DNA from: an uncultured Alphaproteobacteria bacterium
GTDB lineage: Bacteria > Pseudomonadota > Alphaproteobacteria > Bin95
NCBI GenBank assembly: GCA_938084065.1
Contig: CALKDI010000007.1
Coordinates: forward strand, 1 to 41,927
DNA length: 41,927 bases
Direction: 5' to 3'
Shown here: positions 1-41,927 of the stretch, piece by piece
How positions within the stretch are numbered: the first letter of the stretch is position 1
How the letters are laid out: each line of letters starts with the position of its first letter
The notes under the pieces: model-generated
Told to the model about the DNA's origin: nothing
Database searches by the model: none
The model's input: the letters and a program-made list of their open reading frames with translations, nothing else
Program-made: the position numbers and the translations under genes

Positions 1-146
1 AAGATCCCGCTTTTGCCACTGTCGTCGGACTAGTGCTGTTCGCGCAACGCCAAACATCGGGCCCCAACCCGTTTGGCAATGGCAGCAGCCGGGAAAGGAC
101 CGGAATGTTCTCGCGTATGAGCGGTTGGCTTCGAGGTGATCGATGA
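1..146 (+). CDS. ftsA: FtsA, C-terminal end (partial)
   Basis: The reading frame beginning at base 3 is open from the window edge to a TGA at 144-146 and encodes the last 47 residues of a protein. It starts [15 protein letters not shown], matching the last folded part of the actin-like ATPase FtsA, and after a short Gly/Ser/Asn linker ends in [13 protein letters not shown], an amphipathic tail of the kind FtsA uses to bind the inner membrane. FtsA tethers FtsZ to the membrane at the division site. ftsZ begins 106 bp downstream on the same strand, the usual gene order. The 5' part of the gene lies outside the window. Confidence 0.9.
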
Positions 147-252
147 TGGCAGCCCCTGCCCACCCCAAGCAATCGCGCACAACACCCGCCCGCAAAAGTC
201 CTATCCAAACGACAGCCAGCACCCACCATTTTTCAGCCCCGGAGACCACCCC

Positions 253-1875
253 ATGACCCTAGACCTCTCCTTGCCCGAACAGATCGACGATCTGAAGCCC
301 AATATCACTGTGATTGGCGTCGGAGGTGCCGGCGGCAATGCGGTCAACAACATGATCCGCAGTGGGCTAACCGGCGTCGAATTCATGGCGGCCAATACCG
401 ATAGTCAGGCGTTGCGCTTGAACCTGGCCGATCACAAGATCCAGCTGGGCCTGAACATCAGCCACGGTCTAGGTGCTGGCTCTCGTCCAGACATCGGCCG
501 CGCTGGCGCTGAAGAAGCGCTTGATGAGATCATGGCGCACCTCGAAGGCACGCATATGGTGTTCATCACCGCGGGCATGGGCGGCGGAACCGGAACCGGT
601 GCCGCTCCGGTGATCGCCCGTGCAGCGCGTGAGCACGGCATTTTAACCGTTGGCGTCGTGACCAAGCCCTTCCATTTTGAAGGCATGCACCGGATGCGCA
701 CGGCGGACGCCGGCATCGAAGAATTGTGGAGTTATGTCGACACTCTCATCGTCATCCCCAACCAAAACCTGTTCCGCATTGCCAACGAAAAGACAACGTT
801 TGCCGACGCCTTCCACGTCGCAGATGACGTGCTGCATTCCGGGGTGCGCGGTGTGACCGACCTGATGGTCAAGCCTGGCCTGATTAATCTGGATTTCGCC
901 GATATTCGCTCTGTTATGCGCGAAATGGGCCAAGCAATGATGGGCACAGGCGAGGCCTCTGGTGAGCGCCGGGCAGTTGAAGCAGCCGAAGCTGCCATCT
1001 CCAACCCACTGTTGGATGACGCATCGATGAAGGGCGCGCGCGGCGTGTTAATCAACATTACCGGCGGCGCCGATATGACCTTGTTTGAGGTTGACGAGGC
1101 CGCTAACCGCATTCGGGATGAAGTGGATCCGGAAGCCAATATTATCTTCGGCGCCACCTTCGATGAAAACGTAGAAGGTCTCATCCGCGTCAGCGTGGTC
1201 GCCACTGGCATCGAGAGCACCGGGATGGCGCTTGCTCCACGAGCGACGGCATCTTATGCGGCGCCGGAAACCAAACCAGTAGAAGTTGAAGCGCCACTAG
1301 CCCCCGCTGCCGAGACGGATGCTGCACCTGTCGAAACAACCGCTCCTATCGAGGCGGTTGTACAAGACGAACCGGCCAAGGACCTGGCCCAGCCATTGGA
1401 AGCGGCCCCACAGCCGCAAACTGATCCGTTGCCGCTAATGGCAGAAGCAGAGGCGAATGGGGCGGCAGAAGAGCCCGAAAAAGCACCTCGTTCCAGCCGT
1501 TGGTCGTTGTTTGGCAATGGCGAAAAATCAAAAGCAAAGCCTGCAAAGGCAGAGCCGTTTGTTGCAGCAAAACCTGCTCGCCCGCCGGAAGATGTAAGCG
1601 GCATGCCTCGCACCAACCTGGATAACCCAGTCCAGCAGCCCGAATCTTTGGACGAACCTGCAGCAAATAACGGTGGTGGATTCGCATCACTTTTCTCTCG
1701 CAAGCCCGCAGAAGCGCCAAAAATTCCACCGCAACGCCAGCCTATCGAGGACGAAAATGTCCTCGTATTGCCAAAGCAGCCTGTAGCCAAGCCTTCGCCT
1801 GCCCCGGCAGCGCCTCCCCAACAAAGCGAAGATGTGCTTGAAATACCAGCGTTTTTGCGACGCCAGGCACGCTAA
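253..1875 (+). CDS. ftsZ: Cell division GTPase FtsZ
   Basis: Tubulin-like GTPase that polymerises into the cytoplasmic Z ring. The ATG at 253 is preferred over an in-frame upstream start at 136, which overlaps ftsA, because the family N-terminus begins here ([10 protein letters not shown]) and GGAG lies just upstream. The 540-residue protein has the nucleotide-binding GGAGGNA near residue 24, the tubulin signature GGGTGTG at 110-116, and the T7-loop sequence NLDFADI near 215. A long Ala/Pro/Glu-rich linker of about 200 residues follows the globular part. The C-terminal peptide [12 protein letters not shown], which binds FtsA and other partners, is intact. The linker is typical of alphaproteobacterial FtsZ. 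Confidence 0.98.
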
Positions 1876-1896
1876 CCAAAACTCGAGATTGGATGA

Positions 1897-1928
1897 GGCC
1901 ATCGGTGTTCTGCCGGTGGCCTTTTCTA
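1897..1928 (+). terminator. Rho-independent terminator after ftsZ
   Basis: GGCCATCGG (1897-1905) pairs with CCGGTGGCC (1913-1921) with one G-U pair and a 7-nt loop, followed by TTTTCTA. It lies 21 bp after the ftsZ stop codon and probably separates ftsZ from lpxC. Confidence 0.75.
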
Positions 1929-2212
1929 TTTGCAATTGATTGATTCAAATCATTCTTTTCCCGCAACAAACCGTAACAAACCGTGACTTGTCGGCTAACT
2001 GCTTAGATCGTAGAGCAAGACCTAGTAGGAATACGTCACGATACTCCGAAACAGGGTTTGCCGTTGGCAGTCTGGATTGGGCAGTAACCAAACGTGGTTG
2101 TGATGTAGGCCGACTACAGCGGCGTCTTCGGAAGCAGTTGTAGCCAACACAGGATGTTGCGGGATTACAAACCAATCCATGCAGCAAGGGCGCAGCCCCA
2201 AGGGCAAAGACC
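1929..2212 (+). promoter_or_regulatory. Intergenic region upstream of lpxC with a tandem 10-bp repeat
   Basis: This stretch holds no convincing gene. It contains a dyad TGATT-CA-AATCA at 1941-1952 and a perfect tandem repeat of AACAAACCGT at 1965-1974 and 1975-1984. Because a terminator closes ftsZ, an lpxC promoter must lie here, and the repeats are candidate regulator sites. No clear -35/-10 pair was found. Confidence 0.4.
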
Positions 2213-3220
2213 ATGGTAGACGGCCTGGCATTACAACAACGTACGTTTGTCGATAACGAAGCCTTTATCGCTTCGGACGACAGCATGCAGAGCTTTTACT
2301 CGCAAACCGCGCCAGCATTTATGCCTGGGCAGCAGACAACCTTGCGTCAACAGGTTCGATGCTCTGGCATAGGTCTCCATTGTGGCCAATTGGTTAATTT
2401 GACTTTGAAACCGGCCCAGCCCAACACCGGACTTCGCTTCATGCGGACCGATTTGGACGAAGCCAGCGCTTGGATTGATGGGACCTGGGATAGTGTCAGC
2501 GAAACAACGCTGTGCACAACGATCAGCAATAGCGCCGGTGCTCACGTCGCGACGATTGAGCATTTGATGGCGGCATTGGCTGCCATGGGTGTCGACAACG
2601 TAATCATCGAACTGGACGCGCCGGAACCACCGGCCATGGATGGCAGCGCGGAACCGTTCATGTTCCTGATCGAGTGCGCTGGTGTGGTTTCTCTGCCAGC
2701 CCGGCGTGCGCTGTTGCGAATACTCAAACCTGTTCGGGTGACCGAAGGGGAGAAATTCGCGGCCCTGATCCCCGACAATGGCTGCAGCATGGATGTCGCT
2801 ATCGATTTTGAAAGTCCAGTCATCGGGCAACAGCGGATAGCGGTGAACCTGTCAGGAATTCGGTTCAAATCCGAACTTTCGCGAGCACGCACCTTTGGCT
2901 TTGCACACGAGGTCGCCTATTTGCAGAGCAAAGGATTGGCACGGGGCGGATCTTTGGATAACGCAGTGGTGATTCAGGACGACGCGGTCATCAATCCAGG
3001 CGGTTTGCGGTATGCTGATGAGTTCGTCCGCCACAAAGCGCTGGATGCCGTTGGCGACCTCTTCATAGCCGGCGGCCCGTTCTGGGGTCGCTATGTCGGC
3101 AACCAGGCTGGCCACAAGCTGAACAACCTGTTGGTGCGCGCCGTTATGGACGACCCGAGTGCCTATGAATGGACGACGGCTAACCTCACCACATTGCTAG
3201 CACCAAAGCTGGCAACCTAA
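2213..3220 (+). CDS. lpxC: UDP-3-O-acyl-N-acetylglucosamine deacetylase LpxC
   Basis: Zinc-dependent cytoplasmic deacetylase that catalyses the committed step of lipid A synthesis. Recognisable elements are GIGLHCGQLVNLTL at the start of domain I, the zinc-ligand region TIEHLMAALAAMGVDN, ELDAPEPPAMDGSAEPF, and the C-terminal VRHKALDAVGDLFIAG. The start is uncertain. ATG 2213 has an AAGGG eight bases upstream and gives 335 residues. The in-frame ATGs at 2285 and 2321 give about 311 and 299 residues, closer to the usual family length of about 305, but have weaker ribosome binding sites. The gene is separated from ftsZ by a terminator and 337 bp. Confidence 0.95.
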   Translation: MVDGLALQQRTFVDNEAFIASDDSMQSFYSQTAPAFMPGQQTTLRQQVRCSGIGLHCGQLVNLTLKPAQPNTGLRFMRTDLDEASAWIDGTWDSVSETTLCTTISNSAGAHVATIEHLMAALAAMGVDNVIIELDAPEPPAMDGSAEPFMFLIECAGVVSLPARRALLRILKPVRVTEGEKFAALIPDNGCSMDVAIDFESPVIGQQRIAVNLSGIRFKSELSRARTFGFAHEVAYLQSKGLARGGSLDNAVVIQDDAVINPGGLRYADEFVRHKALDAVGDLFIAGGPFWGRYVGNQAGHKLNNLLVRAVMDDPSAYEWTTANLTTLLAPKLAT

Positions 3221-3226
3221 TAGCGC

Positions 3227-3278
3227 TATAATACGGGGCAGAGGTCTGCTGGGTCGTTGCTCAACCGGACGAATCCGG
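3227..3278 (+). promoter_or_regulatory. Possible bamD promoter -10 and small stem-loop
   Basis: A consensus TATAAT is at 3227-3232, just after the lpxC stop, but the hexamer 17 bp upstream is a poor -35. A 5-bp stem CCGGA/TCCGG with a CGAA tetraloop lies at 3265-3278 in what would be the bamD leader. This is a weak candidate. Confidence 0.3.
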
Positions 3279-3330
3279 GCTACATAAGCGACGCGACGCT
3301 TGCTCCGCAGCTTAGGACTTTGAAAAAATC

Positions 3331-4878
3331 GTGTCCCACTGGCACTCTATAATCAGCGCCTCACGCGGCTGGTTGCGCATAGCGGCCGCCCTTGCCGTTG
3401 TGGCAACGCTTGCAACCGGATGCAGCAATACCGACAAACCGAAGTACGAAGAAAAGCCTGTTACAGACCTCTATAACAATGGCTTAGATTTTTTAGCTGA
3501 CGGAAACTATTTTAAAGCAGCTCGCGAGTTCGAAGAAGTCGAACGGCAGCACCCATTTTCAATTTGGGCACCTCGCGCTCAGATCATGGGTGCCTTTGCG
3601 CACTTTGAAGGCGACAAGTATGATGATGCCGTCATCAGTATCGACCGCTTTATTCAGCTACATCCCAACCATGTCGATGCGCCCTACGCCTATTACCTGA
3701 AATCGCTGGCGTATTATGAGCAAATCGTCGACGTAGATCGTGATCAGGCGACGACCGAAAAAGCGCTGCGCGCTCTGGATGAAGTGGTCCGTCGTTTTCC
3801 GGCTTCGGTTTATGCCCGTGACGCGCAGCTAAAGCGCGACCTGGCGTTCGACCACTTGGCCGGGAAGGATATGAGCATCGGTCGCTACTATCTGCGTAGT
3901 GGAAAGGCTGTGGCGGCTATCAACCGTTTCCGCCGGGTGCTGCGCCAGTATCAGACAACCAGTCACACTCCAGAGGCTCTGCATCGGTTGGTTGAGGCTT
4001 ATTCGGCTTTGGGCTTGGAAGACGAAGCGAAACGCACAGGTGCCGTGCTGGGGCACAATTTCCCTGGATCAACTTGGTATGCGGATAGTTATTACCTGCT
4101 GACCGGCGAACGTGTGGACGTTAAACCATCCTTCAGCCCCAGCGATTGGATTGATGATTCCTGGGATTACTTGTTCGTTCCAAAACACGCGATCGGCGTT
4201 GTCGATCTGGATGCTGAACCGAGCCGCAAGGACGACTTAACCACGCCGGTAACCGATACTGGGCCGACTGTTGCATCCTTGGGTGAGTTCAAGCCGGTTC
4301 CGAAAGACGGCGACAAAGCAAAAGCAGCACTAGCCGCCGCCCCATCGGCTGGAACTCCAGATTCGGCAGCCGCGACCGCGAGTGCCGCAAGTTCGGCCTC
4401 GCCGACTTTGCCGGAACCCGGTTCAGCAAAGGTGGTTGAGCAACCAACAGCAGTGGCGACGTCTAATAACACCGCCCTGAATGCTCAACTGACCTCCGCC
4501 GAAGGTCAGCAGTCTAGCGCTGCGGCGTCGGCTGTTGGTTGGCAGAAAGCCGCCGATGCTGCGACCGATCCAGCCACCCGCGAACGTGCATCGAAAAATG
4601 TGGAGATAGCCAACAGCGCCAGCACCTATTGGCAGGCCAGGGCGGACCTGTTGCGGTTGGCGGTCAATGATCCGACCAACGTCACAGCCAAACGTAGCCA
4701 GGAAGAACAGGTCGCCAAAACAGCTTTAACCTATTGGCGAACCATCGAAAAACACGGCGAATCCGAGACCGAGCGATCGGTTGCAGCAGCCAATGCTGCT
4801 GAGGCTGAGAAAGCGCTGGCTTACTGGAAAAGCCAGGGCCGAGGCTGGCTTGGCCGACTATTTCGCGGAAATCGGTAA
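3331..4878 (+). CDS. bamD: Outer-membrane assembly lipoprotein BamD with long C-terminal extension
   Basis: BamD is the essential lipoprotein of the BAM complex, which folds beta-barrel proteins into the outer membrane. The GTG start precedes a signal peptide with lipobox ATGC, giving lipidated Cys31. Residues 40-260 form the TPR-like domain (LYNNGLDFLADGNYFKAARE, PYAYYLKSLAYYEQI, KRDLAFDHLAGKDMSIGRYY). BamD proteins are usually 240-300 residues; this one has 515. From about residue 295 a low-complexity Ala/Pro/Thr segment is followed by a helical part with repeated aromatic pairs (TYWQARADL, TYWRTIEKH, AYWKSQGRG) and a basic amphipathic end, GWLGRLFRGNR. The extension is in frame with no break, and its function is unknown. 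It follows lpxC and precedes recN by 16 bp. Confidence 0.93.
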   Translation: MSHWHSIISASRGWLRIAAALAVVATLATGCSNTDKPKYEEKPVTDLYNNGLDFLADGNYFKAAREFEEVERQHPFSIWAPRAQIMGAFAHFEGDKYDDAVISIDRFIQLHPNHVDAPYAYYLKSLAYYEQIVDVDRDQATTEKALRALDEVVRRFPASVYARDAQLKRDLAFDHLAGKDMSIGRYYLRSGKAVAAINRFRRVLRQYQTTSHTPEALHRLVEAYSALGLEDEAKRTGAVLGHNFPGSTWYADSYYLLTGERVDVKPSFSPSDWIDDSWDYLFVPKHAIGVVDLDAEPSRKDDLTTPVTDTGPTVASLGEFKPVPKDGDKAKAALAAAPSAGTPDSAAATASAASSASPTLPEPGSAKVVEQPTAVATSNNTALNAQLTSAEGQQSSAAASAVGWQKAADAATDPATRERASKNVEIANSASTYWQARADLLRLAVNDPTNVTAKRSQEEQVAKTALTYWRTIEKHGESETERSVAAANAAEAEKALAYWKSQGRGWLGRLFRGNR

Positions 4879-4894
4879 GAGGTAGAATGAGGCC

Positions 4895-6592
4895 ATGCTA
4901 CGCCAGCTGGCCATTAAACGCGTTGCTCTGATCGACGATCTCACGCTGGAATTTACCGGCGGGCTGGGCGTATTGACCGGAGAAACCGGCGCAGGCAAAT
5001 CCATCCTGTTGGATTCGCTAGGACTTGTGCTCGGTGCGCGAGCTGACGCGGGGTTGGTCCAGGCTGGTGCTGACCGAGCCACGGTCAGCGCTGTTTTTTC
5101 AGAAGATGCCGTTGCTATCGCTTTGCCCTACCTGGAAGACGCAGGGCTGGAGCTGGAGCCTGGGGAAGATCGGCTGATCTTGCGTCGGGTCCTCTCTGCC
5201 GAGGGCCGAAGCCGAGCCTATATCAACGATCAGCCAATTTCCGCAGGCCTTCTGCGCCAAATCGGGTCGCGGTTGGTGGAGGTGCAGGGCCAGTTCGACT
5301 CCGGCGGCCTGACAGACCCTGCAGGCCATCGCGATCTACTGGATGCGTTCGGCGGACTGGCCAAGCAACGCGGGTCTGCGGCTGAGGCTTATCGGACCTG
5401 GCAAGACCTGGACAAATCGCTCAAGGCACAACAGGAGGCGCTAACCAGCTCACTAGGCGATGCAGATTGGCTACGCCATGCCCTGAGCGAGTTAGAGGAT
5501 GCCGGTCCGGAGGCTGACGAGGCCAGCAAACTGGCGGAGGAACGCCGCTTTCTGCAAGCTCAGGAGCGTATTCTGGAGGCTATCAAAGGCGCGCAGAATG
5601 CCGTCGCCGGTAAGAACGACGTGGCCGGCGCTCTCCGCACCGGCATGCGCACGCTGGAGCGGTCGGCAGACAAAGTCGGTGAGCGGTTCCAGCCTGCCAT
5701 CCTAGCGCTGGAGCGTGCTGCGATCGAGTTCGACGAGGCGTTAACAGCGCTGGATGAGCTGGCGCGGGACGTTGACCTAGATGGCTCACGACTAGATTTT
5801 GTCGAGACCCGCCTGTTCGCCCTGCGCGACCTCGCCCGCAAGCATCGCTGCGAGCCCGATCAACTGGCCGCTGTTCAAGAAAAGCTGGCAGAGAACCTGG
5901 AAGCACTCGAACGCGCTGATCAAGCATTGGAAGAAACGCACCAGGCGGTGGCGGAAGCGCGAGTGGCTTTCGAGACTGAAGCAGCGGCCCTTTCTAGCGC
6001 ACGCACCGAGGCCGGGGTCCGGTTGGATAAGGCTGTGGCCGGAGAGCTGGCGCCGCTGCGCTTGGAAAAAGCGGAATTCCGCACCGATATCGAAGAACTA
6101 CCCCCAGACCAATGGGGTGCCACTGGAGCAGACCGCGCGCGGTTCTCGGTGCGCACCAATCCCGGCATGCCCTATGGCCCGATTGAGCGCATAGCCAGTG
6201 GCGGCGAGCGAGCGCGGTTCCTGCTGGCATTGAAGGTGGTGCTGGCCGCGGCAGACCCTGTCGGCACGCTGGTGTTTGACGAGGTCGACGCCGGCATCGG
6301 CGGCGCGACGGCAGCAGCAGTCGGTGAGCGACTGGCACGCCTGGGTGATGACGTGCAGGTGCTGGTCGTGACCCACTCACCGCAAGTCGCGGCCCGCGGT
6401 GTCAAGCACATGCATGTGCGCAAGGCTGACGTTGATGGGCACACGCGGACCAATGTCTCAATCCTGGCCGATACCGAACGGCTGGAAGAAATTGCCCGCA
6501 TGCTGGCCGGCGAGATCGTGACCGAGGAGGCGCGGGCGGCAGCGGTTCAATTACTGTTGCCCGGTGGGGGAAGCGGCAAGACCGCGGCCTGA
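4895..6592 (+). CDS. recN: DNA repair ATPase RecN
   Basis: SMC-like ATPase acting in recombinational repair of double-strand breaks. The N-terminal Walker A is GETGAGKS at residues 29-36, the central part is a long charged coiled coil with a bend, and the C-terminal half-domain carries the ABC signature ASGGERARFLLALKVVLA and Walker B LVFDEVDAGIGG, followed by VLVVTHSPQVAARG. The length of 565 is normal. It starts 16 bp after bamD with a GAGG-like site upstream and is probably co-transcribed with it, an order common in alphaproteobacteria. Confidence 0.97.
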   Translation: MLRQLAIKRVALIDDLTLEFTGGLGVLTGETGAGKSILLDSLGLVLGARADAGLVQAGADRATVSAVFSEDAVAIALPYLEDAGLELEPGEDRLILRRVLSAEGRSRAYINDQPISAGLLRQIGSRLVEVQGQFDSGGLTDPAGHRDLLDAFGGLAKQRGSAAEAYRTWQDLDKSLKAQQEALTSSLGDADWLRHALSELEDAGPEADEASKLAEERRFLQAQERILEAIKGAQNAVAGKNDVAGALRTGMRTLERSADKVGERFQPAILALERAAIEFDEALTALDELARDVDLDGSRLDFVETRLFALRDLARKHRCEPDQLAAVQEKLAENLEALERADQALEETHQAVAEARVAFETEAAALSSARTEAGVRLDKAVAGELAPLRLEKAEFRTDIEELPPDQWGATGADRARFSVRTNPGMPYGPIERIASGGERARFLLALKVVLAAADPVGTLVFDEVDAGIGGATAAAVGERLARLGDDVQVLVVTHSPQVAARGVKHMHVRKADVDGHTRTNVSILADTERLEEIARMLAGEIVTEEARAAAVQLLLPGGGSGKTAA

Positions 6593-6657
6593 CACCGGGC
6601 TTGCGCCGTTCCAGTAAGCGCGCGAGACTGGGCATCTACTAGCCAAGGAGAAAAACC

Positions 6658-7206
6658 ATGGTCGACCTCGACAAATTCGTTGCCGATTGCCGCGAGGCGC
6701 TGAAGACCCGTGACCCCGCCAGTGTGGTGGAAAAATTGGTTCAGGACGTCATTGCCGACCCAGCCGCGCTGGATGCCGCGTTTGCCGCCCGGATCACCGG
6801 CACGTCGCTGCAGGATCGGATGATCTGCAATGATGAAGAGCTAACCGTGGCCCAAATTGCCGCCCCGCCGGGCCTGCGCTCGCCAGTTCACAATCACTGC
6901 ATGTGGGCGGTGATCGGCGTTTATGATGGCCAGGAGCACAATCGTTTCTTCAGCGATGCCGGTGGCGAGCCGGAGCAGATTGGCGAGCAATTGCTCAAGG
7001 TCGGCGATATCTGCCGCCTAACTGCGGATACGATCCACGCCATCCACAATCCGCTGCCGACCCGCTCTGCCGCGATCCACGTCTATGGCGGCAATCTGGT
7101 GACTCGTGAGGGCCGCAGTGTCTGGAATCCGCACTCGAACGAGCGTGAGGATTACGAGATCAACCAGCTGTCGCGCTACACGAAAGAGCTCAGCGAACTG
7201 GCTTGA
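6658..7206 (+). CDS. Cupin, cysteine-dioxygenase-like predicted metalloenzyme
   Basis: A 182-residue protein with a double-stranded beta-helix pattern: PVHNHCMWAVIGVYDGQEHNRF around 77-98, then TIHAIHNP near 125-132 and AIHVYGG near 139-145. His78, His80 and a later histidine (127, 130 or 141) could form the three-His iron site seen in cysteine and other thiol dioxygenases. The family is the predicted metal-dependent double-stranded beta-helix group, and the substrate cannot be told from sequence. A strong AAGGAG lies before the ATG. It sits between recN and ligA but has no obvious functional link to DNA repair. Sulfur-containing small molecules are possible substrates, by inference only. Confidence 0.75.
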   Translation: MVDLDKFVADCREALKTRDPASVVEKLVQDVIADPAALDAAFAARITGTSLQDRMICNDEELTVAQIAAPPGLRSPVHNHCMWAVIGVYDGQEHNRFFSDAGGEPEQIGEQLLKVGDICRLTADTIHAIHNPLPTRSAAIHVYGGNLVTREGRSVWNPHSNEREDYEINQLSRYTKELSELA

Positions 7207-9339
<2,133 letters not shown>

Positions 9340-9344
9340 ACAGC

Positions 9345-10298
9345 ATGAGCGACCACCCTGTCGACCTGGCGATGATCCAAGCGGCTGCGCGCCGGATCGA
9401 AGGCAAGGTCCGCGAGACGCCGATGCTGGACCCTGCGCCAATGCGCGGGCCCGTGTTGGATGCCGGCCGGCTGTTGCTAAAGCTGGAATGCCTGCAGGTG
9501 ACCGGCAGCTTTAAAGCGCGCGGTGCCAGTAACAAACTTTCAACTCTGGACGCGGAGGCCAGGCAGCGCGGGCTGGTGACGGCGTCCGGCGGCAATCATG
9601 GTCTAGCTGTCGCCTATGCGGCGGCCAGTGCTGGCGTGCCTGCGGCGATATTCGTGCCAGAGAGCACGCCCGCGGCTAAGGTCAAAAAATTGCGCCAATG
9701 GGGGGCAGATGTCACCGTCCATGGCAAGGTTTGGGACGAGGCACAGGAGGCAGCTCTGGCGAAGCAACAGGCTTCTGGCCAGACTTACGTCCACCCCTTC
9801 GCCGACCCGGAGGTGATTGCCGGCCAAGGCACGCTAGCGGTTGAGATCCTGCGGCAGGTGCCACATGCGGATACTCTAGTGGTGGCCATTGGTGGCGGTG
9901 GCTTGATCGCTGGCGTTGCGACAGCTGCCAAGGCCATCCGGCCCGGCATCAAGATCATTGGCGTGGAGCCGACCGGCGCGCCAACGCTCTATGAAAGTAT
10001 GCGGGCCGGCGAATTGGTAACACTGGACGAGATCACAACCGTTTCAGGCTCTCTCGCCCCCCGCCGCTCCATGCCGATCAACCTGGAACTGATTGCCGCC
10101 CACGTCGACCGTATGGTGCTGGTGTCAGACGAGGAAATGCGCCAGGCCGCAGAATGGCTGTGGTTTGAAACCGGCGTAGCAGCTGAGCTAGCCGGTGCCG
10201 CGTCTCTAGCTGCCCTGATGACGGGCCGTCACCAGCCAGAGCCAGACGAAACCGTCGTGGCTATTATCTGCGGCGCAGGGGCAGACGGGCTGAGTTAA
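9345..10298 (+). CDS. PLP-dependent threonine/serine dehydratase
   Basis: Fold-type II PLP enzyme. The PLP lysine is K57 in the motif TGSFKARG, a substrate/asparagine loop SGGNHGLAVA is at about 81-90, and the phosphate-binding glycine loop GGGG is at 183-186. At 317 residues it is the short catabolic or serine-racemase-like form, without the C-terminal ACT-like regulatory domain of biosynthetic IlvA. It would deaminate threonine or serine to 2-oxo acids, or racemise serine. The start at 9345 is supported by AGGAGG at 9329-9334, which overlaps the end of ligA. A hydroxyaspartate dehydratase is an alternative within the same family. Confidence 0.85.
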   Translation: MSDHPVDLAMIQAAARRIEGKVRETPMLDPAPMRGPVLDAGRLLLKLECLQVTGSFKARGASNKLSTLDAEARQRGLVTASGGNHGLAVAYAAASAGVPAAIFVPESTPAAKVKKLRQWGADVTVHGKVWDEAQEAALAKQQASGQTYVHPFADPEVIAGQGTLAVEILRQVPHADTLVVAIGGGGLIAGVATAAKAIRPGIKIIGVEPTGAPTLYESMRAGELVTLDEITTVSGSLAPRRSMPINLELIAAHVDRMVLVSDEEMRQAAEWLWFETGVAAELAGAASLAALMTGRHQPEPDETVVAIICGAGADGLS

Positions 10299-10300
10299 AA

Positions 10301-10326
10301 CCCGGCAGGCCGTAAAAACAGCCGGG
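10301..10326. terminator. Candidate shared terminator between convergent genes
   Basis: CCCGGC (10301-10306) and GCCGGG (10321-10326) flank a 14-nt A-rich loop in the 29-bp gap between the dehydratase and minE stops. There is no clear T run on either side. Confidence 0.4.
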
Positions 10327-10327
10327 C

Positions 10328-10618
10328 CTATAGCGCAACCCGCGTCCCGCGGCTTTCCTCTGCTGATGGCATCGGCAATTCGATCTCGATCTCGAGGGTC
10401 GAGACATCATCGCCACGGTCCAACTTCACCACTGCCTTGTTCTGATCAACCGAGACGTAGCGGGCAATCACTTCCAGCAGCTCTTTTTGCAGACGGGGCA
10501 GGAAATCATCGCCATCCCGGCTGATACGCTCATGCGCCAGCACGATTTGTAGACGGTCGCGGGCCGCTGCTGCAGATGCAGCGGGACGTTTGGCGCGAAA
10601 GAAATTCAGCAGGCTCAT
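10328..10618 (-). CDS. minE: Cell division topological specificity factor MinE
   Basis: A 96-residue MinE that displaces MinC from MinD, stimulates the MinD ATPase and drives pole-to-pole oscillation. It has an amphipathic membrane-binding N-terminus (MSLLNFFR), the MinD-contact helix region DRLQIVLAHERISR, and the dimerisation part beginning LQKELLEVIARYV. Its ATG overlaps the minD TGA as ATGA, so the two are translationally coupled and it is the last gene of minCDE. Confidence 0.97.
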   Translation of the reverse strand: MSLLNFFRAKRPAASAAAARDRLQIVLAHERISRDGDDFLPRLQKELLEVIARYVSVDQNKAVVKLDRGDDVSTLEIEIELPMPSAEESRGTRVAL

Positions 10619-11430
10619 GCGGCACCTCGGAACAAGCGGCTGAACAGGCCCTTTTTCTCGGCGACCATAAACCGATGGCTAATATCTTCACCTAGGAAGC
10701 GACCAACCGCATCAGAATAGGCTTTACCGGCGGTGGATTCTTCTTCGAGAATTACCGGAACACCCTGATTCGATGCCGACAGCACACTCTGGCTTTCCGG
10801 AATAATGCCAAGGAGTGGAATAGCCAGGATATCCTGGACGTCCTCGACCTTCAGCATTTCACCGCGTTCAACACGCCCTGCGTCGTAGCGGGTTAGCAGA
10901 AGCTGTTCCTTTACAGGAGTCCGCCCCTGCTCCGCCCGCTGCGAGCGGCTGGCCAGCACGCCCAGGATACGGTCGCTGTCACGGACGCTAGAGACTTCCG
11001 GGTTGGTGACCACAATAGCCTGGTCAGCAAAATACAAAGCCAACTGCGCGCCGCGCTCAATGCCAGCCGGGCTGTCGCAGACGATGTAGTCGAACATCTC
11101 CCGAAGTTCGTTCAGGATTTTTTCGACGCCATCCTGGGTCAGCGCGTCTTTGTCCCGCGTTTGTGATGCAGGCAGGATCGACAGGTTTTCGACCCGCTTA
11201 TCCCTAATCAGTGCTTGCTTGAGATTCGCTTCTCCCTGGATCACATTGATAATGTCGAACACCACCCGGCGTTCGCATCCCATGATCAGGTCCAAATTGC
11301 GCAGGCCGACATCGAAATCCACAACGACGGTCTTATGACCGCGCATGGCCAAGCCTGTGGCAAACGCAGCACTGGTCGTCGTCTTACCGACCCCGCCTTT
11401 GCCCGATGTTACGACGATGACTTCAGACAT
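10615..11430 (-). CDS. minD: Septum site-determining ATPase MinD
   Basis: Membrane-cycling ParA/MinD ATPase that recruits MinC and MinE. The deviant Walker A KGGVGKTT begins at residue 11, VVVDFDVGLRNLD forms the switch region, and DYIVCDSPAGIE is Walker B. The C-terminal amphipathic membrane-targeting helix, KKGLFSRLFRGAA, is intact. The length of 271 is standard. AAGGAG precedes the ATG at good spacing. It is the middle gene of minCDE, 42 bp after minC and overlapping minE. Confidence 0.98.
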   Translation of the reverse strand: MSEVIVVTSGKGGVGKTTTSAAFATGLAMRGHKTVVVDFDVGLRNLDLIMGCERRVVFDIINVIQGEANLKQALIRDKRVENLSILPASQTRDKDALTQDGVEKILNELREMFDYIVCDSPAGIERGAQLALYFADQAIVVTNPEVSSVRDSDRILGVLASRSQRAEQGRTPVKEQLLLTRYDAGRVERGEMLKVEDVQDILAIPLLGIIPESQSVLSASNQGVPVILEEESTAGKAYSDAVGRFLGEDISHRFMVAEKKGLFSRLFRGAA

Positions 11431-11472
11431 CGTGCGTTTCTCCTTAACCTCTGGTTTACGCTGCGGCCTGTC

Positions 11473-12258
11473 TCAACCGAGCGGGGTGAACCGCATTTCT
11501 TCGCCATTCAGGCTGATTTGCAGCCGCTGGCCGATCAAAGCTGGATCAACATCGTCTCGCACCCGGTACAGGCCTGCGATGGAGATCAACTCTGGATCGA
11601 AATTCAGGGCGAAGATTCTGGCTTCGTCAAAGCCAGAAGCGCCCGCAATGGCGCGACCGCGCAACGCGCCGTACACATGTACATGGCCATCGGCGATGAT
11701 TTCCGCACCAGCGTTGACGGTTGCGGTGCAAATAATGTCCCGCCCCTGTGCATAAATGCGATTGCCGGCGCGTACCGGAGTGGTGACCAGCAGCGCGGGT
11801 TGCGGTTCAACCGCAGCCGATTCGGCTTTGCCTTGGCCAGATTCAGGCTCCGCTACTGCAGCAATGGGTTCAGCAACGGTCAGCTCGGGCACCGCCGGCT
11901 CAATTTCTTCCGACACCTGCGCAGTCTTTGGCTTGAAAAGCTGCTGGCCTTTGTTCAGCTGCGAAAGGCCTGCAGCAGCTGCAGCCTGCCGCAAGCTGCC
12001 GGTCCCGCCAGTTGTCCCGACTGGAACCAACCGCAGGCTACGCAATCCTTGTGCCAAACCGGCAAAATCAGGCTGGCTACCATTTGCCGGCAGATCATCA
12101 AGCCCCAGTACTATCGGTGAATCCCGCAGAAAAGCTGGCGATTGCTGGATCAACCGCTCCAATGCTGGAACGACGATCTCTGGCGCGCCATCGCGAAGCT
12201 GCAGCACCACCATATTAAAATTGGTACCGCGGATAGCGAAAGGTTGAGGAGGCGCCAT
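11473..12258 (-). CDS. minC: Septum formation inhibitor MinC
   Basis: Inhibitor of FtsZ assembly, positioned by MinD. The 261-residue form starting at 12258 begins MAPPQPFAIRGTNFNMVVLQL, the normal MinC N-terminal domain; a longer open frame upstream to 12420 reads as Arg-rich non-protein sequence and is rejected. The N-terminal FtsZ-inhibiting domain spans about 1-105, an Ala/Glu/Pro linker follows to about 155, and the C-terminal beta-helix domain binding MinD includes VRAGNRIYAQGRDII and GALRGRAIAGA. It is the first gene of minCDE and is divergent from serC. Confidence 0.95.
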   Translation of the reverse strand: MAPPQPFAIRGTNFNMVVLQLRDGAPEIVVPALERLIQQSPAFLRDSPIVLGLDDLPANGSQPDFAGLAQGLRSLRLVPVGTTGGTGSLRQAAAAAGLSQLNKGQQLFKPKTAQVSEEIEPAVPELTVAEPIAAVAEPESGQGKAESAAVEPQPALLVTTPVRAGNRIYAQGRDIICTATVNAGAEIIADGHVHVYGALRGRAIAGASGFDEARIFALNFDPELISIAGLYRVRDDVDPALIGQRLQISLNGEEMRFTPLG

Positions 12259-12523
12259 GCTAAGAGAATTCCACCAACGTTCAGGCCGGCCATGTGGGCG
12301 CAGGCTTGCTATTGAGATAGTCTTTGCTCTAACTGCCCTGCGGCGTAGCGTCGACCGCCTGGTTACGGGTAGGCGGCGATCTATGATCAAATTCGCTGGC
12401 ACCCGCTGCATACCTGCCACCGCGAGGGCTATTGAAGGATAGAGCTTTTTAACAGGAAAATCGCACTATTTCAGATCGTTACTTGACCACAGCCCTCACC
12501 ATTAAAGATAGCCAAACTGCGCC
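12259..12523. promoter_or_regulatory. Divergent intergenic region between minC and serC
   Basis: No gene is supported here; a 62-codon frame from 12483 looks random. The region must hold the promoters for minC (leftward) and serC (rightward). On the plus strand TTGACC at 12483-12488 is a fair -35, but the -10 about 17 bp later (AGATAG) is poor. If used, the serC leader would be about 300 nt long. Confidence 0.35.
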
Positions 12524-12837
12524 TCGTTGCCATGATCTAGCGTGGCAATACGGCCTAACGATGAACCAATTCGGCAGCGCAGTGGCAAATTTGAGATCGT
12601 TGCCGAATCAGGGGGTTAGAATCATCTGGACCGGGACGCCAGCAGCCGTTCCTAACATAGTTGGCTTATAGCACTTTCGGCTGCTACGGCCCGCCGCACG
12701 ACGGTTGCGGTGCAGCATGTTGATATTTCCGCTCCCGGCTTCTAGGGTTCGCCGCATTCCGCATTGCGGAACTTTGGCCCGCCACCCCTCTGGCCGATAC
12801 CGACCTCTTTTAAAGGTTTGGACCCATGCAGCAGCCG
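12524..12837 (+). ncRNA. Candidate structured 5' leader of serC-serA with alternative stems
   Basis: Several inverted repeats crowd this leader. TCGTTGCC (12524-12531) and GTGGCAA (12542-12548) form one stem; GTGGCAA (12582-12588) and TCGTTGCC (12597-12604) repeat it in mirror order. ATTCGGCA (12569-12576) pairs perfectly with TGCCGAAT (12601-12608). AGCAGCCG (12641-12648) pairs with CGGCTGCT (12678-12685), and the same AGCAGCCG recurs at 12830-12837 inside serC codons 2-4, so it could compete for the same partner and mask the start. A hairpin with CCGCA/TGCGG (12752-12769), containing a tandem CCGCATT, lies nearer the gene. A serC leader RNA motif is known in alphaproteobacteria; whether this is that motif needs a covariance search. 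Confidence 0.5.
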
Positions 12838-13977
12838 TCTCTTAAGCCTGCCAGCCCCAATTTTTCGTCCGGTCCCTGCGCCAAACGGCCTGGATGGACA
12901 CCCGCAGCGCTATCCAATGCGCTGCTGGGCCGATCGCACCGATCTGACCCAGGCAAAGCCAAACTCGCCGCGGTGATCGACAAAACGCGGGCTCTGTTGA
13001 GCATCCCCGATGATTACCGCATAGGCATCGTGCCGGCCTCCGACACCGGCGCCGTCGAGATCGCGCTCTGGTCGATGCTGGGCGCCCGCGGCGTAGACGT
13101 GCTGGTGTGGGAGAGCTTTAGCAGCGACTGGCTCGGCGACATCCAAGGGCAATTGGACCTGGATGACGTGCGGGTGCTGAAGTCCGACTATGGCGCACTG
13201 CCCGACCTCTCCCAAGTCGACCCGGCACGGGATGCGGTGTTCGTCTGGAACGGCACGACCTCAGGCGTTCGTGTTCCGAACGGCGACTGGATTGCGGCGG
13301 ATCGGGAAGGCCTAACCATCTGCGACGCGACCTCCGCGGCGTTCTCTATGGATCTGCCATGGGACAAGCTGGATGTGGTCACCTGGTCCTGGCAGAAGGC
13401 TATGGGCGGCGAGGCTGCACACGGCATGCTGGTCCTGAGTCCGCGCGCTGTTGAGCGCCTGGAGAGTTATACCCCGCCCCGTCCAATTCCTAAGGTGTTC
13501 CGCCTGACCAAAGGCGGTAAGCTGACCGAAGGCATCTTCCGCGGCGAGACAATGAACACGCCCTCTATGCTGTGTGTCGAAGACGCCCTCGACGCTCTGG
13601 ATTGGATCGCCAGCATTGGCGGTCAACCGGCCTGCAAGGCGCGGTCAGAGCAATCCCTGGCGCATGTCGCAGCCTGGGTTGAGAAAACCCCGTGGGCAGC
13701 ATTTTTGCCAGAGGTGCTTGCCACACGCTCCAGCACATCGGTGTGTTTGACCATCCAAGACACTGACCTGGGCGACAAAGCGGCTGAAATGCCTGCACGC
13801 ATGGCGAAATTGCTGGATGCAGACGGCATTGCCTACGACATCAACGGCTATCGCTCGGCCCCGCCCGGCCTACGCATTTGGTGTGGCGCGACTATCGAGC
13901 CTAGCGATGTTGCCGCGTTATTACCTTGGCTCGACTGGGCCTTTGCCTCCGTTAAAGCCGACCTGCTCAAGGGATAG
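12826..13977 (+). CDS. serC: Phosphoserine aminotransferase SerC
   Basis: PLP enzyme converting 3-phosphohydroxypyruvate and glutamate to phosphoserine, the second step of serine synthesis; it may also serve vitamin B6 synthesis. The N-terminus has [14 protein letters not shown], typical of the alphaproteobacterial/archaeal-type SerC of about 380 residues. The PLP lysine is K191 in [13 protein letters not shown], and FSSGPCA and [12 protein letters not shown] are phosphate and substrate loops. The start ATG 12826 follows AAAGG. serA begins 6 bp after its stop. Confidence 0.96.
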
Positions 13978-13983
13978 AGCACT

Positions 13984-15558
13984 ATGCCAAAAGTTCTGAT
14001 TGCCGATGCGCTCAGTGAGCGTGCCGCCGCTATTTTTACAGCCCGTGGCCTGGAGGTTGATGTCAAAGTCGGCCTGAAGCCGGACGAATTGCTGGCCATT
14101 ATTGGCGAGTATGACGGCCTGGCGATTAGGTCCGCCACCAAAGTGACGGCCGACGTCCTGGCGGCAGCGCCAAACCTCAAAGTCATCGGTCGTGCCGGCA
14201 TTGGCGTTGACAATATTGACGTCAACGAAGCTACCGGGCGCGGCATTGTCGTGATGAACACGCCTTTCGGCAACACCATCACCACAGCCGAGCACGCAAT
14301 AGCGATGATGTTCGCGCTGGCCCGGCAAATCCCGGCAGCCGACCGCTCAACCCAAGCTGGCAAGTGGGAGAAATCCCGCTTTATGGGCGTTGAGGTGTTC
14401 GGCAAGACACTGGGCGTTATCGGCTGCGGCAATATTGGTGCGATTGTCGCCGAGCGTACCCTTGGCCTGCGCATGAAAGTGGTGGCCTTCGACCCGTTCC
14501 TATCGCCAGAGCGAGCCGTTGACCTGGGCGTTGAGAAGGTTGAGCTGAATGAGTTGCTGGCCCGCGCCGACTTCATCACCCTGCACACGCCGATGACGGA
14601 CCAGACACGCGGCATCCTGAACGCTGAGACCCTCGCGCAATGCAAACAGGGCGTGCGGATCATCAACTGCGCCCGCGGCGGCCTTGTGGTCGAAGAAGAC
14701 CTGCGGGCAGCCTTGGATAGCGGCCATGTGGCTGGTGCTGCGTTCGACGTGTTTGTGAACGAGCCAGCCAAGGAAAACATCCTGTTTGGGCTCGACAACG
14801 TTGTAACCACACCGCATCTGGGTGCCGCGACGGAAGAGGCACAAGAAAACGTCGCTCTGCAAATCGCAGAGCAAATCAGCGATTATCTGCTGACCGGTGC
14901 CGTATCCAACGCGCTGAACATGCCATCCATCAGTGCTGAGGAAGCGCCACGGCTGCATCCGTTCATGGGCTTGGCGGAGCAGTTGGGCAGCTTTGCCGGC
15001 CAACTCACCGAGACCAGCCTGCGTAAGCTGACGGTGGAATATCGTGGCTATGTCGCGGAACTAAACACTCGCCCGCTGACCGCTCTCATTCTGATGGGGC
15101 TGCTAAAGCCGCTGTTGAACAGTATCAATATGGTCAACGCGCCGGTAATCGCGCGCGAGCGCAATCTTGATGTGACCGAGGTTAAGAATGACCAGTCCGG
15201 CGACTTCCAATCGCTGATCCGGGTCACGGTCGAAACCGAACGCCAGACCCGCACGGTGGCAGGCTCCCTGTTCGGCAACAAGTCGCGTGTTGTCCAGGTT
15301 CAGGACATCAATTTCGATGCACAGCTAGGCGCAAACATGCTGTTCGTACGCAATGAAGACAAGCCGGGCTTTATCGGCAAGCTGGGCACCACGTTGGGCA
15401 ATGCCGGGGTCAATATCGCCAACTTCCATCTTGGCCGGTCGCCCAACAATGGCCATGCGCTGGCGTTGGTGGAGATCGATGAGCCTTGCTCCGAAGCGGT
15501 GGCCGACGAAATCGCCGCGATTGATGGTGTCATCCAGACCAAAGTCATGCGGTTCTGA
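13984..15558 (+). CDS. serA: D-3-phosphoglycerate dehydrogenase SerA
   Basis: Catalyses the first committed step of serine synthesis, oxidising 3-phosphoglycerate with NAD+. At 524 residues it is the long type. It has the Rossmann motif GCGNIG at 147-152, catalytic Arg231 (CARGGLV), Glu260 and His278 (TTPHLGAAT), an intervening ASB-type domain from about 320 to 450, and a C-terminal ACT domain (RNEDKPGFIGKLGTTLGNAG) that usually binds serine for feedback control. AAGGGA precedes the ATG. Its stop overlaps the next start in TGATG, so translation is probably coupled to the downstream secreted protein. Confidence 0.98.
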   Translation: MPKVLIADALSERAAAIFTARGLEVDVKVGLKPDELLAIIGEYDGLAIRSATKVTADVLAAAPNLKVIGRAGIGVDNIDVNEATGRGIVVMNTPFGNTITTAEHAIAMMFALARQIPAADRSTQAGKWEKSRFMGVEVFGKTLGVIGCGNIGAIVAERTLGLRMKVVAFDPFLSPERAVDLGVEKVELNELLARADFITLHTPMTDQTRGILNAETLAQCKQGVRIINCARGGLVVEEDLRAALDSGHVAGAAFDVFVNEPAKENILFGLDNVVTTPHLGAATEEAQENVALQIAEQISDYLLTGAVSNALNMPSISAEEAPRLHPFMGLAEQLGSFAGQLTETSLRKLTVEYRGYVAELNTRPLTALILMGLLKPLLNSINMVNAPVIARERNLDVTEVKNDQSGDFQSLIRVTVETERQTRTVAGSLFGNKSRVVQVQDINFDAQLGANMLFVRNEDKPGFIGKLGTTLGNAGVNIANFHLGRSPNNGHALALVEIDEPCSEAVADEIAAIDGVIQTKVMRF

Positions 15559-16574
15559 TGCGCTGGCTCGCTGCTCTGCTTGGACTGCTTGGACTGCTTG
15601 CGGCGACATCGGCAGCAGCGGACCCACCATGGGATACACGCAAAATCCCGCTGCTAGCCCAACCGGTGTCCCTATCTTCCGATAGCGACAGCCTGCACTT
15701 GGCCTTAGCGGACGGCTCAAACTGGCTTGTCGAGTGGGATATTCCCACCGGCAGGCCCGTGCTGACCGAAGACCGACCCGAGCCAACCATCTCGGTTCCC
15801 GGCATAATCCCGGACGGGCGGGTTGCGGTTGGCAGCGGCCTGGTTCATTGGGCATGGCTTGCCGAGCCAACCGACCAATACCCCCACGGCATTCTGGGCG
15901 ACGAGATAGAAGCCACAACCCTGGTCGTAGAGACGCGAGACGGCACAAAGTTGCAGGCCAAAGCGCCAGATGATTCAGTCTTTGAAGACCTGCAGCCGCG
16001 GCTCTGGGATCTGGATCAGGATGGCGAGCCTGAAGTTTGGGTGATACGCGCTGACCATCGCGTCGGTGCCCGCCTAGAAGCCTATGGCGTCGTGAATGGG
16101 GCCTTGATGCTCCGCTATTCAACAGCACCTATTGGCAGAGGTTTTCGCTGGCTGAACCCGATTGGCATTGCCGACTTCACCGGGCAAGGCATTCCAGAAC
16201 TGGCCTTGGTAATCACCCCGCACATTGGCGGGGTATTAACGCTTTATCGTATCAACGGCGACCAGTTAAAGCCGGTCCTATCCGCCCGCAGCTTTTCCAA
16301 CCATGCGATTGGAAGCCGCGAATTAGGACTGTCCTGGGTTGGTGACATAGACGGCGACGGCCTACCGGATATATTGCTGCCGGGTCCAAACCGCCAATCA
16401 CTCCAGGCTGTTTCACTTGCCAGAGCTGAGCCAAAGCTCATCGCGCAGACCGGGTATTTCCCGCAGATCCAAACCAGCCTTACAGCATTGCCCCTCGCCG
16501 ACGGCAGCCGCGTCATCCTATTTGCCGATGAAAGCCCAGCTTTGCGTTGGCTGCACTTGCCAGCGCGGCCCTAA
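15558..16574 (+). CDS. Secreted FG-GAP/VCBS-like repeat protein of unknown function
   Basis: A 338-residue protein with a clear Sec signal peptide (LAALLGLLGLLAATSAAA, cleavage near residue 21). The body contains repeated Asp-rich loops flanked by beta-strand patterns: LWDLDQDGEPEVWVI, IGIADFTGQGIPELALV and WVGDIDGDGLPDILLPG. These resemble the calcium-binding FG-GAP/VCBS blades of beta-propellers, so a periplasmic or exported propeller is likely. The function is not known. Its ATG overlaps the serA stop by one base, an odd place for a secreted protein, and hisZ follows 55 bp later on the same strand. Confidence 0.75.
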   Translation: MRWLAALLGLLGLLAATSAAADPPWDTRKIPLLAQPVSLSSDSDSLHLALADGSNWLVEWDIPTGRPVLTEDRPEPTISVPGIIPDGRVAVGSGLVHWAWLAEPTDQYPHGILGDEIEATTLVVETRDGTKLQAKAPDDSVFEDLQPRLWDLDQDGEPEVWVIRADHRVGARLEAYGVVNGALMLRYSTAPIGRGFRWLNPIGIADFTGQGIPELALVITPHIGGVLTLYRINGDQLKPVLSARSFSNHAIGSRELGLSWVGDIDGDGLPDILLPGPNRQSLQAVSLARAEPKLIAQTGYFPQIQTSLTALPLADGSRVILFADESPALRWLHLPARP

Positions 16575-16629
16575 GCGTTAGAACAGGCTCCGTTAGCCCA
16601 AAGCTGCCGAAATCCAGAAAGCCCACGCC

Positions 16630-17775
16630 ATGACAGAAAGCGCTGCCCTGCTGCCTAGCGGCCTGCGAGATACCTTGCCGCCAGAAGCCGAGCATGAGGC
16701 TGAGGTAACGGCCAGTCTGTTGGCGACGTTCCGGCAGAACGGCTACCGGCAAGTCTCACCTCCATTGGTCGAGTTTGAGGCGTCCTTGCTCACGGGCGCC
16801 GGCGCTGCGATGACCGACAAAACGTTCCGTCTTGTCGATCCTGCCTCTCAGCGCACCTTGGCGGTGCGGGCGGACATGACCCCGCAAATCTCCCGCATCG
16901 CCGCAACACGGCTGAGCCGCTGGCCCCGGCCGCTGCGCCTATCCTACAACGGCACGGTTCTGCGGGTCACTGGTGACCAATTGCGGCCCGACCGACAGTT
17001 CCGCCAGGCCGGCCTGGAGTTGATCGGTAGCGACAGCGACGCTGCTGATGCCGAGGCCATCGTCATTTCCGCCGAGGCCTTGACGGCTCTGGGTGTACAG
17101 GGCCTCACCGTCGATCTGAGCCTGCCGCTTTTGGCACCGGCCATCCTCCCTGCCCTATCCCAAGACGGAGCCCTCTCTGGCGAGCTGCGAGAGGCGTTGA
17201 ACCGCAAGGACCAAGCATCAATTGAACGGTTAACCGGCGACGCCGCACCACTCCTGACGCAAGTTATGGCCACGGCAGGGCCTGCTGCGGAAGCGTTGGA
17301 CAGGCTTTCAGCGCTGCCTCTTCCCGATGCAGCTAGGCAGGTATTGGCACCAGCACAGACGTTATTGCCGCTTCTGATGGCTAGCCTTCCAGACCTCGTC
17401 GTGACGCTCGACCCGGTGGAGCATCGTGGCTTTGAGTATCACAGCGGCATCAGTTTCTCGCTGTTTGCCCGCGGCTTGCATGGTGAGTTAGGCCGCGGCG
17501 GTCGCTATTGGGCGACAGCCCCTGGCTTTTCCGGTGAGACGGCGACCGGTGCCACCTTGTATCTGGACATGGTGATGCGCGCGTTGGAGCCAGCGGCAAA
17601 AACCAACCGCCTCTACCTACCGACCGGTACCAGCCCAGCCGAACGCAGGAAGTTGCAGAGCGAAGGGTGGTGGACCGTCGCAAGTTTGGAAGCGTCCAGC
17701 AACGCTGCAACCGAAGCAAAACGCCTAGGCTGCAGCCATGTTTGGCAAGCGGGGGCGGCAGTCAGCGTCGCATAA
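16630..17775 (+). CDS. hisZ: ATP phosphoribosyltransferase regulatory subunit HisZ
   Basis: HisZ is a catalytically inactive paralogue of histidyl-tRNA synthetase that forms the first enzyme of histidine synthesis together with short-form HisG. Residues 1-330 show the class II synthetase-like fold: LLPSGLRDTLP, motif-2-like RLSYNGTVLRV, and DRQFRQAGLELIGSDS. The 381-residue length and the lack of an anticodon-binding domain separate it from HisS. A hisG must exist elsewhere in the genome, because none is in the window. It is the last gene of the serC run and ends inside a hairpin. Confidence 0.92.
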   Translation: MTESAALLPSGLRDTLPPEAEHEAEVTASLLATFRQNGYRQVSPPLVEFEASLLTGAGAAMTDKTFRLVDPASQRTLAVRADMTPQISRIAATRLSRWPRPLRLSYNGTVLRVTGDQLRPDRQFRQAGLELIGSDSDAADAEAIVISAEALTALGVQGLTVDLSLPLLAPAILPALSQDGALSGELREALNRKDQASIERLTGDAAPLLTQVMATAGPAAEALDRLSALPLPDAARQVLAPAQTLLPLLMASLPDLVVTLDPVEHRGFEYHSGISFSLFARGLHGELGRGGRYWATAPGFSGETATGATLYLDMVMRALEPAAKTNRLYLPTGTSPAERRKLQSEGWWTVASLEASSNAATEAKRLGCSHVWQAGAAVSVA

Positions 17776-17782
17776 GCGACGC
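17765..17782. terminator. Hairpin enclosing the hisZ stop codon
   Basis: GCGTCGC (17765-17771) and GCGACGC (17776-17782) form a perfect 7-bp stem with an ATAA loop that contains the hisZ TAA. It lies between convergent hisZ and the DUF3501 gene and lacks a T tract, so it may be a transcript-end or stability element. Confidence 0.45.
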
Positions 17783-17801
17783 GACAGCGCCTCCGAAACA
17801 C

Positions 17802-18389
17802 CTACGCAAAATCGCTAGCGAGAGCGGCCCGTGTTCCCTCTGGCACGACGGCGATGTGGCCGTAATGTTCATGGGCAACGCCAACCAAGACCTGAGTGCC
17901 GGGCGTTTTGAATAGGGCAATTTGCGCATCCGTAAAATCAAAATGCACGAACTGCACCGATGAAGCCTTGCCGTCCGCAGACGTGCGATCAGCGTCGGTC
18001 TCCGCCCTACTCATGATGCGTTCGCCGCCGATCTCAATGAACATAGTGTCCTCAACGCCGCCCAGGCGGTTCAGCACGGACTTGCGGCGAATTTCATCGT
18101 CGATCTCGAACATCACCGTCGCGATCAGTTCTTTGCCCTGCGGCACCAGCGGGTTGTAGGCTTCGAGCTCGTCTGGAATTTGCGCTTCCCCGCCCTTCTC
18201 AATTGCCAACATCTCGTGGACCTGGTGCCACATAGTGTCATAGCTCTCAAAATAGAAAGTGCAGAAAGGCCCGACCTCCATGCGGCGGGATTTTTTCAGC
18301 GCCGACATCTCTGTGCGCTTCTGCTTGCGAATAAGCTCATAGTCGGCCAGCGCCATAAGGTCAGCGCGCGTGATCTCAGTCCGCGACAT
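17802..18389 (-). CDS. DUF3501 family protein
   Basis: A 195-residue cytoplasmic protein of the uncharacterised DUF3501 family, recognised by its start MSRTEITRADLMALADYE and the core GPFCTFYFESYDTMWHQVHEM. No cysteine cluster or known catalytic motif is evident, but His/Glu-rich patches (WHQVHEML, HEHYGHIA) could bind metal. The start at 18389 is chosen because AAGAAGG lies 11 bases upstream. It is the last gene of the minus-strand run irr, rubrerythrin, Fe-S oxidoreductase, DUF3501, starting 32 bp after the Fe-S gene. That setting suggests a role in peroxide or iron stress, by inference only. Confidence 0.85.
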   Translation of the reverse strand: MSRTEITRADLMALADYELIRKQKRTEMSALKKSRRMEVGPFCTFYFESYDTMWHQVHEMLAIEKGGEAQIPDELEAYNPLVPQGKELIATVMFEIDDEIRRKSVLNRLGGVEDTMFIEIGGERIMSRAETDADRTSADGKASSVQFVHFDFTDAQIALFKTPGTQVLVGVAHEHYGHIAVVPEGTRAALASDFA

Positions 18390-18421
18390 GATTGCGGTTA
18401 CCTTCTTTAACAATAACGAAT

Positions 18422-19774
18422 TTAGGCTAGCCCATAGGCGCGGGCAAACAACTCAACCGGATGCGGCGCATCTTCAACACGGGCTCCAGCCTCGATAAGG
18501 CCCATACCTTGTGCAATGTGCATGCCAGCAAGCGGGCATTCGGACACGACATAGTGCTTACCAGCGGCCTCTTTGGCATTCTTAACAGCGGCCCGCGCTA
18601 CCGGTTTCCCGACTTTGTGCCCCACCTCATAGTTGTCTTTCATGATGCCCCAAGAGCCACCATGACCGGAGCAACGCTCCACAACTTTCAGGTCAATATT
18701 GGGGATAAAGCGCAATAGCTCGGCTGCTTTCTGACCCATATTTTGCGCCCGCGCATGGCAAGCGATGTGAACGGTCACGCTGCCATCCAGCGGCTTCAAG
18801 CCATCGGCCAGACCTTCGTTCTTGGCGATATCAACGATGTACTCGCTGATGTCTTTGGTCGCCGCAGACAAGGCTTTAACGTTCTCATCATCTGGCACAA
18901 TCAGCGGCCATTCAAACTTCAGCATCAGGGCGCATGATGGCACCAGCGCGATTATCGGCAGGCCCGCGTCTACCTGAGGGCGGAGCTGAGCCGCAACCTT
19001 GCGCGCCCGGTCAGCCACATTCTTGATATCACCCTGCTCCAATTGTGGCATGCCACAGCACATTGGATAGATCAGTTCCGCATCGACGCCGTTTTGCGCC
19101 AGGATCGCAAGGGCCGCCGTACCGGTCTCAGTCCGGTTGTGCTCCGCAAAGCAAGTGGCAAACACCAACGCCTTGCGCGCTGCGGCCGGTGCTGACGTAT
19201 TGCGCACCGGCGGCTGAGACTTGGTTTGAGACGACAGCGATTTTGCAGCGAATGTTGGCAATGCCGCGTCACGATGAACGCCAAGAGTCTTTTCCATCAA
19301 AGGCCGGGTCAGGTTGTTGCCTTCCTTGCTGGCCCAATTGCAGAGACCGGGTGCCAACCGCGCCATGCTGGCATTGCGGTCAGTCTGGGTCAGTTGTTTG
19401 GTGCCGAAATCAGCGCCATCCTTCTGAAACTCAGCTGCCCGATAGCGCAACATCAGATGCGGGAAATCCAGATTGAACTCATGCGGTGGCACATACGGGC
19501 ACTTTGTCATGTAGCACATGTCGCAAAGCGTGCAGGCATCAATGACCGGCTTGAAATCCTTGCTGTCCACCGTGTCGAGCTCAAACGACGGCGCTTCATC
19601 GATCAGATCGAACAGCTTTGGGAAGGAGTCGCAGAGGTTGAAGCAGCGGCGGCAGCCATGACAAATATCGAACACCCGACGCAACTCCGCATCAATCGAC
19701 GCGGGATCGGTAAAGTCTGGTTCGTTCCAGGGGATGGGGTGACGGATCGGGGCTTCCAAGCTGCCTTCAGCCAT
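18422..19774 (-). CDS. Fe-S oxidoreductase with two [4Fe-4S] motifs and CCG domains
   Basis: A 450-residue protein related to GlpC, glycolate-oxidase and heterodisulfide-reductase Fe-S subunits. The first cluster motif is C38-x2-C41-x2-C44-x3-C48; the second is C81-x2-C84-x2-C87-x4-C92 in CTLCDMCYMTKCPY. Two cysteine-rich CCG-type modules follow: CCGMPQ at 239-244 and a degenerate set CHARAQ (339), CSGHGGSWG (368) and ECPLAG (413). The second module lacks a doubled cysteine. ATG 19774 is preferred to an upstream TTG because AGGAG lies 6 bases before it. Such proteins pass electrons between a flavin or quinone partner and a substrate, but the partner here is unknown. It lies between rubrerythrin and DUF3501, a grouping that suggests it reduces rubrerythrin (inference). 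Confidence 0.88.
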   Translation of the reverse strand: MAEGSLEAPIRHPIPWNEPDFTDPASIDAELRRVFDICHGCRRCFNLCDSFPKLFDLIDEAPSFELDTVDSKDFKPVIDACTLCDMCYMTKCPYVPPHEFNLDFPHLMLRYRAAEFQKDGADFGTKQLTQTDRNASMARLAPGLCNWASKEGNNLTRPLMEKTLGVHRDAALPTFAAKSLSSQTKSQPPVRNTSAPAAARKALVFATCFAEHNRTETGTAALAILAQNGVDAELIYPMCCGMPQLEQGDIKNVADRARKVAAQLRPQVDAGLPIIALVPSCALMLKFEWPLIVPDDENVKALSAATKDISEYIVDIAKNEGLADGLKPLDGSVTVHIACHARAQNMGQKAAELLRFIPNIDLKVVERCSGHGGSWGIMKDNYEVGHKVGKPVARAAVKNAKEAAGKHYVVSECPLAGMHIAQGMGLIEAGARVEDAPHPVELFARAYGLA

Positions 19775-19845
19775 AGCCAACTCCTATTCGGCACGCCAAT
19801 ACATGCCGGTTACGATCAGAATAATCAAACAAATGCGGGGGAAGC

Positions 19846-19876
19846 GATGGAGCGCCGGCAATATCGACGCTCCATC
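19846..19876 (-). other. 9-bp stem-loop between rubrerythrin and Fe-S oxidoreductase genes
   Basis: GATGGAGCG (19846-19854) and CGCTCCATC (19868-19876) are perfect inverted repeats around a 13-nt loop. On the minus-strand transcript no T run follows, so it is more likely an RNA stability or partial-termination element that sets different levels of rubrerythrin and the downstream genes. Confidence 0.5.
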
Positions 19877-19899
19877 TTTCAGAATAGCTGAGGCGAGGC

Positions 19900-20313
19900 T
19901 TAGAGCTCGTCTAGGGCTTTCTGGAAACGACCAGCATGGCTACGCTCAGCCTTTGCCAGGGTCTCAAACCAATCAGCGATCTCGTCCAAGCCTTCTTCGC
20001 GAGCTGTGCGCGCCATGCCCGGGTACATATCTGTGTACTCGTGGGTTTCGCCAGCGACAGCGGCGCTCAAGTTTTTGTCGGTGGAACCGATCGGCAGGCC
20101 CGTGGCCGGATCACCAGTTTCCTCAAGGAACTCCAGATGGCCGTGTGCGTGGCCCGTCTCACCCTCAGCGGTGGAGCGGAAAACGGCGGCGACATCATTG
20201 TAGCCTTCGATGTCTGCTTTCTGTGCGAAGTACAGATAACGACGGTTGGCCTGGGATTCACCGGCAAACGCCGCTTTCAAATTGTCTTCGGTCTTGGTGC
20301 CCTTGAGAGCCAT
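19900..20313 (-). CDS. Rubrerythrin (short form without rubredoxin domain)
   Basis: A 137-residue four-helix ferritin-like diiron protein. Likely iron ligands are Glu19, Glu52 with His55 (EGETGH), Glu89 or Glu92, and Glu123 with His126 (AERSH), the two ExxH pairs of the family. There is no C-terminal rubredoxin-like CxxC domain, so an external electron donor is needed. Rubrerythrins reduce hydrogen peroxide to water. GGAGGAAGG precedes the ATG. The promoter and ICE-like box just upstream indicate control by Irr. The adjacent Fe-S oxidoreductase is a candidate reductase. Confidence 0.95.
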
Positions 20314-20382
20314 GATGACCTTCCTCCGAGAAAGATGGGAAAACTTGTGTGATGCCGGAGCCCATCCCCGTCACCTGGGCCG

Positions 20383-20411
20383 ATTGTGGTGCCTTGCTGT
20401 CCGTTTGTCAA
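20383..20411 (-). promoter_or_regulatory. Sigma70-type promoter of the rubrerythrin gene
   Basis: Read on the minus strand: -35 TTGACA (20411-20406), a 17-bp spacer, and -10 CACAAT (20388-20383). Transcription would start near 20376, giving a leader of about 63 nt before the rubrerythrin ATG. Confidence 0.6.
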
Positions 20412-20412
20412 G

Positions 20413-20429
20413 TTTAGAATATTTCTAAA
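20413..20429. promoter_or_regulatory. ICE-like operator for Irr
   Basis: A perfect dyad TTTAGAA-TAT-TTCTAAA with 7-bp arms and a 3-bp spacer. It matches the iron control element recognised by Irr in alphaproteobacteria and lies one base upstream of the rubrerythrin -35, centred about 45 bp before the predicted start site. That position would allow either activation or occlusion of RNA polymerase. Confidence 0.75.
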
Positions 20430-20455
20430 ATATTCGATAACTTACTGATACCTAC

Positions 20456-20872
20456 CTAGTCGTTGCGCACGCGCACTACGATATCGACGCGGTCAATTTG
20501 CGTGCCTAACGGCGGACTAGGCAGGCTGGCTACATTAATAAGCTCAGCCGGGATGTCCGTCAGTTCGCCGCGCTCAACGTTGAAGAAGTGGTGGTGCGAA
20601 CCGGTATTGGTGTCGAAATAAGATCGCCCCGGATCGACAACAACTTCGCGCAGCAAGCCAGCTTCACAAAATTGGTGCAAAGTATTGTAGACGGTCGCCA
20701 GGGAGACGGAGAGTCCGGCATTCTCGGCTTCCAGATGCAACTGGTCAGCTGTGATATGACGTTGTTGGTCACCGGAAAACAACAACCGGCCCAACCCCAT
20801 CCGTTGCCGCGTCGGACGCAAATTCGCGTTTCGAAGCTGCTCTATGATACTGCTGTATGATCGGTCGGTCAT
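20456..20872 (-). CDS. irr: Fur-family iron response regulator Irr
   Basis: A 138-residue Fur superfamily regulator. The N-terminal winged helix contains ADQLHLEAENAGLSVSLATVYNTLHQF, and the metal/haem region has the triple histidine SHHHFFNV (residues 93-95). The CxxC structural zinc motifs of Fur and PerR are absent, and the overall pattern matches Irr. The classical N-terminal haem regulatory Cys-Pro motif is also absent, as in many Irr proteins. The start ATG 20872 is preferred over 20878 because AGGGA is then correctly spaced. It lies between an NMO-family gene and rubrerythrin on the same strand, with an ICE-like box just downstream. Irr normally acts under iron limitation and is degraded or inactivated with haem. 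Confidence 0.88.
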   Translation of the reverse strand: MTDRSYSSIIEQLRNANLRPTRQRMGLGRLLFSGDQQRHITADQLHLEAENAGLSVSLATVYNTLHQFCEAGLLREVVVDPGRSYFDTNTGSHHHFFNVERGELTDIPAELINVASLPSPPLGTQIDRVDIVVRVRND

Positions 20873-20925
20873 TGCCATTCCCTATCGTTGCCGGTCAAAA
20901 GTACAATTTAAACTGCACTCTGTGA

Positions 20926-20961
20926 GCCTCAGTATATATACGAGGCCCACCACCACTGCAA
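20926..20961 (-). promoter_or_regulatory. irr promoter with overlapping palindrome
   Basis: On the minus strand TTGCAG (20961-20956) and TATATA (20938-20933), spaced 17 bp, form a plausible promoter. The -10 lies inside a near-perfect dyad: GCCTC (20926-20930), one A, palindromic GTATATATAC (20932-20941), GAGGC (20942-20946). The dyad could bind a repressor or form a stem-loop at the transcript start. It does not resemble the ICE box. Confidence 0.5.
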
Positions 20962-20979
20962 AACGAGACAGCGCAAACA

Positions 20980-20993
20980 GTGACCGCCGTCAC
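20980..20993 (-). terminator. Weak stem-loop after the NMO-family gene
   Basis: GTGAC/GTCAC arms with a 4-nt loop lie about 10 bp after the stop of the upstream flavoprotein gene and are followed on the minus strand by TGTTTG. This could be a weak terminator that makes irr expression depend on its own promoter. Confidence 0.3.
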
Positions 20994-21002
20994 AAACTTA
21001 GT

Positions 21003-22403
21003 TTAAGCGCCGCTTTTGATGCGGTCTACCAACTCTTTAACTGTTGGGACAAAACCATTGGCGTAGTACGGGTCTGATGCGAACCGATAAGCGTTATGAC
21101 CAGCAAACATCAACTGAGTATCAGGCTCAACGCCATGAGCAATGTTCTGCAATGTCTTTTGAATACAATAAGATCGCGGGTCCGTCTTACGACCAGTGGT
21201 ACCCGCCTCTGATTCCGACCAGTTCGAGAAGCGACAAGCCGACAGGCAACCCATGCATTCAATCTGATGGGTCAGAATTTGGTTCCGCGATTCCATGGAG
21301 ACAAATATCAGTGTCGAATCCGGAGTTCGCATAGCCTCTGCAAAGCCATCTGCCTTCCAGCCCTCTGCCCGATGCAACTCCTCGCCCGTCAAATAGACCT
21401 TGCGCCCGCGCGGCCCCATCGGGAATGGCGTGTCATGCTCGCCCACCGGTTCGCTGGAGAAGGCAATTTGCCGTTCGTTGCGCTGCCGCAACTCCTCAAT
21501 AAAATCATTGCGGACGGCAGACGAATAGAAACCCGTCGGGCTGTAACGATTTAGGAAGACGTCGCCTTCCTCTAAGGTCAGCAGCCGCTGTTTCCACTCA
21601 TTAGAAATAGGACTTTCCTCGGTCAACAACGGCCGTGTTCCGAACTGGAAGGCGACCGGCGCAAGCTCTGGATCATCAATCCAATCGGCCCATTCATCCA
21701 GACGCCAGACACCGCCAGCCATCACGACCGGTACGTCATTCAATCCAACCTGGTTCATCAGCTTCCGCAGCTCGCGAACACGCGGTTTGGGGTCCTCTGG
21801 CTTTTCTGGATCTTCACTGTTCGACAGGCCATTGTGACCACCGGCGCGCCAGGGATCTTCGTAAACGACACCCCCCAACCATTCCGGGAACTTGTGATAG
21901 GCTCGCTTCCACAACGCGCGGAAAGCACGAGCTGACGAGACAATCGGGTAATAGTAGACGCCGTACGAGGCCGTGATTTCCGCAACCTTATACGGCATGC
22001 CGGCACCGCAGGTTACGCCATCGATCAAACCATGGGCACCCTGCAAAGCACCGTGCAGCACCCGCTCTGCTCCGCCCATTTCCCACAAAATATTCATGTG
22101 GATGGGGCCAGCCCCATTGGAAATTTCATAAGCGGTACGGGCTTGAAAGATCGCACCACGCACCGCGTGGGCGATCAGTTCATCGTGTCGGTCGCGCCGG
22201 GTTCTGCCCAGATAATCCTGGAAAACCATTTCCCCGTCGTCATCGCGGGAGTCCGCGTTAACACCAGAGAATGTGCCTGCTCCGCCGGTGGCTGCCCACG
22301 CGCCGGAGCTTTCACCGTTGGACACCGCAATACCTTTGCCCCCCTCGATGAGAGGGAGAGCATCGCGGCCGGAAATCCGCATCTGGTTCAGCACAAAGCC
22401 CAT
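21003..22403 (-). CDS. NAD(P)H:flavin oxidoreductase / nitronate monooxygenase family protein
   Basis: A 466-residue FMN-dependent TIM-barrel protein of the 2-nitropropane dioxygenase family. Visible features are ISGRDALPLIEGGKGIAVSN near the N-terminus, the family AGGHNG at 187-192, VVMAGGVWRLDEWADW near 226-241, and FQFGTRPLLTEE near 252-263. It is longer than typical nitronate monooxygenases (320-360 residues). The extra C-terminal region carries Cys383-x2-Cys386-x3-Cys390 and Cys413, which could hold an Fe-S cluster. The true substrate is unknown. It begins 30 bp after pnp with AAGGG at good spacing, and irr follows on the same strand. Confidence 0.82.
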   Translation of the reverse strand: MGFVLNQMRISGRDALPLIEGGKGIAVSNGESSGAWAATGGAGTFSGVNADSRDDDGEMVFQDYLGRTRRDRHDELIAHAVRGAIFQARTAYEISNGAGPIHMNILWEMGGAERVLHGALQGAHGLIDGVTCGAGMPYKVAEITASYGVYYYPIVSSARAFRALWKRAYHKFPEWLGGVVYEDPWRAGGHNGLSNSEDPEKPEDPKPRVRELRKLMNQVGLNDVPVVMAGGVWRLDEWADWIDDPELAPVAFQFGTRPLLTEESPISNEWKQRLLTLEEGDVFLNRYSPTGFYSSAVRNDFIEELRQRNERQIAFSSEPVGEHDTPFPMGPRGRKVYLTGEELHRAEGWKADGFAEAMRTPDSTLIFVSMESRNQILTHQIECMGCLSACRFSNWSESEAGTTGRKTDPRSYCIQKTLQNIAHGVEPDTQLMFAGHNAYRFASDPYYANGFVPTVKELVDRIKSGA

Positions 22404-22433
22404 GAGGGCGCGACCCTTTCGAGAGCGTGTAGC

Positions 22434-24551
22434 TTAAGAGTCTGCTTGAGCAGAGATCTCTTCGCCGGTTTCTTGATTGACGACTTTCATCGAGAGCTTG
22501 ATCTTGCCGCGATCATCAATGGCAAGGCATTTCACCTTAACCATCTGACCTTCGCTAACAACATCGCCAACCGTGTTCACGCGCTCGTTCTTCAACTCGC
22601 TGATATGGACCAAGCCATCGCGCGGGCCGAGGAAGTTCACGAATGCACCAAAGTCCATGATCTTGACGACCTTACCGTCATAGATCTCACCAACTTCCGG
22701 CTCCGCGACGATGCCACGAATCCAATCGATAGCGCGCTGAGCCGAGTCGGGATCCGTGCTGGCGATCTTGACGGTGCCATCATCGTCGATATCGACCTTC
22801 GCGCCGGTTTCGGCGACGATTTCGCGAATGACCTTGCCACCGGTGCCAATGATGTCGCGGATCTTATCCTTCGGCACCTTCATCGTGGTGATGCGCGGTG
22901 CGTTCTGGCTGACCTCGGTGCGAGCATTGCCAATGGCGCGCTCCATCTCACCCAAGATGTGGATGCGACCATCACGGGCCTGCTTCAAGGCTACCTGCAT
23001 GATCTCCTCAGTGATTGAGGTGATCTTGATGTCCATCTGCAGGGAGGTTACGCCAACTTCGGTACCAGCCACTTTGAAGTCCATATCGCCCAGGTGATCT
23101 TCATCACCAAGGATATCGGACAGCACAGCATAGCGGTCGCCTTCCTTGATCAGGCCCATGGCGATACCAGCCACCGGACGCTTCAACGGCACACCAGCAT
23201 CCATTAGCGCCAGGGAGCCACCGCAGACAGTCGCCATCGAGGACGAACCGTTCGACTCGGTGATCTCCGACACCACACGCATGGTGTAAGGGAAGTCTTC
23301 CTTTGACGGCAGCAGCGGGCGAATTGCGCGCCACGCCAGCTTACCATGGCCGATCTCACGACGGCCCGGCGGGCCAAAACGACCAGCTTCACCCACAGAG
23401 TAGGGAGGGAAGTTGTAGTGCAGCAGGAAGTGCTCGCGATACTCGCCGGCTAGGGCGTCCATCATCTGCTCGTCCTGGGCGGTACCCAGCGTCGCAATCA
23501 CCAGCGCTTGAGTCTCGCCACGGGTGAACAAGGAGGAGCCGTGAGCGCGCGGCAGCACGCCAACTTCCGGAACGATCGGGCGAATATCCACGGTGGTGCG
23601 GCCATCGATGCGCTTGCCAGTATCTAGGATACCGCCACGAACGATGTCACTTTCCAGCTCTTTGAACAAGCCGCCAGCGATCTCAAGATCGGCGTTTTCT
23701 GCGGCCAAAGTGGCCATTGCGCCGCTTTTCGCTGCAGCAACCGCATCCTGACGCTCAGCTTTAGCAGGAATTTGGTAGGCATTGCGGACACCATCAGCAG
23801 CCAATGCAGCCATGCGGGTGCGCACTGCGGCGACGCCATCAGCTTCGCCTGGCATGTTCCAAGGCTCTTTGGCAGATTCTTCAGCCAGATCGATAATGCA
23901 ATCGATGACTGGCTGGAAGCCACGGTGGCCGAACATGACCGCCTCGAGCATACGCTCCTCAGACAGCTCTTGCGCTTCAGACTCAACCATCAACACACCG
24001 GCATTGGTACCAGCAACGATGAGATCAAGCTTAGACTCTTTCATCTGGTCGAGCGTTGGGTTCAGGACCAACTCGCCGTTGACCTCTCCGACGCGGGTGC
24101 CAGCGATCGGGCCCAGGAATGGGATGCCAGAAATGGTCAACGCCGCACTGGTGCCAATCATCGCAACCATGTCCGGATCCGTCTCCATATCATGCGCCAG
24201 CACGGTGCAGATGATCTGGGTTTCGTGGCGGAAGCCTTTGGCGAACAGCGGGCGGATCGGGCGATCGATCAGGCGAGAGGTCAGGACCTCTTTCTCGCTC
24301 GGCCGGGCTTCGCGCTTAAAAAAACCGCCGGGAATCTTGCCCGCAGCGTAGGTTTTTTCTTGGTAATGAACGCTCAGTGGGAAAAAATCGATGCCGGCAC
24401 GAGGCTTTTTCTCGGCGACTGCGGTGCAAAGCACGGTGGTGCCGCCAAGAGAGATCAACACAGCGCCATCGGCCTGGCGGGCGATACGCCCAGTTTCCAA
24501 GATCAGCGGGCGACCTGCCCACATTATTTCTTTTCGTACGATATCAAACAT
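22434..24551 (-). CDS. pnp: Polynucleotide phosphorylase PNPase
   Basis: 3'-5' phosphorolytic exoribonuclease and degradosome component. Starting at ATG 24551 the protein has 705 residues, the usual size; upstream in-frame starts fall in or next to the rpsO-pnp hairpin. It has two RNase PH-like domains ([21 protein letters not shown] in the first; [18 protein letters not shown] and [19 protein letters not shown] in the second), a KH domain ([18 protein letters not shown]) and a C-terminal S1 domain ([18 protein letters not shown]). AAGGA precedes the start. It follows rpsO, as in most proteobacteria. Confidence 0.98.
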
Positions 24552-24575
24552 GCGTTCTATATTCCTTACAGTCAT

Positions 24576-24600
24576 CGACACCGGGCCCGGCCCGGTGTCG
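24576..24600 (-). other. Perfect hairpin between rpsO and pnp
   Basis: Bases 24576-24587 and 24589-24600 are exact 12-bp inverted repeats (CGACACCGGGCC and its complement) around one central base. In the sense direction of rpsO-pnp no T run follows; the A-rich stretch precedes it. This favours an RNase III-type processing site or attenuator over a full terminator. Hairpins here control pnp mRNA decay in enterobacteria. Confidence 0.7.
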
Positions 24601-24608
24601 TTTTTGAT

Positions 24609-24878
24609 TTAGCGGCGCAACTCAAGGCGAGAAATAAGGCTGCGGTAGCGTGCCTCTTCCTTGCGCCGCACGTAATCCAGTAGCGAGCGACGCTGCGCAA
24701 CCAGCATCAGCAGGCCACGACGTGAGTGAACGTCCTTGTGATGCTCTTTCAGATGCTCTGTCAGGTTCTTGACGCGCTCCGTGATGATCGCGATCTGAAC
24801 CTCCGGCGAACCGGTATCGCCCTCTTGCAGGCCGTACTCTTTGATCAACTCTTGCTTACGCTCAGGCGTGATCGACAT
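24609..24878 (-). CDS. rpsO: 30S ribosomal protein S15
   Basis: An 89-residue primary binding protein of 16S rRNA central domain. The start [16 protein letters not shown], the sequence [26 protein letters not shown] and the C-terminal [20 protein letters not shown] are characteristic. GAAGGAG lies 7 bases before the ATG. The start overlaps the end of truB by 17 bp, so ribosomes finishing truB probably feed rpsO. Confidence 0.98.
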
Positions 24879-25860
24879 CGTTTGCTCCTTCTGTGTTGGG
24901 AGAGGCCGTCGCAATTTCTTCACGAGGCGGCCGATGGATGATCCGCAGGGGTTTGGCTTGACCTTCCTCGAGGCGCACGAGCGCAACCGTAATATCATCA
25001 CAGATAGCGCGAAGGACGTCGCCGTCCTCATATGCGTCTACCCGATCAGTATCACTTCTGCGGAACAGTGCCACGGGGCGGCCATGCCGAAGCCCTACGG
25101 CTTCGCTTCCGGAAACGGCCAGCGCCGGGATGTCGGCCAGCGCGGTCTCCACCGGAAGCAATTCTGGTGAATCTTGGTCTATATGACCGGTGTCTTCGAG
25201 TTTTGCTAGTGTGTGGGCCATATCTTCATGAAAAGGCCCAACGGCTATTCGACGCAGCGCAGTCACGTGGCCGACTGTACCCACAGCAACAGCGATATCG
25301 CGGGCGAGGCTGCGCATGTAAGAGCCCTTGCCACATTCGACCGCAAACACCGCGTGGTCAGCGTCTGGCATGGAATGCAAATCGAGTCGGTCGATCTGGA
25401 TCGTCCGCGCTTCCAGCTGCACTTCCTGCTTTTCCCGCGCCAGGTCATAGGCGCGGACGCCATCGACTTTGATGGCTGAGAAAATTGGTGGAACCTGTTG
25501 GATTTGGCCGACGAATTGGGGAAGGGCTGCTTCAATGGCGGCCCTATCTGGTCGCACATCGCTGGTGGCAATCACCTCGCCCTCAGCATCGTCCGTATCC
25601 CGCGCCTCGCCCCATTGCACGGTGAAGCGGTAAATTTTCTGGCCATCCATGATATACGGAACGGTCTTTGTTCCTTCACCCAACGCTATCGGTAGCACAC
25701 CAGTCGCCAAGGGATCGAGCGTGCCGCCATGGCCCGCCTTAGCCCCCTTTGCCAACCGCTTGATCGCGTTGCAAACCCCCGTTGAGGTGATGCCAGACGG
25801 CTTATCAACAATGAGCCAACCGTTAACGTTGGCTTTCGGCTTCCGCCGCCTGGGTGCCAT
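24862..25860 (-). CDS. truB: tRNA pseudouridine-55 synthase TruB
   Basis: Forms pseudouridine at position 55 of the tRNA T loop. The catalytic aspartate is D49 in [24 protein letters not shown] and [15 protein letters not shown] are further family motifs. The protein has 332 residues with a charged C-terminal tail. Its ATG overlaps the rbfA TAA (TAATG on the minus strand), and its 3' end overlaps rpsO, placing it firmly in the infB-rbfA-truB-rpsO-pnp transcription unit. Confidence 0.97.
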
Positions 25861-26246
25861 TAATTTTGGCCCTTTGCCAATAGCTCATCAATACGTTCAG
25901 CCACGGAGAACGAGGTATCGGCCCTAAACGTCAGGTCCGGTGTGAATTTGGATTCCAACTTTGTGGCGATCTGCCCGCGCAAATAGCCACGCGCACGCTC
26001 TAGCGATTTCACCACAGCGTTTGCATCTAAGCCCCCCAAAGGAGTCACAAACACAGTCGCATTTTTGAGATCCGGCGAAGGCCGCACCTCTGTAATGGTG
26101 ACATGGGCGTCGGCAAGCACGGGGTCGCGGAATTCACCGCGCGCCATGATCTCCGACAACGAATGGCGCAGCAATTCACCCATGCGCAATTGGCGCTGGG
26201 TCGGCCCCTGAGGGCCACCGCTGGATCCACGACGACCGCGAGTCAT
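25860..26246 (-). CDS. rbfA: 30S ribosome-binding factor RbfA
   Basis: A 128-residue KH-like factor for late 30S maturation and cold adaptation. Recognised by QLRMGELLRHSLSEIMARGE, VTITEVRPSPDLKNATVFVTPLG and LRGQIATKLESKFTPDLTFRAD (reading across the single KH domain). A GGGGAGG lies before the ATG. It is 24 bp after infB and overlaps truB. Confidence 0.96.
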   Translation of the reverse strand: MTRGRRGSSGGPQGPTQRQLRMGELLRHSLSEIMARGEFRDPVLADAHVTITEVRPSPDLKNATVFVTPLGGLDANAVVKSLERARGYLRGQIATKLESKFTPDLTFRADTSFSVAERIDELLAKGQN

Positions 26247-26270
26247 CGGCCGCCCTCCCCACCATCGGGG

Positions 26271-29123
26271 CTAAATGGTACGGGCAACCTCTTCCACCTC
26301 AAAACATTCGATAACGTCGCCGGCCTGCAGATCCTGATAGTTCTCAAAGGACATGCCACACTCGTTACCATCGCGCACTTCGTTGACGTCGTCCTTGAAG
26401 CGCCTGAGGGTCGAGAGCTTGCCTTCGTGAATGACCACATCGTCGCGCAGCAGACGCACACCTGAACCACGACGGACGACGCCGTCCGTGATACGGCAAC
26501 CGGCGATCTTGCCAGTCTTGGTGATGTTGAAGACCTCGAGGATTTCCGCATTGCCAATCTGGGTCTCGCGGATCAACGGCGCCAACATATCGCTGAGCGC
26601 AGCTTTGATATCGTCGATCAATTCGTAGATGATCGAATAATACCGAATTTCCACACCATCCCGCGTTGCTAGCTCCCGCGCCTGCTTGTTCGCGCGCACG
26701 TTGAAGCCGACCACAAAACCAGTGGAAGCCGTAGCCAACGTAATATCCGACTCGTTGATGCCGCCGACACCTGCATGTAACACGCGGACAGCAACCTCAT
26801 CATTGCCCATGCGCTCCAGCGCACCAACAATCGCTTCCTGACTGCCTTGCACGTCAGCTTTGATCACAATGCTCAATTCTTGAGTTTCGCCGGCCTTGAG
26901 ACGATCGAACATCTGATCCAGAGAACCACGTGCCGTTGTAGCAGTGCGCTTGTCACGAACCATACGCGTACGGTATTCGGCGATTTCGCGAGCCCGGATT
27001 TCGTTCTCAACGACGACGGCTTCATCGCCCGCCATCGGCGTGCCTTGCAAACCAAGCACCTCAACTGGCATCGCGGGACCAGCTTCCTTAAGCTGTCGGC
27101 CACGCTCATCCGTCATGGCACGAACCTTGCCCCATTCACTGCCGACGACAATCGTGTCGCCAACACGCAATGTGCCACGCTGCACCAGGATCGTTGCGAC
27201 GGAACCGCGGCCCCGGTCGAGCCGGGCTTCTACCACGATGCCATTAGCGGCGCGGTCGGGATTGGCCTTGAGGTCCAACACCTCAGACTGCAGCAGGATA
27301 GCCTCCTGCAATTCTTCCAGGCCGATCCGTTTGAGAGCTGACACGTGCACGAATTGGACGTCGCCGCCGAATTCCTCTGCCACAACTTCATGCCGCAGCA
27401 GGTCCTGCTTAACCCGCTCTGGATCAACATCGGGGCGGTCAATTTTATTAACAGCCACAATCATCGGCACGCCCGCCGCCTTGGCATGGGCGATAGCCTC
27501 AATCGTCTGTGGCTGCACGCTATCATCCGCAGCGACAACCAAAATGACCAAGTCAGTGACCGAGGCACCGCGACTACGCATTGCGCTAAACGCGGCGTGA
27601 CCAGGTGTATCTAGGAAGGTGATCTTGTTGCCGGATGCCAGTTGCACCTGATAGGCGCCGATGTGCTGGGTGATGCCACCGGCCTCACCGCCTGCAACGT
27701 CGGTCGACCGCAAGGCATCAAGCAGTGAGGTCTTGCCGTGATCGACGTGGCCCATGATGGTCACTACTGGCGGACGCGGCAGCATATCTGCGGCGTCGTC
27801 CTGCGGACCGGCCAAGCCTTCCTCAATATCTGACTCAGCGACACGGCGCAGGTTGTGGCCGAATTCTTCGACAACCAGCTCAGCAGTATCAGCATCAATT
27901 GTTTGGCTCAGCGAGGCCATAACGCCCATTCGCATCAATGCCTTCACGACATCAGATGAGCGCTCCGCCATACGGTTGGCCAAGTCTTGGACGGTAATTA
28001 CCTCTGGAATCACAACGTCGCGCACGATTTTCTGCTGCTCCCCGCCGGACTGGCGTTGACGTTGGCGTTCCCGCTCCCGAGCCCGACGGACTGAGGCGAG
28101 GCTGCGCTGCCTCTCCTCAACTGTCTCCTCGTCAAGCGCTTGGGTAATGGTCAGGCGGCCGGTACGGCGGCGTTGTTCTGTACGGTTCCGCGGCGTCGCC
28201 GGGCGTTTTACATCGCCACGACGGCTGCGTGCCTCTTCCTCTTCCAATGCCGCTGTGCGGTTGGTTGCGAAGCGCACGTTGGCACCCGCATCCTCCGGTG
28301 GCACAGCTGCCGGATCTGGCATGACATCGGGGACATCGCGGCCCTTAACGCGTTCGGCTTTGGTCTTGCGTCGTGGAGCAGCGTCGGCCTCATGCTTTGC
28401 AGCATCCTTGGCACGACGGGCAACATCCGCCTCAATCTTGCGGCGCTCTTCGCTCTCTGCCGCTTGCAGAGCGGCGAGTTCGATTTCTTCCTGCGTAGGC
28501 TCGCGCGAAACTTCAGGCTCGGGCGCTTCTACAGCAACCGGAGCAGCGTCCTCTAAAGCCGGCTTGCTGACGTCCGCTGCAGGTGCTTGTTCCGAAACAG
28601 GCTCCTCTGCGACAGGCGCTGCATCGACGGTCTGATCCGCCTCGGCCACAACGTCAGTCGCTTGCGGCGCTTCCTCTGCGGGTTCTTCAACGGGCTCAGG
28701 TTCGGCCGCTTTGGCTTCAGCGGCATCAATCGCGGCAGCCTCTTCAGCCTCACGACGCGCTCGGTCCTCAGCGGCCTGCAGACGGCGCTGCATCGCATCA
28801 TCTGCGTTTGGCGCTGCGCTTTGAGCAGGTTCGGATTCAGCGGGCGTTTGCTGGTCTGCGCTACTCGCTTCCTTCTGCATGGATCGCAGTGCACGGATGC
28901 GGGCGGCGCGCTCTTCTTCGCTCAACGCGCCGGCATCACGACCGCCACGACCACCACCATCAGCGCCAGCACGTTTGCGCTTGACCTCAACAGTTACCGT
29001 TTTGGAGCGCCCGTGCGAGAAACTCTGTCGAATTTTGCCTGAGTCAGCCCCCTTCGAAAGACCTAACTTGCCTTTCGTCAGAGAAAGCTTTCCTGATTCG
29101 CGCTCGATCGTTTTATCCACCAT
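26271..29123 (-). CDS. infB: Translation initiation factor IF-2
   Basis: GTPase that delivers initiator tRNA to the 30S subunit. The 950-residue protein begins with a small IF2-associated N-terminal module, then a long Glu/Ala/Arg-rich region to about 370, the IF2N domain ([19 protein letters not shown]), and the G domain with GHVDHGKT at 458-465, DTPGHAAF and NKIDRPD. The C-terminal domains II-IV are complete ([15 protein letters not shown]-type region and [14 protein letters not shown]). It starts 7 bp after ylxR. The highly charged N-terminal half is typical of alphaproteobacterial IF-2. Confidence 0.98.
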
Positions 29124-29130
29124 GATCCGC

Positions 29131-29784
29131 TTATTGCTCTCCGCCGGCGCCGTGCTGCCGGCTGCCTATCAATCCTGCATAGCGTTGCGCATCCGCCAGG
29201 AAACGCTCGCCCAACTTACCTGGCATCAGCGCCAGATGTACCAGATGATCCCGACCGACGGACTCACCCAACTGACTGGCTGTAAACCAGTCTATCACTT
29301 CCAACTCACGCGCCAGGCCAGCCAGCTTGGCTTTGCCGTTCTCCGCGCCATCAGACGCCTCAATTAGCACTGCAACCTTACCGCGCGCCAGACTCTCCTT
29401 CACCTGGAAGAAGCCGATTTCCAATTGTCCGGCACCTCTGGCCAGCCCTAGCCAATGCAAGCAACGGGCCGTCAGTGTCGCTTCAAGAGTTGCCAAAAGT
29501 CCATCAGGCACCGTCGCCGGCCCGCGGGCCGCTTTGGCGAAGGCGTTCGTTTTAAGCGCCTTCTCGACGATGTCCCGATCTGCCGACAACCAATATCCGC
29601 GCCCTGGCAAGGTCTCGGCAAAATCCGGAACGACATTGTGATCTGGGTCCAATACGAATCGGATCAAGCCGTGGCGCGGACGGGGTTGACGGCTGACAAT
29701 ACACCGGCGTTTCGGCTCAGCTGCTGCTGTAGCCGACCGGTGCGTTGCTTTCGCCGTCGAGGTGTCGTCCGCTGCCAATGTCAT
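29131..29784 (-). CDS. ylxR: YlxR (DUF448) RNA-binding protein fused to an L7Ae-like domain
   Basis: The N-terminal half has the YlxR pattern [21 protein letters not shown] ... [12 protein letters not shown]; the C-terminal half ([37 protein letters not shown]) resembles the L7Ae/YlxQ ribosomal-protein-like domain. In Bacillus these are two separate genes at the same place. The likely role is RNA or ribosome binding. The start is uncertain: ATG 29784 follows AAGGAG at a long spacing of 15, while GTG 29847 would overlap the end of nusA. It lies between nusA and infB. Confidence 0.88.
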
Positions 29785-29803
29785 ACCAGTGCTTTGCCGC
29801 TCC

Positions 29804-31438
29804 TTATTCTGCCGCTTGCTCAGACGGGTCAGCCTCATCGGCGCCACCGTCTACAGCCTCATCTTCATCGAACCAATGTGCACGCGCTGCCATGATAATG
29901 GCATCCGCATCAGGCCCGCCAATTGGGCTGCTGTCAGCACCTAGACGCTGCGCAGCCTCTTCCATGCTGGCGATATCGTCGACAGTCGCGGTTTCAGTCG
30001 ATGGGTTGACGATATAGCGCAATTCATCGCTGGCGAGGTCGGCCAAATCGTCGAGTGTCGTCACTTCAGCTTCGCCCAAGCGGACCAACATGGCCAACGT
30101 CAAGCCTTCGACTTCCAACAGATCATCGGCGATTTTCAGTTCCGCAACACGCTGCGTCAGGCGCTCCTGCTCTGCCAGGACAAAGTCCTGAGCACGGCGT
30201 TGCAACTCTTCCGCGATTTCCTCGTCGAAACCCTCGATTTCCGTCAATTCTTCAACGTCGGAAAACGCTATTTCCTCGACCGAAGCAAAGCCTTCTGCCA
30301 CCAGCAGATGGGCGATCACGTCATCGACATCCAACTTCTCGATAAAGGCCTGGGTGCGCAGTCGGATCTCTTCCTGGCGGCGCTCCGATTCCTGGGCCTC
30401 TGTCATAATATCGATAGACCAGCCGGTCAGCTGGCTTGCCAACCGCACGTTTTGGCCACGACGGCCAATGGCGAGGCTGAGTTGATCATCCGGAACAACA
30501 ACCTCAATCCGGTTGTCCTCCTCATCAATCACAACCTTGGCGGCTTCCGCCGGGGCCAATGCGTTAACAACGAAGGTCGCCGGGTCATCGGACCACGGGA
30601 TAATATCAACGCGCTCGCCCTGCAGCTCATTCACCACCGCATGAACACGGCTGCCACGCATGCCAACGCAGGCGCCGACTGGATCAATGGAGGAATCGTT
30701 CGACAGAACGGCAATCTTGGCACGGCTGCCCGGGTCACGGGCGGCGCCTTTGATCTCGATGATACCGTCGTAGATTTCGGGCACTTCCTGCGCAAACAGG
30801 CACCGCACGAAGTCCGGTTTGGTCCGAGACAAGAAAATCTGAGGACCGCGTGATTCATCCCGCACGTCGAAAATCAAGGCGCGGACACGGTCATTACGGC
30901 GGAAATGCTCGCGCGGGATAATCTCATCACGGCGCAATATGGCTTCGGCGCGACCCAAATCGACGATAACGTTGCCGAACTCAACCCGCTTAACGACGCC
31001 ATTAACGATCTCGCCAACACGGCCAATGTATTCCTGATACTGCCGCAGCCGCTCGGCTTCACGCACCCGCTGGACAATCACCTGCTTGGCGGTTTGTGCA
31101 GCTATGCGGCCAAAGTCCACTGGCGGCAGGTGGTCGGTAAGAAACTCACCGACTTCGGCATCTTTCTTTTCACGCTGAGCAACACTCAGCGGCATCTGAA
31201 CGGCTTCGTTCTCGATATCAACGCCATCGGCCACGACCTCTCGATAGCGGGTCAGCCGTATATCGCCCGTCCGACGATCCACTTCGGCACGAATATCGTG
31301 TTCAAGACCGTATTTGAAACGTCCAGCGCGCTGGATGGCTTGCTCCATCGCATCCAGCACTTCCTCGCGATCGATACCTTTCTCGCGGGCAGCAGCTTCC
31401 GCCACTTGCAAGAGTTCGGCGCCGAGAATTTGCACCAT
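29804..31438 (-). CDS. nusA: Transcription termination/antitermination factor NusA
   Basis: RNA polymerase-binding elongation factor. The 544-residue protein has the N-terminal domain (ELLQVAEAAAREKGIDREEV), an S1 domain (YIGRVGEIVNGVVKRVEFGNVIVDLG), two KH domains (VGACVGMRGSRVHAVVNEL and LAIGRRGQNVRLASQLTGW) and C-terminal acidic helix-hairpin-helix repeats (FASVEEIAFSDVEELTEIEG). It begins 2 bp after the rimP stop. Confidence 0.98.
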   Translation of the reverse strand: MVQILGAELLQVAEAAAREKGIDREEVLDAMEQAIQRAGRFKYGLEHDIRAEVDRRTGDIRLTRYREVVADGVDIENEAVQMPLSVAQREKKDAEVGEFLTDHLPPVDFGRIAAQTAKQVIVQRVREAERLRQYQEYIGRVGEIVNGVVKRVEFGNVIVDLGRAEAILRRDEIIPREHFRRNDRVRALIFDVRDESRGPQIFLSRTKPDFVRCLFAQEVPEIYDGIIEIKGAARDPGSRAKIAVLSNDSSIDPVGACVGMRGSRVHAVVNELQGERVDIIPWSDDPATFVVNALAPAEAAKVVIDEEDNRIEVVVPDDQLSLAIGRRGQNVRLASQLTGWSIDIMTEAQESERRQEEIRLRTQAFIEKLDVDDVIAHLLVAEGFASVEEIAFSDVEELTEIEGFDEEIAEELQRRAQDFVLAEQERLTQRVAELKIADDLLEVEGLTLAMLVRLGEAEVTTLDDLADLASDELRYIVNPSTETATVDDIASMEEAAQRLGADSSPIGGPDADAIIMAARAHWFDEDEAVDGGADEADPSEQAAE

Positions 31439-31440
31439 CG

Positions 31441-31965
31441 CTAAACCACTCCCTCATCCGCCGACGTTTCAGTCGACTCTGCCGCTTGGTGTGCGGCGAT
31501 CAATGCATCGGTCAATACGAGCTTGGCTGATTGAATAACGGTGAGTGGCAACTCCACCGTCTCTCCGTCAACATCCAGACAAACACTCTCTGCCTCGTTC
31601 AGGCCCAATAGCAGCCCCTTATAACGGCGGCGGCCATCGCGATTCTCTTCTAGTTCCACCTTTGCCTCAAAGCCGGCAAAGCGCACAAAATCTTCCGGGC
31701 GCGTCAACGGCCGGTCAATGCCAGGCGAGGACACCTCCAGCGCGTAAGCACCAACAATCGGGTCAAAAACATCCAACACCGGGGACAGCGCTCGACTCAC
31801 GGCTGCGCAATCGTCCACGTTGACATCGCTGCCATCCTCGCGCTCGATCATCACCTGCAGAACTTGCCGTCGCCCACCATAGAACTTTACCCGCACCAGA
31901 GTACAACCCAGTGCAGTGATTTGCGGTTCAATGGCAGTTTCGATTTTTCGTGGTCCGCGTTCCAC
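31441..31965 (-). CDS. rimP: Ribosome maturation factor RimP
   Basis: A 174-residue factor for 30S assembly. Family motifs are ALGCTLVRVKFYGGRRQVLQVMI-type N-terminus, DCAAVSRALSPVLDVFDPI, and YALEVSSPGIDRPLTRPEDF. The start is GTG with GGGAG 5 bases upstream. It is the first gene of the rimP-nusA-ylxR-infB unit. Confidence 0.96.
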   Translation of the reverse strand: MERGPRKIETAIEPQITALGCTLVRVKFYGGRRQVLQVMIEREDGSDVNVDDCAAVSRALSPVLDVFDPIVGAYALEVSSPGIDRPLTRPEDFVRFAGFEAKVELEENRDGRRRYKGLLLGLNEAESVCLDVDGETVELPLTVIQSAKLVLTDALIAAHQAAESTETSADEGVV

Positions 31966-31989
31966 TCAGACTCCCGTCCGCCCAACGCC

Positions 31990-32022
31990 CTAAAGGCTCA
32001 GCACGGCTGCTATCTAAAGGCT
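31990..32022 (-). repeat. Direct repeat of AGCCTTTAG ahead of rimP
   Basis: CTAAAGGCT on the plus strand occurs at 31990-31998 and 32014-32022, 24 bp apart, in the short region where the rimP-nusA-infB promoter should lie. It could be a regulator site. Confidence 0.4.
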
Positions 32023-32025
32023 ACT

Positions 32026-32059
32026 AACAAAACAGGGCGGGACCCATAGGGACCCACCC
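32026..32059 (-). terminator. Terminator after trmB
   Basis: On the minus strand the arm covering 32059-32049 pairs with 32045-32035 (11 positions with one G-U pair and one mismatch) around a 3-nt loop, followed by TGTTTTGTT. It lies about 75 bp after the trmB stop and separates the metK-trmB transcript from rimP. Confidence 0.65.
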
Positions 32060-32133
32060 TCTCCATTGCTCATACAGAGAGCACTATCAATCAAATGACA
32101 GTGGCAGACAAATACCCGGTATGGCCAGAAAAT

Positions 32134-32835
32134 TCAAGCAAAATCGGACATGTGCCGCCGTTGCAAGGACAAGTAAGTCGAATGACGGCCCGCTTCTAGG
32201 CCCTTGGTCTCAAAACGGGTTCCAGGCCAGTCATCTGGCCGCACGCGCCAATCGTCCGCGCACGCCGGGCTCCAATCAAAATCAGGGTGCCGCCGCAAGA
32301 CACGCAGCATCCACACCAGGTAATCTTGCACATCTGTTGCGACGCGCAATTCGGATCCCTGCGGCATCAATCGGCCGAGTTGATCCAGAACCTGCGTGTT
32401 AACGATTCGTCGGCGCCAATGGCGGCGTTTCGGCCATGGGTCCGGAAAAAGAACAAACGCCCGGTCGATCGAACCTGGCGCCAATTGCTCCAACAGCAGC
32501 CGAACGTCGTCATCCAGCACCCGGATATTCTGTAAGCCCTGCTCAAAAGCAGCCGCCACTAATGACGCCATGCCATTTACGAACGGCTCGACGGCGATAT
32601 AGCCAATGTCTGGGTTCTGTGCAGCTTGCCAAACCGCATGCATGCCATCGCCGGACCCAATCTCTAACCAGACCTCCCTCACGGGATGATCGAACAGAGT
32701 GAGGGGATCCAACGGTGCGGATGCTGTCAGCGGGACGCGCAAGCGTGGCAATAACTCTTGCACAGCCTGCAGGCCACGATGCCGCAGCGGCCGGCCAACG
32801 CGCCGACCGTGCAACTCACGCTTTGCGGCGATCAA
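32134..32835 (-). CDS. trmB: tRNA (guanine-N7)-methyltransferase TrmB
   Basis: SAM-dependent methyltransferase making m7G46 in tRNA. Visible motifs are [12 protein letters not shown] near the N-terminus, SAM-binding [43 protein letters not shown] and the C-terminal [11 protein letters not shown]. The only sensible start is TTG 32835, overlapping the metK TGA (TTGA), which predicts translational coupling. Placement directly after the SAM synthetase gene is common in alphaproteobacteria. Confidence 0.95.
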
Positions 32836-34013
32836 ACTGTTTTCTTCAATGCCTCGACCAAGTCCGTCCGCTCCCAGGAGAAGTGGCCTTCATCGGTCGG
32901 CTTTCGGCCAAAATGGCCGTAGGAGGAGGTCGGCACATAAATCGGGCGGTTGAGGTTCAGATGCTGACGGATGCCGCGCGGCGACAGGTCAAACAGCGTC
33001 GGCAAAATCTTTTCCAACCGCGCTTCCGTCACGCCGTCAATGATAGTGCCATGCGTATCGACATAGAGCGACAACGGCTTGGCAACGCCAATGGCATAGG
33101 CCACCTGGATCGTGCATTTGGTTGCCAGACCGGCAGCCACTACGTTCTTTGCCAGATAGCGCGTGCCGTAAGCGGCAGACCGATCAACCTTGGACGGGTC
33201 TTTGCCACTGAAAGCACCGCCACCATGCGGAGACGCGCCACCGTAAGTGTCGACAATGATCTTGCGCCCGGTCAGTCCGGCATCACTGTCTGGGCCGCCA
33301 ATAACGAATCGGCCGGTCGGGTTTACGTAGAATTCAGTCTCCGGGCACATCCAGCTATCATCCGGCAGAACACCCATGACGAACGGGCGCACAATTTCAC
33401 GCACCTCGTCAGTGCTCAGACCTTCATCGTGCTGAGTTGAGACAACGATCGACGTGGCACGAACCGGCTTGCCATCACGATATTCTAAGGTGAACTGGCT
33501 TTTGCTATCAGGACCCAAGCCTTTGATCGCGCCAGACTTGCGCGCTTCGGCCATCCCGCGCAGCACGCCGTGGCTGAAGTGAATTGGCGCCGGCATCAAA
33601 TCTTCGGTCTCGGAGCAGGCATAGCCAAACATCAAGCCTTGATCGCCAGCACCCTCATCTTTGTTGCCAGCAGAATCGACGCCCTGGGCAATATCTGCCG
33701 ACTGGCTGTGCACGCGAACATCCACCTTGGCATTCTGCCAGTGGAAATTGTCCTGATCATAGCCGATGTCGCGAATAGCCTCGCGCGCCAGCTTCTCCAT
33801 CAAAGCGTGGTCAACGCTTGCAGGCCCACGGGTCTCTCCAGCAATGCAGACATAATTGGTTGTCACCAATGTCTCGACGCCGCAACGGACAAAGTCGGCT
33901 TCGGCCGTAGACAGATACGCATCAACGATTGCATCGGACACGCGGTCACAAATCTTATCCGGATGACCTTCCGAAACCGATTCACTGGTGAACAGATAAG
34001 ACGAACGGGTCAC
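32832..34013 (-). CDS. metK: S-adenosylmethionine synthetase MetK
   Basis: Makes SAM from methionine and ATP. The 393-residue protein has the N-terminal [18 protein letters not shown], the ATP-binding [12 protein letters not shown], the P-loop-like [19 protein letters not shown], and [11 protein letters not shown]. The start is GTG 34013 with AAAGGG 7 bases upstream. It lies between an XRE regulator and trmB; the 150-bp leader holds a long imperfect hairpin. Confidence 0.98.
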
Positions 34014-34067
34014 GGGCTATCCCTTTGTCAGCAATGGTAAGGCAAGGAGCAGACTTAGATGAAGATT

Positions 34068-34129
34068 CAGGGCCTGCGTTGACGAACCGCCCTTCTGCCC
34101 AATTCCCCCGCCGTCCGTCAAGGCCCCTG
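34068..34129 (-). promoter_or_regulatory. Long imperfect hairpin in the metK leader
   Basis: CAGGGCC (34068-34074) and TTGACG (34079-34084) pair with CGTCAA (34116-34121) and GGCCCCTG (34122-34129), giving about 13 bp with a 4-nt bulge and one bulged C. It lies 55-116 bp upstream of the metK start. It could be a SAM-responsive element or simply terminate the regulator gene. No known SAM riboswitch consensus could be confirmed by eye. Confidence 0.4.
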
Positions 34130-34163
34130 CCTGCCGCACGACCAATCAAAGGCTTGGGTGCGA

Positions 34164-34613
34164 CTAGATATCTTCGCGGGGAAGACCATCCCCCATCGAC
34201 CGCATCAGGTCTAACATCCGCCGCCGAACGGCCGGATCTGGGATAGCATAATAAGCTCGCACCAGCAGCAAGGTCTCCCGCTGCGTCATTGTATCTGCCT
34301 GATAGGGGTTAGGGCTGTCTTCCGCGACGCCGTTCGTGGCGCTCTTCTGCCCATCGTCCATTTCGTCGAAGAAAAAATTGACCGGCACATCTAATGCACG
34401 CGCCAGTTGATACAAACGCCCCGCGCCAATCCGGTTGGCGCCCCGTTCATACTTTTGAACCTGCTGGAACGTCAGATCCAATGCAGAGGCTAGGCGCTCC
34501 TGGCTCAACCCCATCAACGTACGACGTTGACGTACACGGTTGCCAACATGGATATCGACCGCATTCGGCTTTCCTCTGGTTTTCCGCTGCGGTTTTCTTT
34601 CTTGAACGTCCAT
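34164..34613 (-). CDS. XRE-family transcriptional regulator upstream of metK
   Basis: A 149-residue DNA-binding protein. The HTH is VRQRRTLMGLSQERLASALD with TFQQVQKYERGANRIGAGRL, followed by LARALDVPVNFFFDEMD, a pattern common in alphaproteobacterial one-domain XRE regulators. The C-terminus (LLLVRAYYAIPDPAVRRRML) may be an oligomerisation region. An in-frame ATG at 34709 is rejected because it lies inside a likely promoter; ATG 34613 gives the family-like start MDVQERKPQRK. The target genes are unknown; metK follows 150 bp downstream. Confidence 0.88.
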   Translation of the reverse strand: MDVQERKPQRKTRGKPNAVDIHVGNRVRQRRTLMGLSQERLASALDLTFQQVQKYERGANRIGAGRLYQLARALDVPVNFFFDEMDDGQKSATNGVAEDSPNPYQADTMTQRETLLLVRAYYAIPDPAVRRRMLDLMRSMGDGLPREDI

Positions 34614-34694
34614 CAACTCAAAATCCCCTGGATTTTCTCTTGCGTTTTTTTTTTCGCGCGTCCGGGTCACCAAAACACGCCGCTCATCCCAAAT

Positions 34695-34722
34695 AATATA
34701 TGCATACATCTGTATGGGTCAA
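34695..34722 (-). promoter_or_regulatory. Promoter and possible operator of the XRE regulator
   Basis: On the minus strand -35 TTGACC (34722-34717) and -10 TATATT (34700-34695) are 16 bp apart. The spacer contains ATACA-GA-TGTAT, a short dyad (34705-34716) that could be an autoregulatory site. Confidence 0.5.
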
Positions 34723-34894
34723 GCAAATTCCCGCATGAGGTGAGTGGTTCGATGTCGTCACTACCGAAAGGATGAAATGCTAGCAAACCTTTGTGGCAAA
34801 TTCACGGCTTGGTTTAGCAATTATTTTTCTTTCACTCAAAACGGGAGCGAGCCAATAAAAAACAATCAAATTCGCGATGCCGCCATCTCAATAA

Positions 34895-35776
34895 TTACCA
34901 TCGCAGGAATGGCATAGCGTACGTAGGGTTGACTTGAAATTTCGAGGATAATTGCGACACGGTTTCTGATGACGGAGGGTTACTTGCAATTTCGTCTACA
35001 TGTATCCCGCCAGACAAGAACATCGACGATATTCCCATAATATTAGCGCCTTTGACATCTGTACGTAGGCCATCACCTATTCCCAGCAATCGCTGACGGT
35101 CCGCAATTCCAGTCAAACGGAAACATTGATGGTAGACCGAGGCAAATGGCTTGCCGTGATAGGCAACCGCTCCCCCCATGGCCTGATACCGCTGGGCGAG
35201 ACTGCCGGCGCAGATAACGAATTGATCGCCGATATGCACCACCAAATCGGGATTCGCACAAACCATCGGCATGTTGCGATCCCGCGCGTCCTGTAGAAGG
35301 CCTTCGTAGTCCTCAACTGTGTCGCTGTTATCGAAAGGGCCAGTACACAGAATAAAATCCGCGTCGGCAACCGTCTCTACTAGAGTGAGACCGTTGTCAG
35401 TGTGGACGCTGGCATCGCGAATCGGCCCCAGCCGGAAGCAACGGGTGCCTAGCGCTGCGTGGAACGGATCATCGCGCTCCGCTAGAGCTTGCCACGCTGC
35501 CTCGCCGGAAGACATGACATAATGGTAGGCGGAGCGCGGCACACCCATTCCATCCAATCGCTCAACCAATACCGAGCCACGCCGCGGGCCATTCGATAGC
35601 AGGCAGACGGTTTTGCTGGCTGCGGCTGCACGTTCCAATGCGTCAACGGCTGCGGGGAATGGCGTGAGGCCGTTGTGCACGCAACCCCACAGATCGACCA
35701 ACAGCCCGTCAAATTGATCGATAACAGCCGACAAGCCGGACACGATTTGTGGAGTAGGAGAATTTGCAGTCGTCAT
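34895..35776 (-). CDS. HAD-superfamily hydrolase, subfamily IIA (TIGR01459-like)
   Basis: A 293-residue predicted phosphatase. Motif I region is LLVDLWGCVHNG with nucleophile candidate D28; the usual second Asp of DxD is replaced by Trp, a known trait of this family (DxWG). CLLSNGPRRG is motif II, HGKPFASVYHQC is motif III, and LGIGDGLRTDVKGA is motif IV. The substrate is unknown. AGGA lies 7 bases before the ATG. It follows pyrD by 47 bp on the same strand and precedes the XRE regulator by about 170 bp. Confidence 0.87.
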   Translation of the reverse strand: MTTANSPTPQIVSGLSAVIDQFDGLLVDLWGCVHNGLTPFPAAVDALERAAAASKTVCLLSNGPRRGSVLVERLDGMGVPRSAYHYVMSSGEAAWQALAERDDPFHAALGTRCFRLGPIRDASVHTDNGLTLVETVADADFILCTGPFDNSDTVEDYEGLLQDARDRNMPMVCANPDLVVHIGDQFVICAGSLAQRYQAMGGAVAYHGKPFASVYHQCFRLTGIADRQRLLGIGDGLRTDVKGANIMGISSMFLSGGIHVDEIASNPPSSETVSQLSSKFQVNPTYAMPFLRW

Positions 35777-35823
35777 TCGTCTATCCTAACAGCAATCCGT
35801 ATCGCGTTTCCGAGGCGACACAG

Positions 35824-36888
35824 TCATCGATGATCAGCGGCAACCGCCGCCTGTACCGAGGCAAAGCCTCCCGCAGCCAGCAAATCAGCCAGTTCAGCCT
35901 CCACTCGCGCAATAACCTGCGGGCCTTGATATACCATAGCGGTATACAGCTGTAGCAGAGAAGCACCGGCTCGAATTTTGGCATACGCGGACGCACCGCT
36001 GTCTATCCCACCAGCACCAACAATAAAACCGCCGCCGCTGGCCTGCCAGACCAGCCGGACCAGATCGGTTGAGCGCTCGAACACAGGCGGCCCACTCAAG
36101 CCACCAACCTCGCGCGCGCCTGGACTTTGCAATGTCGCCGGCCGTGCAATCGTTGTGTTGCTGACGATCCAGCCATCGACCGCCCCGGTCTTGGTCAATT
36201 GCTCCACGAGACTAGCGGCGGCGGCATCTGACAGATCCGGCGCCAACTTAACCATCAGGCTGCACCGCGAATTCGCCAGGTCTCGAGCATCACGGGCAGC
36301 CTCGACGATCGCTCTTAGACTTTCTTCCTGCTGCAAATCACGCAGCCCCGCTGTGTTGGGTGACGAGACGTTGACGGTGACAAAATCCGCATTGGCAGCG
36401 AATGCCTGCACACCCGCGGCATAGTCGCCTTGAGGGTCAGTGCTATCCTTGTTGACCCCTAGGTTCACCCCGACAACCCCACCGGCCAGCCGCGAATAGC
36501 GCCGAAACAGCCGCAAACGCTCGGCAACGACGGCATGGCCTTCGCTGTTAAAGCCAAAGCGGTTGATAACCGCCTGGTCCTTGGTCAGGCGAAACAGACG
36601 GGGCTTGGGATTGCCGGGTTGTGGTTTGGGCGTCACCGCACCGATTTCGATGAAGCTGGCCCCCATTCGCAACAATGGCGCTATCGCCTCACCGCCTTTA
36701 TCAAGCCCCGCGGCGACGCCGAGTGGCGAGGTCAGTTCGCGTCCAAACCCCTGTGTTGCGAGGATCCGAGGCGGCGGCGGCAAGGTCGGCGCGAGCCCCA
36801 GCGCCAGGGCCTTAACCGCCAAGCGGTGCGCCGTTTCCGGATCAGCCAGCCGCATGACGCGCATCGCCCAATCGTTGAAATAGCTCAT
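35824..36888 (-). CDS. pyrD: Dihydroorotate dehydrogenase (quinone), class 2
   Basis: Membrane-associated FMN enzyme oxidising dihydroorotate to orotate in pyrimidine synthesis, passing electrons to quinone. The N-terminal amphipathic helices (DPETAHRLAVKALALG) are the class 2 quinone tunnel. FMN and substrate motifs are SPLGVAAGLDKGGEA, INRFGFNSEG and NVSSPNTAGLRDLQ with the class 2 catalytic serine at about 175. ATG 36888 is preferred over a GTG at 36897 by family length (354 residues). Phage-derived genes begin immediately upstream at 36932. Confidence 0.97.
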   Translation of the reverse strand: MSYFNDWAMRVMRLADPETAHRLAVKALALGLAPTLPPPPRILATQGFGRELTSPLGVAAGLDKGGEAIAPLLRMGASFIEIGAVTPKPQPGNPKPRLFRLTKDQAVINRFGFNSEGHAVVAERLRLFRRYSRLAGGVVGVNLGVNKDSTDPQGDYAAGVQAFAANADFVTVNVSSPNTAGLRDLQQEESLRAIVEAARDARDLANSRCSLMVKLAPDLSDAAAASLVEQLTKTGAVDGWIVSNTTIARPATLQSPGAREVGGLSGPPVFERSTDLVRLVWQASGGGFIVGAGGIDSGASAYAKIRAGASLLQLYTAMVYQGPQVIARVEAELADLLAAGGFASVQAAVAADHR

Positions 36889-36931
36889 CAACACCACGCC
36901 AGATTGTCAGTTGGAGAGTGGCTAAGGTTTA

Positions 36932-37381
36932 TCAGCCTCCCTTCATCCCGTCCAAGGTTCGCGGCGCCGCAGCATAAAACACAATCTCACCGATCTGGAC
37001 CAAGGGCTTGGTCCCCCGTGCCCAATCAGGCATATCGCCCATCCGATGGAACGCGGACGCGCCTAGGCTCGGGTCTGGAATGCTGCCAGCCAAAGCCCGG
37101 CGCGCAGTGCGAATCGCCATGGTGTGGCTCGCGCTCCCGACCAGCGGCAGGCGCACTGGGTGGGCGCTATCCGCCAGCACCGCGTCGGCGACGATCTGCA
37201 TGCGGTTGCCCGCTCGGGCAAGAACGCACGCCACGCCTTCCATCGCCCGGACATTGCCATCCAGCACAATGGCATCCAGCAGACTGCCCAAATGCTCTGT
37301 CGGGCTCTGCCGTGCGTGTGCAAGCAAAACCGTTTGGCCATACTGATCTTTGGCCGGCTGCAAGGTTGCTGCCAGGGTCAT
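36932..37381 (-). CDS. Cell-wall-hydrolase-like (SleB-type) protein, putative endolysin
   Basis: A 149-residue protein with features of SleB/Hydrolase_2 cell-wall hydrolases: an N-terminal helix LLDAIVLDGNVRAMEGVACVLA comparable to the catalytic Glu helix, and a C-terminal block DPSLGASAFHRMGDMPDWARG ... QIGEIVFY resembling the GATHFH...P.W...IG.H.FY pattern. The expected catalytic glutamate may be E53 (RAMEGV). AAGGA precedes the ATG. It is 25 bp after terminase and is the last gene before pyrD. In phages this would be the lysin; the match is weak, so an uncharacterised phage protein is possible. Confidence 0.6.
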   Translation of the reverse strand: MTLAATLQPAKDQYGQTVLLAHARQSPTEHLGSLLDAIVLDGNVRAMEGVACVLARAGNRMQIVADAVLADSAHPVRLPLVGSASHTMAIRTARRALAGSIPDPSLGASAFHRMGDMPDWARGTKPLVQIGEIVFYAAAPRTLDGMKGG

Positions 37382-37406
37382 ATCGTAATCCTTCAGTTAG
37401 AGTGGG

Positions 37407-38879
37407 TTAGATAGAAAAGTCCGTGTTGGCTTGAACGACACCGCGACCGCGCCAATCGGCGGTGCGGGGGGCGGGTGGTTGGGTCGATAGGCGAACTGGG
37501 GTGGCTGCGATGGCACCGGCGACAGCATCCAAACCATCGTCACGCTGATTCACGCCCGGTCGCCATTCCCGCATTTCCCGGCGGAATGGCGTCTCCAGCA
37601 CACTGCGGTGAGCGTGCAGCAGCCGCGCGGCCAGCGGCACCTCCAGCGCTTGCAGAATGCGCTGATCTTTGTTCTGCCGCGCGTTCGCACTCTGCACGCT
37701 GATGCCTAGGCGCGCGCGGGCCAGCGCCTGACGCAGCAATCCGGGCAAGAAAGCGCCGATGCCATTGGTCTCAATAGTGATCGACGGCAGGTGTAGATGG
37801 GCCGCCAGGCGCGCCACCTCGTGGCATTGTTGACTGGCGGGGTCGAGGCCTGCCGCCTCATCCACCTGCAGATAGGCGACGCGATGCAGCCAGAGGCCAC
37901 CGTCCGCATCGACAAACACGGCTGCAACCACACTGCTATCGCCGCGTCCGACCCGACCAAACGCCGGGTCCCACCAGGCGCTGACTCCGATCATTTGGGT
38001 CTGACCGATCGATAGAATGTGACGCCCATTGCGTTCGATCAGCTCCAGATCATCGTCATAGTCCTGGATCTGATCGGGATCGAAGCGGGTAGCGCTGGGA
38101 GCCGTCGGATGCAGCAGCATCTGGCTGGCAAAGGCTGAAGGGCCGATACGCGCCCTCATCGTGGCGATAGCATCCGGCGGAAACCGCTCCGGCCAGACGC
38201 TGTCACCCTTCGCGGTTAGGATCGGCAATACACATCGTCGGAAACCATCGAGATACGGGGTCTCCTCTCCCACTTCTGCCCGTGCCTGGCGGGCATAAAT
38301 TGAGTAATAGGTGTGCGGCGTGCCGGCATAGATCTGGATGCCGTCTGGAGACACGATATGCTCAATCTCTGCCAACCGATCCCGCAGCCAGGCGCGACGG
38401 GAGGCGGTGCTGGCAGTGTTGGGCACCTCCACGTCATCACAGATCACGGTGTCGGCGTGCGCACCGGTGATGTTGGCGCCGATACCACGGGCCAACAGGG
38501 ACGGATCGCGCCAGGCTGCCTGCCTGGCGACCGTGAACGCATCGTCCGTCCACATCCCCGCCCCTTTGCCGCGCAAAGCCGCGCAAAGCGGATGCCGCTC
38601 GACCACCTGGCGGGCATAACGGCTGAGCTTGGTCGCCAATGCCTGCTCCGCCGCCAGCACCAGGATGCGATGGTCAGGGTCGCGGTACAGCAACCATGCC
38701 GCCATCAACCCCAGCAGAGTGGATTTCCCGCAATTGCGGAAGGCCAGCAGCAGCAATCGCTGCTCGCCCTCCGATAGCTGGCGCGCGATCCAGCAGACTA
38801 GTCGGCGATGGACCGCTGGCGTGGTCTGGCCCTGCCAGCGTTGCCAGAGCAAAGCGAATTCTGGAAAGGATACGGTCAT
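37407..38879 (-). CDS. Phage terminase large subunit
   Basis: The ATP-driven DNA packaging motor with nuclease. The 490-residue protein has a divergent Walker A AFRNCGKST at 46-54, Walker B TVICDDVE with D148/D149, and a coupling-motif region GTPHTYYSIY near 186-195. The RNase H-like nuclease domain shows acidic residues D304 (AWWDPAFG), a middle ETNGIGAFLPGLL segment, and D448/D451 (DGLDAVAGA). All catalytic positions look intact, so it is not an obvious relic. Its ATG overlaps the upstream TGA (ATGA), predicting coupling to the small helical gene. Confidence 0.9.
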   Translation of the reverse strand: MTVSFPEFALLWQRWQGQTTPAVHRRLVCWIARQLSEGEQRLLLLAFRNCGKSTLLGLMAAWLLYRDPDHRILVLAAEQALATKLSRYARQVVERHPLCAALRGKGAGMWTDDAFTVARQAAWRDPSLLARGIGANITGAHADTVICDDVEVPNTASTASRRAWLRDRLAEIEHIVSPDGIQIYAGTPHTYYSIYARQARAEVGEETPYLDGFRRCVLPILTAKGDSVWPERFPPDAIATMRARIGPSAFASQMLLHPTAPSATRFDPDQIQDYDDDLELIERNGRHILSIGQTQMIGVSAWWDPAFGRVGRGDSSVVAAVFVDADGGLWLHRVAYLQVDEAAGLDPASQQCHEVARLAAHLHLPSITIETNGIGAFLPGLLRQALARARLGISVQSANARQNKDQRILQALEVPLAARLLHAHRSVLETPFRREMREWRPGVNQRDDGLDAVAGAIAATPVRLSTQPPAPRTADWRGRGVVQANTDFSI

Positions 38880-39223
38880 AGTTCCTCCCCTTCATCCACG
38901 CCCTCGCCGGCAGCCAAATCGCGCCGCACATCCGCCAACAGCAGAGACAGATCAGCCGCCCCCTGCCCCGGCTGTTCCGCCAAATGCGCGTGCACCAGGT
39001 CATGCAGGCGAATGAGCGACTGCAGATGGGCGAGCGAGGCCTTGCGCGCGTTTTCCCAGGCGGTAACCTCTCGCGGGCCATCGTCATCACCAGAATCCGC
39101 CTGCAACAGGCGGCGGTAGGACGCGAACTGCGCTTCCAACAACGCGGGCAATCGTTCGGCCAGAGTTGACCAGGGTAGCGGTGATTGATCCGTTGAGTGG
39201 TTGTCCGAACGATCGTCTGCCAT
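38876..39223 (-). CDS. Small helical protein coupled to terminase (possible small subunit)
   Basis: A 115-residue acidic, mostly alpha-helical protein (TLAERLPALLEAQFASYRRLLQ, ARKASLAHLQSLIRLHDLVHAHL read as helices). Position directly before, and overlapping, the terminase large subunit gene suggests a small terminase subunit or packaging accessory. No helix-turn-helix DNA-binding motif is clear, so the assignment rests on context. Confidence 0.55.
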   Translation of the reverse strand: MADDRSDNHSTDQSPLPWSTLAERLPALLEAQFASYRRLLQADSGDDDGPREVTAWENARKASLAHLQSLIRLHDLVHAHLAEQPGQGAADLSLLLADVRRDLAAGEGVDEGEEL

Positions 39224-39229
39224 GAGCCC

Positions 39230-39541
39230 CTACACCGGGTCGCTGGGCTGCTCGGACGTTTGTGGCGGCAGCAGTTGCAGCTGCTCACCCGCGGCAACGA
39301 CACAACTGGTGCCGGACGGCAACGACGCCAGCAGCGTCCAACTGCCACCCGGCCCCATCCACAGCTCCATCACCTGCCCAGTGTCGGCAAGGCCAAGAGC
39401 GACCTGGTTCTCGCTATGGCGGGCGCTGAGTTGCTCAACAATGCCAGCTCGCGGCCCACACGGCGTCGGCGCAGACTTAGCTGCGCCGGCCATCGCTATG
39501 CTGCACGCGGCCAGGGCCAAGGTTCGTGTTATTTTGGTCAT
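39230..39541 (-). CDS. Small secreted protein of the phage-derived group
   Basis: A 103-residue protein with a signal peptide (MTKITRTLALAACSIAMAGA, cleavage near AKSA). The mature part has two Cys and a predicted beta-rich stretch (NQVALGLADTGQVMELWMGP). ATG 39541 is supported by AAGGAG at spacing 9; its reading frame overlaps the end of the neighbouring gene slightly upstream. No family was recognised. Confidence 0.6.
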   Translation of the reverse strand: MTKITRTLALAACSIAMAGAAKSAPTPCGPRAGIVEQLSARHSENQVALGLADTGQVMELWMGPGGSWTLLASLPSGTSCVVAAGEQLQLLPPQTSEQPSDPV

Positions 39542-39560
39542 GGTCACCGGCTCCTTCCCT

Positions 39561-40175
39561 CTAGGCCGCACGCGCAGCGCAAAACGCGCCCAGTTGTGAG
39601 CGGATCACCAAGAAGTCCTGCGCCATGCCCGACAAAAGGCTCAGCCGTAGCAGCACTGGCTGTCCAGCTGCGATACCAGCCGCGGGGCCAGCAGCATCTG
39701 CCAGAGCGGCCTGATAGGCCAGCGCCGCCGACTCCATCGCCCCACCGGAATTCGCTGCAGCCCGCATTTGGTCCAACGCCTGCTCCAGCGCCGTCGGAGG
39801 GACTGCCGGATAACGGGCCAGCACCCGCGCCGTCAGCAATTCAGCCCGATACACCCGGCTGGCAGGCCCGCAATCGGAGCCCAACAAAGCATCAGCGGCC
39901 TTGTCGCCAAGCGCGGCGCAGGCGCTAACCAAAAGCCCCAACGCCAAAGCTGCCGCCATGGTCCACGCCGGCATGCTCGCCTTGACAGGTGTTTTGGTCA
40001 CGGTCGCACCAGCGGTCGGGGTGTGTTCGATATTTGGCACCAGCCAAACAACTCCGGCGGTCAGAACCACTCCTAACGCCTGCTCGAGATCCGGCTCGAA
40101 CGGCACAAACGCAGCGACGAGCTGAACCAGTGCCTGAGCGACAGCTGCCGCCCAAGCTTTGTTGTTTTTCATCAT
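39561..40175 (-). CDS. Holin-like membrane protein joined to a lipoprotein-like domain
   Basis: The N-terminal 50 residues contain two hydrophobic segments (about 8-25 and 33-48) with a short charged turn, as in small phage holins. After a Thr/Lys linker, residues 68-86 (MPAWTMAAALALGLLVSAC) look like a complete lipoprotein signal peptide with lipobox VSAC and Cys86, followed by a helical Ala-rich domain. Met68 (39974) has an AAGG 5 bases upstream, so a second, shorter lipoprotein may be made from the same frame. The first start is one of two adjacent ATGs (40175 or 40172) with AAGG upstream. Function in lysis is inferred. Confidence 0.6.
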   Translation of the reverse strand: MMKNNKAWAAAVAQALVQLVAAFVPFEPDLEQALGVVLTAGVVWLVPNIEHTPTAGATVTKTPVKASMPAWTMAAALALGLLVSACAALGDKAADALLGSDCGPASRVYRAELLTARVLARYPAVPPTALEQALDQMRAAANSGGAMESAALAYQAALADAAGPAAGIAAGQPVLLRLSLLSGMAQDFLVIRSQLGAFCAARAA

Positions 40176-40191
40176 GACGTTGCCTTTTTGT

Positions 40192-40443
40192 TCATATAAA
40201 CATTGAACGCGTGAGCAAGCTGGTCATCAGGCCCAGCATGCTGACGATCAGCAGCCCCAGGACGCTGACGATCCAGCGCCAGATTGAGGCAAGGCGGGTG
40301 TTAATCCGCTCTGTCTGACGCTCTATCTGGTCCATGAAGGCCCGAAGATTGGCGCTACGCTCCTCGCAGTGCCGCTCATGGGAATCCAGACGAGCGGTGA
40401 TTTCGGCGATGCGCTCCCGCGCGTCGGTATCGATATCTGCCAT
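40192..40443 (-). CDS. Coiled-coil membrane-anchored small protein (XhlA-like)
   Basis: An 83-residue protein with an N-terminal charged heptad-rich helix (ARERIAEITARLDSHERH, then LRAFMDQIERQTERINTRL) and one C-terminal transmembrane helix (IVSVLGLLIVSMLGLMTSLL, about 54-74). The layout resembles XhlA-type lysis accessory proteins and similar phage membrane proteins. It lies 4 bp after the SGNH gene and 16 bp before the holin-like gene. The family is not certain. Confidence 0.6.
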   Translation of the reverse strand: MADIDTDARERIAEITARLDSHERHCEERSANLRAFMDQIERQTERINTRLASIWRWIVSVLGLLIVSMLGLMTSLLTRSMFI

Positions 40444-40447
40444 GCCG

Positions 40448-41927
40448 CTACGACAATTTCTCAACGGTCAACAAGCGGCCCGGCACCCGGCTTTCCAGGG
40501 TGTGCCCTCCGCCTTCGGCCATCCATTGCAGTCGGAAGGTGTTGCTGCCCGCAGCCAGCGTCACCGGCACCTGCGCCATAGAGATCACCGTCCCGCGCGT
40601 GTCGGTCGGCGGCAAGTATTGCAGCGTCTCTGCAATCGCCGCGCCGTTCAGCGTCACCTGGGCCAGGTTCGCGTTGCTGACCGGCGATTGGTTCCCAACG
40701 TGCAAGGAGAAACTCAACAACGCCTGGTCGCCAGCTTCGCCTTGTACCGCCACCTCCTCCGCCAGGTCGGTAAAGCTGGTCGCGGTCGTCGAAACCGTCC
40801 CCGATCCGTGATCGCTGGCCACTACCCGCGGTTTCGGCAGCGTTCGCAACAGGGTCAGGAATGCGCCAAAGGCTGGCGCATAGATCAGGTAATGACCCAC
40901 CGTGCTCGGATGGTTCAGGCCATTGCCACCAGCGCTATCTGGGTTGCTGCCCCAGTCACCCAACCCCAGTAGATCGTCCTCATGCAGCAGCGGACGGGCA
41001 TAGCGGGCCGGATAACCAACCTTCAGCGTGCAACCTATCTGCGCAGCGCCGACCCCGCCCAGGTAGACCCGATAGGCGCAACCGCCATCGGCCAGGCGCG
41101 AATAGTCGATGGTATCGATCTTCAACGTGCCGTTGATCCAGACCCGATGCCGGGCTCCATCGCAGCGCACCCGCACATAGTTATCTGCTCCAACCGTCGG
41201 CGCGGTATCGACCACGTGCGCCACAGACGTGGCCTTCCAATAGATCCGGACGTTCACGCCAGACCATTGTAACTCGTACCGCTCACTCGGCGTGTCCGCA
41301 TCGACGCGGTAGTTGAACGCCAAAACGTCGCCGCTCTGCGCGGGGCGGAAGGTCAAGTACGCTTGGAAATCGGCAGCATTTAGCTTGCGTCGGGGCCGGG
41401 CGACACCGGTAAACACAAGCCGCCCAGAGGTCAGGTTAACGCCACCTGCACTGCCCTCAATTGTATCCCACCAATTGGTGCCGAAGGCGCGGAACGCATC
41501 CTCGCGGAACCAGCGACGACGGCCTTCATCCACACCATCACGCAGGAAATGGTAGACGCGGTTGGCGTCCAACAGAGGCAGCCGGTTCGCCACCGCGAAG
41601 TCGCGCAACACACGATACCGGCTGTCCAACGCGGTTTGCTGCACCTTAAAAGTTGGATCCAGCCGGGTGGGCAGGAAGGTGGTTGCCAATGCTACCGTCG
41701 GCGGCGCTGCCCAGGTCTTGGTGTAGTCATGGAAGCTCTGAACCGCAGTGGCGTACGCCTGATCCGCCATAGTGAAGTTGTTCATGCCGTGCGCCCAAAC
41801 CACCAGATGCGGCGCGGCATCCTCCACATGCTGCCGCCAGGACACACCCAACTGCGAACCATCAGGCCAAGCAACAGAGGGAAATCCAGTCGGCTGCACC
41901 CGATAAAACCCCAGGTCCCGATCGCCT
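40448..41927 (-). CDS. SGNH-hydrolase-like phage protein with inserted beta domain (5' end outside window)
   Basis: The frame is open to the window edge; residues upstream of the first in-window GTG (41899) read naturally (GDRDLGFYR), so the gene probably continues. An SGNH block-III-like VVWAHGMNNF lies near residue 33-42 and a block-V-like GLNHPSTVGH near residue 325, where His would complete the triad; the Ser-containing block I would lie off the window. Between them, about residues 150-290 form a beta-rich region (SGRLVFTGVARP, HRVWINGTLKIDTIDY) like a carbohydrate- or LamG-type jelly roll. The C-terminal 110 residues are another beta domain. Such enzymes in phages act on host surface glycans or capsule esters. 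Confidence 0.65.
   Translation of the reverse strand, partial: GDRDLGFYRVQPTGFPSVAWPDGSQLGVSWRQHVEDAAPHLVVWAHGMNNFTMADQAYATAVQSFHDYTKTWAAPPTVALATTFLPTRLDPTFKVQQTALDSRYRVLRDFAVANRLPLLDANRVYHFLRDGVDEGRRRWFREDAFRAFGTNWWDTIEGSAGGVNLTSGRLVFTGVARPRRKLNAADFQAYLTFRPAQSGDVLAFNYRVDADTPSERYELQWSGVNVRIYWKATSVAHVVDTAPTVGADNYVRVRCDGARHRVWINGTLKIDTIDYSRLADGGCAYRVYLGGVGAAQIGCTLKVGYPARYARPLLHEDDLLGLGDWGSNPDSAGGNGLNHPSTVGHYLIYAPAFGAFLTLLRTLPKPRVVASDHGSGTVSTTATSFTDLAEEVAVQGEAGDQALLSFSLHVGNQSPVSNANLAQVTLNGAAIAETLQYLPPTDTRGTVISMAQVPVTLAAGSNTFRLQWMAEGGGHTLESRVPGRLLTVEKLS

Follow-up and report, generated by a model that had tools for sequence, protein, structure and literature searches.

Genes at the contig end

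The window, the whole 41,927-nucleotide stretch that was analysed, is the entire contig C7 of an uncultured alphaproteobacterial genome (G000). Towards its end, genes on the minus strand lead from a tail-spike-like gene, truncated at position 41927, through small open reading frames to a terminase, a lysin-like frame, and pyrD (Table 1). The large terminase subunit recognised in the earlier note is borne out by its PHROG match and by a score of 382 bits against NCBIfam termin_lrg_T7 (NF033889, cut-off 150). The protein keeps the columns that are invariant in a 14-row alignment, including the motifs RxxGKS, CDDVEVP, WDP, and DDxxDA. The succession of a lysin-like gene and pyrD after the terminase is likewise present, but the lysin match is weak.

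Table 1. Features of the window between pyrD and the contig end
Feature	Position	Strand	Evidence
SGNH/GDSL tail-spike-like gene, 3' part, cut by contig end	40448..41927	-	frame open to edge
Coiled-coil protein of 90 aa, a single hydrophobic stretch; putative lysis accessory, XhlA/holin-like (weak)	40192..40464	-	
204-aa protein, hydrophobic N-terminus	39561..40175	-	ORF
113-aa conserved small protein, signal-peptide-like N-terminus	39230..39571	-	phrog_25396, E 3.9e-17, family of unknown function
115-aa protein, 4-base overlap with terminase start	38876..39223	-	phrog_31793, E 1e-4, family of unknown function
Terminase large subunit, T7 type, 490 aa	37407..38879	-	PHROG phrog_38, E 2.7e-76
149-aa lysin-like ORF	36932..37381	-	PF07486, second half only, 21.1 bits, sub-threshold (cut-off 27)
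pyrD, chromosomal flank of module	35824..36897	-	PF01180, E 1.3e-71

Genes of lysis type and for a surface hydrolase, previously described upstream of the terminase, were also found. The 90-aa protein matches phrog_1193 ('hemolysin', E 8.5e-4), phrog_689 (holin, E 5e-3), and PF10779 (E 0.02). The complete SGNH gene is present on the IMG/VR contig L021 (6291-8432), where it encodes 713 aa; this complete protein has a PF13472 match (E 8.4e-8). No Pfam family was found for the 204-aa protein, which, with its position as the sole basis, could be holin- or spanin-like. Position also makes the 115-aa protein a candidate small terminase subunit; a similar small frame lies directly upstream of the terminase in several relatives. 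One relative's lysin covers the whole PF07486 (Hydrolase_2) family, and the motif [WYF][GS]EA is kept in 40 of the 45 lysin relatives of at least 140 aa but is absent from the window's copy, which is probably a degenerate Hydrolase_2. In the relative L105 a protein that follows the terminase belongs to Pfam GTA_holin_3TM, and its cluster covers 37 loci.

Particle genes across the contig break

The earlier note described the region as being without portal or capsid genes. These genes are absent from the window because the contig ends, and their absence is an artefact. The terminase of L021 is identical to that of the window, and L021 spans the break: its bases 1-6952 correspond to contig C187 of the same genome (99.87% identity) and bases 6953-11473 to window positions 41927-37407 (99.98%), so that C7 and C187 abut exactly. 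Genes for portal, scaffold, capsid, and tail tubes are on C187; capsid and tail genes are what the proposed extension beyond the contig edge was to look for. The readings as a satellite and as a rearranged prophage, which were founded on the missing capsid and portal, were therefore abandoned. The expectation that a portal gene follows the terminase does not fit phages of the T7 type, in which the terminase is the last late gene.

The joined module is about 14.9 kb long. A divergent S24/LexA-like regulator stands at one end, followed by portal, scaffold, capsid, tail, and lysis-type genes, and the T7-type terminase and then pyrD lie at the other. Among the products are a pair of tail-tube proteins, a fibre or spike, and a small internal virion protein. 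The portal, scaffold, major capsid, tail-tube, and terminase proteins belong to podovirus families. No integrase or replication gene is present among the open reading frames of the window's module, so the combination of such genes with structural genes that marks a T7-like temperate prophage is missing. Head, tail, and packaging functions are thus encoded without genes for self-replication or integration, as expected of a gene transfer agent (GTA).

Two small protein families were compared by structure. The 131-aa protein is all-helical, and for the model of a relative (L116) the phage-21 Q antiterminator takes the first five VIA-align rows (Z 6.1-7.6, against 4.7 for the sixth), although Z under about 13 may reflect an arrangement common among helical proteins. 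The likeness is non-significant in Foldseek (E 4.2), and the family profile has no match among PDB sequences; perhaps the protein is a Q21-like antiterminator. The 128-aa family has no significant Foldseek match. In VIA-align it comes closest to a cysteine peptidase (Z 5.7), and a His and a Cys are invariant; a permuted papain-like fold is possible.

Distribution in Alphaproteobacteria

In a class sample of 387 alphaproteobacterial genomes, the module capsid (match above 390 bits) is present in 62 genomes from 30 families, with one strong copy per carrier. The terminase was found in 57 of the 62 carriers; since 6 capsid and 4 terminase candidates were scored per genome, misses are upper bounds on absence. 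Four of the 5 carriers that lack it come from one family. In the 51 genomes with both genes on one contig they always share a strand, and the terminase lies downstream in 49 (median gap 5.45 kb). Altogether 64 genomes have a terminase match, 7 of them outside the 62 carriers: G005, G028, G142, and G350 combine a strong match with a capsid that is absent, broken, or partial, whereas the matches of G214, G307, and G321 are themselves partial. The marker GTA_TIM, a tail protein of the Rhodobacter capsulatus-type agent (RcGTA), occurs in 40 of the 387 genomes, and in none of them together with the module capsid.

A scan of genome contigs with the window's terminase as single query gave no match; the search with the 14-row terminase alignment gave at least 545 confirmed stretches. 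Gene neighbourhoods were counted in the best 80 of these loci and in 20 loci from further genomes, with L026/L087 and L045/L048 each being two loci of one genome. The module gene order recurs in both sets. Terminase matches occur in 2,324 phage records, with identities of 25-31% in the 30 best-ranked. No paper on this module was found in the CC-licensed PMC literature, a scope that leaves out subscription papers and preprints.

Chromosomal site and regulator

Terminase and pyrD share a contig in 31 sampled carriers, and in 18 of these pyrD lies immediately downstream of the terminase. In the neighbourhood set, 69 loci have at least 4.5 kb downstream; 48 of these are without pyrD and 2 have it otherwise arranged. 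The pyrD-side junction, which had been singled out for comparison in relatives, also exists without the module: of 30 genomes that have the regulator but lack the module, 22 carry it within 3 kb of pyrD and in divergent orientation, and this arrangement is the empty module site. It holds for 18 of the 23 RcGTA genomes among the 30.

The regulator has 209 aa, matches PF00717 (E 8e-22), and has weak helix-turn-helix (HTH) matches; a further search returned only a weak match to UmuD. No shared inverted repeat that could be a palindromic operator was found in the 12 intergenic stretches searched between the regulator and the 131-aa gene. Relatives of the regulator (E <=1e-20) are present in 23 of 40 GTA_TIM genomes versus 7 of 40 hand-chosen others (Fisher P 4e-4). 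The window's copy keeps the motifs GDSM and AKEL, the Ser and Lys motifs of the LexA type. With the Caulobacter repressor RogA (CCNA_00080) it has in common a length of about 210 aa, HTH and S24/LexA-like regions, conservation in Alphaproteobacteria, and co-occurrence with RcGTA. In contrast to the window's copy with its two motifs, RogA is reported to be without LexA-cleavage residues (PMC9632790).

Inheritance, selection, and broken copies

FastTree trees of the module and of the host protein NusA were compared for 40 genomes (G003, G005, G011, and G015 had too few markers and were left out). Module and NusA distances are strongly correlated (Mantel r 0.936, falling to 0.831 when three long branches are removed), with none of 2000 permutations as high. 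The trees share 19 of 37 splits, and 6 pairs of well-supported splits conflict; therefore, transfer or replacement has occurred. In the NusA tree G007 and G013, which belong to the same family, group with the window's genome; in the module tree they do not. The chromosomal capsids form one clade, with that of the Pelagibacter phage Hodr outside (FastTree). The dN/dS ratios are 0.06-0.18 between the window's module and L131 and 0.02-0.46 over all computable pairs (14 pairs, at most 6 genes each, leaving out some whose dS is saturated). They are low in terminase and capsid alike and indicate that the module genes are under purifying selection.

Integrases were sought with PF00589 in 19 carrier genomes, among the matches listed. 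A canonical prophage with integrase and att sites, or clearly decaying structural genes, would speak against a GTA-like module, according to the earlier note. In the window's genome none of the 5 of 8 matches listed lies on C7 or C187, and the genome of the carrier G075 has no match. The outcome for decay is divided: the structural genes are open in the window's genome, but the lysin has lost its motif residues, and L021, a sibling metagenome contig, has a stop in the capsid gene and a 5-bp deletion in a tail-tube gene. Stop codons interrupt 4 of 57 terminase matches (G228, G135, G371, and G296). In G028 the capsid ends at codon 205 next to an integrase gene and the remainder lies on another contig, with no direct repeat of at least 15 bases found between the two capsid pieces. 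In G064, where the scaffold gave no match, the portal match stops at residue 293, 0.9 kb ahead of a match to an integrase.

Comparison with known systems

The RcGTA-like agents of Rhodobacter and Caulobacter (Rhodogtaviriformidae) are likewise chromosomal clusters of tailed-phage particle genes, and their size is comparable (14 kb for the Caulobacter cluster, PMC11150451). Their mainly vertical inheritance in Alphaproteobacteria may also apply to the module, whose distances largely track the host despite the split conflicts. In Caulobacter, RogA is reported to control the activators of the GTA (PMC9632790). The module differs in its podovirus-type portal, capsid, tail tubes, and T7-type terminase and in the site; in G022, for example, some 0.52 Mb separate RcGTA from the S24-pyrD locus. 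GTA_TIM, taken as an example of the RcGTA structural genes, was not found in the window's genome. FpGTA of Faecalibacterium is, by its description, also a predicted podovirus-like particle of GTA type; however, its host is outside Alphaproteobacteria, it has two loci, and its encapsidated host DNA has been measured (PMC12946183).

Head and portal families are common to the module and to the Pelagibacter podophages Hodr and HTVC035P type; the capsid and portal of Hodr are 50% and 35% identical to those of the module, and tail tubes A and B are annotated in HTVC035P as in the module. In contrast to the module, these are phages of 34-36 kb, and HTVC035P has its terminase ahead of the portal and encodes large internal virion proteins. 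The window's module encodes no equivalent of the latter, which counts against a DNA-delivering particle. Azospirillum lipoferum is reported to produce 'GTA' particles with random host DNA of about 10 kb (Boyer 2008, via PMC3899980), for which an RcGTA-like stretch of genes was suggested by the authors (PMC3899980). The genus Azospirillum has at least the capsid-to-terminase part of the module (L090), with no scaffold or portal match in the 3.2 kb covered upstream of the capsid.

Interpretation of the module

The evidence leans towards a complete, domesticated podovirus particle module of the T7 type that sits between the S24/LexA-like regulator and pyrD and works as a GTA. Such a GTA, with particle genes unlike those of RcGTA and under a RogA-like repressor, is the most likely identity of the locus, and the module may be an unrecognised machine that moves bacterial DNA between cells. 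The divergent GTA-like module with an intact motor is the best supported of the three guesses in the earlier note because the particle and packaging genes are all present, no integrase or replication gene accompanies them in the window's copy, the module is widely distributed with one strong copy per genome, distances largely track the host, selection is purifying, and the empty site is precise. The copies in G028 and G064 are nevertheless broken, and L021 has its capsid stop and tail-gene deletion, which may be strain decay or an assembly error.

It is rather unlikely that the loci are ordinary T7-like prophages or remnants, acquired independently, whose common order is that of one temperate phage group. 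The gene families are indeed those of phages, many loci lie away from pyrD, the split conflicts involve the window's genome, and integrase genes adjoin both broken copies. However, independent acquisition fits poorly with the exact S24-pyrD placement, with one strong capsid copy in every carrier, with module distances that follow the host, and with the low identity of the best-ranked phage terminases; the window's module and the G075 genome provide no integrase either.

The particle could be domesticated for another role, such as killing or self-lysis, or be a relic in slow decay. The degenerate lysin, the damaged L021, G028, and G064 copies, the interrupted terminases, and the lack of large ejection proteins in the window's module agree with this explanation, which we regard as improbable. 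An empty particle needs no packaging motor, but the ATPase and nuclease blocks of the terminase are invariant in 14 rows, and dN/dS is low for terminase and capsid both. A phage satellite parasitising a helper would be small and free of replication genes, as the module is. Satellites largely borrow head, tail, and packaging genes, and the gene content of the module, with its own full set and with no integrase in the window's copy, makes a satellite very improbable.

If the module works as a GTA, the S24 regulator would repress the divergent promoter, and the operon would be read when repression is relieved, possibly by DNA damage since the regulator keeps the LexA-type motifs, and perhaps with the aid of the 131-aa protein as antiterminator. 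Procapsids would form, and since the module brings no replicon that the terminase could prefer, DNA of the chromosome would be packaged. The lysis genes would then burst a minority of cells, and the released short-tailed particles would bind neighbouring cells through the fibre or spike and inject the DNA.

It is possible, if doubtful, that the S24 regulator is RogA itself, originally the repressor of the podovirus-type module, which was kept and recruited to an unrelated GTA where RcGTA lineages lost the module. An ancestor of many alphaproteobacteria would then have had the module between lysS-S24 and DUF952-pyrD, and RcGTA lineages would have kept the repressor at its old site, silencing a second GTA. 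Two unrelated viruses would thus have been domesticated as GTAs in different lineages under one inherited switch.

According to a published survey, Acetobacterales, Azospirillales, and Rhodospirillales are without any RcGTA-like cluster (PMC6821227). With its capsid in 30 families of the class sample and never in one genome with the RcGTA marker, the module fills part of this gap. If host DNA is packaged, the module would be an independently domesticated podovirus-type GTA that is old in Alphaproteobacteria. Several points would become testable: whether the repression of a GTA by RogA was inherited from a different domesticated virus, by what means short-tailed particles that lack large ejection proteins deliver DNA, and what produces the Azospirillum particles. 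IMG/VR counts such modules as viruses, which is a warning.

Joining of the module across two contigs

The large terminase subunit and the pyrD gene on its 3′ side, both described in the earlier note, are present in the window, and the terminase is of T7 type. The lysin-like gene listed beside them exists as an open reading frame, but its match to cell-wall hydrolases is sub-threshold. The absence of portal and capsid genes, which had led to the proposal of a rearranged prophage, a satellite or a gene-transfer-agent-like module, is an artefact, because the window, which is the entire contig C7 of an assembly of 399 contigs, ends inside the SGNH gene and the IMG/VR contig L021 joins it to contig C187 of the same genome. 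The terminase of L021 is identical to that of the window. Positions 1-6952 of L021 match C187 and positions 6953-11473 match window positions 41927-37407, with zero bases between them. The terminase of phage T7 is likewise the last of its late genes, and the position of the terminase is therefore not odd. The last base of the terminase stop codon is also the end of L021 and of another IMG/VR contig, L131, as though both had been cut out as proviruses.

The joined module measures 14,864 bases over both contigs, counted from the 3′ end of the regulator through the whole lysin-like reading frame. No integrase or replication genes were found among its genes on either contig.

Features of the module, in the direction of transcription, and of related loci
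Feature	Location	Strand	Size	Match or remark
S24/LexA-like regulator	L050 9239-9868	opposite to module	209 aa	
Three genes after regulator			131, 128, 98 aa	in this order
Portal			506 aa	PF12236, E 7e-132
Bbp19-like			84 aa	
Scaffold, T7-type			245 aa	PF05396
Capsid			272 aa	PF19821, E 7e-83
Gene between capsid and tail tube A			79 aa	
Tail tube A				phrog_394
Tail tube B				phrog_376
Small internal virion protein				phrog_418
Fibre N-terminus, SGNH spike, small lysis-type genes				in this order
Candidate small terminase			115 aa	
Large terminase	window 37407-38879	-		phrog_38, E 2.7e-76; NF033889, 382 bits
Lysin-like ORF			149 aa	
pyrD				
L021 capsid nonsense change	1996			relative to L050
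L021 tail tube B deletion	3541		5 bp	relative to L050
Broken capsid gene (first part with adjacent integrase ORF), G028	L317 6898-8742; L024 10960-11172			contigs C9; C14
S24 to truncated portal, G064	L318 4706-8650			
Capsid to pyrD, G064	L032 4191-16677			
Split terminase, family f69	L041 8800-13577			
trmB-metK-HTH trio past pyrD	window 32134-34709			
trmB-metK-HTH trio, Magnetospirillum sp. SS-4	L056 17488-19581			~6 kb past terminase

Distribution in Alphaproteobacteria

Of 95 relatives searched, 22 genomes gave a terminase match, which is weak in two, and the gene order of the window's module is repeated around the strong matches. Genome scanning with a 14-row terminase alignment yielded at least 545 confirmed stretches. 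The best 80 of these belong to Magnetospirillum, Azospirillum, Skermanella, Terasakiella, Elioraea, Micavibrio and others, and keep the module order on contigs of sufficient length, with exceptions such as L085, where the capsid and tail genes are 3′ of the terminase. In IMG/VR, 359 stretches were confirmed, the best 80 of which are on contigs of 6.4–25.6 kb, except for one of 37.2 kb. The IMG/VR records L131-L209 are modules catalogued as viruses. The record titles of L057, L066 and L092 (Mesoflavibacter, Stygiobacter and Asaia bogorensis) look at odds with their Magnetospirillum- or Telmatospirillum-like module genes, and these are possibly mislabelled assemblies.

When 387 genomes sampled evenly from the class were scored with a capsid profile, 62 genomes from 30 families were found to contain a single strong copy above 390 bits. 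These are cleanly separated from the lower scores, which include broken or partial copies in G028 (368 bits) and G350 (222 bits) and phage capsids below 160 bits. The terminase is also present in 57 of the 62 carriers; the two genes share one contig in 51 of the 57, always on the same strand (51/51). In 49 of the 51, the terminase is downstream of the capsid gene, at a median distance of 5.45 kb; the exceptions are G419 and G204, in which it is upstream. The five carriers without terminase (G029 and the f82-family genomes G303, G094, G224 and G429) may contain something other than this module. In the f82 genomes, the capsid scores are module-like and a matching terminase was not found; either the element is another one or its terminase has been replaced.

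In part of the carriers, the module occupies a chromosomal site between the regulator and pyrD

Wherever the sequence reaches that far, the upstream end of the module adjoins the divergent S24 regulator. At the other end, 21 of 100 loci have a co-directional pyrD no more than 6.5 kb from the terminase, and two of these loci (L026 and L087) are from one genome. Of the 69 loci whose downstream sequence is 4.5 kb or longer, 19 have pyrD in this position, two have it in another arrangement and 48 lack it there. In the class sample, 31 genomes have the terminase and pyrD on one contig, with pyrD directly downstream in 18, otherwise within 20 kb in three and far away in ten.

Where the module is missing, relatives of the regulator were found in 23 of 40 genomes with GTA_TIM, the marker of RcGTA-like gene transfer agents, compared with 7 of 40 others, which were selected by us rather than drawn at random. 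The regulator is divergent from pyrD and within 3 kb of it in 22 of these 30 genomes (18/23 with GTA_TIM and 4/7 others), at a distance of 417–683 bases in 18 of the 22. In 16 of the 22, a DUF952 gene (query protein assigned to PF06108) lies between them; on the far side of the regulator, 16 of the 22 have a class-I lysyl-tRNA synthetase gene (query protein assigned to PF01921). The gap between the regulator and pyrD is the place occupied by the module. The remaining 8 of the 30 genomes are G027, in which pyrD is 3.6 kb from the regulator, and G001, G083, G213, G418, G056, G292 and G076, in which no pyrD match was found in the stretch around the regulator. The trmB-metK-HTH trio found past pyrD in the window and past the terminase in Magnetospirillum sp. 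SS-4 hints at a shared older neighborhood.

Inheritance, integrases and broken copies

For 40 genomes, a tree built from the capsid, two tail-tube and terminase sequences joined end to end was set against that of NusA. The patristic distances are correlated with r of 0.936, or 0.831 without three long branches, and none of 2000 permutations gave a value as high. The trees share 19 of 37 splits, whereas after random relabelling of a 39-taxon version, 0.26 splits were shared on average and four at most. However, six pairs of splits conflict at a support of at least 0.95, and the window's genome, which NusA but not the module tree groups with G007 and G013 of its own family, is among them; therefore, transfer or replacement also occurs. 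With Pelagibacter phage HTVC035P as the root of the capsid tree, one faecal fragment falls into a single group with the chromosomal capsids, and Pelagibacter phage Hodr is outside this group. Pairwise dN/dS values are 0.02–0.46; between the window and L131, they range from 0.06 for the capsid to 0.18 for the terminase, the terminases being 75% identical.

A PF00589 scan for integrases covered 19 carrier genomes, with positions stated for the matches listed. None was found in G075, and among the matches listed for G053, in which the scaffold and capsid genes are ~9.8 kb apart, none is closer than ~490 kb to the terminase. An integrase adjoins the module in two genomes, G028 and G064, and both copies are broken. 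In G028, the run of S24, 131-aa, 128-aa, 98-aa, portal and scaffold genes stops at capsid codon 205, and a 382-aa reading frame with the integrase match starts ~80 bases past the break. A second contig carries capsid codons 202-272 and the genes through terminase to pyrD, and the capsid gene seems to have been the target of an integrating element. The portal match of G064 is truncated at residue 293, the integrase match is 0.9 kb further, a scaffold match was not detected in the sequence examined, and the two parts of the module are ~57-70 kb apart. We infer that integrating elements or rearrangements broke the module in these genomes.

Stop codons interrupt 4 of the 57 terminase matches, with one TAA in each of three genomes of family f91 (G228 C18, G135 C17 and G371 C13) and three stops in G296 C64, reflecting either decay or an unusual code in f91. 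In family f69, with genomes of ~0.9 Mb, the four genomes with a match (L041, G217 C2, G362 C5 and G422 C3) have the ATPase and nuclease halves of the terminase ~3.4 kb apart; in L041, the gap contains a DnaB-type helicase gene, an HTH gene and a 224-aa reading frame on the other strand. The conserved Glu motif, which is kept by 40 of the 45 relatives that are 140 aa or longer, has been lost from the window's lysin. Relative to C187, L021 has a stop in the capsid gene and a deletion in tail tube B, caused by strain decay or an assembly error. Loss of the element may be under way in the window's lineage, even if the module is functional in others.

Relation to gene transfer agents and putative protein functions

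Among the 387 genomes, 40 representing 18 families have GTA_TIM, and none of these is a module-capsid genome (0 of 62; hypergeometric P 6e-4, not corrected for phylogeny). Family f94 includes genomes of both kinds, with a weak GTA_TIM match (G138, 33 bits). The S24 protein of the window's genome retains GDSM and AKEL, which are motifs of cleavable repressors. In contrast, RogA, a 213-aa LexA-like repressor of the activators of the Caulobacter gene transfer agent that is widespread in Alphaproteobacteria, is reported to be without cleavage residues (PMC9632790). The S24 protein otherwise agrees with RogA in description and genome distribution, a likeness drawn from the description. According to a published survey, the RcGTA-like cluster was not found in Acetobacterales, Azospirillales and Rhodospirillales (PMC6821227). 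Particles with ~10 kb of random host DNA were reported from Azospirillum lipoferum strains and Azospirillum sp. B510, and they were named gene transfer agents and tentatively ascribed to an RcGTA-like stretch (PMC3899980, citing Boyer 2008). The Azospirillum locus L090 contains at least the capsid-to-terminase part of the module. However, no scaffold or portal match was found within 3.2 kb upstream of its capsid gene, and G064, which pairs with the L090 genome in both module and NusA trees, has the truncated portal; therefore, the module is only a weak candidate for the source of these particles.

The gene content, terminase motifs, conservation and placement of the module were observed directly; particle assembly, host-DNA packaging, lysis and delivery are its inferred functions. 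An all-helical fold is predicted for a relative of the 131-aa protein (pLDDT 78). The top five VIA-align rows for this model are all phage 21 Q antiterminator (Z 6.1–7.6; next 4.7), although with Foldseek this resemblance has E 4.2 and is not significant. The 131-aa protein may have a role comparable to that of the Caulobacter antiterminator GafZ, an attractive idea, although the authors of the GafZ study found GafZ structurally unlike known antiterminators (PMC11150451). Structure prediction worked well for a relative of the 128-aa protein (pLDDT 91), possibly a cysteine peptidase. No match to Pfam GTA_holin_3TM was found in the window's module; the protein 3′ of the terminase in locus L105 belongs to this family, and its cluster is present in 37 loci.
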